A stretch of DNA of 47,057 bases, from positions 1 to 47,057 of IMG/VR virus record IMGVR_UViG_3300009285_000697. The stretch is one strand, 5' to 3'. The stretch is from a virus. The first letter of the stretch is position 1; the number at the start of each line of letters is the position of its first letter. The position numbers and the translations under genes were made by a program. Shown here in pieces: positions 1-47,057 of this stretch. The notes beneath the pieces are model-generated. The model did no database searches and was not told the origin of the DNA. It saw only the letters and a program-made list of their open reading frames with translations.

Positions 1-77
1 GGTCAAGGTATTCGAGCCTAAAGCGGAAGATGTAAGACAGACTTCGATTCACCGGCAGGTAGCGGCTAAACTGGCGG
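1..77. repeat. Terminal direct repeat, left copy (circle closure)
   Basis: These 77 bases are identical to 46981-47057 at the other end. A reading frame runs without a break from 46721 through the join to the stop at 164-166, so the molecule closes into a circle. The length of 77 matches a common de Bruijn assembler k-mer size, which suggests an assembly overlap from a circular or circularly permuted genome rather than a biological terminal repeat. That last point is inference. Confidence 0.95.
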
Positions 78-166
78 TTGAAGCATGGAGCGCGGGTAAG
101 ATCGATAAAGAACACCTCAAAGAGTTTGCTACCTACTGGGTACAATACTTTGAAGATGGTAAGTAA
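1..166 (+). CDS. Hypothetical protein, C-terminal part (gene split by the window ends)
   Basis: This is the 3' part of the gene that begins with GTG at 46721; base 1 is the third base of a codon. The joined protein is 141 residues. The part here is charged and ends in a predicted helical segment rich in Trp, Tyr and Lys (around AYWVQYF-like aromatics before the stop at 164-166). The N-terminal part, described at 46721, looks like a small beta-barrel. The next gene starts directly after the stop, so the two are translationally coupled. Confidence 0.8.
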   Translation, partial: VKVFEPKAEDVRQTSIHRQVAAKLAVEAWSAGKIDKEHLKEFATYWVQYFEDGK

Positions 167-325
167 ATGGAAAAGTTTCTTAGGTCTCCGACTTTTACTC
201 TTATTCTAGGGGTTGGTTTAATTGCAAAACCCATGCCGGGATGGTGGAGTGTATTGAGTCTGCTCTTGGGTGTATGGTATCTTGTTCAATTTGTACAATG
301 GGTGAAAACAAATGACCGAGATTAA
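167..325 (+). CDS. Small membrane protein
   Basis: This 52-residue frame starts with ATG immediately after the preceding stop and ends by overlapping the next start (ATG at 312). It has a short basic N-terminus and two hydrophobic stretches (about residues 9-22 and 28-46) around a PMPGWW turn, so it is probably a two-helix hairpin in the inner membrane. Tight coupling on both sides supports it as a real gene. No family is recognised. Confidence 0.65.
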   Translation: MEKFLRSPTFTLILGVGLIAKPMPGWWSVLSLLLGVWYLVQFVQWVKTNDRD

Positions 326-503
326 AATACATCCCTCGGCAAATATTTGCGGGCAATGTGGTGAGCCTTATTTATTATCTCTAGGAAAGACGTGTAAATG
401 TGAGACATATAAGCTCAAAGCAAAGCGCCAGGTTAAGGGAGTACCAGAAAATAAGGGAAGTACTGTACCGAAAAAACGAGGCAGAAAACCGAGGGCGAAG
501 TGA
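312..503 (+). CDS. Small zinc-ribbon protein with basic AT-hook-like tail
   Basis: This 63-residue protein has CGQC near residue 13 and CKC near residue 28, which together could form one zinc site. The C-terminus is strongly basic and ends in KKRGRKPRAK, whose RGRKP core resembles an AT-hook DNA minor-groove binding motif. The start overlaps the end of the upstream membrane-protein gene by 14 bases. A DNA- or RNA-binding role is inferred from composition only. The next frame overlaps it by about 100 bases. Confidence 0.6.
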   Translation: MTEIKIHPSANICGQCGEPYLLSLGKTCKCETYKLKAKRQVKGVPENKGSTVPKKRGRKPRAK

Positions 504-723
504 ATGGTCGGGAAAACCACCAAGTTATTCATTCTCATTGGGTGAGTGTGTTTGCGAGAACCATCATATCGAAGGAAGAACCGGCGGCCGACTATGCGAC
601 CCGTTTAACCAGATTTTGCTTACCTTCGAGGAGCATCGCGCCGCAGAAAACAATGAGATTACCAAAGAGGAACTACGGGACAAGGTAAGACCAATCCGTA
701 TTAGACAAGGTTTTGTGGAATAA
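400..723 (+). CDS. Hypothetical protein overlapping the zinc-ribbon gene
   Basis: This is a 107-residue frame with a GTG start at 400 preceded by AGGAAAG about ten bases upstream. It overlaps the 312-503 gene by 104 bases in another frame. The C-terminal half (about residues 48-107) looks protein-like, with a C-x-C-x(3)-H pattern near residue 50 and a charged end. The N-terminal half lies wholly in the overlap, so the true start may be further in. No family is recognised. Confidence 0.45.
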   Translation: MRHISSKQSARLREYQKIREVLYRKNEAENRGRSEWSGKPPSYSFSLGECVCENHHIEGRTGGRLCDPFNQILLTFEEHRAAENNEITKEELRDKVRPIRIRQGFVE

Positions 724-763
724 CACCAGCCCTGTATTTTTTCTAGGCAAAGGGAGGAATAAC

Positions 764-1231
764 ATGACCGAGCCACAGGACAAACTGCCCGAAATAGTTG
801 CATTAACAGACTGCCAACAGGAGCTGACTCATGCCCTAGCCCAACTAGCTACTATGACAGCGGAGAGGGACGAAGCGAAAGAACATGACGAAAACAAGTG
901 GCAAATCATCAAAGACATGGCAGGTAAGGGGGTTGAACTACAACGGCAGCTATCCGAAGCCCTAGCCGCAAAGGAAGCGGCGGAGAAAGCTTGTGATACC
1001 GAAGAGAGATTAGTTGGGACATTGGAGCAGGATTTAGCTTATCAGATCTATGAAAAACAAATGGCTTGGGATGGACTTCAAGCTAACAATGATTTAGTCG
1101 GACAAGTCGCAGCTTTGACTCTCAAGGTAGCCGAACTGGAAAAGACCAGCAAGGAACTGAAAGATGTTGCTTTCAGAACTCGGCTATGGCTTTGTTGGAA
1201 AAGTTACAGAAGTATGAGCCAGCCCCAGTAA
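764..1231 (+). CDS. Coiled-coil protein, possibly frameshifted near its C-terminus
   Basis: The ATG at 764 follows GGGAGGAAT at a good distance; the open frame extends upstream but has no ribosome binding site there. The 155-residue product is mostly alpha-helical coiled coil (about residues 12-135, rich in Ala, Glu, Leu, Lys). The last 20 residues turn abruptly into a Trp/Arg-rich sequence. The -1 frame from about 1165 continues the helical pattern and ends APVKETE with a TGA that overlaps the next ATG, exactly like the following gene. A lost base or a frameshift near 1160-1180 is therefore possible. Confidence 0.65.
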   Translation: MTEPQDKLPEIVALTDCQQELTHALAQLATMTAERDEAKEHDENKWQIIKDMAGKGVELQRQLSEALAAKEAAEKACDTEERLVGTLEQDLAYQIYEKQMAWDGLQANNDLVGQVAALTLKVAELEKTSKELKDVAFRTRLWLCWKSYRSMSQPQ

Positions 1232-1247
1232 AGGAGACAGAATGAAA
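1222..1247 (+). repeat. Gene-junction direct repeat, 26 bp (second copy 1500-1525)
   Basis: The 26 bases at 1222-1247 recur exactly at 1500-1525. Each copy spans the end of one gene, an AAAGGAGACAGA ribosome binding site and the ATGAAA start of the next. The intact copy encodes APVKETE at the end of the first gene. Repeats that join stop, ribosome site and start suggest tandem duplication of gene cassettes in the early operon. Confidence 0.85.
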
Positions 1248-1523
1248 AAGTATTGCCTTGAACTTAACGTGTGTTTGGTCTGCCCTAATTACCGCAAACT
1301 TGAAAGTCGGGATACTACTATTGATTGGTGCAGAGCTGAAGGAAAGATTATTCCTTTTAGTCTCAGACTTGATACGCCAGAGTGGTGTCCATTACCTGAT
1401 ATAAAGGAGACAAAGAAACCCGTTATGTTTGACGGTCAGCGAACCTGTGATATTTGCGGAGGGCGTTTCCCAATAGGGCAGCATGATTTTGGGCATTACG
1501 CCCCAGTAAAGGAGACAGAATGA
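1242..1523 (+). CDS. Cysteine-rich small protein (putative zinc-binding)
   Basis: The ATG at 1242 follows AAGGAG. The 93-residue product has four N-terminal cysteines in an LNVCLVCPNYR context and a C-P pair near residue 48, then a clear CDICGGRFPIGQHDFGH motif around residues 69-85 that could bind zinc through two Cys and two His. The stop TGA overlaps the next ATG. The role is unknown; small zinc proteins of this kind are common in phage early operons. Confidence 0.65.
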   Translation: MKKYCLELNVCLVCPNYRKLESRDTTIDWCRAEGKIIPFSLRLDTPEWCPLPDIKETKKPVMFDGQRTCDICGGRFPIGQHDFGHYAPVKETE

Positions 1524-2131
1524 AATACGAATTTACAGCCGAAGAGGAAAAGGACTTCTGGAATCCGATAATCCGCAACTCTGATGGTAGTCTCAATGAA
1601 GAACAAATAATGAAAGAACTCTACGACTGCCACTTGATGATGCACATTTCCTCAACGGTCTTTTGTGAAATCACAGGCAATAAGGTTAGCAAACCGAACA
1701 CCCTGCCCGGAGTAATTCTTCAATTTGCTGAAGAAGAAGAAGCCAAACGCCAATCCGAAGCCCTTGCTGAACAAAAACAGGAGTTCACAGACCAGATAAA
1801 GCAGAAGTTGGAAGCCGAGAACTGTGGGGTTAGGATTGGCGGTAAATACAGAAGAGAAGTGCTGGATGAACTTCTAAAGGAGATGGAATATATGAAGTTA
1901 ATGCTTACAGAAAGAAGATTTATTCGTATTGGCCTGAATGCCCATGACTCCCAGTCGGACTGTTTTGATAATGGGAAAAGAACACAACTTGCCGCCGACC
2001 AAAAGGCTGTAGACTCCATCATAGAGAAGATAAAACCATTTCTGAGACATAAGTTCAAGTGTAGGTCTGAGTATGTAGGGGAGAAATGCACGTGTGGTCT
2101 CGGTGAACTTCTAAAGGAATTGGAGGGCTAA
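1520..2131 (+). CDS. Hypothetical helical protein with C-terminal CxC motif
   Basis: This 203-residue protein starts at an ATG that overlaps the previous stop. It is acidic and mostly helical, with a Glu/Ala-rich segment around residues 72-100 and two similar segments, DELLKEMEY near residue 115 and GELLKELEG at the very end. The C-terminus carries C-x(9)-CTCGLGELLKEL, a tail I associate with small phage proteins of unknown function. It is the largest gene of this part of the early operon. Confidence 0.65.
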   Translation: MKYEFTAEEEKDFWNPIIRNSDGSLNEEQIMKELYDCHLMMHISSTVFCEITGNKVSKPNTLPGVILQFAEEEEAKRQSEALAEQKQEFTDQIKQKLEAENCGVRIGGKYRREVLDELLKEMEYMKLMLTERRFIRIGLNAHDSQSDCFDNGKRTQLAADQKAVDSIIEKIKPFLRHKFKCRSEYVGEKCTCGLGELLKELEG

Positions 2132-2134
2132 CCG

Positions 2135-2338
2135 ATGTATAGGCAAGAACAAAAACTTAAAGTAATCAGAACGCGCCATGTAATTACAACTTATAGAGGT
2201 ATGACTGCCAAAACTCTAAAAGAGGAGTTAAATAAAATACCTGATGATGCGATTATGTTGGGGTTTGAAGATACAGATGAGGCCAATGCTGATTTGTGCC
2301 TACGTTTCCAAAAAGAAGAGGAGCTAACCGATGGCTGA
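2135..2338 (+). CDS. Hypothetical small protein
   Basis: This 67-residue frame starts at an ATG preceded by GGAGGGCTAACCG. It has a basic N-terminus and a central segment (TLKEELNKIPDDAIMLGF, about residues 27-44) of the kind often seen in small phage proteins of the form 'L-x-x-L-x-x-h-P-D-D-A'. The end overlaps the next gene, which starts in the same CTAACCGATG junction sequence. No function is assigned. Confidence 0.6.
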   Translation: MYRQEQKLKVIRTRHVITTYRGMTAKTLKEELNKIPDDAIMLGFEDTDEANADLCLRFQKEEELTDG

Positions 2339-2480
2339 AACAATTTGGCTATGGTCTTCGCCGTGGTCTACAGCCAGTAGTATAGTCGAAATCATTTGTA
2401 AATGGGGGCATTGCTGGCACGAGACAACAGCCGTTGGGCATTTTAAGTGCTGCCATTGCGGAAAAGAGGCTAACCGATGA
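2331..2480 (+). CDS. Small zinc-ribbon protein (49 aa)
   Basis: ATG at 2331 to TGA at 2478-2480. The product has CKWGHCWHE around residues 24-32 and CCHCGKE around residues 41-47, an arrangement of Cys and His that fits a single zinc ribbon. The start is preceded by GAGGAGCTAACCG and the stop lies in the ATGA overlap with the next gene. Being so short it could be missed by gene callers, but coupling at both ends supports it. Confidence 0.6.
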   Translation: MAETIWLWSSPWSTASSIVEIICKWGHCWHETTAVGHFKCCHCGKEANR

Positions 2481-2749
2481 CTGACAGGCTATTAACAGAA
2501 CAGGAACCCAACTACAAAACTATTCTACATTATCACTATGGCACGGGGGGTGAGACTCTTAAAAAAGATAAGTGTTGCGCTTGTGCCTACGATGCTGGCC
2601 GTGCCGCCTGTAATCAGGAATGGCAGGAGAAAATCAAAGCAAGGCGCGATGAGCTTGAGACATTGCCTGTAACTGATATGGTCGGAGATGGTTTTGTAAG
2701 AATGGGTGAAATAAAGGCATTAAATGAGTTTTTGGAGGCTTTGAAATGA
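2477..2749 (+). CDS. Hypothetical protein with CCAC motif
   Basis: This 90-residue protein starts in an ATGA overlap with the upstream gene. It contains HYHYGTGGETLKKDKCCACAY around residues 18-38, where closely spaced His and Cys could bind a metal, followed by a helical C-terminal half (about residues 40-90). The third copy of the GCTAACCGATG junction precedes it. The stop TGA overlaps the next ATG. No family is recognised. Confidence 0.6.
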   Translation: MTDRLLTEQEPNYKTILHYHYGTGGETLKKDKCCACAYDAGRAACNQEWQEKIKARRDELETLPVTDMVGDGFVRMGEIKALNEFLEALK

Positions 2750-2877
2750 TTTATCAAGACGCGTCACAAGCAAACATTTATTGGTGTATTGGTAAATTGC
2801 CAGAACCCCGACTGGTAGTGACAACAAGTAAAGACTACTGGATAATATATGTTCCTGTAAGAATTGTAGCAGGATAG
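2746..2877 (+). CDS. Hypothetical small protein (43 aa)
   Basis: ATG at 2746 overlaps the preceding TGA, and the frame stops with TAG at 2875-2877, followed at once by the AGGAGG ribosome site of the next gene. The product has several aromatic residues and no cysteine cluster apart from one Cys, and is probably a small beta-rich fold. Evidence for it is coupling and good packing between neighbours. Confidence 0.5.
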   Translation: MIYQDASQANIYWCIGKLPEPRLVVTTSKDYWIIYVPVRIVAG

Positions 2878-2885
2878 GAGGCTAT

Positions 2886-3209
2886 ATGACTGACCTAAGA
2901 ACAGAAGTTGCCGAGGCATTATTTAATCAGCACGTTTTTGAATTAGCCGAAATGGGGCAGCCATTGCCCGTTAAACATCAAGACTATTATCTCATGCGTG
3001 CCGACCAATTCATAGCCCTTATCAATAAAAGGTGGGCGGACTGGATAGAAGCGTGCGGGTTGGAAATGGTTAAGCAATTTAATCAAGACCAAACAGACTT
3101 TTGTGATGGCCTAGTGCCTACCGAAGATGCTGATTGGGGTAACGAGTACCATGACCATATCCCTGTTTCTGACGACCCCAACCGCTTCAGCCCAATGAGT
3201 AAACCGTGA
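2886..3209 (+). CDS. Hypothetical protein
   Basis: The ATG at 2886 follows AGGAGGCTAT. The 107-residue product is acidic, helical in the first two thirds (with Trp at about 55 and 58) and ends with DDPNRFSPMSKP. The stop overlaps the next GTG start. The end of this gene shares the 14-base sequence AGCCCAATGAGTAA with the region following the next gene, another gene-junction repeat. Function is not known. Confidence 0.6.
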   Translation: MTDLRTEVAEALFNQHVFELAEMGQPLPVKHQDYYLMRADQFIALINKRWADWIEACGLEMVKQFNQDQTDFCDGLVPTEDADWGNEYHDHIPVSDDPNRFSPMSKP

Positions 3210-3388
3210 ACATTTTTGTATTCGCGTATTTTACGTTTGCTGTTAGCTTCATGGCAAACTACATCGGTAACCATTTTTTCGCCCGTCAGAACAAAACAAT
3301 TTCTCTCTATGATTTTATACTGTTTTTAGGAGCATCGTTGATATGGCCTATTATTGTGATATTTTCGCTGACAATTTGGAAGCGTTAG
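3206..3388 (+). CDS. Small two-helix membrane protein
   Basis: GTG start at 3206 in a GTGA overlap with the upstream stop. The 60-residue product has two hydrophobic segments, about residues 2-20 and 34-57, separated by a short charged loop with several Asn and Lys. It is probably an inner-membrane hairpin. It is not close to the lysis-like region on the other strand, so I do not call it a holin. Confidence 0.55.
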   Translation: MNIFVFAYFTFAVSFMANYIGNHFFARQNKTISLYDFILFLGASLIWPIIVIFSLTIWKR

Positions 3389-3411
3389 CCCAATGAGTAA
3401 GGAGGGAGTAA

Positions 3412-3606
3412 ATGAGAAAGCTACACCCTAAAACGGTCTATGAAGTAATAACCGCCTGTAAAGATTGCGGCTATATGTCGCTGTACTTGCGCGACTTGCC
3501 GGACGATATGATGCGGTATTGCGCTTTACAGGATAGTTGCCCCGATATTATTGAACCAAATGACATACTGCCCGATTGCCCGTTAAAAGATGCTTTAGAT
3601 GAGTAA
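3412..3606 (+). CDS. Small cysteine-containing protein
   Basis: The ATG at 3412 follows AAGGAGGGAGTAA. The 64-residue product contains CKDCGYMSLYLRDLPDDMMRYCALQDSC across residues about 16-43 and a further Cys near residue 56, a spacing that would suit one zinc site. The GAGTAAGGAGGGA junction sequence before it recurs before the next gene. The function is unknown. Confidence 0.6.
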   Translation: MRKLHPKTVYEVITACKDCGYMSLYLRDLPDDMMRYCALQDSCPDIIEPNDILPDCPLKDALDE

Positions 3607-3617
3607 GGAGGGATAGA

Positions 3618-3959
3618 ATGAGCAAAGTCAACCAGCGTAAAAGATTTGTTAGTTGGATTAAAACAGTCCCATTTAAGGGGAACCCATACGTATCATGGGG
3701 CGGAGGCAAGAACGACACACTAACCCTTGATGGTGAGTTTTCAATATATGAACTTTGGGGGCTAATGAAGCATATTGCCAAACTGACCGGTTTAATGAAA
3801 GATGTCACTTTCCGTTTAGATTTTGGTGGCTTTTATACTTATGAGACAAGTGTAAAGTTCCTCGAAGACGGCGATATTGTGGCTATCCAATTCCCCAACG
3901 CTCACCTTGATAAAGGCGGGTTGAGCGTCGAGATTCCACTAAAGATAGAGGTCGAATGA
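3618..3959 (+). CDS. Hypothetical protein
   Basis: The ATG at 3618 follows AAGGAGGGATAGA. The 113-residue product has a basic N-terminus, a glycine-rich turn (VSWGGGKND, residues 25-33) and a beta-rich C-terminal half. The stop TGA overlaps the next ATG. The fold looks like a compact mixed alpha/beta domain, but no family is recognised. Confidence 0.6.
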   Translation: MSKVNQRKRFVSWIKTVPFKGNPYVSWGGGKNDTLTLDGEFSIYELWGLMKHIAKLTGLMKDVTFRLDFGGFYTYETSVKFLEDGDIVAIQFPNAHLDKGGLSVEIPLKIEVE

Positions 3960-4201
3960 AACTAAACTTATTTGATCTGTTATGCCTTGCTATCATGTGG
4001 GCTTCAACTGTAACTATGGCTATAGTTATTCTAGGCACATGGTTTTTAGGAGTGGAACAGGCTACCCTTTGGTTTAATAAGTTCCACGAGCAAGCCGTAG
4101 AAACCATTATGTTCCCTCTTGGTGCAATCGGGGGTGTTTTCCTAGCCTATAAGATGATAAGGCGCAGGAAAGAAGAACCTATGAGAACCTACAAATCCTA
4201 A
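3956..4201 (+). CDS. Two-helix membrane protein, last gene of the plus-strand early operon
   Basis: ATG at 3956 overlaps the previous stop. The 81-residue product has hydrophobic segments at about residues 5-33 and 50-67, followed by a basic cytoplasmic tail (RRRKEE near residue 70), so the C-terminus should be inside. It meets the minus-strand late block tail to tail with a 4-base overlap of stop regions at 4198-4201, leaving no room for a separate terminator. A holin-like topology is possible but unproven. Confidence 0.6.
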   Translation: MKLNLFDLLCLAIMWASTVTMAIVILGTWFLGVEQATLWFNKFHEQAVETIMFPLGAIGGVFLAYKMIRRRKEEPMRTYKS

Positions 4202-4398
4202 TGCCACGCCTCGTTAAGGTCTAAAGCTTGCGATCTTAGTCGCTTCATCTTATTTACATCACACGCTTGCCCTGTCAACTGGGGACACCTCGCCTTACCG
4301 TAGTGAACACACTTATCATTCAGCCTGTGCCAGTGACAGCGTAGCTTCTTATCGCAGTCGAATACTTCACAGAACTCCTGGTCGCCACATTCATTCAT
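4198..4398 (-). CDS. Cysteine-rich small protein, last gene of the late block
   Basis: This 66-residue product carries eight Cys and several His in its first 50 residues (pairs such as C-x(5)-C-x(4)-C, CHWH, and C near residues 39 and 47), which would suit two zinc sites or disulfides. The ATG start overlaps the upstream stop. It lies directly downstream of the SemiSWEET-like membrane gene. No family is recognised. Confidence 0.55.
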   Translation of the reverse strand: MNECGDQEFCEVFDCDKKLRCHWHRLNDKCVHYGKARCPQLTGQACDVNKMKRLRSQALDLNEAWH

Positions 4399-4643
4399 TG
4401 TTTTCCTTTAACAAGTAACACTAAAATAACTCCGTTCATTAAAATAGACACTCCGTTGCTGATGGTGAAAATCAGATCGTTAATAATTAAGGCATGGATA
4501 AAGTAGCAGATGACGCCCAGTTCGACAGCTAGATAAGTCCCAATCGCCACGTCCCGTCCGGTACCTGTCTTTAAGAGTTTACGGAGTTGGAATAGAGGCG
4601 CGGTCAGAAGAACCACAAAGCCTAACCAGCCGGGGTCTATCAC
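4395..4643 (-). CDS. PQ-loop / SemiSWEET-like three-helix membrane protein
   Basis: The 82-residue product has three hydrophobic helices at about residues 5-20, 34-53 and 57-77. The first ends in APLFQLRKLLKTGTGRDV, which resembles the proline-plus-glutamine turn of the PQ-loop/MtN3/SemiSWEET family; members are small three-helix proteins that dimerise into sugar transporters. The third helix contains the SNGVSILMNG pattern, like the Asn-bearing helix of SemiSWEETs. The position next to lysis-type membrane genes makes a holin the alternative. The family call is from pattern memory and moderate. Confidence 0.5.
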   Translation of the reverse strand: MIDPGWLGFVVLLTAPLFQLRKLLKTGTGRDVAIGTYLAVELGVICYFIHALIINDLIFTISNGVSILMNGVILVLLVKGKQ

Positions 4644-5440
4644 GACTGGACACTCACGAAGTCATGGTCGGGCACGATAGTAAATACTGGGCTGCCAATG
4701 GCGCTAGGCGGGAAGGTCTTTTGCTCGCCGTAACTAGGTGGTACGTCCTGAGTGTAGGTGCTAAACCAACATCCGGTCATTGCGCCTATCTTATCTCTGG
4801 ATACAATACGCCCCGCGTCGTTGACTGCCAGTGTAGGTACGGAAGCATTAATATTAGCGTGTGTATGAGCATGGAGGAATATTCGAGCGTCAAAGGAGTT
4901 CATCCATCTTTCAAGCCTAATTAACTTTGCGCTGTCGGTGATCGCGCCGCCAGAACCATGCGTGGCTACTACGCGATAGACGTAGCGATTACTGCCACGG
5001 GCGAACGCTAAATCTATAAAGGCTGAGTATTGTAAGTTCTGAACTCCCAATCTGTCGCAGACGTGTTCATGCACCTTGCCGTCGTTATGCTGGGCATAAG
5101 TTATTTCATGGTTTCCTTTTAGCAATCCGATACACTGGGTCTTAATGGGGCTTAATAGCTTTTCGATGCGTTGTTCCAGACTGTATCCGATGTCCCCCTT
5201 GTCAACCCACGGAGCGATAACGTCTGCATCCCACCGCTTGTCTTTAGGTGCGATGTATTCCCCCAGGTCGCCCATACCTATCCAGCGGGCGTATTTATCC
5301 TCTTGAATCTTTTTGACCTTCGCTTTGAAATGTTCCTCGCAACAATGGACTGTTCCTGAATGTAAATCCCCTAGACCGTGAAGATGGTACTCCGTTGACC
5401 TATGACACTTGAGGTCGAAATCGTAACGGATAACTTCCAA
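4640..5440 (-). CDS. Calcineurin-like metallophosphoesterase
   Basis: This 266-residue protein has the motif series of the binuclear metallophosphoesterase superfamily: GDLHSG near residue 24, GMGDLGEY near 55, GNHE near 109, a lone His in THGSGG near 163 and HAHTH near 191. These supply the Asp, His and Asn ligands of two metals, so it should be active. The substrate cannot be told from sequence; phage members act on nucleic acids, cyclic nucleotides or phosphoproteins. A TTG start at 5440 follows AGGAGG. It sits between small membrane-protein genes at the end of the late block. Confidence 0.85.
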   Translation of the reverse strand: MEVIRYDFDLKCHRSTEYHLHGLGDLHSGTVHCCEEHFKAKVKKIQEDKYARWIGMGDLGEYIAPKDKRWDADVIAPWVDKGDIGYSLEQRIEKLLSPIKTQCIGLLKGNHEITYAQHNDGKVHEHVCDRLGVQNLQYSAFIDLAFARGSNRYVYRVVATHGSGGAITDSAKLIRLERWMNSFDARIFLHAHTHANINASVPTLAVNDAGRIVSRDKIGAMTGCWFSTYTQDVPPSYGEQKTFPPSAIGSPVFTIVPDHDFVSVQS

Positions 5441-5449
5441 TAATGCCTC

Positions 5450-5776
5450 CTATACTATTAAAGCGGTCACAAGCCCGATGAGGGCTACCACACCGCCAAC
5501 CACAATCCCGTCTAAATATTTACGTTGCTTTTCCCCCTCCTTTTTAGCTGTGTCTGCTTTAGCTTCGGTCTTTACAAGATCGCATTGAGTCCGTGACATA
5601 GCAGTTGTTAAAGTTGTGGTGCAACTCTCAACCTTAACCATACTCTCGTGTAGGGCGTTTACTCTTGTAATGAGTATCTGCTGTCCGATGTGTATTTCCT
5701 CTAGTTTATCGTACATCTCCGTGTCCATAGTATCCCGTTGTTCCATCGTGTAAAAGCCTTTAGGTTTTGTGGGCAT
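5450..5776 (-). CDS. XhlA-like coiled-coil protein with C-terminal membrane anchor (holin candidate)
   Basis: The 108-residue product has a soluble, mostly helical N-terminal part (about residues 10-85) and one C-terminal transmembrane helix (GIVVGGVVALIGLVTALIV, residues 90-108) that ends the protein. This topology resembles the haemolysin XhlA family, which takes part in holin-type lysis in Gram-positive phages. A role in lysis is inferred from topology and position. Confidence 0.55.
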   Translation of the reverse strand: MPTKPKGFYTMEQRDTMDTEMYDKLEEIHIGQQILITRVNALHESMVKVESCTTTLTTAMSRTQCDLVKTEAKADTAKKEGEKQRKYLDGIVVGGVVALIGLVTALIV

Positions 5777-6035
5777 GGCGCAACCTTTCTAACTGGCGCT
5801 GGGCGTCCAGTATTTCTACGGCTAGACAGTCTAACTGAGGATGGCATAATCTTATGACCTTGTGATTAACCTTTGTGGCAAGCGGGTCGCGCACGAAGTT
5901 CTCTACTACCTCATGAAGTAAGATTACGTCTTGCTCTTCCTTAGTACGGTTAGAGTCCACATATACACAGTAGCCGTCACCATAACCACCGCCACAGGGA
6001 ACGTGAGACAGGTCGGACAAAATAACTTTCACCAT
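5760..6035 (-). CDS. Small protein with HExxE-type motif (possible metallopeptidase-like)
   Basis: The 91-residue product carries ILLHEVVENF around residues 38-47, preceded by KEEQDV and followed by LCHPQLDCLAVEIL. The layout recalls small phage zinc-peptidase-like proteins, in which a helix with HExxH is followed by a conserved D-x-L-A helix, but here the second His of the motif is replaced by Glu. It may be a degenerate or unusual member. It overlaps the downstream membrane-protein gene. Confidence 0.5.
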   Translation of the reverse strand: MVKVILSDLSHVPCGGGYGDGYCVYVDSNRTKEEQDVILLHEVVENFVRDPLATKVNHKVIRLCHPQLDCLAVEILDAQRQLERLRHAHKT

Positions 6036-6310
6036 TATGGGTTAGGCGTCCAGCCGTGTTCCTGGATGGAGTCGATGATATGAGGGATAAACCATGAAGC
6101 GAACAACAAGCCGAAACCACCTACTAACTTATGGAACCAATCGCCGGTTAGAATCCAATGCCAGCCAATCCCTCCGGCCAGAAGGAAGGTAAACCAGAAA
6201 GGGTAAGGTAGATTCTCTTCCATGCGGCAGAATTGAAAAGTAAAAGGCTCACGCCGTTGAAGCAGAAAATACCATACCCACTTATAGGCTTTGGCGATAA
6301 ATTTTTTCAT
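6035..6310 (-). CDS. Membrane protein of the lysis-like region
   Basis: The 91-residue product has a basic, aromatic N-terminus (KKFIAKAYKWVWYF) and two hydrophobic segments at about residues 37-53 and 61-79, ending in a short soluble tail. ATG at 6310 lies in an ATGA overlap with the small frame upstream. It could be part of a holin/antiholin set with the neighbouring XhlA-like and PQ-loop-like proteins; this is inference. Confidence 0.55.
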   Translation of the reverse strand: MKKFIAKAYKWVWYFLLQRREPFTFQFCRMEENLPYPFWFTFLLAGGIGWHWILTGDWFHKLVGGFGLLFASWFIPHIIDSIQEHGWTPNP

Positions 6311-6411
6311 AGCTCTATCCTTATAAATACGGAATGTCCCTTGCGGTATTCGTCATAAAACCACTTCAGGATGATAAGATAAAAAGGAATACAAAGCGGG
6401 CATGGGCACAT
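6307..6411 (-). CDS. Small CPxC membrane-associated peptide (34 aa)
   Basis: ATG at 6411-6409, stop at 6309-6307 overlapping the next ATG by four bases. The product begins MCPCPLC, continues with a hydrophobic stretch (residues 8-19) and ends in a charged tail. Only the ATGA coupling and good packing support it; the ribosome site is weak. Confidence 0.4.
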   Translation of the reverse strand: MCPCPLCIPFYLIILKWFYDEYRKGHSVFIRIEL

Positions 6412-6417
6412 TACTTT

Positions 6418-6543
6418 CTATTTAACCCTTTTGCCCATTTTATCCCTTAGACTTTTCATACGGGTGCTGATTTGCTCTTTTGTCGCCTTCTTTTTGACAG
6501 CTGGTTTGGGGTATGGTTTCATTCCCGGAAGTTTTCTTGGCAT
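6418..6543 (-). CDS. Small basic protein (41 aa)
   Basis: ATG at 6543-6541 is preceded by AAGGAGAATTATC on the minus strand, and the frame stops with TAG at 6420-6418. The product is very basic, with PAVKKKATKEQ near the middle and MKSLRDKMGKRVK at the C-terminus. A nucleic-acid-binding or packaging-associated role is possible. The good ribosome site makes it credible despite its length. Confidence 0.6.
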   Translation of the reverse strand: MPRKLPGMKPYPKPAVKKKATKEQISTRMKSLRDKMGKRVK

Positions 6544-6556
6544 GATAATTCTCCTT

Positions 6557-6859
6557 CTATTTTTGTTGCCCTCTTTCAGGGTGGCGTTCACGGAGTTCCT
6601 CGATAGTCAAGACTTGGGATTCTTTTTGGTTCTTTTCCTCCCTATATCCCTCACTAGTGAGCAGTGTACGGCGAAAGGCTTCACCCAGGATGTATTTCTG
6701 TTTGTCTCCCAATCCGATTTGATTAGCCTTATTTTCGATTCTAATGATTTGGCGCTCTCCTAGTTTTCGTTTGCGTATTAGATTCGACGCCCAGGATGGT
6801 TTAATTTTTCCGCTTCGATTACACCCCCCCACCCTTAGAATGTCCCATTTGGTTATCAC
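6557..6859 (-). CDS. Hypothetical charged helical protein
   Basis: The GTG start at 6859 lies in a GTGA overlap with the stop of the nozzle-like gene. The 100-residue product is basic in its first half (RKRKLGERQIIRIENKANQ near residues 29-47) and acidic/charged helical in its second half (ending EELRERHPERGQQK). It is the last small protein after the tail genes. No family is recognised. Confidence 0.55.
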   Translation of the reverse strand: MITKWDILRVGGCNRSGKIKPSWASNLIRKRKLGERQIIRIENKANQIGLGDKQKYILGEAFRRTLLTSEGYREEKNQKESQVLTIEELRERHPERGQQK

Positions 6860-9201
6860 AGAACAACCTCTTCAAACATCAGGTCATAGAAGTAATGGGG
6901 GTTCTTCCCGGCGGTCAGGTCGACGGTGTGCTTCTTGGAATACAGTAATGAGACGTTCTTGGAAGTGCTGTCTATATCATACATAGTGTTCGGCCAGACC
7001 TTATTGGTGGCTTCCTCGACGACTTCACGAATCGACCGTTCGCTCTCGCCCTTTGTCCCGTTTTTGGAAAGCACCTCGTCGCCGACTTCGATGACACAGG
7101 TAATGATTTTCCTCTTGTTAGGTCTCCACACTCCCCGGCAGTCGTAGTTAATCAACTTCGGAGTCGTCGTTGTAGCGTTAGTCACAATGGTAAACCGGAA
7201 GCGTATCATCGTGCCGACCGCCGATGAAGTCAGGTATTTCGTGGACACCGGGGACACGGTGTAGTTGCCGATATTCGTCCATGTACCCGTTAGCGAAGTG
7301 AAATAAGTCTGGTATTCCACCTTGATATAGTTGTTGGCGTCACATCCCTGAGTCGTTAGAGTTAGTTTATGGTAGGCTTTGGAGTCGGCCTTCAGGTTAT
7401 TATGCAGCCACGGGGTGACGAAATAGCCCCCGGTCAGGAAAGCGTAATCGGTGTCCGAGGTGATGTCTCCGTATTTCGTGGTCAGGGGAATATAGTAAAC
7501 AGAGTCAGACGAAGAGGTTGAGGTGATCCATAGTCTTTTCTTATAGATGTTTGAAACATAGGCGAACTCTGCCCCGGATAAAGTGATTTCCTGAATCGGA
7601 TGCCATGCCCACACTGTTTGATTGGATACTTCCCGGTACTGCCCAGCCATAATCTCAATCTTTGTGTCGTTGTCCACGCAGGCAAACAAATACTCTTCGT
7701 CTGCCGCCAGAGCTTGAATCGAGCCGGAGAACGTCGCCAGATTAGTAGCGAAGGTTGACGGAGAGAGGAATGTCACCAGACCCGAATCATATTCGACTAA
7801 AGAGTTAGTGCCAGCGGGGACGTATAAGTTATTGTGCCACGCCAGCATATTTTTGCATTGGGTCGATGTCTTGATAGAGACTATGTCCTTGATTAGCAAT
7901 AAATCATTATCCGATGTGTCTAAGTACCAGGCGGTGTCTTCCTTACCGATGTAAATGACATACGCCCCTGAAACAAGGTCGGTCTCCAAAGAGGTAATAT
8001 CCTTAGTTGTATCCCCCACCGTCATTAAAGCCGACCAGGCTGTACCGCCGTTGGCAGGATTGGTTGTTCTTTTGAGTCTGTTAGGCAAGGCGGCCTTATA
8101 CATCGTGCCGCCCAAGTTCCTGAAATACCGCGCCGATTGGTCGTCTAAAGCTGTCATCAGGGTTGTTCTGGTTAATGTCCCTAACGTATCGATGTAACAG
8201 TACGGAGCTTCGCCGCAACCGATATAAAGCCGATCATCAACGAACGGTTCCATATCCGTAATCGTGGCTGAGGCATCTGCGACTGAAGTGAATCCGCTTC
8301 CGGAGCCATTCAATTTATAAATAGCGGAACCGAAGGCGAAATAAAGTTCATCATTGAATTCTTGTATGCAAGTAGGTGATGTCAGAGAAGGAGTAAAGGC
8401 TGTTACTGCGTCAAAATAAACAGCGGCATCACCCGATGAACGCACGTTTCTTAGGATAATCCTCAACCTGGTGGCAGCCGCATCCAATGTGCGGGTGGCA
8501 GATATGTAATACCAGGTGTCGTTACCGGCGATGGGATAGGGTGTGGCGGTGGTCGTCCCTATGCCGTCGTCTATTAAAATTGACGGCGGGTTGGTGCCTA
8601 CAGCAACCGCACGAACCCAACCACAAACACCCACCAGTTTGTTTCTGAAAGTGGTTGACCATGTTGCCATGTCCTGATAGATTTCAGAAGTGGCACCGGC
8701 GGTTGTAATTTTAGCCGAGTAAGTCCCTTGCAACACAACGGATGATTCACGGTTTAAAGCCCCGCCTGCCAGATTCTTTGTCCAGTTGGTCAGAGTGGTG
8801 GCGTCACTCCATATTTCCAGATTCCCGTCTGTTAAAGTTAAAGGCGCATAAGCCGTTGCCGGTAGGGCGATCGAGTAGCTTTTTGGCCCCGCTATCGCCA
8901 TGTTTTTGAATCTACAGTCCGCGCCTACTGAGGAATAATATCTCTTATCTGACGTGCCTGTCCTGTCGGCGAATTCCAGCCCGAATCCCGCTTCTTGATT
9001 GTCCCCGATGAAAGCCAGTTCCTTTTCGGGAGGCAGGAAGGCATAGTCCGCCCGTTCGGTGAAGTACTGCATCGCCAGAGTGGGGTCGTCGTAACGTTCG
9101 TACCGCTTGACCCCGTTCTTGTCTTTAGCCAGCATGAGGCCGATTTCGGTTGTGCCGTCGGTTCTTACCAGGGAAATATCGTAGGACATTCCACCTTTCA
9201 T
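6856..9201 (-). CDS. Large virion protein, beta-propeller-like (tail nozzle candidate) with carbohydrate-binding-like domain
   Basis: This 781-residue protein starts at ATG 9201, preceded by CAGGAG, in an ATGA overlap with the adaptor-like gene. Residues about 1-105 form an N-terminal domain. Residues about 125-270 look like a jelly-roll carbohydrate-binding module (W-rich opening, IYQDM, WYYISATRTL, AAVYFDAVTAF). Residues about 275-600 have repeated beta-strand blocks typical of a propeller (ELYFAFGSAIYKL, DRLYIGCGEAPYCYI, NLYVPAGTNSL). Size, propeller character and position after an adaptor-like gene parallel podoviral nozzle proteins such as T7 gp12. That is structural analogy, not detected homology. 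Confidence 0.65.
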   Translation of the reverse strand: MKGGMSYDISLVRTDGTTEIGLMLAKDKNGVKRYERYDDPTLAMQYFTERADYAFLPPEKELAFIGDNQEAGFGLEFADRTGTSDKRYYSSVGADCRFKNMAIAGPKSYSIALPATAYAPLTLTDGNLEIWSDATTLTNWTKNLAGGALNRESSVVLQGTYSAKITTAGATSEIYQDMATWSTTFRNKLVGVCGWVRAVAVGTNPPSILIDDGIGTTTATPYPIAGNDTWYYISATRTLDAAATRLRIILRNVRSSGDAAVYFDAVTAFTPSLTSPTCIQEFNDELYFAFGSAIYKLNGSGSGFTSVADASATITDMEPFVDDRLYIGCGEAPYCYIDTLGTLTRTTLMTALDDQSARYFRNLGGTMYKAALPNRLKRTTNPANGGTAWSALMTVGDTTKDITSLETDLVSGAYVIYIGKEDTAWYLDTSDNDLLLIKDIVSIKTSTQCKNMLAWHNNLYVPAGTNSLVEYDSGLVTFLSPSTFATNLATFSGSIQALAADEEYLFACVDNDTKIEIMAGQYREVSNQTVWAWHPIQEITLSGAEFAYVSNIYKKRLWITSTSSSDSVYYIPLTTKYGDITSDTDYAFLTGGYFVTPWLHNNLKADSKAYHKLTLTTQGCDANNYIKVEYQTYFTSLTGTWTNIGNYTVSPVSTKYLTSSAVGTMIRFRFTIVTNATTTTPKLINYDCRGVWRPNKRKIITCVIEVGDEVLSKNGTKGESERSIREVVEEATNKVWPNTMYDIDSTSKNVSLLYSKKHTVDLTAGKNPHYFYDLMFEEVVL

Positions 9202-10520
9202 GCCAGACTCCTGTATTTCATAGTCCCGGAAGGAATCGCCATTCCCAGTCTCGGTAACAATTCGTAGTATTTATTGCGGAATTTAGCGGCCTCGCGTTCG
9301 TATTTCTCTACTGAATCTCCAATGGGAGCACCAGCTAACTTCTCGTATTGAATGGCCGCCGCTAATGTTACAAGAAGATTAACCTCTTCGCTGTCGTTGG
9401 GAATGGTTGAAGCCCCGGAACTTAAAGTATCAAACGGTTTGACCCCGACCAGGCGGAGGCGGAACTTGCTGTAGACAGAGTCGGAGAATCTCAGGTATTT
9501 GTCCGTACCGTCGTCTGAAACTGTCCAGCCGTAGAGATAATCAAAGGTAAAGTGTTCGGAGATGTCGTCGCATGGGTCGGTAGAATAACCTCTCGATACT
9601 TGCCGTTCGACCCGGCAAACTTTCTTGAAGTCCAGGGGAAGCAGGTACCCCTGGGGTTTCAAAGACGAGATAACTCTTGCGTCGTCGAAGTAAACATATT
9701 TCGCATTGGTCGTCACGCCGAACTTGAAATAAACCGTCCGTAGATTGTCATTAAGAGTTTGTGAAAGGAGCGAGAGTTGCGTCCACTTGCCCGCACTACA
9801 CAGAGTTGTTGAAGTGAGAGTCTGGGTTGTCCCGTCTGAGTCCTCGGTCACTATCTGAATAAAGGCATCGTTAGCTTCTTCGGGATAGGCCCAGACTTTG
9901 AAATCAACGGTCGAACCCCCCAAGTCCAGCAGAGCCGGATAATCTTGGGAGTGGACATATATTCCACCGTTGCCAGCAGAAGCTGTGACCTTGACGCTTG
10001 ATACACCCCCCCTGTGAAGTCCGGCGGTAGTTGTCTGCACAGCGGCAGAAGTAACCAATGTATATTTGTCGGGCACAGTGGTTAAAGTCCAGTCCTCGAA
10101 GTGGGCGTTAGGCAGCCAATTCCCTGTTATAAGCTCTCTGGTGTCCAGCCGTTCGTGTAAAGCCGGATAGACTTCGCCTATGGCGGTGTTAAGAGAGTCA
10201 AGCCGGTCGTCCCAGTTTGTCCTTGTTAAACGGAAAGTCGCCAGGTTCGCCGCATCGGTTGACAGGGCAGCACCGAAAACGGTTAATGTCCCGGTAGCCG
10301 AGACGTAATCCGAGACTTGGCGATAGACTCCAGTGTTGGCTTTGTCTTCGATATAGACCCAGAAGTTATTGAAAAAGCCGTCCCGGTTATGGTCGTAATT
10401 CCTTAGGGTTGTCGAGACAATAACGTTAGTGGCGGCGATGGCGGTGGTGCAGGTAGCCTGTATCCAGTCGCCCATTATTCTGCATAATTTAGCATCGAGC
10501 GCAAGTGCGGTGGTGGTCAT
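9198..10520 (-). CDS. Head-tail adaptor-like virion protein with inserted carbohydrate-binding-like domain
   Basis: The 440-residue product has an N-terminal helical part containing DRLDSLNTAIGEVYPALHERL (about residues 107-127) and a C-terminal helical part with LLVTLAAAIQYEKLAGAP and a KYEREAAKFRNKYYELL helix (about residues 380-427). Both patterns are common in phage neck/adaptor proteins. Between them, residues about 135-295 resemble a CBM4/9-type jelly roll (NAHFEDW opening, KYVYFDDARVI closing). Together with the next gene it would form the neck and nozzle of a short tail. Confidence 0.6.
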   Translation of the reverse strand: MTTTALALDAKLCRIMGDWIQATCTTAIAATNVIVSTTLRNYDHNRDGFFNNFWVYIEDKANTGVYRQVSDYVSATGTLTVFGAALSTDAANLATFRLTRTNWDDRLDSLNTAIGEVYPALHERLDTRELITGNWLPNAHFEDWTLTTVPDKYTLVTSAAVQTTTAGLHRGGVSSVKVTASAGNGGIYVHSQDYPALLDLGGSTVDFKVWAYPEEANDAFIQIVTEDSDGTTQTLTSTTLCSAGKWTQLSLLSQTLNDNLRTVYFKFGVTTNAKYVYFDDARVISSLKPQGYLLPLDFKKVCRVERQVSRGYSTDPCDDISEHFTFDYLYGWTVSDDGTDKYLRFSDSVYSKFRLRLVGVKPFDTLSSGASTIPNDSEEVNLLVTLAAAIQYEKLAGAPIGDSVEKYEREAAKFRNKYYELLPRLGMAIPSGTMKYRSLA

Positions 10521-10529
10521 ATCATTCTC

Positions 10530-10835
10530 CTAAATCGGGCAACTTACCCTGAAGTAACATTCCCAGGTATTCCCCCCGGACGTGAATTGGACTTCTATCC
10601 TGTAAGTATGGCGTTTGGTTAACGCCCTCAGAAGAGACAGTGTGATTACATCTCCATTGACTGAAGGGCTGTTGACTGGGAAAACAGTCGAAGTGACGAC
10701 TGAGTTATCCACCTCATCGTAAGCCACAGCAGCTGGAGAACCCGGAGTCGATGCCCAGTTAGTAGTCGTGATTGAATAAGCTATCTGTTCGTCCGATGTT
10801 TGATATTGAATACCTTCAGCGACTTCTAGTATCAT
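10530..10835 (-). CDS. Small beta-rich virion protein
   Basis: The 101-residue product is rich in Thr, Ser, Val and Tyr, with alternating strand patterns (QIAYSITTTNWAS, HTYRIEVQFTSGGNTWECYFRV) that fit an immunoglobulin-like sandwich. ATG at 10835 follows AGGAGGAATT. It lies between the adaptor-like gene and the fibre gene and is probably a minor tail component. No family is recognised with confidence. Confidence 0.5.
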   Translation of the reverse strand: MILEVAEGIQYQTSDEQIAYSITTTNWASTPGSPAAVAYDEVDNSVVTSTVFPVNSPSVNGDVITLSLLRALTKRHTYRIEVQFTSGGNTWECYFRVSCPI

Positions 10836-10844
10836 AATTCCTCC

Positions 10845-12008
10845 TTATCCTGTGCTTCGCATGACAACCCCGGTAGCCGGGATATAATAAAGCTTCCCGG
10901 CGCTATTGGGATTAGCTGCTGGTAAAGCCGACATATCGAGCGCGTCATAAGTGATAGACAACCCGGCGGAAATATGGTCGTGGTCTGTCAGGGAGAAGAT
11001 AGGCACCACGCCTTTAACCAGGGCTTGCAACAGAGATGACTTTGCGACGATAGTATCCGCGATCCTGCCGCCCGCGGCGGTGTATTCCATGATGATAAAA
11101 CCCAGTTGGCATAACTCTAAAGAATTAAGTTCACCCGTGGCGTACTGGTAGCTGCCCGAATAGATATTATTGATGACTGCCGCCAGATTATCTTCGGCGT
11201 TACTATCCATAATTGAGAAATAGATTGGGATGGAAGATTCGATGTCGTCTTTGGAAACATAAATCGGGTAGGCACAGAAAACCTCGTTGACCCCGTTTAA
11301 TATAGTTGGTGTCCCACCGGCGTTATAGTACATCGGGAGTTGGGTAGACTGTGAATACAGGGCGTATTTCCCCGCCGCGTTGATATACATGTTGTTAAGA
11401 GTAATCCCTGCGCCTGCGGAGTCGGGAACAGTCGTGGACAACCCATGATCGTCCATTGTATCCGCGCCGGTGACTTTGACCTGCCTATGAGTCGGGTCGC
11501 TGCCGTCCCCTGAAGCTACCGGAGCAATTGTCGCCCCGGTACCCCGGATGATGGTGTTGAGATTCATGTGGAGATAACCGGAAATCCTGGGCTGGAAATC
11601 ATAGACATGGTTCTCTTTGACAACGATGTAATTAGTGCCGTCTGTCCAGACTTCAAACAAGACAATTCGATTATGGTCGAAGGCGGTTGCCCCTGACGTA
11701 GTGCTGCCGATTAAACCCGAAGAATCGATGTATACCCAAGTCGTCGCCCATGCGGTCAGGGCGGAGGTCTGCTGCCCTGCCACCCAGTCAACCCTGACAG
11801 ATTTAACATAGCCGTAACCGGCACGGTCAATTTGAAAATTACCACCCGTAATAGTATAAGTATCCGCGTCAGCGCCGGAAGTCCAGTCCGCGAAGCCGGT
11901 TGTAGCCTCATCGTCGTCTATGACATGAGCGGCGTTCCAATCCGAAGGGCGGGTGACAGAGGCGTCTCCGCCGTCCGGTTGCAGGTTTGTGAAAGCGTGT
12001 TTGATCAT
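10845..12008 (-). CDS. Tail fibre / receptor-binding-like protein
   Basis: The 387-residue product starts MIKHAFTNLQPDGGDASV followed by TRPSDWNAAHVI, an opening I know from many phage tail-fibre proteins (T-x-P-x-D-W-N-A-x-H). The remainder is beta-rich and Gly/Ser/Thr-rich without long coiled coils. It sits between the giant repeat protein and the neck genes. The C-terminal part (about residues 230-387) may be the host-binding region, but no enzyme motif is visible. Confidence 0.6.
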   Translation of the reverse strand: MIKHAFTNLQPDGGDASVTRPSDWNAAHVIDDDEATTGFADWTSGADADTYTITGGNFQIDRAGYGYVKSVRVDWVAGQQTSALTAWATTWVYIDSSGLIGSTTSGATAFDHNRIVLFEVWTDGTNYIVVKENHVYDFQPRISGYLHMNLNTIIRGTGATIAPVASGDGSDPTHRQVKVTGADTMDDHGLSTTVPDSAGAGITLNNMYINAAGKYALYSQSTQLPMYYNAGGTPTILNGVNEVFCAYPIYVSKDDIESSIPIYFSIMDSNAEDNLAAVINNIYSGSYQYATGELNSLELCQLGFIIMEYTAAGGRIADTIVAKSSLLQALVKGVVPIFSLTDHDHISAGLSITYDALDMSALPAANPNSAGKLYYIPATGVVMRSTG

Positions 12009-12009
12009 T

Positions 12010-15000
12010 CTAATCTCTCCTGCCTGGGGTGAGGTTGATACTCCGGGGATTGGTATGTAATGAGGTGGGCCGCCTTTCCAGGTTGAAAATAATAGGTCTG
12101 GCGGGTAGATTAAGCTGGACTATTTTCTGTCCCAGAATGAAAGCTTTAATACGCGGCCAGAGGGTCAGACGAATCCACCTTGTTATTCCAACGGCATACC
12201 AGGGGAATTCAGAGACTTGAACGGTCTCCGCTATCCGGTGAAGTAATCTCCGCGCTTTTTGGTAAGTCTCAGATGATTGGATGGTTTCATTTACACGGTA
12301 GAACAAACCCCGTATTCTTCGCACCCCTTCGGCGAGGTCGAGGTTCTCGGCGATAATCTGCAACCGGCCACGCAGACGGCTAATCGTTTCGTCGATTTGA
12401 ACGTTCTCGGCTATATAAAAGAGCCTCCCGCGTATCCGTTGTACAAACTCTTCTATCTGGATAGACTCGGCTATATGGTAAAGGAGATTGCGGACTTTGT
12501 GGTAAGCCTCGTCTATTTGTATTGTCTCGGCGATAACTTGTAAACGGCGTCTGCCCCATAATACGATTTCGCTTGTCTGGATGGTTTCCGCAACGATTTG
12601 CAATATATGTCTGATACGAGATAAGGACTCGGAGATTTGCAGGGTTTCGTTAATCGTCTGGAGGCGGCCCCTGACCCATACAACACCCTTGGCGATTTGG
12701 AAGCCTTGAAAACCTGAGGGTTGAAACGCCACTTCGGGTTCGTCAATATAAACAGTTTCGTTCTGGACTCTACGGAAACCCATTGCCTTTTGAATCGCAT
12801 GAGCGATTTGAAGCGTCTCATTGACGATTTTAATGATAGCCCCACTGATAACACCCCTCAACGCGGTTTCGGCTATCTGGATAGTCTCGTTGATCTGATG
12901 CACGAAGTTCCGCACCATCTGGTAGGACTCCGGAGTCTGGATGGTCTCCCCGATGGTATGAAGTAATCTCTGTGCCTTTTGATAAGTCTCGGATGACTGG
13001 ATGGTATCAGCGATGTTCCTGATTAAGCCCCTTCTGGGCTGGGCGGACTCTGTGACCTCTACGAACTCATTAGAGAAATTCCTTAACCCGCGGGCTTTCT
13101 GTAAGGACTCAGAGAATTGAACAGTTTCATCCGAAGTCTTCGTAAGCCCCAAAGCCTTTTGAATTGAGTGGGCGATTTGAAGCGTCTCGCTCGAGGACTT
13201 GATAAACCCCAGAGATTTTAGATCAGATTCAATCGCCTGAATAGTCTCGTTGATGACTTTAATAATTTCCCCGATGACGGCGGCAACCAGTGCATATGTC
13301 CGGCTCTCGGTTAATTGGAGGGAGTCTGAGATAACCTGAATGAACCGGCGGGCTTTCTGCAACCCTTCGGAGAATTGAAGGGTCTCTGAAATAGTCTGTA
13401 AGAGGTTGCGGGCTTTCGGTGCAGTTTCCGTAATCTGTACGGTTTCGTTGCTTTCCTTGCGAAACTTTAACGCCTTCTGGATCGAATGAACTATCTGGAT
13501 AGTTTCGTTGACAATATAAGCCAGCGCCGCTCCGGTGAATATGTTCTTGACAACAGCTTCGGCTAGTTCAATGGTCTCGGCAACAATCTTGGTAAAACTT
13601 TTCCGGTGCCGGATCGTTTCAGTTGTCTGTTCAGTTTCGGCGATATGCTTATAGGAAGTCCGCGCCCGTTGGAGGGCTTCTTGAAGATTAACTGTTTCAT
13701 TGGAGAATTTAATCCAGGATTGAGCACCAGTCGCCGATGGTTTGAAGTAGCCGGTGAGATAGAAACCTGAGTACGCATGCTCTGATACATAATATTTGAT
13801 GATGCCTGTGGCATTGGACTTGACGTTCATGCTGAAGCCGGTGAACTCGGTATTGTCTCCTCCTACACCTTCGGCCTCATGTTCCACCAAATATCTGTTA
13901 GTGGTAGTGTCGTCGCCGTCCCTAACGCCCATTGTGAAACCTGGTACTGCAGCGTCACCATGAGTCAGAAGCATATCCACCATTCGACCATCTTGGTCTA
14001 GGAAGGCAGAAATATCTAACGACTGCCAATAAAGAGATACAGATTCGCCTATATCCTGCCACTTCTCCACGAAGTCCATTGCGGAGTCGAAGTAGCCAAA
14101 ATCTATATGCTGAGTAAATCCTGAAGTGATATATGTTGTGTAAACTTCTATGAGACTAGAAGCGTCGGCCTTAACAAACATATCTAAGCAAGAATAACCG
14201 CCCGCTTCAGGTTCGTGGACTACTATCTTTCGCTCAAGAGAAGAACCATTTGCCCTACAACCCATTGTGTTCGCGGTATCACCTTGACCATTCAAAAGAA
14301 CAATATGATGAACTAAACTCGCGCCCGCGTTTAGAGTTTCGTCAACCCAACCCCCGGCACTATCAGCAACTTCCATCGTAGATGTTTCAGTAAATGTTAC
14401 ATTTGTCCAGTATCCAGACAGGTAGAAATAGTCAGCATCGGAAACGTCAGAGTGATAACACTCGATAATTCCGTTAGCGTCAGACTGGACGAACATTCTG
14501 CAATGGGTCTGACCACCGCCCTCAGCTTCGTGAAGGGTTACAGTTCTACCAAGCGCACTCCCGTTAGCCCTGACACCTAAAGTATTTTCAACACCTGTCT
14601 CCCCATTGGACAGAACAATAGACAGCACTACATTATCCGCCCCTGCTACTGTCGAAGTATCATAATCTCCCCATACTCCATCAGACCCGCCCCATGCTGT
14701 GCTTTGCCATGAGGCCATCTTCTGAGTATAGGCAGGGTCAACACCGGTAGAGTGCTGAATTGGATATTTAGTTGAACCCTTCTCAATAAACGCTTTGGGC
14801 AGCTTGAACTTGAGTTGCCCGTTCTCTAGCTTAATATCCTCAATCCTGGCCCTGTTACCTCTCGCATCAACCAGTTCCCTTCTCGGTATATCAAGATGGT
14901 CTCGGCTGATAGACACCCAGTTGATGTCCCCGCCATTGTTCTTGTTCTTGCCCATGAAGTGAGTGTCTTTGTTGGTCTCAATAGCCTGACCACGGATGGA

Positions 15001-15558
15001 GTGAACTTCATGCTCCGGCCGTGTCCTTAGAACAATCAGGCCATCGGGCGTCTTAATCTCTGTGGGCGTCCTGACGAATATACCAGTTCCGTTATCATGC
15101 CCGTAGAGTGAGTTTCCCGCATGGTTGTCGTAGAGGTCAGCATACCAGTCCTCGTAACACTTCTCTTGGCTGTATTCCTCATCCAGCCCTAACACTCGCT
15201 CCATCGTGAGGCCGCTGGTATTGAAGTCAAGGGCTTGCCAATACTCCCCATTAACGTCAGGTGTTGGCTTGGAGTTGAGGATAACGTTCATCTCCGCCCT
15301 GCCATCAGGAGCGTCGTCATCAGGGTCATGGGCTGAGAACTCTACCGACTGTGCTCCGTAGGGTATGCGGATAGTCCGAGCCTGTAGGTCGATAGAAGGC
15401 AAGCCGGTAGGAATACCTGCAAGTTTAAGCTCAAACCATGAGCCTCGGTTGCGAAGGTATTTTAGTCTGCCTTTTAACAGGCCGAGGCCATCGCCTAGTT
15501 CGATAGCGTCTCGGCCTGTCGTTAGCCTGTAGAGGGCGTCAGAAATGCGTTCTAGCAT
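12010..15558 (-). CDS. Giant repeat-containing tail protein (1182 aa)
   Basis: Four regions can be seen. Residues 1-290 are a mixed N-terminal domain that begins with a helix and contains strands plus an Asp/Asn-rich section. Residues about 292-610 contain three diverged copies of a roughly 100-residue beta domain, each with NTLGVRANGSAL-like, LHEAEGGG-like and YFYLSGYW-like blocks. Residues about 615-1120 are some 24 tandem 20-residue repeats with core ETIQIxE and a basic segment. The C-terminal 60 residues are basic and proline-containing. The layout suggests an elongated fibre or adhesin. No catalytic motif was seen. Confidence 0.7.
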   Translation of the reverse strand: MLERISDALYRLTTGRDAIELGDGLGLLKGRLKYLRNRGSWFELKLAGIPTGLPSIDLQARTIRIPYGAQSVEFSAHDPDDDAPDGRAEMNVILNSKPTPDVNGEYWQALDFNTSGLTMERVLGLDEEYSQEKCYEDWYADLYDNHAGNSLYGHDNGTGIFVRTPTEIKTPDGLIVLRTRPEHEVHSIRGQAIETNKDTHFMGKNKNNGGDINWVSISRDHLDIPRRELVDARGNRARIEDIKLENGQLKFKLPKAFIEKGSTKYPIQHSTGVDPAYTQKMASWQSTAWGGSDGVWGDYDTSTVAGADNVVLSIVLSNGETGVENTLGVRANGSALGRTVTLHEAEGGGQTHCRMFVQSDANGIIECYHSDVSDADYFYLSGYWTNVTFTETSTMEVADSAGGWVDETLNAGASLVHHIVLLNGQGDTANTMGCRANGSSLERKIVVHEPEAGGYSCLDMFVKADASSLIEVYTTYITSGFTQHIDFGYFDSAMDFVEKWQDIGESVSLYWQSLDISAFLDQDGRMVDMLLTHGDAAVPGFTMGVRDGDDTTTNRYLVEHEAEGVGGDNTEFTGFSMNVKSNATGIIKYYVSEHAYSGFYLTGYFKPSATGAQSWIKFSNETVNLQEALQRARTSYKHIAETEQTTETIRHRKSFTKIVAETIELAEAVVKNIFTGAALAYIVNETIQIVHSIQKALKFRKESNETVQITETAPKARNLLQTISETLQFSEGLQKARRFIQVISDSLQLTESRTYALVAAVIGEIIKVINETIQAIESDLKSLGFIKSSSETLQIAHSIQKALGLTKTSDETVQFSESLQKARGLRNFSNEFVEVTESAQPRRGLIRNIADTIQSSETYQKAQRLLHTIGETIQTPESYQMVRNFVHQINETIQIAETALRGVISGAIIKIVNETLQIAHAIQKAMGFRRVQNETVYIDEPEVAFQPSGFQGFQIAKGVVWVRGRLQTINETLQISESLSRIRHILQIVAETIQTSEIVLWGRRRLQVIAETIQIDEAYHKVRNLLYHIAESIQIEEFVQRIRGRLFYIAENVQIDETISRLRGRLQIIAENLDLAEGVRRIRGLFYRVNETIQSSETYQKARRLLHRIAETVQVSEFPWYAVGITRWIRLTLWPRIKAFILGQKIVQLNLPARPIIFNLERRPTSLHTNPRSINLTPGRRD
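12200..13716 (-). repeat. Array of about 24 tandem 60-bp / 20-residue coding repeats
   Basis: Within the giant tail protein, units follow the pattern (h)I-x-ETIQI-x-E-(S/T)-x-x-x-x-R-x-L-h. Most are exactly 20 residues, for example TISETLQFSEGLQKARRFIQ. A few units have 3-17 extra residues (for example near 13520, 13265, 12850 and 12700). Near-identical units at the DNA level, such as those at about 12239 and 12959, point to recent unit duplication or exchange. Confidence 0.9.
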
Positions 15559-16119
15559 TTACACGCCCAATAGTGTGTGGTTTATGAACAGTTCCAGTGT
15601 GTCCGAGGTTGTTTTGTCGAATGTAGTGCCGAAGTCCCAATGGCACAAGGCCGCCGTGGGATTGGTAGCGGAGTCTACGATAGCACCCTCGTTGATTTTG
15701 GTGGCCGATCCCTGAGAGGCATACCAGTAGTAGTACCAGGTTACGCAGTCTGTCGTCGCCCCTGAGTTGGAGGCCTCGGTATCATTGGTCTGAGGATAGG
15801 GGTAGGTGGAGGTGGAACTCAGCCGGTTGTAGTAGCCGACACCCGCGGCGGTACACTTGGTATTTACGTCGGTATCACCCTTATCACCACCACCTGTAGT
15901 GCCATAACCTAACCGGACACCGGCGGTAGCCGAGGCGAAGTTCTTGGGGACGGTCTTTGTTGTTGCTTTGGTGGCATAAAACGTATCGCCGCCGTCGGTG
16001 ACGATATTCTTACCCACAAACTCCAACTCGATTCCCAACGGAACCCATTTGCCGTCCTTCCAGTCTCCTTTGATAAGACGGGCGACGACATTGCCTGATA
16101 GATTCATGTTTTCTTTCAT
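15559..16119 (-). CDS. Structural protein upstream of the giant tail protein
   Basis: The 186-residue product is rich in Thr, Gly, Ser and Tyr, with no helix-forming stretches of note, and contains DGGDTFYATKA (about residues 43-53) and ATAGVRLGYGTTGGG (about 63-77). Similar 'LG.GT..' beta-rich proteins are common in phage tail regions. The gene ends one base before the start of the giant tail protein gene, so the two are probably made together. The function is structural by context. Confidence 0.55.
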   Translation of the reverse strand: MKENMNLSGNVVARLIKGDWKDGKWVPLGIELEFVGKNIVTDGGDTFYATKATTKTVPKNFASATAGVRLGYGTTGGGDKGDTDVNTKCTAAGVGYYNRLSSTSTYPYPQTNDTEASNSGATTDCVTWYYYWYASQGSATKINEGAIVDSATNPTAALCHWDFGTTFDKTTSDTLELFINHTLLGV

Positions 16120-16134
16120 ATTTTACCTCTTAAT

Positions 16135-16905
16135 TTATCCAAGATTAACCAAAAACCCTTCACTTGATTTGACCTGTGGAGGCGTGTTCTCTGGAACTTT
16201 ATCCCCAGGAAGGAGCCAGCCCTCCGGAGGCGAACCACAACTTGTTCCGATGTTCGCGCATTGTCTCTGACCATAAACTGCACCGTCCCATCCGATTATT
16301 ACCGAGCCGCCTTCGGCGAATTTGGTGTGATCAAAATCCTTAGTCCCGTAGGGCGCGTAGGTAACGGTCTTGCACAACACCGAAAACTCTGTATTTTCGA
16401 CGATTACACCCAGACCACGCGCGTAACCTATCCAGTACTCAATACCTCCTTTTTCCAGCGCATATTCACCTGTATCCCTCATGTCGCAACCGTATAAACG
16501 AAGTTTGAAAGGGTACTTCAGGACGACCTTGCCCTTTCTTTTATAGGTTGACTGGTCGAGAGCATAGGCGATCATGTAACACAGCGTATTGGAAAAATAA
16601 TCACACCCAAACTTTTCGGAAATGCGCTGAAGAGGGTATAATTTAGATTTGAGTTCCGGGACTTTATGGATATTGATGATTTCTATACCGGCGTCGGCCA
16701 ACTGATTGAAGTCATCCCACCAGAAGGTTAATAATTTCTGCCCATTAACCACCTTAGTCACTTGTCCATGAGCCAGGAAGATTTTATTAATATGGCCTTT
16801 TAATCTGGCAATTTGATAATACCCGGTATTAACCGACCAGACTTCGGCGTCGAAGGGACATTCAGCACGAGACGGCCCCATTGCCAGAATTATTAACTCA
16901 CGCAT
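16135..16905 (-). CDS. GxGPS Rossmann-like protein, paralogue 1 (candidate glycosyltransferase)
   Basis: The 256-residue product opens with LIILAMGPSRAECPF followed by WSVNTGY, a nucleotide-binding-type strand-loop. Further blocks are DYFSNTLCYMIAYAL (about residues 101-115), KLRLYGCDMRDTGEYALEK (about 132-150) and EYWIGYARGLGVIVE. This is a widespread phage family of unknown role that recalls DUF115/Maf and the GT42 sialyltransferase fold (G-x-GPS, a Y-M-x-A-x-AL helix, G-x-D). It is paralogous to the protein at 23467-24171 but has about 50 extra C-terminal residues with four or more glycines and a C-x(6)-C pair. It closes the downstream edge of the sugar cassette. Transferase activity is inference. 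Confidence 0.6.
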   Translation of the reverse strand: MRELIILAMGPSRAECPFDAEVWSVNTGYYQIARLKGHINKIFLAHGQVTKVVNGQKLLTFWWDDFNQLADAGIEIINIHKVPELKSKLYPLQRISEKFGCDYFSNTLCYMIAYALDQSTYKRKGKVVLKYPFKLRLYGCDMRDTGEYALEKGGIEYWIGYARGLGVIVENTEFSVLCKTVTYAPYGTKDFDHTKFAEGGSVIIGWDGAVYGQRQCANIGTSCGSPPEGWLLPGDKVPENTPPQVKSSEGFLVNLG

Positions 16906-17154
16906 TTAAAAATACTTCCTTTTGAAGCCGTTTTCGGAGCGTTTCTTCCAGTCGTTAAACTCTTTCAAAGCCCCACCAACGTGTTCTTTGGAATAAGTCC
17001 GCCTGGGTTTCTCTGGTTTATTGCGGGCTTGTTCCCGTGTTTTATAAATCGTGCCTTCGGCCAGGTAATCCATGTAGGATTTGTCTTTTGCTTCATCAAC
17101 AGTACAAGCAATCAAGACTTCCTGACCGTCCACATTTAGTTTCTTAACAGGCAT
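16906..17154 (-). CDS. Small basic hypothetical protein in the sugar cassette
   Basis: The ATG at 17154 follows GGAGG ten bases upstream; a TTG seven codons earlier is in frame but lacks a better site. The 82-residue product starts with MPVKKLNVDGQEVLIA, has a Tyr-rich middle and a basic tail ending KKRSENGFKRKYF. The start overlaps the end of the aminotransferase gene. Its role in the cassette is unknown. Confidence 0.6.
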   Translation of the reverse strand: MPVKKLNVDGQEVLIACTVDEAKDKSYMDYLAEGTIYKTREQARNKPEKPRRTYSKEHVGGALKEFNDWKKRSENGFKRKYF

Positions 17155-18251
17155 CGTTTCATAACCTCCAACCAATTATCGCAATCGCTAAGGGTCGCTG
17201 GGGGGCGAAATATATCCGTAACGATTAATTCTTTCTCCCACATTCTTTCAGCCACGGGACAAATTGGTTCATTTATCCCAAACACAGGAAGGTGATAAAG
17301 TGGTCTAACATATGGGCCAAAATAAACACCAACGTCCTTTAATTTTTGTAAAACCTCAGTTTTATTATATTTATCAGGGTCGAGTTTAATAGCATACGTA
17401 TAAAAAACTGCTTTGCATCCAGTTTGCACAATGGGGGGAGTGACACCCTCTATCCCGTCTAAATGCCTGCTCATGTAAGATGTTAATTGAATACGGTGGT
17501 CGTTCATCACGTCTAACCGTTTGAACTGAGAGAGAGCTAAAGAAGCGGTGTACTCGGTCATTCGGTAGTTATAACCGACGATTTTTAATTCAGGGTCAGA
17601 GACCTCACCGTGGTTCCTTACGGCACGAGCTACACGGGCAATCCAGTCGTTATTGGTAATCAGCATCCCGCCTTCGCCCGTTGATACCGTCTTCGATTGA
17701 TTGAAAGAGAATATCCCACAGTCCCCTATAGTTCCGACTTTCCTACCGTGGTATTCTGCGCCTATAGCTTGGGCGCAATCCTCAATGACTAGCATCCCGT
17801 GTTTGTTGGCAAAGGCTTTTATTGAATCCATCTCGGCAGGATGCCCCATTAAATGAACCGGGATAATGACGTTGTGGTTGTCGTACATATGAGGCGAGTT
17901 ATGAACTCTCGTCTCTGTGTTCATACAGAATGTGTCGGGGTCGATGTCGCACCACTCTACTTCACCTTGCGCCTGAAGAACACACGAAGCCGAAGCCACG
18001 AAAGTAAACGGTGTGCAGGCCGCAACCTCCACGTCACAGGCTGTACAAGCGGCGTGGAGGGCTGCTGTAGCTGAGTTGAATGATACCGCCCACTTGACCT
18101 TGAAATAGTCCCTGAAAGCGGCTTCTAGTGATTGTACTCTAGGCCCGCCGTCCTGACCCGTAGGACAACCTCGGAATCCTGATAGGTTCCCACTCCTGAG
18201 AACCTCGTTTACTTCGTGGATGTCGGCATCTTCAATTATCGGGTGTTTCAT
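17136..18251 (-). CDS. DegT/DnrJ/EryC1/StrS-family PLP aminotransferase (PseC/SpsC-like)
   Basis: The 371-residue product has the features of sugar aminotransferases: SGNLSGFRG near the N-terminus, VSFNSATAALHAA (about residues 56-68) for phosphate binding, VIEDCAQAIGAEYHG with the PLP-stacking Asp (about 155-169), and FSFNQSKTVSTGEGGM, whose Lys forms the Schiff base (about 182-197). Such enzymes put an amino group on a 4-keto (or 3-keto) nucleotide sugar using glutamate; in pseudaminate synthesis the equivalent step is PseC. Length is normal for the family. It overlaps the upstream gene by 20 bases. Confidence 0.85.
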   Translation of the reverse strand: MKHPIIEDADIHEVNEVLRSGNLSGFRGCPTGQDGGPRVQSLEAAFRDYFKVKWAVSFNSATAALHAACTACDVEVAACTPFTFVASASCVLQAQGEVEWCDIDPDTFCMNTETRVHNSPHMYDNHNVIIPVHLMGHPAEMDSIKAFANKHGMLVIEDCAQAIGAEYHGRKVGTIGDCGIFSFNQSKTVSTGEGGMLITNNDWIARVARAVRNHGEVSDPELKIVGYNYRMTEYTASLALSQFKRLDVMNDHRIQLTSYMSRHLDGIEGVTPPIVQTGCKAVFYTYAIKLDPDKYNKTEVLQKLKDVGVYFGPYVRPLYHLPVFGINEPICPVAERMWEKELIVTDIFRPPATLSDCDNWLEVMKRCLLRN

Positions 18252-19005
18252 AGTCCCTTTCCATCTCCAAAACTACACGTAGAGTTTCGCGTGCTTCCTC
18301 GCCTGGGGAATAAAGTGGTGTCCCAGTATCCAAAGCCCAGATAATATCTTCAAGCATCTTGGGCAACATCATTTCTTGCGAGTGTTCAACTTCAAGGCGG
18401 AACATCGGCTCTTGGGAATCAATGTATTCTATATCCACAATCTGACCGCTCTTAAATATGATACAGTCCTTGAACGCGGCGTGGACTTCCCCGAAGTATT
18501 GTCTTAGAAGATCGACCGCGTGAGTCCCTGTATTAAGCCAGCCTCTTGAAAAAGTAAACTTGGGCTTAGTGGCGCGGCGCTGATGATTGACCTGTAGTAG
18601 AACGTTGTAATGCCTGCAGACTCTAATAATCTCATCGGCGTCTTCCAGTGTCTCAGCGATGGGTTTTTCTAACCAGATTGCTTTGACATAAGGCGCAGAC
18701 GCTACCACTAAAGCCCTGTGGGTTGAAGGCGGAGTACAGATTGAAAGGATGTCTACGGGCCAGCGTTGAACAAATGTTAATCCGTCGTCGCTAAAATAAC
18801 CTATTCTTTTAACCACGGAGATTTTACGCTGGTCCAGGTCGCATAGCGCGTCCAGTTTGATCCTCGGATTATTAAGGTAGGCGTTTAGATGGGAATCCAG
18901 GAACTCCGCGCCGATTCTACCCAGTCCAATAAGCCCCGCAGTATACTTTGAGTTCTCCCCCGAAAGACTTCTTGAAATTGGCAATGTCTCGGTTATTGCA
19001 ACCAA
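18232..19005 (-). CDS. Gfo/Idh/MocA-family NAD(P)-dependent oxidoreductase, short
   Basis: A Rossmann start, AGLIGLGRIGAEF (residues about 23-35), is followed by DALCDLD, ILSICTPPSTHR and IWLEKPIAETLEDA, the EKP lysine motif of the family. At 257 residues it is shorter than usual members (about 330-350). The best start is a TTG at 19005 preceded by GAGAGGGGG, which gives 22 residues ahead of the Rossmann strand and an 89-base overlap with the upstream gene. No ATG or GTG lies nearer. It probably oxidises or reduces a sugar intermediate. Confidence 0.75.
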   Translation of the reverse strand: MVAITETLPISRSLSGENSKYTAGLIGLGRIGAEFLDSHLNAYLNNPRIKLDALCDLDQRKISVVKRIGYFSDDGLTFVQRWPVDILSICTPPSTHRALVVASAPYVKAIWLEKPIAETLEDADEIIRVCRHYNVLLQVNHQRRATKPKFTFSRGWLNTGTHAVDLLRQYFGEVHAAFKDCIIFKSGQIVDIEYIDSQEPMFRLEVEHSQEMMLPKMLEDIIWALDTGTPLYSPGEEARETLRVVLEMERDYETPDN

Positions 19006-19648
19006 CTAAATCCCCCTCTCTTTCATCTTTAATCGCGTTCCATAAAAGATAACTTGAAGTCCCTGTGCCGTCGCTTGCCCCTATGATATAGTACGATCTC
19101 TTTTCGTCTCGAATGATAACCACTGCCGCGCCGTCGCAGGTGTAGATTGTTCCCATGTCGCAGACTTTCTTCAGGAAAGCCGAGTCGATTGGTCTTTGAA
19201 GTCCTTTACGTTCAAAGGTAAGACTGTAAAGAGCGTCCAGATACCCGAAGTCCGAACCGATGGGGAGGTCGTACTTCCGCACAAGGTTACGGGTGTCTTT
19301 ATCAAGTAGTCCCCATTCAGGTCGAACGATATACGTGTATCGAACAAGTGGTTTATATCCTTTCCACAGGAAAGGTCTGATATCTGGTAGGGTGTAGTGA
19401 TTGACCACATACTTGACATCCAGTGCCTCCATGACCTGCTGGGGATTCTTAAGGGTAAGGACGCTTTGGAACGGGGTTAAGGGTTTGGCCTCACCGAAGT
19501 CGGCAATACCGCCGATTAGATTGTCCTTTTTGTAAACCCCTTTGAGTTCGTAGCCACCGAATAAGTCAAGCCATTTGGTCGAGGAGAAGATTGTCCCTTG
19601 CTCTGATTTCCTGTTAAGTTCGTCCCACTCTACAGCAGAGATACCCAC
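18917..19648 (-). CDS. FemAB/GNAT-like acyltransferase
   Basis: The 243-residue product, with a GTG start at 19648, resembles FemAB-type and Acetyltransf_6-like proteins. It has an N-terminal WDELNRKSEQGTIFSSTKW block (substrate side) and a C-terminal half with AAVVIIRDEKRSYYIIGASDG, SYLLWNAIKDE and NFKKSFGGELKVY, the last a typical end of the GNAT-like fold (F-K-x-x-F-G-G). Such enzymes transfer acyl or aminoacyl groups to amines in cell-wall or surface sugars. Here a role in N-acylation of the aminosugar is inferred. It overlaps both neighbours. Confidence 0.65.
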   Translation of the reverse strand: MGISAVEWDELNRKSEQGTIFSSTKWLDLFGGYELKGVYKKDNLIGGIADFGEAKPLTPFQSVLTLKNPQQVMEALDVKYVVNHYTLPDIRPFLWKGYKPLVRYTYIVRPEWGLLDKDTRNLVRKYDLPIGSDFGYLDALYSLTFERKGLQRPIDSAFLKKVCDMGTIYTCDGAAVVIIRDEKRSYYIIGASDGTGTSSYLLWNAIKDEREGDLVGCNNRDIANFKKSFGGELKVYCGAYWTG

Positions 19649-20232
19649 GCTTGCTCCCTTATCTTATTCAGGTCTTCAGGAGTGTCGATTAACATTCTCT
19701 GTCCGCCACAAGCCCTCATGCGCGTTATCGAGCCGGGGAGATTGCTCATGTAGGTATGTATCCATTCCCTGTCTTCGGCTTCGTCTATCGAACGGTGGAG
19801 TTTACCTAGAAGGTTCCTTGAAGTAACGGCAACACACTCACCAGTATCCAGATTCTTAAAGGTGAAGTATTCTGAATTGGTTTCGTGGTATCCCGAAATG
19901 GCTTCCTCAATGACCTGTGGCGAGACGAACGGCGCATCGCCCCACAGTCTAATGACTGTCTCGTAACCTAGAGAAGCGTAGTAGACTCTGCCTAGAAGAT
20001 CGTCCTCGTTATTAGAGACGGAACACAGGATATGGTTCCTAACGCAGAACTCTATGATTTTAGGCGATGTGTCAGTTGTCGCTATGACGCAGGGTAATCC
20101 AGCGGCTTTCACCGTCTCGACCAGATACTTTAAGAGTTCCTTGTTATTCAAGAGGGCTAAAGCCTTACCGGGGAACCGGGAACTATTGAATCGAGCGGTG
20201 ATTACAGCGACAGTTTTACTTTGGCTTCCCAA
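19630..20232 (-). CDS. SpsF/PseF-like cytidylyltransferase (CMP-sugar synthetase)
   Basis: The 200-residue product has the N-terminal signature ITARFNSSRFPGKAL (about residues 11-25), CVIATTDTS, the SpsF-type LLGRVYYASLGYETVIRLWGD block with GDAPFVSP (about 78-104) and a final DTPEDL motif. Members activate nonulosonic acids (or related sugars) with CTP to the CMP form. A TTG start at 20232 follows AAGGAG eight bases upstream. The gene follows the NeuB-like gene with a 31-base overlap, which is the natural order of condensation and activation. Somewhat shorter than usual family members (about 230). Confidence 0.8.
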   Translation of the reverse strand: MGSQSKTVAVITARFNSSRFPGKALALLNNKELLKYLVETVKAAGLPCVIATTDTSPKIIEFCVRNHILCSVSNNEDDLLGRVYYASLGYETVIRLWGDAPFVSPQVIEEAISGYHETNSEYFTFKNLDTGECVAVTSRNLLGKLHRSIDEAEDREWIHTYMSNLPGSITRMRACGGQRMLIDTPEDLNKIREQAWVSLL

Positions 20233-20840
20233 TCTACAAGCTCCTTGAGTTCGTCTTTATCCATCGACCACGGCGCGTCTACTCCGGTCTGGTGGTCGAT
20301 ACAGAAATGTTTTTCTATTGGATTCATACCTAAAGCAATGGCAATCTTGGCGGCGTCGAGTCCTATGGTATGGTCGGAGAACCCGTAAAACCGACTCAAA
20401 TGAAGTTCCTTTAATTCGGCGGGGTATTTCGAGACACATCTTAGAATATGCTGCATAGCGTATGGTTTGATTGTTTGCCCCGGCTCTACTGAAATATAAA
20501 ATGGCCTTCTCGTGGCCAGAACACTACTTCTTAATTCCTTATCCTGGTTCCACCTTGCGGCAATCTTGAATCGCTTGACCCCTATCTTCTCGCACCATTT
20601 AACCCGTTCTGTATCGAAGACAGAAAAGAACACCTCAATCCCATTGGCTTTCCCGAAGTCGAATAGTTCCTTCGCTTGTTCAAATGATAGTTCGTTGTGT
20701 CCGGGTTCACCGTAGAGTTTCATAGAATCGTAAAGCTGGAACTTAACCAATCCCGCGCCAGCGTCCATTGACAGTAGAATCATCTTCTTGGCTAAGTCAA
20801 TGTCGCCGCAGAAGTTTTGGCCGATTTCTGATATTAGGAT
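20202..20840 (-). CDS. neuB: NeuB/PseI/SpsE-type nonulosonic acid synthase, compact, probable non-canonical start
   Basis: Family motifs are LISEIGQNFCGD (N-terminal E-x-G-x-N), GLVKFQLYDS (K-F-Q), FYGFSDHTIGLDAA and PIEKHFCID, which match the TIM-barrel synthases that condense phosphoenolpyruvate with a 6-carbon amino sugar. The only ATG (20783) would remove the conserved first motif. The motif is in frame up to ATC at 20840, eight bases after GAGAGGAG, and no ATG, GTG or TTG exists before the upstream stop, so I place the start at ATC. The 212 residues lack the usual C-terminal SAF domain (full NeuB is about 340). Confidence 0.75.
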   Translation of the reverse strand: MLISEIGQNFCGDIDLAKKMILLSMDAGAGLVKFQLYDSMKLYGEPGHNELSFEQAKELFDFGKANGIEVFFSVFDTERVKWCEKIGVKRFKIAARWNQDKELRSSVLATRRPFYISVEPGQTIKPYAMQHILRCVSKYPAELKELHLSRFYGFSDHTIGLDAAKIAIALGMNPIEKHFCIDHQTGVDAPWSMDKDELKELVDWEAKVKLSL

Positions 20841-21526
20841 AGCTTCAACTCCTCTCTCAGTTTTTCGTTCGGTCTGAGTCCGATAATCCGCTTTTCATCG
20901 TTAGGATAAAGTTTTTCACATAAGTCCCAGATATTGTATTCCTGACATGGAGGGATATTCAGACCTTCCTTTGCCTGAAGGACAAACCGCGCGGCTTCTA
21001 CGGGGTCGATGAAGTAGCGGCAACACCCTTTATTGGTAATGGTAAGCGGTTGACCTAGTTTATGTTGTCTTTGCCACAGTTCGATGACAGAACCAGAGGA
21101 ACCGTACAGATTGGGCAAGCGCACCACGCTCTGATGATGTAAGAGGAATAGATGCTCGGCAACGAGTTTAGTCGCCCCGTACAAGCCTTCAGGGGATACC
21201 GCTTTATCCGTCGAGACAAGCGTTGCCGGTAGATGAAGTCTAAGAATGTTTTCCGCCCCGATGATATTAGTTTTAATTGCCTCTGAGGGATTCTGATTGC
21301 AATGGTCAATGTGTTTGAGGGCGGCGCAGTTGATGATTCGTTCGCATCCTTCGGCAGCTCTTGATAAGGCGTCATAGTCCCTCACGTCTCCGATAACATA
21401 TTCGTTATCTGGGAGTTCTTGCTTACAGAGCCATTGCCAGTATTCATTCCTTGAATAAACCCTACACTTGGTTAAACGGGCGATTTCCTTACCTAGAGTG
21501 CCAGTACCACCGATAAGTAGAATCAT
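20834..21526 (-). CDS. PseB-like extended SDR: UDP-GlcNAc 4,6-dehydratase family
   Basis: The 230-residue product has ILLIGGTGTLGKEIA at the N-terminus, IINCAALKHIDHCNQNP (about residues 64-80), TNIIGAEN, LVSTDKAVSPEGLYGATKLVAEHL (about 102-125) and RYFIDPVEAARFV. The TDKA plus YGATK pair is the catalytic arrangement of inverting 4,6-dehydratases such as PseB/FlaA1, and the ALKH motif is also typical. It is shorter than PseB (about 330), mostly at the C-terminus. Its reaction would start the pathway from UDP-GlcNAc. ATG overlaps the end of the glmS gene. Confidence 0.75.
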   Translation of the reverse strand: MILLIGGTGTLGKEIARLTKCRVYSRNEYWQWLCKQELPDNEYVIGDVRDYDALSRAAEGCERIINCAALKHIDHCNQNPSEAIKTNIIGAENILRLHLPATLVSTDKAVSPEGLYGATKLVAEHLFLLHHQSVVRLPNLYGSSGSVIELWQRQHKLGQPLTITNKGCCRYFIDPVEAARFVLQAKEGLNIPPCQEYNIWDLCEKLYPNDEKRIIGLRPNEKLREELKLS

Positions 21527-23052
21527 TTAACAGTAACCGATTTCGCGAGATTTCTGGGACGCTCAGGAACAATGCCCCTATCTAGCGCGGTGTAATAAGC
21601 CATCATCTGCAAGGGAACGACACAGGCCATTGGGGAACTGTTAGGAACCTGTATCCACTTGTCGAAGCACTTATGATTAACGTCCGAGATGCCGATGATG
21701 TACCCCCCTCTTGTCTTCGCTTCCATCAGATTATTAATACAAGCATCGAAGTTCTCATCCTTCGGGCAAATGGCGATGATGGGTGTACCTTGTTCTATTA
21801 AAGCAAGGGAACCGTGTTTTAGTTCCCCTGCTGGCAAAGCTTCAGCGTGGATATAGGCTATTTCCTTTAGCTTCAATGCGCCCTCTAAAGCTATCGGATA
21901 ATTGATGCCTTTAGCGATTAAGTAAACGTCGTTGCCTTGTAAGACTTCCTTGCAATCCGACATAAAAGGTTCTATGTTACACGTCTTACCGGCCATCTCG
22001 TGGGCTAAATGATACAGGATACACAGGGTCGAAGTGAAACTCTTGGTAGCCGCCACCGCCAGTTCCGGCCCGCAGTTCATAGGTATCACGATGTCAGAAA
22101 GTCTGGAGAGGAGCGAATCGGGACGGTTAATGATGGAGATGACCTTCGCTTTGTGTTCCCTCGCTAACCGAACTCCGTCGATGACATCAGCCGTTTCACC
22201 GCTCTGAGAGATGGCTATTACAAGTGAATGACGGTTAATGCTCTCCGCAAAGTTCTGTAGCTCTGAGGCCAGAACAACATCGCATGAGACACCCGCGATC
22301 CGCAAGAAGTAGAACCTGCCGACGATGGCGGCGTACCTGGAGCTGCCGCAACCTATAAAGGTTATGTCCCTCGCTCTTAAAACTTCGAGTGCGGCTTCCC
22401 GTAGCTCCCTCTTTTTATCACCCTGTTCGAGAATCTCCTCAAGCATGGTATGACTTACTATAATCGCGGTATCCTTTACCGCAGCCGGATAGATAGAGAC
22501 GACCTCGTTATCGTCTAATAACCGTCCACCTAGAATGTTATCAGAGGATGCGCAACCATCTGAGACATACAAGGGATTGCCCCTGCGGGCGGCGACGATG
22601 CGGTTCTCACCCTCTTTAACCGCAAGGATGGCGAAGTTGCCCTTGAGCTTGGAAATTGTCTCCCTGACAGCACCTTCAAGCCCAAAATCACTATCTTCTA
22701 TGAGGTGGGCAATGACTTCGGAATCTGTTTCCGAGGTGTGTTTGTGCGTTTTAAGTTCTTCGTAGTTCTCGATGATGCCGTTGTGGACGATAGCAATGGT
22801 TCCACTACAATCCACAAAGGGGTGAGCGTTTTCTTTAGTGACTTTACCATGTGTCGCCCACCTTGTATGACCGATTCCCAGATTCCCGTGTAGGTCAGAC
22901 TCAATAGACCCGACGCACTTCTCTACTTTAAGAGAACCGTTCACTACAGCAATCCCCGACGAGTCATACCCCCGATATTCCAGGAGTCTAAGAGATTTCA
23001 GGAGTAAGGGTACAACGTCCCTATCTGAGATATAGCCTACAATACCGCACAA
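21523..23052 (-). CDS. glmS: Glutamine-fructose-6-phosphate aminotransferase (isomerizing)
   Basis: The TTG start at 23052 gives MCGIVGYIS, with catalytic Cys2 for glutamine hydrolysis. Further glutaminase motifs are TRWATHG, HNGIIENYEEL and SETDSEVIAHL (residues about 60-120). Two SIS domains follow: FIGCGSSRYAA, ISQSGETADVIDG and CGPELAVAATKSFT (about 225-345), then GALKLKEIAYIHAEALPAGELKHG (about 400-425) and the canonical end RPRNLAKSVTVK. At 509 residues it is about 100 shorter than bacterial GlmS but retains all motifs. It would make glucosamine-6-phosphate, the precursor of UDP-GlcNAc, and so feed the cassette. Confidence 0.92.
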   Translation of the reverse strand: MCGIVGYISDRDVVPLLLKSLRLLEYRGYDSSGIAVVNGSLKVEKCVGSIESDLHGNLGIGHTRWATHGKVTKENAHPFVDCSGTIAIVHNGIIENYEELKTHKHTSETDSEVIAHLIEDSDFGLEGAVRETISKLKGNFAILAVKEGENRIVAARRGNPLYVSDGCASSDNILGGRLLDDNEVVSIYPAAVKDTAIIVSHTMLEEILEQGDKKRELREAALEVLRARDITFIGCGSSRYAAIVGRFYFLRIAGVSCDVVLASELQNFAESINRHSLVIAISQSGETADVIDGVRLAREHKAKVISIINRPDSLLSRLSDIVIPMNCGPELAVAATKSFTSTLCILYHLAHEMAGKTCNIEPFMSDCKEVLQGNDVYLIAKGINYPIALEGALKLKEIAYIHAEALPAGELKHGSLALIEQGTPIIAICPKDENFDACINNLMEAKTRGGYIIGISDVNHKCFDKWIQVPNSSPMACVVPLQMMAYYTALDRGIVPERPRNLAKSVTVK

Positions 23053-23489
23053 AGCCAGACCTCGTTTTCCCTGGCATCGCCCTGAATCCAGAAGCCAAGT
23101 CCTTTTAGAAGACCGAGTGAGCGTTCGTTGTCCTTGATGACTGTAGTGTGGCAGTACTTGTAGCCCTGTTCCTTGAGCCAGTCCATCGCCATTCTAACGG
23201 CTTGCTTGCCTAGCCCTTTGCCCCACAAGGGAATCTCGCCAACATAATATCCTAGCTCCGGAGTCCAGCTATCAAGCCAGCCGATAGTGACCGACCCGAT
23301 TCTTCGGCCTTCGTATTCGATGATAAAATGTTTCCAGTTAGCGCGTGATTCGATCCACTTAACGTGGTCTTCCCACTCGATTAGACTGTTGGAGAAAGCC
23401 TGACTGTAAAAGCCTTTGTACAAAATCGGATTGTTTCGCCACGCTAAGAGCAGTTCCCAGTCCTCCCTACGCAGTTCTCGTAGTTTCAA
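23037..23489 (-). CDS. GNAT-family N-acetyltransferase (PseH/RimJ-like)
   Basis: The 150-residue product starts LRELRREDWELLLAWRNNP, the typical opening of PseH- and RimJ-like GNATs, and has the acetyl-CoA loop IPLWGKGLGKQAV (about residues 90-102) and NERSLGLLKGLGFWIQGDAREN near the end. In pseudaminate and legionaminate pathways such an enzyme acetylates the new amino group after the aminotransferase step. It ends inside the first codons of glmS, and its start overlaps the upstream GxGPS gene, so the genes are coupled. Confidence 0.8.
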   Translation of the reverse strand: MKLRELRREDWELLLAWRNNPILYKGFYSQAFSNSLIEWEDHVKWIESRANWKHFIIEYEGRRIGSVTIGWLDSWTPELGYYVGEIPLWGKGLGKQAVRMAMDWLKEQGYKYCHTTVIKDNERSLGLLKGLGFWIQGDARENEVWLCAVL

Positions 23490-24171
23490 GGTGTTTTAAC
23501 ATAACCTCCATTTCTTTAGCCGAGATTTTATCCATCTTCCACAATTTACGGACACCTTCGGGTGTCTTCTGAAGTTCCATGACATTCAGGGGATCGACTT
23601 TTTTCTTATTCAGTTTCCAGAATCCGTAGGGTACACCGTGGTCTGTCTTGCATAAAGCCGAGTCTGGATGAATCCAGACCTCGACACCGATGGTCTTAGC
23701 AATAGCAATGAAGTATTCTATACCCGCCCGTTCGGTGTTGTACTCATCCTGGGTGTGCATATCCACGCCGTAGAATCTCAGGCGCATTGGTTCCTTTAAT
23801 TTCAGGATACCGTTTCTGATAGTGGTGTTTTTATGAAGCGCATAAGCCACCATGTAAACGATAGTGTCGGTATAATATTCAGTGTCGAACTTCTTTTTAA
23901 GAGTGCGGAATGGGATACGGGTTTTCTTTTTGATTTCCTTAACATCGAATAAACTGATGATTTCGGCTTTCAGGTTATTGAGTTCGTCCCAGTTGAAAAC
24001 ATCGTCATCTTCCCAGTCTTTTTCCTGCCCCCTGTGACAGATAAACAATTTATCTAACCTGCCGTTTAACTGGATAACCTGCCGGTAGCCGTTATTGACG
24101 CCCCAGGTTTCGCAATCAAAGGGACACTCGATGCGGGACGGCCCCATCCCTAAAATTATAATATCCTTCAC
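23467..24171 (-). CDS. GxGPS Rossmann-like protein, paralogue 2 (candidate glycosyltransferase)
   Basis: A GTG at 24171 after AGGAG is the likely start (a TTG one codon earlier is possible). The 234-residue product has IIILGMGPSRIECPFDC and TWGVNNGY near the N-terminus, EYYTDTIVYMVAYAL (about residues 98-112), MRLRFYGVDMHTQDEYNTER (about 127-146) and EYFIAIAKTIGVEVW. It is clearly paralogous to the protein at 16135-16905 but lacks that protein's C-terminal extension and instead has a Lys-rich end. It opens the upstream edge of the sugar cassette just after the terminator. Resemblance to DUF115/Maf and GT42 proteins is by motif only. Confidence 0.6.
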   Translation of the reverse strand: MKDIIILGMGPSRIECPFDCETWGVNNGYRQVIQLNGRLDKLFICHRGQEKDWEDDDVFNWDELNNLKAEIISLFDVKEIKKKTRIPFRTLKKKFDTEYYTDTIVYMVAYALHKNTTIRNGILKLKEPMRLRFYGVDMHTQDEYNTERAGIEYFIAIAKTIGVEVWIHPDSALCKTDHGVPYGFWKLNKKKVDPLNVMELQKTPEGVRKLWKMDKISAKEMEVMLKHLETTRTA

Positions 24172-24186
24172 CAATTACTCCTCTTT

Positions 24187-24221
24187 AAAAAATGTCCGTT
24201 GTTTTTTCCGGCACAACGGAC
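24187..24221 (-). terminator. Rho-independent terminator between capsid genes and sugar cassette
   Basis: Read on the minus strand, GTCCGTTGT (24221-24213 complement) pairs with ACAACGGAC (24202-24194 complement) to make a 9-bp perfect stem with a 10-base loop, followed by A and six T. This is a classic intrinsic terminator placed after the 24238 gene and before the cassette. Capsid-level transcription should therefore drop before the sugar genes. Confidence 0.85.
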
Positions 24222-24237
24222 AAAGCCTTTTATTCAA

Positions 24238-25068
24238 TTACGGGGACAGGCGAAGGTCGATCAGGTGGAAGAAGTTGGCTGCCGGAGCGCAGGTCAGGAT
24301 GACACCGACTTCGTTCATCAGACTCCAACCGGAGTCAGTATCGAAGTTGATGCTATCGGCGGCGGTAGCTGTGCCTTTAGGAGCGCAGACGCCACCCGTA
24401 GAGCCGGTAGACCAGCCGACACGAGCGCCGGGCTGCTTGTCGATGGAGGCGCGGATACCTTCACCCGCATGGGCTAGACACGGCCCCCAGGTCTGCGCCC
24501 AGAAGAAGTAGGAGGCAGCGACAGCACACGGGGTAACACCCATCGGCATACCGGGGCCGTTGCCGTCAGACGAAACAAGGACGCCCTTGTATGGATTCTG
24601 TACCAGCTTGAACATCCCCGTAGCAGTGGCGGTGAGTTTCTTGAGGCCGGGTTGCTTCAGCCAGATACCAGTCTGCTGGTTCAAGGCGGTCGAGGAAACG
24701 AGTGCCTCATTACCATGAACCGGCACTACCTGTTGGTAAGCAACATCGGTAGAGTTACAGACCAGGAAACCATCCTTGAAGAAGTCTGCCGCAAGGACGG
24801 GAAGAGCGACGGTAGACAGGGACAGTTTGACGTAGGTGGTACCGACAGCGTAAGCCTCGTAAGCTACCTGATCGGTGGAGGTGGACGCAGGGCCTTGAGC
24901 CGCCGAGATGACCAGTTTGTTAGCGGTCAGCGCCGTTGCGCCAGCCTGTGAATAGCGGAATACCCGCCCGTCGTTGGTGAAGCCGCGAGTGCCAAGAGGC
25001 ATCCTCTGTGCGGCAGCGGTAGAGACGATCATTTCTTCGGTTAGTTGAATGCTATTAGGAAATCCCAT
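24238..25068 (-). CDS. Capsid-associated structural protein
   Basis: The 276-residue product contains RMPLGTRGFTNDGRVFRYSQAGATAL (split across residues about 22-47), a pattern I know from proteins coded just after phage capsid genes, where D-G-R-x-F-R-Y is followed by an Ala/Gly stretch. The rest is beta-rich with Ala, Gly and Thr. It could be a head decoration or head-stabilising protein. It is the last gene before the intrinsic terminator. Confidence 0.6.
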   Translation of the reverse strand: MGFPNSIQLTEEMIVSTAAAQRMPLGTRGFTNDGRVFRYSQAGATALTANKLVISAAQGPASTSTDQVAYEAYAVGTTYVKLSLSTVALPVLAADFFKDGFLVCNSTDVAYQQVVPVHGNEALVSSTALNQQTGIWLKQPGLKKLTATATGMFKLVQNPYKGVLVSSDGNGPGMPMGVTPCAVAASYFFWAQTWGPCLAHAGEGIRASIDKQPGARVGWSTGSTGGVCAPKGTATAADSINFDTDSGWSLMNEVGVILTCAPAANFFHLIDLRLSP

Positions 25069-25072
25069 ATAT

Positions 25073-25393
25073 TTACTCCTTAGAGCGCTTCCTTGAGCGC
25101 TTTACCTTGCGCTTTGGGGATAGGGCCTTGCCGTTTTTGACAACGGGTTCCGCTGGCGGTTCAACGGGGTCGGCTAGGGGAGCTTTGTTCTTCGGCATTT
25201 CTGCTATAGGCTTGAAGCCCCTTGCGATGTAACGTCCCCGGTTGTATGGGTCGTTCAGAAGTTCAACGACTTTACCGGACGGTAACATAAAGAGAGCGCG
25301 AGGTATGATTTTAAGCGATACCTTACGGCCTCTTTTGTCTGTCCATTTATCGGTTTCGACCGAATAACCCATAGTTCCCAGGGATTGTTCCAC
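25073..25393 (-). CDS. Small protein with basic tail, capsid region
   Basis: A GTG start at 25393 follows AGGAG. The 106-residue product has a folded N-terminal part (with LFMLPSGKVVELLNDPYNRGRYIARGF, residues about 34-60, given here as positions) and a proline-rich linker followed by a strongly basic end (KRKVKRSRKRSKE). The tail could contact DNA inside the head. No family is recognised. Confidence 0.55.
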   Translation of the reverse strand: MEQSLGTMGYSVETDKWTDKRGRKVSLKIIPRALFMLPSGKVVELLNDPYNRGRYIARGFKPIAEMPKNKAPLADPVEPPAEPVVKNGKALSPKRKVKRSRKRSKE

Positions 25394-25405
25394 ATTATTC
25401 TCCTA

Positions 25406-26275
25406 TTAGGTTGTAGTCGCCAGAGCAGCCGCGGCATAGGTCATTGGGGCGCCGTAGGTGTCATCAATCTCGAACACACCGTAGTCGGCGACATAGACGA
25501 CTTCCCATGCACGCAGGGAGGCATCGCGTTCGCGCTCAACGCCCCAGTCTTTCGACTCTAAAAAGGCCATTGCGTTCTTAGAGAAGATAGCGCCAACCGC
25601 GTCGCTTGAACCGTCTACGACGATATTGGCATCCCAGAACATATTTACACCATTGATCTGGATACCGAAGAACCTGCGGAGCAAGTCCTCATTCTCGCCG
25701 ATGATGCCTGCGTAATAGGTCGCGCCGACAGCGGCGCCGGACTTATTAAGCTGCATCAGCGGAATAGGATGCTGGACGATGTAGACGGGGTTGGGGAACA
25801 TATTGGACTGAGCATGGGCGGCGACGCCGAAGGCCTGAGTTAGACCGAACGGGTTGCCCGAAGCACCGAGTGAAGTTCCACCGTTAAGAGCAGCGAACAG
25901 GGCGATGATGTCCTTGTCCACCTTCCGAGCCTGGGCGTCACCGGCCAGACGACCGATCATAGAGAACACATCCTCGTTAAACTGCTTTGCCAGTTTATCG
26001 GTGATGATAAATTTTCCACCGACCTCGCCAGTGGTCAGGTCGGTAGTCGAGATGGATAGGTCTTTGGAATCGGCAATATCAACACCGTCGGTAAGATTGT
26101 CAAACGAGATAGAACCAGACTTCGGAATAGTGAGTTGCTTCTGTCCGGAACCGAGGGTGAAGTGTTCGATGAGGTTCTTGCAGGGAGCCGCCGACTCTGC
26201 GGTGTAGCGGGTTTTTGCTAGAACGATATTAGAGATAGTTTCAAGATTGCCACTTGTTGCTGTTTGGATAGCCAT
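25406..26275 (-). CDS. Major capsid protein, HK97 fold
   Basis: The 289-residue product has the layout of small HK97-type capsid proteins: an N-terminal arm, a helical spine segment (about residues 95-130), a P-domain region with VYIVQHPIPLMQL, and a C-terminal A-domain with GIQINGVNMFWDANIVV and a final ERERDASLRAWEVVYVADYGVFEID block. It follows a scaffold-like gene and the portal in the canonical order. The ATG at 26275 gives MAIQTATSGNLET. No separate protease gene was seen, so the scaffold may be removed otherwise or self-cleaved. Confidence 0.8.
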   Translation of the reverse strand: MAIQTATSGNLETISNIVLAKTRYTAESAAPCKNLIEHFTLGSGQKQLTIPKSGSISFDNLTDGVDIADSKDLSISTTDLTTGEVGGKFIITDKLAKQFNEDVFSMIGRLAGDAQARKVDKDIIALFAALNGGTSLGASGNPFGLTQAFGVAAHAQSNMFPNPVYIVQHPIPLMQLNKSGAAVGATYYAGIIGENEDLLRRFFGIQINGVNMFWDANIVVDGSSDAVGAIFSKNAMAFLESKDWGVERERDASLRAWEVVYVADYGVFEIDDTYGAPMTYAAAALATTT

Positions 26276-26288
26276 AGGTTAAACTCCT

Positions 26289-27002
26289 TCATTTTAAAGC
26301 AGCCTCGTATTGGGAGCGAGTGATGCGCCCCGCCGCATAATCGGCGTGGGCCTTTTCCCTCGTTGCTCCCATACCCGACGGCGTGCCGGTATCTTGTTTG
26401 GTGAGATTGTACTTTTTGAGAATCCTGGCCTCGATTTCCGCCTCTATTTCGGCCTCACTCTTTACCTTAACTTCAGGTTTCTTTTCTTCCACTTTTACTT
26501 CCTCTTTCCTGGTATTTCTGGCAATAGTTTCTCTGGCTTCCGTTTTGGCTAGGTCAACTAATCCGGCGGCGTAAAACTGCCGCATCTTCTCGAACTCAGG
26601 CGCGGTAGAATCCAGACCGGCACTAGTAATCATGTTCTGGATTTCCCACCCCTGGGCCTGAAGCTGCTCCGCTGCCTGGTTCCTGTTGAATTCGCTTTTG
26701 GTTGCCTTGATTTTGTCGCCGATTTTCTTGACGGCATCGAAGTCGTCATTGCTTTTGGCGTCTGCCAGCTCTTCCAATAGGTTGAGGATTTTCAGGTTGG
26801 AAGTATCGGATTTCTTAGATTGAATCTCCTGGTCTTTTTTGGTGATGACTTTTTGAAGACCCTTGTAAGCCTCGTCTGATTTAGCTTTTTCCTCTGCTAT
26901 TTTGTTAGCGACGATAGCGTCCAGTTCTTCTTGAGTAAATGTCTTAGGTTGCTCAGTAACCGTTACGGCTTCCTGGGCTTGCTCGACAATATTCTCTTCC
27001 AT
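26289..27002 (-). CDS. Capsid scaffolding protein
   Basis: The 237-residue product is highly charged and helical. It starts with an acidic low-complexity segment and FTQEELDAIVANKIAEEKAK (about residues 22-41), the typical opening of phage scaffolds. A long coiled coil follows (about 42-115), then a Glu/Lys-rich segment (about 165-200) and a C-terminal HADYAAGRITRSQYEAALK helix. Its place immediately upstream of the capsid gene supports the call. Confidence 0.8.
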   Translation of the reverse strand: MEENIVEQAQEAVTVTEQPKTFTQEELDAIVANKIAEEKAKSDEAYKGLQKVITKKDQEIQSKKSDTSNLKILNLLEELADAKSNDDFDAVKKIGDKIKATKSEFNRNQAAEQLQAQGWEIQNMITSAGLDSTAPEFEKMRQFYAAGLVDLAKTEARETIARNTRKEEVKVEEKKPEVKVKSEAEIEAEIEARILKKYNLTKQDTGTPSGMGATREKAHADYAAGRITRSQYEAALK

Positions 27003-27005
27003 TTT

Positions 27006-30000
27006 CTACTCCCTTGTGTAAAATAATTTTATGTAATGGTCTATTTGTCTATTGCGGCGGCGCAAAGCCGCCCGGTGTCTTGAAATGAAACTCTGTTTTA
27101 CAGTACTGTCGCGTTTGCCGAAATATCTATCGGCTACGGACGTAATTTCCCAATAGGGTTTCAACACCTCCTGAGCTTTATAGTATTCCTGCATCATCGG
27201 GGGGACTTCGCTGGAGTGGAGTCTCTGCTGGACGTAGTTGTAAACTTCCTGCCCCCACGTTTTGATAAAGTCGTTCCGGTACTGGTCGGCTAGTTCAAAG
27301 TTGTACCCGCCGGTGGCATCAGTAAGCGAATCAGAAAACATGACCGCAGCATACTGGTCGAAGGCGATGTCCTCTACCGGCGTCCCTTGCATCTCCTCAT
27401 AAGTCATGTCCTGGGAAAGAAACTCCATTACAGAAGCATAATTCGGGTTGGACTCTATAACTTCGTAAGCACCACGCAGTTTAATACCCGCATCCTGAAT
27501 TAACTCTTTGAATCTGTACCCGGAAATCTGACCGGCGTCATAGGTGTTCTGTGCTTTTTGGAGTGAAGACAACCACGAAGATTTTGCACGCTGCCGGTCG
27601 TCTTTGAAAGACAACCATGCTTTTTCCTTGACGCCACCTTTAGCCGCGTTCTCGGTGGCAACCGCTTCCTCAATCTTTACTAAGTCGGGGTACTTCTTTT
27701 GGAGTTCCTTCTTTTGAAGAGCATTTATGCCTTTCTCGCCATCTTTAGGGTACCATGAGATACCGTATTCTTTGAGAGACAGGGAATCGCGCATATCGTC
27801 GCGTTTCTCCCAGTTCCTTAAAGGATTAACTCTGGCGCCGAGTAACTCAAACGGAACTCCGCCGACGGTGCCTTCGCCTTCACCAAAGAGATGTTCGTTG
27901 GCTACTTCCTGCGCCCAGAACGGCAATGTCTTATGGGCAACTTCATTCTTCAACCATGATTGGACATCATCTAAAGGTTCACCGATATAGGTTTTCCCGA
28001 CAAGAATATCCCATGTTGTGCCGGTGAGCGGAGCAACGCGGCTTCTGAAGAACGAGGACACCGTAGAGTCACGGCCTCCGAGTGGGACAATCAACCCGGC
28101 GGGATTATCCTCGACCTGTTTTATCATATTCCCGACTGTCCTCATAAGGGCAATCTGCATCGAGCCGGGGCCGACGTGCTGACCGTTAATCTCGACAGTC
28201 ATAAATTTAGAAGACGAGGGGTCGAGATTGGGTTCCTGGCCGAGGGCTTTGGCTATCCCATAGTACATCGTAAAACCGCCCATTAGCATCGAGGACACAG
28301 CGTTGCGGGCTAAGCCCCCCCGCAATCCGCCACGGAAAATGTCCGCCCATAGCGCCATCGTAGCCCTAAAATATCTGGGGGCAAACAAAAACACGGCGGA
28401 TTCAAACGTTCTCTGAGAAGCACCTACGCCTAAGGCGCGAGAAGACATCACTCCAGTCGCATTATTCAGGAAGGATGCGAGTTCATTCAATTTCCAGCCT
28501 TCGCGTTCGGCTATGGGCATGAGAGCCTTCGCCCATTCAATCCGCGCCACGTCGCCGAAGGTATTGAACGCTGTGGCGAATTCCCGGTTATGGCTAATTT
28601 GCTGCGCCAGCTTCGGCATATTCTGGAGGATGCCCATCTCGGTAAACTCCGAGCCGCCTACCATTAAACCTTCGGGTAGTAACTTTTGAAGAACGGACTG
28701 ATTCTCCGGCTTCAAGAAATAGGTGGCCCGTGAAGACGGATTCAAAAAAGATTCGAAACCAACCTTTTGCGCTTTCGCCCAGGCCGCCGGATTCCTGGCT
28801 AGCAAAGGTATACCTTGTATGAACCCCGCACCGAAGTCCATCGTGGTTGTTAAGAACCTTGAGAGGGCATTTACGTCCGAGATTTTAGTGATTAACCCCG
28901 GCGCTTTGTCAGCGGCGATTTTATTGATTTCATTAGCTACAGATTCAGGGAAGAGTCTGCCGGAGGCGAATGGCATACCGATTGATTTATAACCCATTGT
29001 GTTTTGAGCGGTCTGTTTAGCGAGATTGTAATTAAACCTTGCTGTATGCAGTTCGCCCCGCGCTCCATCCAGGTCTATCCTGAGTTGCTCCAGTAAAGCC
29101 TTTTTGTCTTTAGCGCCTACCGCCTGAGGATAGACACGTTGTAACTTTTTAAGCGTTGCGGGGGCTAATGTCTCACCCCGTGACATCCTCTGAACTAATT
29201 CAGGGACTTTAGTTAGGTCGGCGGTTTTCTTCTCCGCCACCTCACGAGCCCGGATGACCGACTGGTTCATTAATTCTTTGACTTTTTTGCCGAGGGGTAA
29301 AATCGCCTCGCCTAACCTTTTATCAACAACCTTTTTGTAGGAGCCTTTGAGATAAAGCTCTATCATCAGGTTGGGATCGACGAATTTACCAGGTTTTAAC
29401 CCGGCTTCCAATGCCTCTTCAATAGTGTCATACATCCGGTTCTTTTCAAAGAATTGTTTACCCCCGACTTTGGATGCTTTCACGGAACCGTCGGGCATCT
29501 TGATAAACTTGACCCATTGGTCGGGTTGGGCGGCAGTACCCAGAGGCCGGAAAATATCGCCCTCCATGATTCCGGCTTTACCTTCCCACATACGGGGGAC
29601 ATATCTCATCCCATCAACAAACTCACGCTTCGATATTACGATACCCTCTTGTTCCATCATCTTTACGGCGTCGTCGATGATGTTGCCGTACTCTTTAACG
29701 TACTGTTTGGTCTGGGCATCAAGGGTATATTTATCGGGATTCTCCAGAACAGAGCGGAAGTTGACTTTGTTTTTCTGGGCATCGAGAATTTTAGCTGAGA
29801 AACCCATTTCGTCGAGTTTCAATTGTTCAACGGGTTTGTAATAAAATTTATTCAGTCTTTCGAGTTGGATATTAACCGAGTTATGGGCAATCTCTTCCAT
29901 GCCGCCCTTGATGGTCTTCCACTCCGCCCCTAGTCCCTGCTTCATCGCTAGAGATGGATTGATGGCAGAAACAACCCCTTTAGCGGGTGTGTTTAAGAGC

Positions 30001-30566
30001 CGTTCTCCCAACTGACGGAACTTATCAGGAGACAGAAAACGGGTCTTTAGTTCCGAATAAGAAGGGATTCTGGGAAGCCCCTTAACAACACCCGAAACAG
30101 TCTTGGCCGCTTTCAAGGCTTTGGATGTGCCACTGACACTCTTAACAGCCAATGCGCCCTTGGCCAGCCAACCACCGTAAGGCAACCACCACAAGGGCAT
30201 AGTGAATTCAACCAGGCCGGAGAGAACTTTATGCTCTTTTTGCCAGTCGTCGTAAGCCTCATTACCTCTCAGTGGCGCGGAGATGGCTTCCGCCCAGGGT
30301 TGTTCAAGATTTTCCTGTACCCAGGTCAGAGGCGCCATCAGTTTATCAACGAAAGACTTCGGCTCTGGTTGCGCCACAGGGGCTGTTGTAAAAGGGGTCG
30401 ATGTTTGACCGGCCATCGTAACGGGTTGAGCCGCGGGTGTTTGCGCAGGTGCCTGCCACGGGGCCTGTACGCCTAAACTAGCGGGGGTAGCCGCGTTGGG
30501 GTACAGTTTTATCGTCTCGGTCTTTACGAGGTCTTTAATTTGCTGTGAGGCGGGAACGTACTTCAT
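27006..30566 (-). CDS. Large internal virion / polyvalent-type protein (1186 aa)
   Basis: The N-terminal 75 residues are Ala/Pro/Thr-rich and disordered. Long helical regions follow, with hydrophobic stretches near residues 120-145 and 735-770. The C-terminal third contains FLNNATGVMSSRALGVGASQ, FAPRYFRATMALW, DPSSSKFMTVEINGQHVGPG and a helix, which resembles the C-terminal associated domain (LPD38-like) of phage large polyvalent proteins injected with the DNA. No peptidase or polymerase motif was seen. It lies between portal and scaffold genes, as expected for an internal or ejection protein. Confidence 0.6.
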   Translation of the reverse strand: MKYVPASQQIKDLVKTETIKLYPNAATPASLGVQAPWQAPAQTPAAQPVTMAGQTSTPFTTAPVAQPEPKSFVDKLMAPLTWVQENLEQPWAEAISAPLRGNEAYDDWQKEHKVLSGLVEFTMPLWWLPYGGWLAKGALAVKSVSGTSKALKAAKTVSGVVKGLPRIPSYSELKTRFLSPDKFRQLGERLLNTPAKGVVSAINPSLAMKQGLGAEWKTIKGGMEEIAHNSVNIQLERLNKFYYKPVEQLKLDEMGFSAKILDAQKNKVNFRSVLENPDKYTLDAQTKQYVKEYGNIIDDAVKMMEQEGIVISKREFVDGMRYVPRMWEGKAGIMEGDIFRPLGTAAQPDQWVKFIKMPDGSVKASKVGGKQFFEKNRMYDTIEEALEAGLKPGKFVDPNLMIELYLKGSYKKVVDKRLGEAILPLGKKVKELMNQSVIRAREVAEKKTADLTKVPELVQRMSRGETLAPATLKKLQRVYPQAVGAKDKKALLEQLRIDLDGARGELHTARFNYNLAKQTAQNTMGYKSIGMPFASGRLFPESVANEINKIAADKAPGLITKISDVNALSRFLTTTMDFGAGFIQGIPLLARNPAAWAKAQKVGFESFLNPSSRATYFLKPENQSVLQKLLPEGLMVGGSEFTEMGILQNMPKLAQQISHNREFATAFNTFGDVARIEWAKALMPIAEREGWKLNELASFLNNATGVMSSRALGVGASQRTFESAVFLFAPRYFRATMALWADIFRGGLRGGLARNAVSSMLMGGFTMYYGIAKALGQEPNLDPSSSKFMTVEINGQHVGPGSMQIALMRTVGNMIKQVEDNPAGLIVPLGGRDSTVSSFFRSRVAPLTGTTWDILVGKTYIGEPLDDVQSWLKNEVAHKTLPFWAQEVANEHLFGEGEGTVGGVPFELLGARVNPLRNWEKRDDMRDSLSLKEYGISWYPKDGEKGINALQKKELQKKYPDLVKIEEAVATENAAKGGVKEKAWLSFKDDRQRAKSSWLSSLQKAQNTYDAGQISGYRFKELIQDAGIKLRGAYEVIESNPNYASVMEFLSQDMTYEEMQGTPVEDIAFDQYAAVMFSDSLTDATGGYNFELADQYRNDFIKTWGQEVYNYVQQRLHSSEVPPMMQEYYKAQEVLKPYWEITSVADRYFGKRDSTVKQSFISRHRAALRRRNRQIDHYIKLFYTRE

Positions 30567-31903
30567 TAAAACCTCTGAACCGAAGGCTTGTAGCGGTTAG
30601 CGCCGAGAGGACTGCCCTGGAGCATTTGAGACTGCGCTCTCTGCCAGAAATCAGCGGCGGAAGCGGACTGTCCTGGAGTGCCAAACTGGGAAGATAAATC
30701 TATATATTCACCAAGTCCCGCCTGTTGCGATGGGCCGAGCCATTTCATTTGCTGACCGGTCACAGTTGGTACGAGTTTGGGTTGCAGGGGATTGCCCGCT
30801 TGCTGCCCTGTAAGCCGTCCCAACCAATCGGGGGTAGGCGCACCATAGAGCCAGCCGGGGTTCGTTGGGGGGGAAGCAGATTGGAACCAATCGGTAACGC
30901 GGCCACCTGAAGGGCTGGAAACCCCCGTACCCACACCGGGAATCTGGGGGAACAATGCGTTCGTTTCTTCGGGAGTCATCTGTGACGGATCGGTAAGATA
31001 TTTATTCCATAAGCCCGCCATTTCGGGATTAGTGGAAAAAGCGCCGCTTCCCAGATGCGCTCCTTGTATGCCGATAGAAGAGTCACCCGGAAATTCAGGC
31101 GTACCCGTGAGTTTCTCTGGATTCTCCCAGACATAACTTCGGGACAAAGCCTTCAGGTCTTCATCCGTCATACCCTGATAATTAGTAATTCCTGCGTCCT
31201 TTGCCGCCTTGAATTCGTTATAGGCGCGTTCCTCGTAAGGGGCATAAGCCTGCCAGTCCTCTTCCGAAATATAAGTCGCCGCGCCCAGGGCGTCGGCCAC
31301 GGTGGGGTCAGAAGTGATAACAACATCGTTCGGCCCGACATTCTCCCAGGGATACTTGATTGATAGTTGCGGGCTGCCCTGCTGGTTAAAGTTATTATTC
31401 TCATAGGCCCATCTTTTGAGCCAGTTTTCAGGGCCGGAGAAAGCCTGCGCCTCTTTAAGTTTGGTATCGGACTCCATTTGCTTTATCTGCGCCTGGTCTA
31501 AAGCCGGGGTTCCGGTCGTTCCGGTCTTGCCCAGGTTACTGTCCGGCATGAACTGACCTGTCTTGGGGTCTACAAAACCGCCGAAATCATACCCCCCGAT
31601 AGAGCGGACAACGTATTCGCCCAATGATTCTTCTGAAGTTGTTGGTGTGGTAGGAATGTTTTCCCCTTCAGGAAGTTGGTTCCAGATGTCAGCGGCCTGT
31701 TGTGTAACACCAAAGCCGGGTTGACCTTGTTTCAGCCATTCCTGGTACTGGGGCATACCGGCATAACCTCGTTCGCTACCCCTGATAGCGGGGGAATTGA
31801 TTACAGCCTGCATATATTGCCATGAGGCAGCACCATATGTCTTGACAATCCAATTTAGATAGGCGGTATATTTCTTGTCGTCTTTATATTTATCGACTTC
31901 CAT
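30566..31903 (-). CDS. Low-complexity virion protein
   Basis: The 445-residue product is rich in Gly, Pro, Ser, Gln and Trp-containing short motifs (WLKRWAYENN, WLYGAPTPDWLGRLTG), with little predicted secondary structure beyond two short helical regions near the N-terminus and around residues 205-255. Both ends overlap or abut the neighbouring genes. A minor head or ejection protein is the most likely role, by position only. Confidence 0.55.
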   Translation of the reverse strand: MEVDKYKDDKKYTAYLNWIVKTYGAASWQYMQAVINSPAIRGSERGYAGMPQYQEWLKQGQPGFGVTQQAADIWNQLPEGENIPTTPTTSEESLGEYVVRSIGGYDFGGFVDPKTGQFMPDSNLGKTGTTGTPALDQAQIKQMESDTKLKEAQAFSGPENWLKRWAYENNNFNQQGSPQLSIKYPWENVGPNDVVITSDPTVADALGAATYISEEDWQAYAPYEERAYNEFKAAKDAGITNYQGMTDEDLKALSRSYVWENPEKLTGTPEFPGDSSIGIQGAHLGSGAFSTNPEMAGLWNKYLTDPSQMTPEETNALFPQIPGVGTGVSSPSGGRVTDWFQSASPPTNPGWLYGAPTPDWLGRLTGQQAGNPLQPKLVPTVTGQQMKWLGPSQQAGLGEYIDLSSQFGTPGQSASAADFWQRAQSQMLQGSPLGANRYKPSVQRF

Positions 31904-32172
31904 TATATTTTACCCCCGTGCGTTACCCGTTTACGTTTTAAGTTTTCCATTTCGGCGCGGTATTTCAAGAAAGCCATGCCGCCGTATTTTTCATATAGCG
32001 CTTTTTTCTGTTCCGTAGTCAACGAATCATAAGTGAATATCTGGTCGATAGCGGGGATTTCTCTGGAATTAAAGGGTCTTGTCCCGCTGTATTCCCGGTC
32101 GAGGCGGGACTTCACGCCTTCAAATCTATCCAGGATTCCCTTGTAGACAGCATCGAACGGATTGGGTTTCAT
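31903..32172 (-). CDS. Small hypothetical protein downstream of portal gene
   Basis: The 89-residue product is basic and helical, with SREIPAIDQIFTYDSLTTEQ in the middle (about residues 36-55) and a Lys/Arg-rich C-terminus. Its ATG overlaps the portal stop in an ATGA arrangement. Small genes at this position often encode head-morphogenesis accessory proteins. No family is recognised. Confidence 0.55.
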   Translation of the reverse strand: MKPNPFDAVYKGILDRFEGVKSRLDREYSGTRPFNSREIPAIDQIFTYDSLTTEQKKALYEKYGGMAFLKYRAEMENLKRKRVTHGGKI

Positions 32173-33926
32173 TGAGGTGGTCTCCGTTGTCCCATCTGGC
32201 TCATCATCATATCGGCCATCTGGTAGGATTCATCGTTCTGGATATTTTCTTTGCGCGGTTCGCCGCCTCTGGCCCCTGGTTGTCCCGGCACCTGAGCTTT
32301 GCCCAGAGACTCACCAATCATCTGGCGGTTCTGGGTTTCGGCTTCTAAAGCTTGTAATTCGGCATCCATACCCAGGTATTTCAAAGCTTCACGTCCAAGC
32401 ATCTCATTAAGGACGGGATTGGTTTTAAGAATCTCGTCCACTTTGACTTTAGTCATAATCTCCTGGGCTTCCTCGACGGATTTACTATGGTATTCCGTGA
32501 GGTTGGTCTCCCAATCGATAATGCCTTTCAACTGCATCGTATCGCCCATCAAGGCTTTTCTATCCTCTTCCACCGGGTCGGAGGCTTTCAACTTGAATTC
32601 ACAATAAAGGTCATCCAGGTCTTCCCTTTTGATTGAGGTAACATCACGGACGCGCATCCCGGACTCAAGTTTAGTCGCCCGGACGGTGAGGTTGTCCATC
32701 ATGCCTGGAATATCGCGCAACATCCTGAGTCCCATACCGAAAGACTGCGCCCACATCGAGGCGATATTATCCACCAAAGAGTCGTATTTATGGGTGGCGT
32801 AAGCGCCTATAATATCTTCCTGCCTGCCTGAAGTCCCGGAGGCGATGCCCGAAAGGATAGGCGGGTTTTCCTTAGAGATATACGAGCGGATAGTCGCTAA
32901 ATGCTGCATCGTCTGGGGTGAAGGTTCCTGACCGAAATGCTCTTCTACTGCGATACCGAATGGAATCCGGTTTAATGCTCCGTATTCGGGGTCATATTCG
33001 AACTTCTCTAAAGAAGGCGCATTCTGAGTTGTCTGTTTAACATCTGTCCTGATATTGCTCGCCCGGTGAATGGCGGTCGCCCATGAAGACTCGACCTCTG
33101 TTTCTTCTAAAATACGGCCTCTGACCTTGCGGATTCTGCCGACAGCCAGGTTAACAGGGTCACCGTCGGAAGAGGCTTTACCGAATCCAGCGAAACCATG
33201 GACAAAGGGCACGAAACCGAGGACATTTGTTTCTATCCCGTCCTCGACATACTGTTGGCCGTCCGAATCAAACCCGGTGACAGGTTCGTCATCGGCGGCG
33301 AACCACCGTTCTTTCGCGCTCCACCATTCCTGCCACCGAACTAATTTCTTGTTTGTGCCTTCGCCCGCATTTTTAGGATTAGTCCAATGCTCGTATTTAT
33401 TGCGGACGGAGGCCACGTCTCTCATATAAGACACAACGACGTATTCCGGAATACCGTTGCGTTCGTTAGGATGACCAAACACAGTTAAAGGGTCGGGCAC
33501 AGAGAAATAAATCGGGATGTCATATTCGATGTTGTAATCCATTAACGACACCGGATGAATCCACGCCTCGCCTCTCAGGAGAGCGTTTTTAACCGCCTCT
33601 TTATAAGGCTGAGGACTCTGGCGGGTGAGAAATTTCGCCCAGTGATTGAGCAGCGCGCCGCGTTTCAAGGCGTTATCCCGCGAGGCTTTAGTCCGGTCTA
33701 CCGCCTCGACATAAACTTTCGGGTTGGAGGTTATGATCTGCTCGGCGGGCGTATCGACTAAATCCGCGCCTGTACCCAGTCTGATGACCTTATTTATATC
33801 ACGGACGTTGGGACACTCAAATGAATCGTTATAATAAGTCTCATCCAGTTCCTGCTCTTTAACGCGTTCAGAGTGATAATCTTCGATCAGCCAGCGGCTC
33901 ATTTCTTTAATTTCTTTTATATTCAT
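32169..33926 (-). CDS. Portal protein
   Basis: The 585-residue product has the organisation of phage portals: a helical N-terminus, a wing with PAEQIITSNPKVYVEA (about residues 58-73), ALLRGEAWIHPV and YFSVPDPLTVFGHP (about 115-155), a long stem helix region around residues 330-400 with GIASGTSGRQEDIIGAYATHKY, and a C-terminal helical, Gln/Gly-rich tail. It follows the terminase genes directly. It forms the dodecameric DNA channel. Confidence 0.8.
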   Translation of the reverse strand: MNIKEIKEMSRWLIEDYHSERVKEQELDETYYNDSFECPNVRDINKVIRLGTGADLVDTPAEQIITSNPKVYVEAVDRTKASRDNALKRGALLNHWAKFLTRQSPQPYKEAVKNALLRGEAWIHPVSLMDYNIEYDIPIYFSVPDPLTVFGHPNERNGIPEYVVVSYMRDVASVRNKYEHWTNPKNAGEGTNKKLVRWQEWWSAKERWFAADDEPVTGFDSDGQQYVEDGIETNVLGFVPFVHGFAGFGKASSDGDPVNLAVGRIRKVRGRILEETEVESSWATAIHRASNIRTDVKQTTQNAPSLEKFEYDPEYGALNRIPFGIAVEEHFGQEPSPQTMQHLATIRSYISKENPPILSGIASGTSGRQEDIIGAYATHKYDSLVDNIASMWAQSFGMGLRMLRDIPGMMDNLTVRATKLESGMRVRDVTSIKREDLDDLYCEFKLKASDPVEEDRKALMGDTMQLKGIIDWETNLTEYHSKSVEEAQEIMTKVKVDEILKTNPVLNEMLGREALKYLGMDAELQALEAETQNRQMIGESLGKAQVPGQPGARGGEPRKENIQNDESYQMADMMMSQMGQRRPPQ

Positions 33927-33927
33927 A

Positions 33928-34191
33928 CTAGCCCTCTAAAATAGCCTGCTTAAACTTTTCCAACAACCATAATGAGCGCTCCGGAAAGGCGTATTTCCTG
34001 GTAATAATGTGATACCCTTCGTCATCTCTATAGTCCGCGATAATAACGATGTTTTCTATCAAAGGCAAATTCTCTTTAAGCCACGCCGCGATTTCCGACT
34101 TTTCCTCCCCCATAAAAAGGTCGGAAACACACTCGACTTTCTCCACCCATTTATCAGGATTAGCCGGGGACACTTTTTTCTTGAACATCAA
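33928..34191 (-). CDS. Small hypothetical protein between terminase and portal
   Basis: The 87-residue product has a basic N-terminus (MMFKKKVSP), an alpha/beta core with LPLIENIVIIADYRDDEGYHI (about residues 42-62) and a helical end. ATG overlaps the terminase stop by four bases. The fold may be a small alpha/beta domain. Its function is not known. Confidence 0.55.
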   Translation of the reverse strand: MMFKKKVSPANPDKWVEKVECVSDLFMGEEKSEIAAWLKENLPLIENIVIIADYRDDEGYHIITRKYAFPERSLWLLEKFKQAILEG

Positions 34192-35681
34192 TAACCCCTT
34201 AACTTACCAGGTTTATACAGAGTCTGCGAGGGCATTTCCTTAGCGATCAACAAACAACCGCCGAGAGCCATGATATAGTCGTCATGCGCACCGCCCATTG
34301 GACACGGGGCTTCGCCAGGGGGCTGGATGAAACTTTTCAGTTCGGTAATAATATCCTTGTTATGAACCCTGACTTTCCGCTTCCTGACCGCCTCTTCGAG
34401 TTCCCATATCATGTCCCGGCGGGTTGAATTAGCAGAGTTACCGCCGGTGTACCAGCCGTACATCGGTTCGCCTTTAACATACCGGTTGACCCTTCGGTTG
34501 GGCGTGCCCAGGGCCGCCAGCACTTCAGAGACTTTACCGCCTACCGAAGCGTTGGACTCGAAATCGTTGAACGCCTGATTATATTCCCTGACCAGTTCGT
34601 CGAACTGTTTGGCGCACTGGTCGGCCTTGCAGAAACCGTGGGTCTCGGCCACGACCTCGTCAGTCTGGAAGTCCATAATAATTCCGGCATGGGGGTCTTC
34701 GGAGCCGTCCGACGGATCGAGAAAAGCGACGTACTTCCGGCCTATAATCGGCGGCACGTAAATCTTCACCTGTTCGCTATGGCGGGTCTCAAGAACACGG
34801 ATAACGTCCCACTCCATATCGTTAAGCGCGGCGCGGTCGAAGAAAGCTGTAGTCTCCGGAGGCGATAACGCTTGGTCTTCGGTCTCCGGATATTCTTGCT
34901 CAATCTGTAATTTGGTGTACTTCTTCTCGATGTTCTGCTTGAACCAGTCGTCGAGGGACAAACCCTCCTGTCTCACCGGCCTGAGTCTCCAACCTAAAAA
35001 GACCGCTTGCGTATTACTGCCTGTCTTTGCCGAGATATACCGTTTCCTGAAATGGGAATCCGGGGCAGACTTTTCGATGGTGGACAAATCGATCATCTGC
35101 CCCCCGGCGTCCACAGTAGGACCAATGGCCGCGAAGTTCTTTTCAGCGTAAGGATGTTTTTCCAACTCATCCCTGATAACCAGGGTCGCGGTATAGCCGG
35201 TGCCTGCGGTTTCTGTACTCGGCAGAGCTTTAATCCTGGAATTGCCGTGTTTGAAACCTATCTGAGAACGGGTGTCCGAATCTAATTCCCGCTTTATAAA
35301 ATCAGGTAAAGCATTGTAGATAAATAAACACTTGTCTATAAGCTCCCACGACCCGCCCTCTTCTTTATAGGACAATAGTAAAACTTTGGCGTAATCGTGG
35401 AACACTGCCGACCATACAGCGTAGGCGCACATCAGCCACGAGATAAATAATTGCCTCGCTTTCAGAATGACGATCTCCCTGGTGCAAGCCATCGTCTCTA
35501 TCAAATCAAAGATATACCCCGGCACCGTCGCTTTGATCTTCCGGCAGTGCGTTGAATCCTCTACGTATACATACTTGGAATAGAAATAAAAAAAACTACT
35601 CCGGCAGGCCTGCCACTCGTTCGCGTTCTTTTCTGACCAGTTCGGCAGCTGCGTTGAGGATTCTTGCGTAGTCATCTCCAT
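34188..35681 (-). CDS. terL: Large terminase subunit (ATPase and nuclease)
   Basis: The 497-residue product has the ATPase motifs VILKARQLFISW (a Walker A variant, about residues 71-82), LLLSYKEE (motif following), LVIRDELEKHPYAE (Walker B, about 168-181) and LSTIEKS (coupling motif). The RNase-H-like nuclease has FLDPSDGSEDPHAG, a central NDFESNA and a final GGAHDDYIMALGG. It packages DNA through the portal. The start is uncertain: ATG at 35681 overlaps the small-subunit gene by 86 bases, and a second ATG lies two codons later. Confidence 0.9.
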   Translation of the reverse strand: MEMTTQESSTQLPNWSEKNANEWQACRSSFFYFYSKYVYVEDSTHCRKIKATVPGYIFDLIETMACTREIVILKARQLFISWLMCAYAVWSAVFHDYAKVLLLSYKEEGGSWELIDKCLFIYNALPDFIKRELDSDTRSQIGFKHGNSRIKALPSTETAGTGYTATLVIRDELEKHPYAEKNFAAIGPTVDAGGQMIDLSTIEKSAPDSHFRKRYISAKTGSNTQAVFLGWRLRPVRQEGLSLDDWFKQNIEKKYTKLQIEQEYPETEDQALSPPETTAFFDRAALNDMEWDVIRVLETRHSEQVKIYVPPIIGRKYVAFLDPSDGSEDPHAGIIMDFQTDEVVAETHGFCKADQCAKQFDELVREYNQAFNDFESNASVGGKVSEVLAALGTPNRRVNRYVKGEPMYGWYTGGNSANSTRRDMIWELEEAVRKRKVRVHNKDIITELKSFIQPPGEAPCPMGGAHDDYIMALGGCLLIAKEMPSQTLYKPGKLRGY

Positions 35682-36030
35682 TCAGAATAACCGCCTTTAT
35701 GTCTACCTCTGATTTATCGACGTATTTCTTAGTCACTTTGTAATATGTCTGTAAAGCTTGTGGACTCTTGGCTTCACACGCCGCTATAAGAGCCTTGTCT
35801 ACCTTTGCCGCCTGGTTTGCAAGAAATGTGTCAGTGTTGTGCTCTACCGGGATTATCTTTTTCTCCCAGTTGTATAATGTCTGGTTGGACCTGATACCTA
35901 TCTCTCTCATTATCCCTTTTTTGGTTCGCGGCTGCCTCGTTTTGGGGTCGTCCGCTAGCCATACTAGGTACCTCTCACGTTTAACCCGCGTAATCTCAGG
36001 ATTGGGCCGCCCTATCCCATTTATACTCAC
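35596..36030 (-). CDS. terS: Small terminase subunit
   Basis: I choose the GTG at 36030, which follows AAGGAAAAGAAGG, giving 144 residues; the open frame continues 43 codons upstream without a better start. The N-terminal half has a helix-turn-helix (TKKGIMREIGIRSNQTLYNWEKK, about residues 37-59), as in DNA-recognising small terminases. It is followed by helical oligomerisation segments and a C-terminal ELVRKERERVAGLPE. It precedes terL in the same operon and overlaps it. Confidence 0.75.
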   Translation of the reverse strand: MSINGIGRPNPEITRVKRERYLVWLADDPKTRQPRTKKGIMREIGIRSNQTLYNWEKKIIPVEHNTDTFLANQAAKVDKALIAACEAKSPQALQTYYKVTKKYVDKSEVDIKAVILNGDDYARILNAAAELVRKERERVAGLPE

Positions 36031-36148
36031 GTTCAAAACCTTCTTTTCCTTCAATCGTTTTTGGGGGGTTAAAATGGTACCATACTCCCCGTTTCGCCCC
36101 CTGCCATCCCTTCGTAACTGGACACGGAGCGCGCTGCATAGCAGTGAT

Positions 36149-36202
36149 CTTACGTTCAAATGTGGTTCGCACTATATATCTTATGGTAAGCTTACGTTCA
36201 AA
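36149..36202. repeat. Direct repeats CTTACGTTCAAA upstream of the late block
   Basis: CTTACGTTCAAA occurs at 36149-36160 and again at 36191-36202, exactly 42 bp apart (about four helical turns). A one-mismatch copy, CTCACGTTCAAA, overlaps the terS start at 36026-36037, and the first nine bases recur at 41668-41676 beside the iteron array. Spacing on one face of the helix suggests binding sites for a regulator of late transcription. This is inference. Confidence 0.7.
36173..36201 (-). promoter_or_regulatory. Candidate late promoter (weak sigma-70-like)
   Basis: On the minus strand, TTGAAC (36201-36196) is followed after 17 bases by TATATA (36178-36173). Both boxes match the consensus only partly, and the -35 lies inside one of the CTTACGTTCAAA repeats. 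A weak promoter overlapped by repeats is what an activator-dependent late promoter would look like. It would drive terS and the whole minus-strand virion block. Confidence 0.45.
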
Positions 36203-36230
36203 CTGTAGTAAATCGGCATTTTACTACAGT
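36202..36230. promoter_or_regulatory. Perfect inverted repeat, 11-bp arms (operator or hairpin)
   Basis: ACTGTAGTAAA (36202-36212) and TTTACTACAGT (36220-36230) are perfect inverted copies around a 7-base centre. There is no U-run in either direction, so an operator is more likely than a terminator. It lies just upstream of the candidate late promoter and partly overlaps a CTTACGTTCAAA copy. Confidence 0.6.
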
Positions 36231-36296
36231 TCGGGTGGGCAAACCGTGAGTTAAAAAGAAAACCCCGGCCGCTATAACCCGGCACCACCGCCGCAA

Positions 36297-36554
36297 CTAC
36301 CACGGCATAACCTGCCCGTCATCGTCCAGCGCGGGGACTACCACTGCTCGTCCCTTGATAACTACTACGTCCCCTGGTTTGGGCGGGGTGTATTTAGCTT
36401 GACAGTCATCGTGTTTAGGTTTTACGTCATATGCGATTATACGTAGCTTAGGTTGACAGTCAACGTAAACCACGCCAACTTGATCTCCAAGCGCCTCAAG
36501 AAGCTCTGTCGCAGACATCCGTTGTAGTTCCCTGTATTTGAATGGTATTGACAT
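36297..36554 (-). CDS. Hypothetical beta-rich protein
   Basis: The 85-residue product starts at ATG 36554. It has an N-terminal helix (ELQRMSATELLEALGD), then strands with VGVVYVDCQPKLRIIAYDV and a final GDVVVIKGRAVVVPALDD hairpin that could form a small barrel. It is transcribed toward the late block but separated from it by the operator/repeat region. No family is recognised. Confidence 0.55.
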   Translation of the reverse strand: MSIPFKYRELQRMSATELLEALGDQVGVVYVDCQPKLRIIAYDVKPKHDDCQAKYTPPKPGDVVVIKGRAVVVPALDDDGQVMPW

Positions 36555-36749
36555 CTTACCCTGTTTAAGTGATTAGTTGGATGATCAAGGCTCAGGATAT
36601 TTAGATTAGCACAAGGGTACGATAATAACAGTAATATTAAGAGGGTTATGGTTTTATTATTCAATCGTAAATTAGAACGTTTGAAGATATTGACACTAGC
36701 TAAGCCATCCTATACAATGATAGCGGAATAAGACAGGAGGCAAAGACAA
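36555..36749. other. Divergent intergenic region with plus-strand promoter
   Basis: This 195-base AT-rich stretch separates the divergent genes at 36554 (minus) and 36750 (plus). It holds the near-consensus plus-strand promoter at 36690-36718. A possible minus-strand promoter was not convincingly found. A minus-strand open frame here (36437-36664) is judged spurious. Confidence 0.6.
36690..36718 (+). promoter_or_regulatory. Near-consensus sigma-70 promoter
   Basis: TTGACA (36690-36695), 17-base spacer, TACAAT (36713-36718). The -35 is perfect, the spacing optimal and the -10 differs at one position. Transcription would start near 36725, ahead of the AGGAGG (36735-36740) and ATG (36750) of the first gene. 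It should be strongly recognised by the host polymerase, so this operon is probably immediate-early. Confidence 0.85.
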
Positions 36750-37040
36750 ATGAAAATAGACACCGGCACAGTAGCAAGGGGAATTGGATACTACCATACC
36801 TTTAGTAAGGCGCAACCCGTTTCAATGTCTGGTATACCGCTAGACTGTGGCCGTTGTCACAAGGGTGGCGATCTATTGGGTTATGTGGCCGCCGTCGAAC
36901 ATCCAACGTCCTGGCTTCAATTTCTAGCCCATAAAGACATAAGCAACGAACCGTCCTACCATATGGCGGTTTACTGCACTGATTGCTGGCCGATTATCTT
37001 GAACGAGAATAAACGTACACTCATAAGTCCTGACCTATAA
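36750..37040 (+). CDS. Hypothetical zinc-binding protein, first gene of early plus operon
   Basis: AGGAGG lies nine bases ahead of the ATG. The 96-residue product has CGRCHKGGDLLGY (about residues 33-45) and YCTDCW (about 75-80), four Cys suited to one zinc. As the first gene behind a strong promoter, it is a candidate early host-takeover protein, but no family is recognised. Confidence 0.65.
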   Translation: MKIDTGTVARGIGYYHTFSKAQPVSMSGIPLDCGRCHKGGDLLGYVAAVEHPTSWLQFLAHKDISNEPSYHMAVYCTDCWPIILNENKRTLISPDL

Positions 37041-37062
37041 GGCAGGCTGAATAGGAGACTGA

Positions 37063-37263
37063 ATGTTAAACTCTATTATCAAGGCAGCACTTGGAGACTA
37101 TGCCGACAAAGGATTCAAGGCCCAGGAGCAACGGGACGAATTGCAGTTGTCCCACGATGGCGAGCCTTTCATCAGTATGCAGTCGGGCCTTGCTACCATC
37201 ATTGAGATCAGGCGACAATGCCTGAACCATCTAATTATAAATCATGGGGTGAGCTATGGCTAG
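37063..37263 (+). CDS. Hypothetical small protein
   Basis: ATG at 37063 follows TAGGAGACTGA. The 66-residue product is helical at both ends with a central SHDGEPFISMQSGLAT segment. It overlaps the next gene by eight bases. No function is known. Confidence 0.55.
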   Translation: MLNSIIKAALGDYADKGFKAQEQRDELQLSHDGEPFISMQSGLATIIEIRRQCLNHLIINHGVSYG

Positions 37264-37423
37264 ACCAAATTGCCCTAAATGCCACAGAAGCAATCCGCAG
37301 TCAGCCGGTCAAGGCGCTTCCGGTAAACTGGTATTCAAACGCTGGATATGTCCTATTCAAGGTGGCTGCGGTCATATATGGTTAGATCGTAGCCTGGAAA
37401 TAAAACAAGGAGCGAGGAAATGA
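37256..37423 (+). CDS. Small zinc-ribbon protein (55 aa)
   Basis: ATG at 37256, preceded by GGGGTGAGCT, to TGA at 37421-37423. The product begins MARPNCPKCHRSNPQ and later has KRWICPIQGGCGHIW, giving a C-x2-C plus C-x(5)-CGH zinc ribbon. The stop overlaps the next ATG. It resembles small transcription-type zinc ribbons; function is unknown. Confidence 0.65.
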   Translation: MARPNCPKCHRSNPQSAGQGASGKLVFKRWICPIQGGCGHIWLDRSLEIKQGARK

Positions 37424-37671
37424 CCTACACTAAGGGTAAATGGCAAGTTGGAGAAGAGAACGATGTTTTTAGTGATGGGTGCGCCTGTATAGCGCGAGTT
37501 TGTGGTGCGCCGGAGGGCATCAAGGAATCAATAGCCAATGCCCACCTAATCACCGCTGCCCCCGTACTCTACGAAACCCTCAAGGCAATTTGCTACAAAA
37601 ACACCCTTCAATTATCCCCAGCGGACTTCACTATTATGTGCCTTGCTCTTAAAGCGGCAGAAGGGAAGTAA
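37420..37671 (+). CDS. Small phage protein of the NAHLI-AAPxLxxxLK type
   Basis: The 83-residue product has an N-terminal strand region and the pattern SIANAHLITAAPVLYETLKAI (about residues 37-57), which is very common in small phage proteins of unknown function (A-N-A-x-L-I-x-A-A-P-x-L-x-x-x-L). ATG lies in an ATGA overlap. Family recognised by pattern only; no function is established that I know of. Confidence 0.65.
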   Translation: MTYTKGKWQVGEENDVFSDGCACIARVCGAPEGIKESIANAHLITAAPVLYETLKAICYKNTLQLSPADFTIMCLALKAAEGK

Positions 37672-37672
37672 T

Positions 37673-38140
37673 ATGATAGCTGAGATTCTATGCGGGGTCT
37701 CTGTCACTTCTGGACTCTATGCCTTAATGCGCGAGACTAATTGGATGCGTATTAGGCTTTTAGTCGGCGCGGCGACTCCGCCAGTCTATCCTTCATCCCC
37801 TTATTGGCTAGGCCGCTGGATCGCTGGGTTTGAGATACCGACTCAGTTGCCCGATTACTACCATGATAGAACACCTGACTGGCTTAAAACTAAGGTAGAA
37901 TACTACACCGGACAACCAGTTGAAGCGGAGCGGTCAATGCCGACTCTAGGGCTGGCAGTCAAAGACCCGATTTGTGGCTGGGACTGGATTAAAGACCACC
38001 TGAATGACCCATACGAAACCGGCTTTGAGCTAATCGCTTACGGCGTCCACCACAAAATGAACATCCGCGATCCTAAAGTCATCCAAGCTGTCGTTAAGGC
38101 CATTAAGCCGACTAAATCATTAAAGGTGGCTTACGCTTAG
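37673..38140 (+). CDS. Hypothetical protein
   Basis: ATG at 37673 follows AGAAGGGAAGTAAT; the open frame starts earlier but overlaps the previous gene. The 155-residue product has a hydrophobic N-terminus (AEILCGVSVTSGLYALM) that may be an anchor or signal, then an aromatic, Pro-rich middle with YPSSPYWLGRWIAGF and a helical C-terminus. No family is recognised. Confidence 0.55.
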   Translation: MIAEILCGVSVTSGLYALMRETNWMRIRLLVGAATPPVYPSSPYWLGRWIAGFEIPTQLPDYYHDRTPDWLKTKVEYYTGQPVEAERSMPTLGLAVKDPICGWDWIKDHLNDPYETGFELIAYGVHHKMNIRDPKVIQAVVKAIKPTKSLKVAYA

Positions 38141-38152
38141 GAGGTTATTGTG

Positions 38153-38269
38153 ATGTGCTGTACAACCTGTAATCGGAATATCTACCCCTGTAAATGCCCG
38201 AAGGCCAAGCGAATGACATTCTGTGCTGATTATATCGAGGCAAAGGGAATGTTTAGGCCGGGGCAGTAA
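38153..38269 (+). CDS. Small cysteine-rich protein (38 aa)
   Basis: AGGAGG (38139-38144) precedes ATG at 38153; a GTG one codon earlier is possible. The product starts MCCTTCNRNIYPCKCPKAKR, so Cys-x2-Cys and Cys-x-Cys pairs are available for zinc, and ends in MFRPGQ. The stop codon lies in the loop of the following hairpin. Good ribosome site and position after a coupled operon support it. Confidence 0.6.
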   Translation: MCCTTCNRNIYPCKCPKAKRMTFCADYIEAKGMFRPGQ

Positions 38270-38279
38270 AAGCCCCGGC
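38257..38279. terminator. Strong GC hairpin at operon end (candidate terminator)
   Basis: GCCGGGGC (38257-38264) and GCCCCGGC (38272-38279) form a perfect 8-bp stem with a 7-base loop that contains the stop codon of the 38-residue gene. No U-run follows in the plus direction, so termination may be weak or Rho-assisted. It lies at the end of the plus-strand early operon. Confidence 0.5.
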
Positions 38280-38615
38280 GTATAGTGTCTGTCATATCCG
38301 TTAAAGGTTGACAGCAACACCCAGAAGTAAAGCCGCCAGGGATAACCCTAAAGATAGTAACCCCTAGAGTGCTGGCGGCAACAAGAGACACCCGCCTTGT
38401 TTAAGGGCGGGCGTCGGGCCGGGGTTACTCGCCCCGGCGCTGCAATACGCGGCCTCATTCTGTACTACCCGCGCTGTTTTTGTCTAACCAAGCACGGTGA
38501 TCAATCCGCGCTCGACAGATTGAGTAACCTACCCTAAGGCAGGAGGCCGGAACGCTGGACTGTCTTTAACGTACCACAATCCTAATCGTCTGTCTATAGA
38601 TTATTTAAATTATTT
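38280..38615. other. Non-coding region with several strong hairpins between convergent operons
   Basis: No credible gene lies in these 336 bases. The stretch holds GCCGCCAG (38332-38339) pairing with CTGGCGGC (38372-38379), a CCCGCCTT/AAGGGCGGG hairpin near 38391-38412, and GCCGGGG (38418-38424) pairing with CCCCGGC (38432-38438). Such a series exceeds what one terminator needs; a structured RNA, a bidirectional terminator cluster or a packaging/recombination site are the options. I recognise no known RNA family. Confidence 0.6.
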
Positions 38616-39077
38616 TCAGGATTTTATTACTAATTTACTAGGTTGCCAGCCGTGACCGCACCAGACCTTATATAGTGGCCTCTTTCTAAAGTCTGCTTTA
38701 CTGATATAGTTCAAGGCGCGGTTTATCAGCCGGTCTATCGAATCTTCGTCCTTATGCGTCAGGACGGCAAGCTCCTTTAGACTGGTTCCCCGTTCGTACA
38801 TCTGCTTGACTAACTCACCGTCATACCCGCATCTGTCTAATCTCCGGTGTATCTCAGCTAGTACCTCAGTGGATGTGCAGAAGTTCCCGTTGCATTTGAT
38901 ATGCCTTGCTTTACCTGGCTCTGACGTATCTTCCCACCTGTCGGGAGGCCAGTGTCCCTCTTGAAAGATAGATACATTAACCATTACCCACAGAATACAA
39001 GCGCGATCCCCGAAGCTAAAATAAGACGGGTCGTTGTTCTTATGGGAGCGCATTACCGGGGCGTACCAGTCTGTCAT
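38616..39077 (-). CDS. HTH protein, candidate late transcription regulator
   Basis: The 153-residue product has a C-terminal half with QMYERGTSLKELAVLTHKDEDSI and DRLINRALNYIS (about residues 97-130), which resembles a sigma-region-4-type helix-turn-helix like those in phage late-gene activators (ArpU/RinA/antiterminator Q types). The N-terminal part has several His, Cys and Trp. Its place as last gene of the replication operon fits a late switch. It could act at the repeats near 36.2 kb; that link is inference. Confidence 0.55.
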   Translation of the reverse strand: MTDWYAPVMRSHKNNDPSYFSFGDRACILWVMVNVSIFQEGHWPPDRWEDTSEPGKARHIKCNGNFCTSTEVLAEIHRRLDRCGYDGELVKQMYERGTSLKELAVLTHKDEDSIDRLINRALNYISKADFRKRPLYKVWCGHGWQPSKLVIKS

Positions 39078-39439
39078 AAAGGCAGCACCTCTTGTAATTC
39101 TTCTATCGACCTTAAAACATAGTACTCCGCACCCTGAAAGGTAACGTCAGCCTCGAATTGTATCTGCTCTGGTCTTTGCTTCCCAGTGTCGCTCTTTAAT
39201 TCCAGGAACACAAGGCGCACACTTTTAAAAGAATAAGCAAACGGCACGTCGTTCCTGTTGGCGTTCTGAATAACAAAAAAATCGGCTGTCCCCGGCCTAC
39301 AAAGGTTAATAGCCCGCTGTCCGCCTTTGTATGAGGCTATGAGCTTCCCTGAATTGAGCCGGTCGCTGTGCCACTTACCTCTGCTACGTCCTATTTCCAG
39401 GTAATCGGCAACGGCAGATTTTAAGGCTGACTCGCGCAA
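39074..39439 (-). CDS. VRR-NUC domain nuclease
   Basis: A TTG start at 39439 follows GGAGG seven bases upstream. The 121-residue product shows the VRR-NUC (PD-(D/E)xK) series: an N-terminal helix with ESALKSAVADYLE, PGTADFFVIQ (catalytic Asp), LVFLELKSDTGKQRPEQIQF (E-x-K followed by Q-x-x-x) and EYYVLRSIEEL. Single-domain VRR-NUC proteins are common in phages and cut branched or flap DNA. It is probably used in replication or recombination. Confidence 0.8.
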   Translation of the reverse strand: MRESALKSAVADYLEIGRSRGKWHSDRLNSGKLIASYKGGQRAINLCRPGTADFFVIQNANRNDVPFAYSFKSVRLVFLELKSDTGKQRPEQIQFEADVTFQGAEYYVLRSIEELQEVLPL

Positions 39440-39585
39440 TTAAGTACCTCCGCTATATAGGGATTCATACCCGTCCTCGCCCATCGGCCTTTAGCGTCAA
39501 CATAAAAGAACACCATCCTCATACCGTCTTGATAAATAGCAAAGTCAAGCCGCCAGTCTACCCCTTTGAGTAACCAGTTAATCAT
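39421..39585 (-). CDS. Hypothetical small protein (54 aa)
   Basis: ATG at 39585-39583 to TAA at 39423-39421. The product is aromatic (NWLLKGVDWRLDFAIYQ, then MVFFYVDAKGRWART) and looks like a compact beta sheet. It overlaps the upstream gene by eight bases and the VRR-NUC gene by 19. Below the usual length cut-off but well packed. Confidence 0.6.
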   Translation of the reverse strand: MINWLLKGVDWRLDFAIYQDGMRMVFFYVDAKGRWARTGMNPYIAEVLNCASQP

Positions 39586-39781
39586 ACTTCACCATCACCA
39601 TACCACATTTCTTACAGGCCGCTAACTTCACTTCACAACCTTCAAAAAACACTACACAGGGATGATGAACTATCCCTTTTATCTGTCCTGCTAATGATTG
39701 GGGATAATGTATCGTCAAAGGGGCAAACTCATGGCTACAAGGTAGAGGCTCTGAGATAAACCCCGCTTTAAGGTCGCTCAT
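39578..39781 (-). CDS. Small zinc-binding hypothetical protein
   Basis: ATG at 39781 lies in an ATGA overlap with the upstream gene. The 67-residue product has His and Cys in PCSHEFAPL and FEGCEVKLAACKKCGMVM, so CKKCG plus upstream Cys/His could bind a metal. No function is known. Confidence 0.6.
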   Translation of the reverse strand: MSDLKAGFISEPLPCSHEFAPLTIHYPQSLAGQIKGIVHHPCVVFFEGCEVKLAACKKCGMVMVKYD

Positions 39782-40008
39782 AACCAAGCCTTGCCTACAG
39801 GACTCAATCGGCGGGTGTCCTCAACTAGATCACGCGGCACTCTTTGAATAGGCGGCTCCCAGGGCGGGGTTATAAAGTCTGACATACCAAGATTAAAGTG
39901 GGGTTTCTTGGGCCGCCTCTCTTTGGAACGTAATGCCTTGAGGTAATCACGGCGTAAGGCTGCCGCGTTCTCATCGTCTACCAGTAGTGGATTATTCGGT
40001 ACGCTCAT
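39778..40008 (-). CDS. Hypothetical small basic protein
   Basis: The 76-residue product has a helical segment with DDENAAALRRDYLKALRSKE (about residues 11-30), a basic RRPKKPHF stretch and a Pro-rich second half. ATG overlaps the YopX-like gene's stop. Its role is unknown. Confidence 0.55.
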   Translation of the reverse strand: MSVPNNPLLVDDENAAALRRDYLKALRSKERRPKKPHFNLGMSDFITPPWEPPIQRVPRDLVEDTRRLSPVGKAWL

Positions 40009-40424
40009 TTAAGTAGGTCTCCTTTCTCGTAGATGTTGCCGATAATAACCATTTTCTTTGCTTGATCTCGGTGTAGAGGCCAGCCAGTATAGGGGGTTAC
40101 ATCGTAATCATCCCCTTGTTCAGACCACTCCACTACTAAATCATAATTATACTGTTGCGATTCCCCAAAAGTTTCCCGTAAAATATCCCCCTCGTAAATC
40201 TCCCTGCCGTTCTTATCGCGGAGGCCGGTGAATTGCATAACCACTAAGTCATCAAACTTATGCTCGCCCCTACCAAACAGATAGGTATTAAGAACAGCCT
40301 GCCACTCACCCATTAAAACAACTTCACCAAATAAACTAAATCCGCCGAGATTGGGATACTCATAACCACACAACCAAACGTTTTGTTTTTTGTCCCACGC
40401 ACGGAACTTCAACTCACGGCTCAT
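40005..40424 (-). CDS. YopX-family protein
   Basis: ATG at 40424 follows GGAGGTGCCAA. The 139-residue product opens RELKFRAWDKKQNVWLCGY and has FTGLRDKNGREIYEGDILR (about residues 64-82) and a C-terminal VIIGNIYEKGDLL, the hallmark blocks of the YopX family found in many Gram-positive and other phages. The biochemical function of YopX proteins is not established. Confidence 0.85.
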   Translation of the reverse strand: MSRELKFRAWDKKQNVWLCGYEYPNLGGFSLFGEVVLMGEWQAVLNTYLFGRGEHKFDDLVVMQFTGLRDKNGREIYEGDILRETFGESQQYNYDLVVEWSEQGDDYDVTPYTGWPLHRDQAKKMVIIGNIYEKGDLLK

Positions 40425-40609
40425 TTGGCACCTCCACAAAGTCTACATAATTCCCGCCGATGGAATATTCTCCGGCCATACACCTTTTCACTGTAAAGTA
40501 CATCTTCAAGGCACTCAGCTAAAGTAAGTTCTACCGGCTTGACCTTAACTAGTAAGGGACAGTCTGCCTTGAGATGATACAAGCTGGACTTTTCTGGTCT
40601 TACAAACAT
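40421..40609 (-). CDS. Small zinc-binding protein
   Basis: I choose ATG at 40609, which overlaps the ATPase stop as TAATG; ATG at 40618 is also possible. The 62-residue product has YHLKADCPLL near residue 11 and ELCRLCGGAK at the C-terminus, giving His/Cys plus C-x2-C for one zinc. Proteins of this 'H-x(4)-C ... C-x-x-C' form are common in phages. Function unknown. Confidence 0.6.
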   Translation of the reverse strand: MFVRPEKSSLYHLKADCPLLVKVKPVELTLAECLEDVLYSEKVYGRRIFHRRELCRLCGGAK

Positions 40610-41589
40610 TACAGCCATCCTTTCCCAGAACACCCAATACAGGTTCTATTCTCCATTACGGTCTTGTCCCACCTTGTTCCTTTACCTGAGCATTGACCGC
40701 ACATATGGACTTCTTTTAATTTGTTGAGGTAAACACCCTCAGCCATCTCAAAACCAAAGGTCTTGTAATTTGGATTATACCCGTTGAACTCTTTAGCTTT
40801 CTTAAAAAGAAGACGGCCTTCATCAACCGCCCAATAATAAGACGACCTATGCTCTGAGAATTGCCCGCCAATAGCTAGTGTGTTTCCTTCGCCTTTTTGT
40901 AAAACCACTACCGCCATGCCTTTTCTAAGCCGTTGTTGGATAGCTTTTAGGATTGTGGCGATTTTATAAAACTCGTCCTCCATCTCGATCCAATCAATGA
41001 TGTTCAGGTGGTCTGGTTCTATAGCATACTGCCAGTCAGCCTCTTGCCGGATTAGCTCAAACTTCCTGGTGCCATCTGAATTGAATGGTGTTTTCCAACC
41101 CATTAAGTCAGCCCCTTTGGCGAAACGGGCAGGTTGGAACTCGTTCACAAAATAAGACAGACGCCCGTTCCAGTTGTCCATATTCTCCCAGACAAGGTTC
41201 TTACAGAGACACGACTTACCTTTATTAGAGACACCGCCGATGATAAAAAGGTCTTTCTCTCTCATGGTAATATGCCCATCAAAAGGGAAACTTGTTCCGT
41301 CCCGTCCTTTAGGCCAAGAGAAGGGTAATGGTTCTGTGTCAGTATAGTCGTACCAAGGTATTATCTCTTTATCTAAAGAAAGGTATCTATAGAGGCGATT
41401 TAGCTTTTCTAGCCTACCGGCCTTTTGGTCGTTAAAAAGCTTGGTTGTAACCGCGTGGCGGGCGCTTCTGGAGACCGCTTGGAGGTCGCGGCAAATCATG
41501 TCAATGTCAAACGTCTGCCCAATGTGAAACGGCACCCAATCATCCACCAGTTTTGAGACCTGTTTGTAACTGATTGTCGGTTCTTCCAT
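40609..41589 (-). CDS. Replication P-loop ATPase with N-terminal winged helix and DnaJ-type zinc motif
   Basis: The 326-residue product combines three parts. Residues about 1-70 look like a winged helix (TISYKQVSKLVDDWV, TTKLFNDQKAGRLEKLNRLYRYL). Residues about 85-290 form a RecA/DnaB-like ATPase with IIGGVSNKGKSCLCKNL (Walker A, about 116-132), a Walker B-like MAVVVLQKG and a sensor-like region. Residues about 296-325 hold CGQCSGKG and CIGCSGKG, two halves of a DnaJ-type zinc finger. It follows the iteron array directly, so I propose a replication initiator, helicase or helicase loader. Confidence 0.65.
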   Translation of the reverse strand: MEEPTISYKQVSKLVDDWVPFHIGQTFDIDMICRDLQAVSRSARHAVTTKLFNDQKAGRLEKLNRLYRYLSLDKEIIPWYDYTDTEPLPFSWPKGRDGTSFPFDGHITMREKDLFIIGGVSNKGKSCLCKNLVWENMDNWNGRLSYFVNEFQPARFAKGADLMGWKTPFNSDGTRKFELIRQEADWQYAIEPDHLNIIDWIEMEDEFYKIATILKAIQQRLRKGMAVVVLQKGEGNTLAIGGQFSEHRSSYYWAVDEGRLLFKKAKEFNGYNPNYKTFGFEMAEGVYLNKLKEVHMCGQCSGKGTRWDKTVMENRTCIGCSGKGWL

Positions 41590-41595
41590 GCCCCG

Positions 41596-41695
41596 GCTAA
41601 CCCTCGCTAAATCACGCTAAATAAGCTAATTCTGCTAACTTGGCTAATTTGGTTAAATTGGCTAAAACTTACGTTCGGCTGGCTAATTTGGCTAA
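41596..41695. repeat. Iteron array: 10 GCTAA-core repeats, candidate replication origin
   Basis: GCTAA cores start at 41596, 41606, 41616, 41625, 41634, 41643, 41652 (as GTTAA), 41661, 41682 and 41691. Spacing is 10, 10, 9, 9, 9, 9, 9, 21 and 9 bases, so nearly one core per helical turn. The extended unit on the minus strand is TTAGCCAAA. The array fills the intergenic gap ahead of the P-loop ATPase gene. Regular, AT-rich iterons next to a replication gene are the usual form of an iteron origin. Confidence 0.8.
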
Positions 41696-41991
41696 AGTCT
41701 CTCATCGGTAGCTTTCCGCGCTGGGTCGATGTATTTGTTAATTGTGTTCCTGAGGTAGTTGAACTCCGCCCTCATGGAATCGGGGGGCAACTGTCCAATT
41801 TTCTTTGACAGTTCAATTTCTGGCTCCTCAAGGCAAGACCAGAACGGGGTAAGAGTCTTAAGGGGTGGCGACATGAAGGGGTTGCCGCCCGTAAAACAAC
41901 CACGGGATCGCAGCCGCCCGTCCTTTGATAGAAAACAACTTGGTACTCGTTCGCCCCTATTATAAAGTCGTTCGGCTTCGTACCAGTTCAT
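41692..41991 (-). CDS. Hypothetical protein upstream of the iterons
   Basis: The 99-residue product begins MNWYEAERLYNRGERVPSCF (aromatic, charged), has a Gly/Pro-rich middle and a helical C-terminus (EFNYLRNTINKYIDPARK). Its stop TAG lies inside the first iteron, and its ATG overlaps the upstream micro-frame. It might bind DNA at the array, but no motif proves that. Confidence 0.55.
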   Translation of the reverse strand: MNWYEAERLYNRGERVPSCFLSKDGRLRSRGCFTGGNPFMSPPLKTLTPFWSCLEEPEIELSKKIGQLPPDSMRAEFNYLRNTINKYIDPARKATDERL

Positions 41992-42032
41992 TCCATTGCC
42001 GCTATGAGGGTTTCGTTGTCACAATAGGTCAT
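41988..42032 (-). CDS. Possible 14-residue micro-gene coupled on both sides
   Basis: ATG at 42032-42030 lies in an ATGA overlap with the upstream stop, and the TGA at 41990-41988 lies in an ATGA overlap with the next ATG. The 14-residue product is MTYCDNETLIAAME. So short a frame can occur by chance; the double overlap is the only evidence. It may serve only to relay ribosomes to the next gene. Confidence 0.25.
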   Translation of the reverse strand: MTYCDNETLIAAME

Positions 42033-42262
42033 ACCACACTACCCACAATCAGTTCCCAGGGTGAAGTCATCCGCACCTCAGTTAGCCCCCTTCCATTAGG
42101 GTATCTGTGTTCGGTATAACAAGCCTTACACCACGGATGAAGCTGGTCTGGCCTACCGGATGCCTTGTAGAAAAACTCGGTATCCATAGGCCACCATTCT
42201 CCGCATTGAGGGCAACGCTTTTCAACCCAGTTAAACTCAGGTTCATACCGTCTTGTGGGCAT
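42029..42262 (-). CDS. Two-CxxC zinc-finger protein, first gene of replication operon
   Basis: The 77-residue product has CPQCGEWWPMDTEFFYKAS (about residues 17-35) and WCKACYTEHR (about 44-53), the paired zinc module seen at the start of endonuclease-VII-like proteins and small phage regulators. The catalytic part of such nucleases is absent. The ATG lies only eight bases after the -10 box of its promoter, so the mRNA is probably leaderless. Confidence 0.65.
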   Translation of the reverse strand: MPTRRYEPEFNWVEKRCPQCGEWWPMDTEFFYKASGRPDQLHPWCKACYTEHRYPNGRGLTEVRMTSPWELIVGSVV

Positions 42263-42270
42263 CGGTTATC

Positions 42271-42298
42271 AGTATACCCCTGTTCTACGTACTGTCAA
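42271..42298 (-). promoter_or_regulatory. Strong sigma-70 promoter for the replication operon
   Basis: On the minus strand, TTGACA (42298-42293), 16-base spacer, TATACT (42276-42271). The ATG of the first gene follows eight bases after the -10, so the expected start of transcription lies at or within a base or two of the start codon. No Shine-Dalgarno sequence exists between them. Confidence 0.8.
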
Positions 42299-42308
42299 GA
42301 ACTATTTT

Positions 42309-42366
42309 TTAGGCTTGGTGGAGTGTGAAAGTTACGGCGCTTTTAACGCCACCCCACCAAGCCTAA
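42309..42366. promoter_or_regulatory. Large inverted repeat with 13-bp perfect arms
   Basis: TTAGGCTTGGTGG (42309-42321) and CCACCAAGCCTAA (42354-42366) are perfect inverted copies around 32 bases that contain a second GGCG/CGCC hairpin. A T-run precedes the plus-strand stem, so it reads as A-run after the stem on the minus strand, which does not fit an intrinsic terminator for the minus-strand repressor-like gene. It lies between that gene's end and the replication promoter; a regulatory RNA hairpin or protein site is likely. Confidence 0.6.
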
Positions 42367-42399
42367 TCCGCCGCGCCAGGAGGAGGCCAAACGCGGCAG

Positions 42400-42609
42400 C
42401 TACCCCATTACATCCGAGATAATCTTACCGGCTAACTGAGGGTATGCCCTGAGAAAGTGTAGTTTCATTTCGGCGGTGATTTTCCGTTCGTCTATCCGAT
42501 TCACAACTCGATTCCATGCCGCAGGATCAATCTCTGCTTTCAAAACAAACTGCCGCTGGCTCAACTTAAGGGTCTCCCTGAACAGTTCTAACTCGTCAAC
42601 TAAATCCAT
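42400..42609 (-). CDS. Repressor-like HTH protein (Cro/CI type)
   Basis: The 69-residue product has a helix-turn-helix pattern ETLKLSQRQFVLKAEIDPAA and WNRVVNRIDERKITAEMKLHFL (about residues 12-52), like the XRE/Cro family. It sits between the plus-strand early promoter and the minus-strand replication promoter, where a phage switch regulator belongs. The ATG follows its predicted -10 by six bases, so its mRNA may be leaderless like that of lambda cI from pRM. No integrase was found, so lysogeny is unproven. Confidence 0.65.
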   Translation of the reverse strand: MDLVDELELFRETLKLSQRQFVLKAEIDPAAWNRVVNRIDERKITAEMKLHFLRAYPQLAGKIISDVMG

Positions 42610-42615
42610 ACCCCT

Positions 42616-42645
42616 ACCTTACCATAGCCCCTAGCCGCCTGTCAA
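42616..42645 (-). promoter_or_regulatory. Candidate promoter of the repressor-like gene
   Basis: TTGACA (42645-42640) is perfect; the -10 TAAGGT (42621-42616) after 18 bases is poor. The ATG at 42609 follows directly. A good -35 with a poor -10 can mark an activator-helped promoter. Confidence is limited by the -10. Confidence 0.45.
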
Positions 42646-42720
42646 TACCATCTGTTCGATTATAACAATCGTAACCATGCCTCAAGACCAACTCTTAATA
42701 ATACTGTAACTATTGCCCTA

Positions 42721-42749
42721 TTGTGTTTTGGCAACAAGAGGTTTATAAT
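42721..42749 (+). promoter_or_regulatory. Promoter of the main plus-strand early operon
   Basis: TTGTGT (42721-42726), 17-base spacer, TATAAT (42744-42749). The -10 is perfect and spacing optimal. Transcription would start near 42756, ahead of AAAAGGAG and the ATG at 42778. Upstream, the short palindrome CGATT-n5-AATCG at 42657-42671 could be an operator for the repressor-like protein. Confidence 0.75.
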
Positions 42750-42777
42750 GAGGGGCGAGATTGAAAAGGAGTACCAG

Positions 42778-43251
42778 ATGTTAGTGGAGCGCGACACAGT
42801 GATGGACACCATGCGGGGTCGAGGTATGACCCTACAGGCCATCGGCGACATCTTTGAGTTGACACGGGAGAGGGTGCGGCAAGTCACACATAATCCAGTT
42901 AAACCATTGGATATTCAAAAATTAAAGAAATTAGGGGTCATCAGTATCGGACGAACCCTGTTGTTAGTTTGTTCTCAATGTGGTGTAGAGTTTACTGATT
43001 CAAACGTTAAGGCTCGGATCAGGCGCAACACTTCGGGCAACTTTTTCTGTTCCAAACATTGCCAGGGAATATATTTAGGCAAACACTGGGGTATTCAAAA
43101 GGGGCAAGTACTCGCACATCGTGGTTCCAAGTATTCGGTACGATTACCCGAAATAAAAAAATTAATGAGTGAGGGCTATAAGTTGAGCCGCGCATTGAAA
43201 ATACTCAGTATACCCCCCGGGAACTATGCTGTTATAAAGAGGTTGTTATGA
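42778..43251 (+). CDS. Sigma-region-4-like HTH protein with zinc finger
   Basis: ATG at 42778 follows AAAAGGAG. The 157-residue product has GMTLQAIGDIFELTRERVRQV (residues about 16-36, cited by position), nearly identical in form to region 4.2 of sigma-70 factors (h-x-x-I-G-x-x-h-x-h-T-R-E-R-h-R-Q-h). A zinc finger with CSQCGVEF and FFCSKHC follows (about 64-97), and a C-terminal helix-turn-helix-like LSRALKILSIPPGNY. As the first gene of the early operon it could redirect host RNA polymerase; it lacks region 2, so it is not a full sigma factor. Confidence 0.65.
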   Translation: MLVERDTVMDTMRGRGMTLQAIGDIFELTRERVRQVTHNPVKPLDIQKLKKLGVISIGRTLLLVCSQCGVEFTDSNVKARIRRNTSGNFFCSKHCQGIYLGKHWGIQKGQVLAHRGSKYSVRLPEIKKLMSEGYKLSRALKILSIPPGNYAVIKRLL

Positions 43252-43386
43252 AAATCAATAACGAGCGAGCTTAAGGATTTGAAGCAAACCGCCGCCAAAC
43301 TGGAAGCGGTACACGCCGACATCATAAAAGCTATCGCCAAAATCGCTACAAGGGTTGAGAAGGGCATGGTAGCGTCAAATGAATAG
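43248..43386 (+). pseudogene. Small helical gene with +1 frameshift in an A4 run
   Basis: ATG at 43248 (ATGA-coupled to the gene before) leads to a stop after eight codons. If one A of the AAAA at 43250-43254 is skipped, a 45-residue frame opens: MKSITSELKDLKQTAAKLEA and onward, a good amphipathic helix that ends at TAG 43384-43386, overlapping the next ATG. It may be a sequencing error, a decayed gene or translational slippage. A TTG start at 43279 would give only the last 35 residues. Confidence 0.5.
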
Positions 43387-43570
43387 TACGACAGCCGTGG
43401 AGCTTTACACCGCCTATAAAAAGCAGACCCTTGATATTATTGTCGGCATTAAGGTAGTGCCGGTTTATTCTCCGGCGCAAGGGGCGCGGCTTGCTACCCA
43501 GGTTTCAGCCCTTGAAGATTCGATCCACAGGCTTGAGAACTTATTGGGAAAGGATAAAGTCCATGTGTAA
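43379..43570 (+). CDS. Hypothetical small helical protein
   Basis: ATG at 43379 overlaps the preceding frame. The 63-residue product has TAYKKQTLDIIVGIKVVPVY (about residues 10-29) and a C-terminal heptad helix (VSALEDSIHRLENLLGK). It may oligomerise through the helix. Function unknown. Confidence 0.55.
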   Translation: MNSTTAVELYTAYKKQTLDIIVGIKVVPVYSPAQGARLATQVSALEDSIHRLENLLGKDKVHV

Positions 43571-44144
43571 CGCCTTCTCGGCAATCATAACCAAAGATGG
43601 TAGGGTAATCTGGCAAGCGGGTAAAGATTCGCATGACGAGTTACTCGAAATGGCGAAGATTAAAGATGACACTACAGACGGGGATATAATCAAGTTCGCC
43701 AAGATCGAAATTACACCAGACAAAGGGTATTTATTCCCCGAAGACAAGTGGACGCTTAAAGTAGACGAGAACACAACTCCACGCTGGCTAACCAAAAAGA
43801 AAAAGGATTTATGCTGGATAGAGTTTGATAAATGGAAGGAACAAGTCTATCCGGGTATAAATATAACAGAGGCCCGTAATCCTGTAAATCCGTTAAAATT
43901 AGGGAAGCAGATACCGACCACTAAGGACATTGAACTTCTCAAAAAATGGGATTCTTTGTGGGCTTCTTTGAGGGCTTCTTTGGGGGCTTATGCTACAGGG
44001 ATGGTGAATACGACGAAATACTTTCCCGATGTTCAACCACTATGGATATTATGGCACAGAGGGTTTCTCCCGTCTTTTGATGGTGAAACCTGGAGGCTAC
44101 ATTCCGGCGAAAAGGCTGAGATCGTCTGGGAGGGTAAACTCTAA
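43563..44144 (+). CDS. Hypothetical protein of the MCNAFS type
   Basis: ATG at 43563 follows GGGAAAGGATAAAGTCC. The 193-residue product starts MCNAFSAIITKDGRVIWQAG and has KDSHDELLEMAKI, FAKIEITPDKGYLFP and WKEQVYPGINI blocks. I recall similar proteins in phages and some bacteria, without known function. Cys2 at the start recalls the N-terminal nucleophile layout of glutaminase-like proteins, but no other motif of that fold is visible. Confidence 0.55.
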   Translation: MCNAFSAIITKDGRVIWQAGKDSHDELLEMAKIKDDTTDGDIIKFAKIEITPDKGYLFPEDKWTLKVDENTTPRWLTKKKKDLCWIEFDKWKEQVYPGINITEARNPVNPLKLGKQIPTTKDIELLKKWDSLWASLRASLGAYATGMVNTTKYFPDVQPLWILWHRGFLPSFDGETWRLHSGEKAEIVWEGKL

Positions 44145-44659
44145 TGCTTGAAAATTACCAGAAACGCCTATTAGAGATTGCTGGATGGCGCGATAAAGAC
44201 AACGATGGAAATTGGTATTGCTCACAAACGAAGCAATGGCATCCTGCGTCAAGGCTAGAAAATGTTTTGTTCGACTCCCTAGACTGGTTAGAGACTTATA
44301 TCATGCCAGCCGTAAGAGAGAAGTACAAAATTGGTTCGGAACGATTTTCTAAACTGCTAGGTGGTGGTTATATCTACGAACTCTATACTTATCCGCAAGA
44401 CGATAATATTGCTCACGGATACGGCGAAACCAAAGTATTCAGCCTTTTAGAGGCCCTTAAGAATCTAGTAGAGGAGAAGAAAATGAACATTAATAAAGCT
44501 GATGCAAAACGGGTATTAGGATTAATCGCTTATCAGACACCCTCTGTCGGCTTCCTAGAGCTATCACCGATGAATCCCCACCATAGAACCCTCGCGGCGA
44601 AAAATAGCGACGGAATATCCAGACTTGTTAAAACCGCGCCATATAAAATCAATGTTTGA
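44144..44659 (+). CDS. Hypothetical protein
   Basis: The start overlaps the previous stop (TAATG). The 171-residue product has an N-terminal helical part with GWRDKDNDGNWYCSQTKQWHPAS (residues about 14-36), a middle with Gly/Tyr-rich turns and a helical C-terminal half. No family is recognised. Confidence 0.5.
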   Translation: MLENYQKRLLEIAGWRDKDNDGNWYCSQTKQWHPASRLENVLFDSLDWLETYIMPAVREKYKIGSERFSKLLGGGYIYELYTYPQDDNIAHGYGETKVFSLLEALKNLVEEKKMNINKADAKRVLGLIAYQTPSVGFLELSPMNPHHRTLAAKNSDGISRLVKTAPYKINV

Positions 44660-44721
44660 GGGTTGGTATTTTGATAAATCTATCGCCGGGGAACTAATAA
44701 AGGAGTAGCCACAAAGTAAAT

Positions 44722-44985
44722 ATGTTTTACGAACTTCCAAATGCCATACGGTTGTTTGCTCTTATTGCGCTCGTTGGTTTTATTATAGCAGCGATGTGCG
44801 TTGTTAAGCAAATTGAACATTATAATTCAATAGAGGATGGTTCAAAATACCGGATTGAACTTAATGGGGAAGTATTTTACTCTAATTCTTATGAGATAAT
44901 AGACGGGGCTATTACATTTATTGATGCTTTTGGCCGGTATGTAAGTTCGCAATCTGCCTATACTATAATAACTAATAAGGAGTAG
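44722..44985 (+). CDS. Membrane-anchored small protein
   Basis: The 87-residue product has one N-terminal transmembrane helix (about residues 8-28, LFALIALVGFIIAAMCVV) and a soluble beta-rich part that should lie outside the cytoplasm or in the periplasm, depending on topology. The upstream AAAGGAGTAGCCACAAA recurs before the next gene. Function unknown. Confidence 0.55.
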   Translation: MFYELPNAIRLFALIALVGFIIAAMCVVKQIEHYNSIEDGSKYRIELNGEVFYSNSYEIIDGAITFIDAFGRYVSSQSAYTIITNKE

Positions 44986-44991
44986 CCACAA

Positions 44992-45129
44992 ATGATTACC
45001 GTTGAGCTAACTGAAAGTGAACTTGCCTTAATCTCGACTGTCTTAGGACGGTTGAATATGGCAACCGTACCAGAAGACTACACTATGGAAGAAGTCACCG
45101 CGCTTATAGAAAAAATAGATGACGCTTAA
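44992..45129 (+). CDS. Small acidic helical protein (45 aa)
   Basis: ATG at 44992 follows AAGGAGTAGCCACAA. The product starts MITVELTESELALISTVLGR and ends in TMEEVTALIEKIDDA, a common form of small phage protein with two helices. The stop is followed by a third copy of GGAGTAGCC ahead of the next gene. Good ribosome site, clear boundaries. Confidence 0.65.
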   Translation: MITVELTESELALISTVLGRLNMATVPEDYTMEEVTALIEKIDDA

Positions 45130-45141
45130 TAGGAGTAGCCC

Positions 45142-45447
45142 ATGACCATACAGATACCGGAACACAAGAGAATTAAAGTGGGCGACCCGAACTTGTGTCC
45201 ACAATTTCCACCGCATGAATGTAATCTTTGTTCCGAAGAAAACAACGGATGCCCAGCATTAATAATCGAATGCGATAGTGATTGTCCAGGTTGTGCCGCC
45301 GAGGCCATCTTAAAACAGGTTATTGAGATGGTTAAGACAACACAAGCGAGACTAATCTTGGAGCATAATGGCTGCTTATCCGGCGCAGTACTGCTAGAGA
45401 AACGGATATATGATGAACTTCTAACCAAACTAGAGGCTATTAAATGA
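45142..45447 (+). CDS. Cysteine-rich hypothetical protein
   Basis: ATG at 45142 follows TAGGAGTAGCCC. The 101-residue product carries eight Cys in its first 55 residues (NLCPQF, HECNLCSEENNGCPAL, CDSDCPGCAAEA), enough for two metal sites or an iron-sulfur cluster, followed by a helical C-terminus. Unrecognised. Confidence 0.6.
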   Translation: MTIQIPEHKRIKVGDPNLCPQFPPHECNLCSEENNGCPALIIECDSDCPGCAAEAILKQVIEMVKTTQARLILEHNGCLSGAVLLEKRIYDELLTKLEAIK

Positions 45448-45635
45448 GGAGGTGCCTTGTGGAGATCAACAACATGACAGATGAGGAGATGGATAAGGTA
45501 TTCCCAGAAGAGAAATGCCCCAAGCACGGGGCATATAGAGGGGTGTGTATGAAGTGTGAGATGGAATGGGAAGCGTGGGTTAGCCGACAGGAAGCAAACG
45601 CGGAGTTTGGTAAAGCGTGTAGGAGGGATAAATAG
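45444..45635 (+). CDS. Small zinc-binding protein
   Basis: ATGA overlap with the upstream gene. The 63-residue product contains CPKHGAYRGVCMKCEMEWE (about residues 25-43), which offers Cys, His and two more Cys for one zinc. An alternative start at the second Met is possible. Function unknown. Confidence 0.6.
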   Translation: MRRCLVEINNMTDEEMDKVFPEEKCPKHGAYRGVCMKCEMEWEAWVSRQEANAEFGKACRRDK

Positions 45636-45838
45636 TGGGCAAATTATTCATTATAAACCTAATTTGCAACGATGTAATATGGCTTTCGTTTTATTTTGCG
45701 GGAGCCTTAGTTGGTCAAGGTAAAATGATAGGGGTTTTGTTAGCCATCCCTGGAATGGTTGGGTTGGTGGTAATGTCTACCGCTAATTATAATGAGGGCT
45801 TAATAAAAGGCCGAGAAATATGGAGGAGGAATTATTAA
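45635..45838 (+). CDS. Small two-helix membrane protein
   Basis: GTG start at 45635 after AGGAGGGATAAATA. The 67-residue product has hydrophobic segments at about residues 3-27 and 31-49 and a basic tail (GREIWRRNY). It is probably an inner-membrane hairpin. Stop is followed at once by the HNH gene's ATG. Confidence 0.55.
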   Translation: MGKLFIINLICNDVIWLSFYFAGALVGQGKMIGVLLAIPGMVGLVVMSTANYNEGLIKGREIWRRNY

Positions 45839-46351
45839 ATGGATGAACCCATTGTAGCGCAGACTATCATGCCTAGAATAAGAATAGGCACGGATATTTC
45901 CACTAAAGGCGTTATGCCCCAAACAAATAGCGACAGGTTTTGGCGCAAGGTGGATATTGGTTCCGTGGAATGTTGTTGGGAATGGAAGGGTGGTTGTAAA
46001 GTTGATGGATATGGAGTATTTAGTAAGCGAATTGGTGTTGGTGATTATATGAATGTTATAGCTTCTCGATTTGCCTACGAAGATACATACAGGGTTGAGT
46101 TGGGCGAACTCCAAGCCGATCACCTTTGCCGAAATAAACTGTGCTGCAATCCCATACACCTTGAAGGTGTAACTCGATTGGTCAATATGAGGAGGTCAAA
46201 ACCTTTTAGAATATGGAAAAAGAAAACACATTGTGCCCACGGGCATCCTTTCACACAGAACAATACATATATCCGCCCTCTTGGTTCTAAGGAATGCAGG
46301 ATATGTAGGTCGGAAACTATGCGGAAGTTTTACAAAAAGAAGGAGAAATAA
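45839..46351 (+). CDS. HNH endonuclease with N-terminal module shared with its neighbour
   Basis: The 170-residue product begins with a 24-residue segment (PIVAQTI-x-PRIRIGTDIST) that is also the start of the next gene's protein. The rest is a homing-type HNH nuclease: FWRKVDIG, CCWEWKGGCKVDGYGVF (about residues 45-61), then LQADHLCRNKLCCNPIHLE with the catalytic His and zinc-binding Cys (about 92-110), and a C-terminal C-x2-H zinc-like region. It would cut DNA at a specific site. It appears to have captured the neighbour's 5' end. Confidence 0.8.
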   Translation: MDEPIVAQTIMPRIRIGTDISTKGVMPQTNSDRFWRKVDIGSVECCWEWKGGCKVDGYGVFSKRIGVGDYMNVIASRFAYEDTYRVELGELQADHLCRNKLCCNPIHLEGVTRLVNMRRSKPFRIWKKKTHCAHGHPFTQNNTYIRPLGSKECRICRSETMRKFYKKKEK

Positions 46352-46545
46352 TGGGAGACGAAACACCTATTGTTGCACAAACTATTCAACCCCGTATCAG
46401 GATTGGTACTGACATCAGCACAAGAGGAATTATAACGTGGTCTGTGACCCTTGAGACTTACGGGGATCATCCAGACGACGTACTTGCGCAGCATGACTAT
46501 CTAGTGGCCCAGTTGAAACAAAGATACCCTGTGAAGAAGAGTTAA
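46351..46545 (+). CDS. Small protein sharing its N-terminus with the HNH endonuclease
   Basis: ATG at 46351 follows AAGGAGAAATA. The 64-residue product starts with PIVAQTIQPRIRIGTDISTRG, then ITWSVTLETYGDHPDDVLAQ and a helical end. The first 25 residues match the HNH protein's start closely, although the DNA has diverged. Function is not known; the shared segment may be a strand-rich module or a docking segment. Confidence 0.6.
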   Translation: MGDETPIVAQTIQPRIRIGTDISTRGIITWSVTLETYGDHPDDVLAQHDYLVAQLKQRYPVKKS

Positions 46546-46719
46546 ATGAATCGCGGTAAGTTTAGTAAATACACGGAGGATATGACGCGCCAAGAGTTGT
46601 TTATCTTCTTAACAGGACTTCTCCGCCAAGTGCCAACTAACGAGATACTTTTCAGTGAATGGGATGATTCAACTAACAGTTTCAAATTGGAATTAAAAGT
46701 AGGTCAAAAGGAGAGTTAA
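46546..46719 (+). CDS. Hypothetical small protein (57 aa)
   Basis: ATG at 46546 directly follows the previous stop. The product is helical in the first half (EDMTRQELFIFLTGLLRQV) and then has a beta hairpin (ILFSEWDDSTNSFKLELKVG). It is coupled to the next gene. Function unknown. Confidence 0.6.
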   Translation: MNRGKFSKYTEDMTRQELFIFLTGLLRQVPTNEILFSEWDDSTNSFKLELKVGQKES

Positions 46720-46720
46720 A

Positions 46721-47057
46721 GTGGAAAAAGTAATCACAGTCCAGTCAATCACAGAGAAGCCGACCAAGACACCCGGTAAGAACTACCGGCAAGTGGTAGC
46801 CACAAACGGCGAGAAGTACAATATGTTCCAGCCATTTCCTCTATCTATCGGCAAGACGTTTCAATTATTCGGGGAAATGGAGAACGGCTACTTCAATACC
46901 ACGGCGGTAGTGGAAGTAGGTGGTGTGCCTCCGGTGGTCGTAGCCGCCTCTCAGCAAGGCGCAGAGGTTACAGTCAAAGAGGTCAAGGTATTCGAGCCTA
47001 AAGCGGAAGATGTAAGACAGACTTCGATTCACCGGCAGGTAGCGGCTAAACTGGCGG
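46721..47057 (+). CDS. Hypothetical protein with OB-like barrel, N-terminal part (continues at 1-166)
   Basis: GTG at 46721 follows AAAAGGAGAGTTAAA. The joined protein has 141 residues. Residues about 1-70 have the strand pattern of a small beta barrel (VITVQSITEKPTKT, YRQVVATNGEKYNMF, LFGEMENGYFNTTAVV), which could be an OB fold for single-stranded nucleic acid. The acidic/helical C-terminus lies after the join. A single-strand-binding role would suit the early operon but is inference. Confidence 0.6.
   Translation, partial: MEKVITVQSITEKPTKTPGKNYRQVVATNGEKYNMFQPFPLSIGKTFQLFGEMENGYFNTTAVVEVGGVPPVVVAASQQGAEVTVKEVKVFEPKAEDVRQTSIHRQVAAKLA
46981..47057. repeat. Terminal direct repeat, right copy (circle closure)
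   Basis: Identical to 1-77. It lies inside the coding sequence of the gene starting at 46721, which explains why both window ends are coding in the same frame. Remove one copy to obtain the circular sequence. Confidence 0.95.

Follow-up and report, generated by a model that had tools for sequence, protein, structure and literature searches.

A nonulosonic acid cassette in the virion gene block of a tailed-phage contig and its flanking Maf/GT42-like putative transferases

A tailed-phage contig appears to encode the synthesis of a CMP-nonulosonate together with small Maf/GT42-like enzymes of its own that would attach the sugar to virion proteins. We give this reading a probability of roughly 0.6. 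The enzyme set, its motifs, the missing hydrolase, the fold and sequence relation of the two flanking genes A and K, their conservation and the position of the cassette were all computed. A wider reading stands at even odds. It comprises a largely self-sufficient nonulosonate O-glycosylation of virions by phages, a new single-domain Maf/GT42-like transferase family, and an occurrence in diverse tailed viruses, perhaps including viruses of Bathyarchaeia, with sugars that would range from pseudaminic-like through acetamidino to Neu5Ac/legionaminic-like.

We know of no phage that has been shown to coat the proteins of its own particle with a sialic-like sugar, and a literature search of incomplete coverage turned up no description of a nonulosonate pathway that a phage encodes in connection with its virion genes. 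Many uncultured phages have kept the sugar module. If the reading is true, sialic-like sugars on particles would explain why phages carry so costly a pathway, and the sugars might protect capsids against other organisms or adjust adsorption. A and K would make up a new class of compact enzymes that O-sialylate proteins.

Genomic setting of the cassette

The window is the whole stretch of DNA analysed (47,057 nucleotides, IMG/VR record IMGVR_UViG_3300009285_000697), a 47 kb linear virus record with a long minus-strand virion block of the tailed-phage type. Its capsid and terminase genes (Table 1) identify it as a tailed-phage contig. The capsid protein is about 29% identical to pelagiphage capsids, and Pelagibacter and Microcystis phages have the same capsid family. 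The tail-type proteins are Ser/Thr-rich, similarly to the two proteins encoded on either side of the cassette. The cassette is real. It consists of 11 minus-strand ORFs, A to K, running from 24174 to 16135, with a capsid pair on one side and tail-type genes on the other, and thus lies inside the virion gene block as the preliminary description had proposed. Neighbouring ORFs abut or overlap (gaps of 0 to -89 nt; overlaps of 4-89 nt). The coupling and the span described earlier are therefore sound, but the count of nine genes becomes 11, which includes the flanking paralogues A and K and a small ORF.

Table 1. Cassette genes and associated virion-type genes of the window
Feature	Coordinates	Strand	Evidence
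A, Maf/GT42-like putative nonulosonate transferase, copy 1	23467..24174	-	Family profile: GT42 sole PDB match; paralogue of K
B, GNAT, PseH-like N-acetyltransferase	23037..23489	-	Pfam GNAT 2e-17; best NCBIfam TIGR03585 PseH 7e-11, below cut-off
C, GlmS, glutamine-fructose-6-phosphate transaminase, 509 aa	21523..23052	-	NCBIfam TIGR01135 6e-147, above cut-off
D, PseB-like UDP-GlcNAc 4,6-dehydratase, short form, 230 aa	20834..21526	-	TIGR03589 3e-45, below cut-off; catalytic motifs
E, NeuB/PseI-type synthase without SAF domain, likely ATC start	20202..20840	-	PF03102 5e-30, above cut-off
F, CMP-sugar cytidylyltransferase (SpsF/KdsB/NeuA superfamily)	19630..20232	-	PF02348 CTP_transf_3 5e-20
G, conserved protein, FemAB-like by motif only	18917..19648	-	95% identical homologue in L002
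H, Gfo/Idh/MocA-type NAD(P) oxidoreductase, short form	18232..19005	-	PF01408 (N-domain) 7e-15
I, DegT/PseC-like aminotransferase	17136..18251	-	PF01041 2e-79; best NCBIfam PseC 9e-72, below cut-off
J, small ORF, no role assigned	16906..17175	-	62% identical homologue in L002
K, Maf/GT42-like putative nonulosonate transferase, copy 2	16135..16905	-	AF2 model; fold matches
Thr/Ser-rich protein, candidate acceptor	15559..16119	-	S+T 21%; beside K in both known genomes
Virion-type protein (Deco), candidate acceptor	24238..25068	-	Conserved beside capsid and transferase; S+T 16.7%
Major capsid protein	25406..26275	-	PHROG 267 6e-8; Pfam Phage_capsid_4 above cut-off
Terminase	34188..35681		Tailed-phage marker, with capsid

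A chimera or a stretch of host contig, the artefact that could have undone the cassette, is unlikely because the order of capsid, Deco, transferase and sugar genes is repeated in independent contigs and in a contig of a metagenome-assembled genome (MAG). A BLAST search of the cassette DNA against phage records gave no match. Host assignment was attempted by a DNA search of 201 genomes from the class of a Bathyarchaeota MAG. Nearly all matches fell in the GlmS gene and one in the DegT gene, so the result is uninformative on the host.

Predicted synthesis of the donor sugar

The synthesis of a CMP-nonulosonate from the cassette, as originally envisaged, is well supported by enzyme families and intact motifs. 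Pfam families and motifs agree with the assignments first made by eye for GlmS, the PseB-like dehydratase, the DegT/PseC-like aminotransferase, the PseH-like GNAT, the NeuB-type synthase, the cytidylyltransferase and the Gfo/Idh oxidoreductase. GlmS scores 490.7 bits against an equivalog cut-off of 418, also matches the Pfam SIS and GATase families, and retains its N-terminal Cys, SQSGET and KSVTV end. The dehydratase D belongs to Polysacc_synt_2 (PseB/FlaA1 family, 3e-44) with GxTGxxG, TDK and YxxxK intact, and the aminotransferase I keeps its lysine motif, SFNQSK. The motifs of the NeuB- and SpsF-like proteins are also intact, namely the metal/PEP-binding motifs VKFQ, SDHTIG and EKHF in E and ARxxSxRxPGK in F; the PseF model TIGR03584 matches F at only 7e-4, below its cut-off. 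Among the NCBIfam models only that of GlmS is exceeded at equivalog level; the models for PseC, PseH, PseI and PseB are the best for I, B, E and D, yet their cut-offs are not reached. The enzymes other than GlmS are distant from the models and mostly short, and the product is presumably a sugar to be named no more exactly than "pseudaminic-like".

Two members of the set deserve comment. The likely start of E is an ATC at 20840, eight bases downstream of AGGAG, since the conserved NeuB N-terminus requires it; relatives have ATG or TTG. The SAF domain (PF08666) is absent from E, in which about 37 aa remain after EKH, and roughly three quarters of 100 viral NeuB ORFs have no room for it either. 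G matched no family in HMM searches of Pfam and NCBIfam or in the PDB, and its single-sequence AF2 model reached a pLDDT of 35. The FemAB-like acyltransferase once suggested for this gene found no support in these searches.

A PseG/NeuC-type hydrolase had been reported as missing, and profile searches of the whole contig, which is possibly a fragment, indeed gave no match to TIGR03590 or PF02350. PseG and NeuC are also absent from the relatives L005, L008 and L011. A NeuC-type hydrolase is present in L004, L018, L020 and L021, which indicates that the sugar type varies between phages. The calcineurin-like phosphoesterase at 4640-5440 was considered as a hidden hydrolase and set aside, as it lies outside the cassette and nothing positive speaks for it. 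The hydrolase step could be provided by the host, by an unrecognised protein or by a slow unspecific activity.

The lack of PseG/NeuC, the short PseB, the SAF-less NeuB and the short Gfo would also fit a donor pathway that is incomplete or degenerate and tops up a host pathway, the product being the host's own sugar. We regard this as rather unlikely. The motifs are intact, the set is kept in L002, L003 and L011, and most viral NeuBs likewise lack room for SAF. In addition, B. subtilis without the SpsG hydrolase shows strongly reduced spore-surface legionaminic acid, which is not abolished (PMC7439481). A topped-up pathway would in any case be compatible with virion decoration.

The flanking genes A and K

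A and K are paralogues that had been left unexplained. Neither has a match in Pfam, PHROGs or NCBIfam, Pfam CST-I included, and a single one of 19 family members matched CST-I, at 0.063. A family profile (A3) built from these 19 members, taken from viral contigs, found nine matches in the whole PDB, all of them GT42 sialyltransferases (E 2.4e-6 to 0.007); the related pyrophosphokinases were not matched. An HMM-HMM comparison (HHalign) of the family with CstII, whose sequence was verified against chain 1ro7, gave a probability of 91.6% with an E-value of 1e-7. A scan of bacterial genomes with the A1 profile found one contig.

The AF2 model of K shows one domain and a low-confidence tail, with mostly high pLDDT in residues 1-185. 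In VIA-align its fold is matched by Maf 5mu5 (Z 11.3, 151 residues), an MptE-type HPPK pyrophosphokinase (Z 10.8), CstII (Z 10.1 over 154 residues), the Pasteurella GT42 enzyme 9c08 (Z 9.8), thiamin pyrophosphokinases (Z about 9) and mammalian sialyltransferases (about 7). Foldseek gave no match under 0.001, and its weak E-values are not the main argument. Because the fold is common to Maf, CstII, MptE/HPPK and thiamin pyrophosphokinase, it gives no functional verdict by itself. The catalytic His188 of CstII has no clear counterpart in A/K, where the loop holds a conserved Glu and no His in a low-confidence alignment, and A and K are therefore not filed as GT42 members. Residues N26, D141, Y148, E151 and E156 of K are among those conserved in the family. 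The superfamily holds both CMP-nonulosonate transferases and pyrophosphokinases, and sequence and context favour the transferases. We strongly infer a transferase role for A and K.

Conservation and linkage to virion genes

ORFs were classified with locally built profiles in 100 fetched loci and in the window. A search with the A/K family alone retrieved 16 distinct viral contigs; NeuB lies within about 10 kb in 11 of them, and most also have a cytidylyltransferase. The NeuB profile has just 198 confirmed loci among the 2.9 million contigs of the same collection, so this association is far above chance. Three of the five NeuB-less contigs end just downstream. L008, with an A/K gene and no NeuB, encodes PseB, a cytidylyltransferase, a PseA-type amidotransferase and DegT. 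In L011 the set is complete and accompanied by a PseA-type enzyme. The A/K-family transferase of L019 immediately follows capsid-type genes, and sugar genes are absent there; Microcystis phage PP496355 has the family without NeuB; some members may thus use host donors or act otherwise.

The A/K-family gene sits just behind the capsid gene in most A/K contigs. The capsid gene precedes it in the window, L003/L012, L006, L007, L008, L010, L011, L014, L015 and L016, and also in L102, which belongs to the bin of a Bathyarchaeota MAG. Homologues of Deco lie between the capsid gene and the GT42-like gene in L003, L006, L007, L008 and L011. The closely related record IMGVR_UViG_3300009285_000812 holds the same cassette genes, with A, C, D, F and G at 89-96% identity and B, E, H, I, J and K at only 62-74%. 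This mosaic suggests gene-by-gene exchange. Four virion-type genes are inserted between J and K in that record, where K still adjoins the homologue of the Thr/Ser-rich protein and A still adjoins the homologue of Deco. K and the Thr/Ser-rich homologue are adjacent in L005 despite inserted genes. Since each transferase copy keeps its own Ser/Thr-rich neighbour, position makes these two proteins the first candidate acceptors.

The preliminary description had left the choice between decoration of virion proteins and remodelling of the host surface. The link to the virion is supported, and A and K, putative transferases of Maf/GT42-like kind with a link to capsid genes, favour decoration and are the strongest argument for it. 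The chief rival is that the CMP-nonulosonate goes into the capsule, LPS or flagellin of the host, so that superinfection is blocked or adsorption altered. EpaA/EpaB of A. baumannii prophages convert capsular pseudaminic acid (PMC12053666), a role at the host surface has been proposed for cyanophage polysaccharide clusters, with LPS clusters of jumbo cyanophages as a precedent (PMC7824862), the enzyme set is typical for surface glycans, and the A/K-family gene of L016 is fused to a GT2 domain. We nevertheless consider host-surface remodelling unlikely. Within the cassette, which lies in the virion block, we noticed no flippase, polymerase or membrane transferase; A/K genes follow the capsid gene across lineages; and a CMP-sugar made late leaves little time for a change of the surface. 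It is very unlikely that A and K belong with MptE and thiamin pyrophosphokinase among the nucleotide-dependent enzymes, are no glycosyltransferases, and that the sugar genes serve another purpose, as the HPPK and thiamin pyrophosphokinase fold scores and the unconserved His would allow, because GT42 alone is picked by the sequence profile, the family co-occurs with NeuB and CMP-sugar synthetases, and its members are fused to GT2 in L016 and to a LicD-type domain in L007.

Proposed mechanism

In the virion decoration pathway, GlmS would raise glucosamine-6-phosphate and hence UDP-GlcNAc, which the PseB-, PseC- and PseH-like enzymes would dehydrate, aminate and acetylate. A hydrolase, the host's or an unrecognised one, would release the sugar, and the SAF-less NeuB/PseI would condense the freed sugar with PEP. 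F would produce the CMP form, with H and perhaps G tailoring the sugar. A and K may then transfer the nonulosonate, still in the cytoplasm, to Ser/Thr residues of proteins from the capsid block, much as Maf modifies flagellin.

Comparison with known systems

The enzymes PseB, PseC, PseH, PseG, PseI and PseF convert UDP-GlcNAc to CMP-pseudaminate. The cassette resembles this Campylobacter/Helicobacter system in that D, I, B and E each have a Pse enzyme as their best NCBIfam model, and phage relatives add a PseA-type amidotransferase. It differs in having no PseG, a cytidylyltransferase that is not PseF-like above cut-off and shorter enzymes, and in being phage-borne with GlmS and Gfo/Idh added. 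The legionaminic pathway of B. subtilis (SpsM-C-D-G-E-F), whose product is placed on the outer coat (PMC7439481), shares the UDP-linked route from a dehydratase to a NeuB-type synthase and a small cytidylyltransferase. In contrast, the cassette lacks the SpsG hydrolase, its dehydratase scores best as the PseB (inverting) type, and it belongs to a phage and not a spore.

In Maf enzymes, which O-glycosylate flagellin with CMP-nonulosonates as donors, the central domain is similar to CstII (PMC11339370). K shares the fold of this central domain (MAF_flag10, PF01973), and the neighbours of A and K imply a CMP-nonulosonate donor. Unlike Maf, A and K are single-domain proteins without the N- and C-terminal Maf domains, and their acceptor is likely a virion protein. 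GT42 (CstI/CstII) is the sole PDB family matched by the A/K profile and has a similar fold, whereas A and K are distant in sequence, leave His188 unmatched and do not match Pfam CST-I. To our knowledge, no nonulosonate pathway has been described for the mycobacteriophages Che8 and Rita, and their gene layout is unrelated to the cassette. The likeness to them lies in phage-encoded transferases proposed to act on the capsid: glycosylated capsids exist among mycobacteriophages, with Che8 as the cited case, and the transferases encoded by Che8 and Rita are proposed to modify the capsid (PMC11256854).

Mosaic identity within the cassette

The cassette and its counterpart in the close relative L002 (IMGVR_UViG_3300009285_000812) share 89-96% identity in A (putative nonulosonate transferase), C, D, F and G, and 62-74% in B, E, H, I, J and K (paralogue of A). 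As judged from these sequences, such a mosaic within one operon suggests that single biosynthesis genes have been exchanged. The apparent start codon of the NeuB gene (E) is ATC, as opposed to ATG or TTG in relatives; it follows an AGGAG and overlaps the stop of the PseB gene (D).

Related loci

Coordinates of the features discussed
Locus	Position	Feature
Window	16135-24174 (minus)	cassette compared with L002
Window	20838-20852 (minus)	AGGAG and apparent NeuB start
Window	12010-15558 (minus)	fibre-like protein, 1182 aa, numerous degenerate repeats centred on 'ETIQ/ETLQ'
L102	1-6851	capsid, Deco (virion-type), transferase, cytidylyltransferase, PseB, NeuB, in the same order
L010	11359-16390	behind capsid genes; NeuB plus a fused cytidylyltransferase-methyltransferase, with a cupin and radical SAM proteins on their flanks
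L016	9974-11596	GT2 glycosyltransferase fused with A/K-family domain
L007	9992-11056	LicD-like domain (under Pfam cut-off) fused with A/K-family domain
L103	7911-8714	A/K-family homologue, Microcystis phage

Contig L102 lies in the bin of a Bathyarchaeota MAG; it is possibly an archaeal virus, or else was placed in the wrong bin. The L010 genes may provide additional sugar tailoring. In Microcystis phage PP496355.1, whose genome lacks NeuB, the A/K homologue is annotated as a 'type 11 methyltransferase' and adjoins the terminase gene. This phage is a possible laboratory model.
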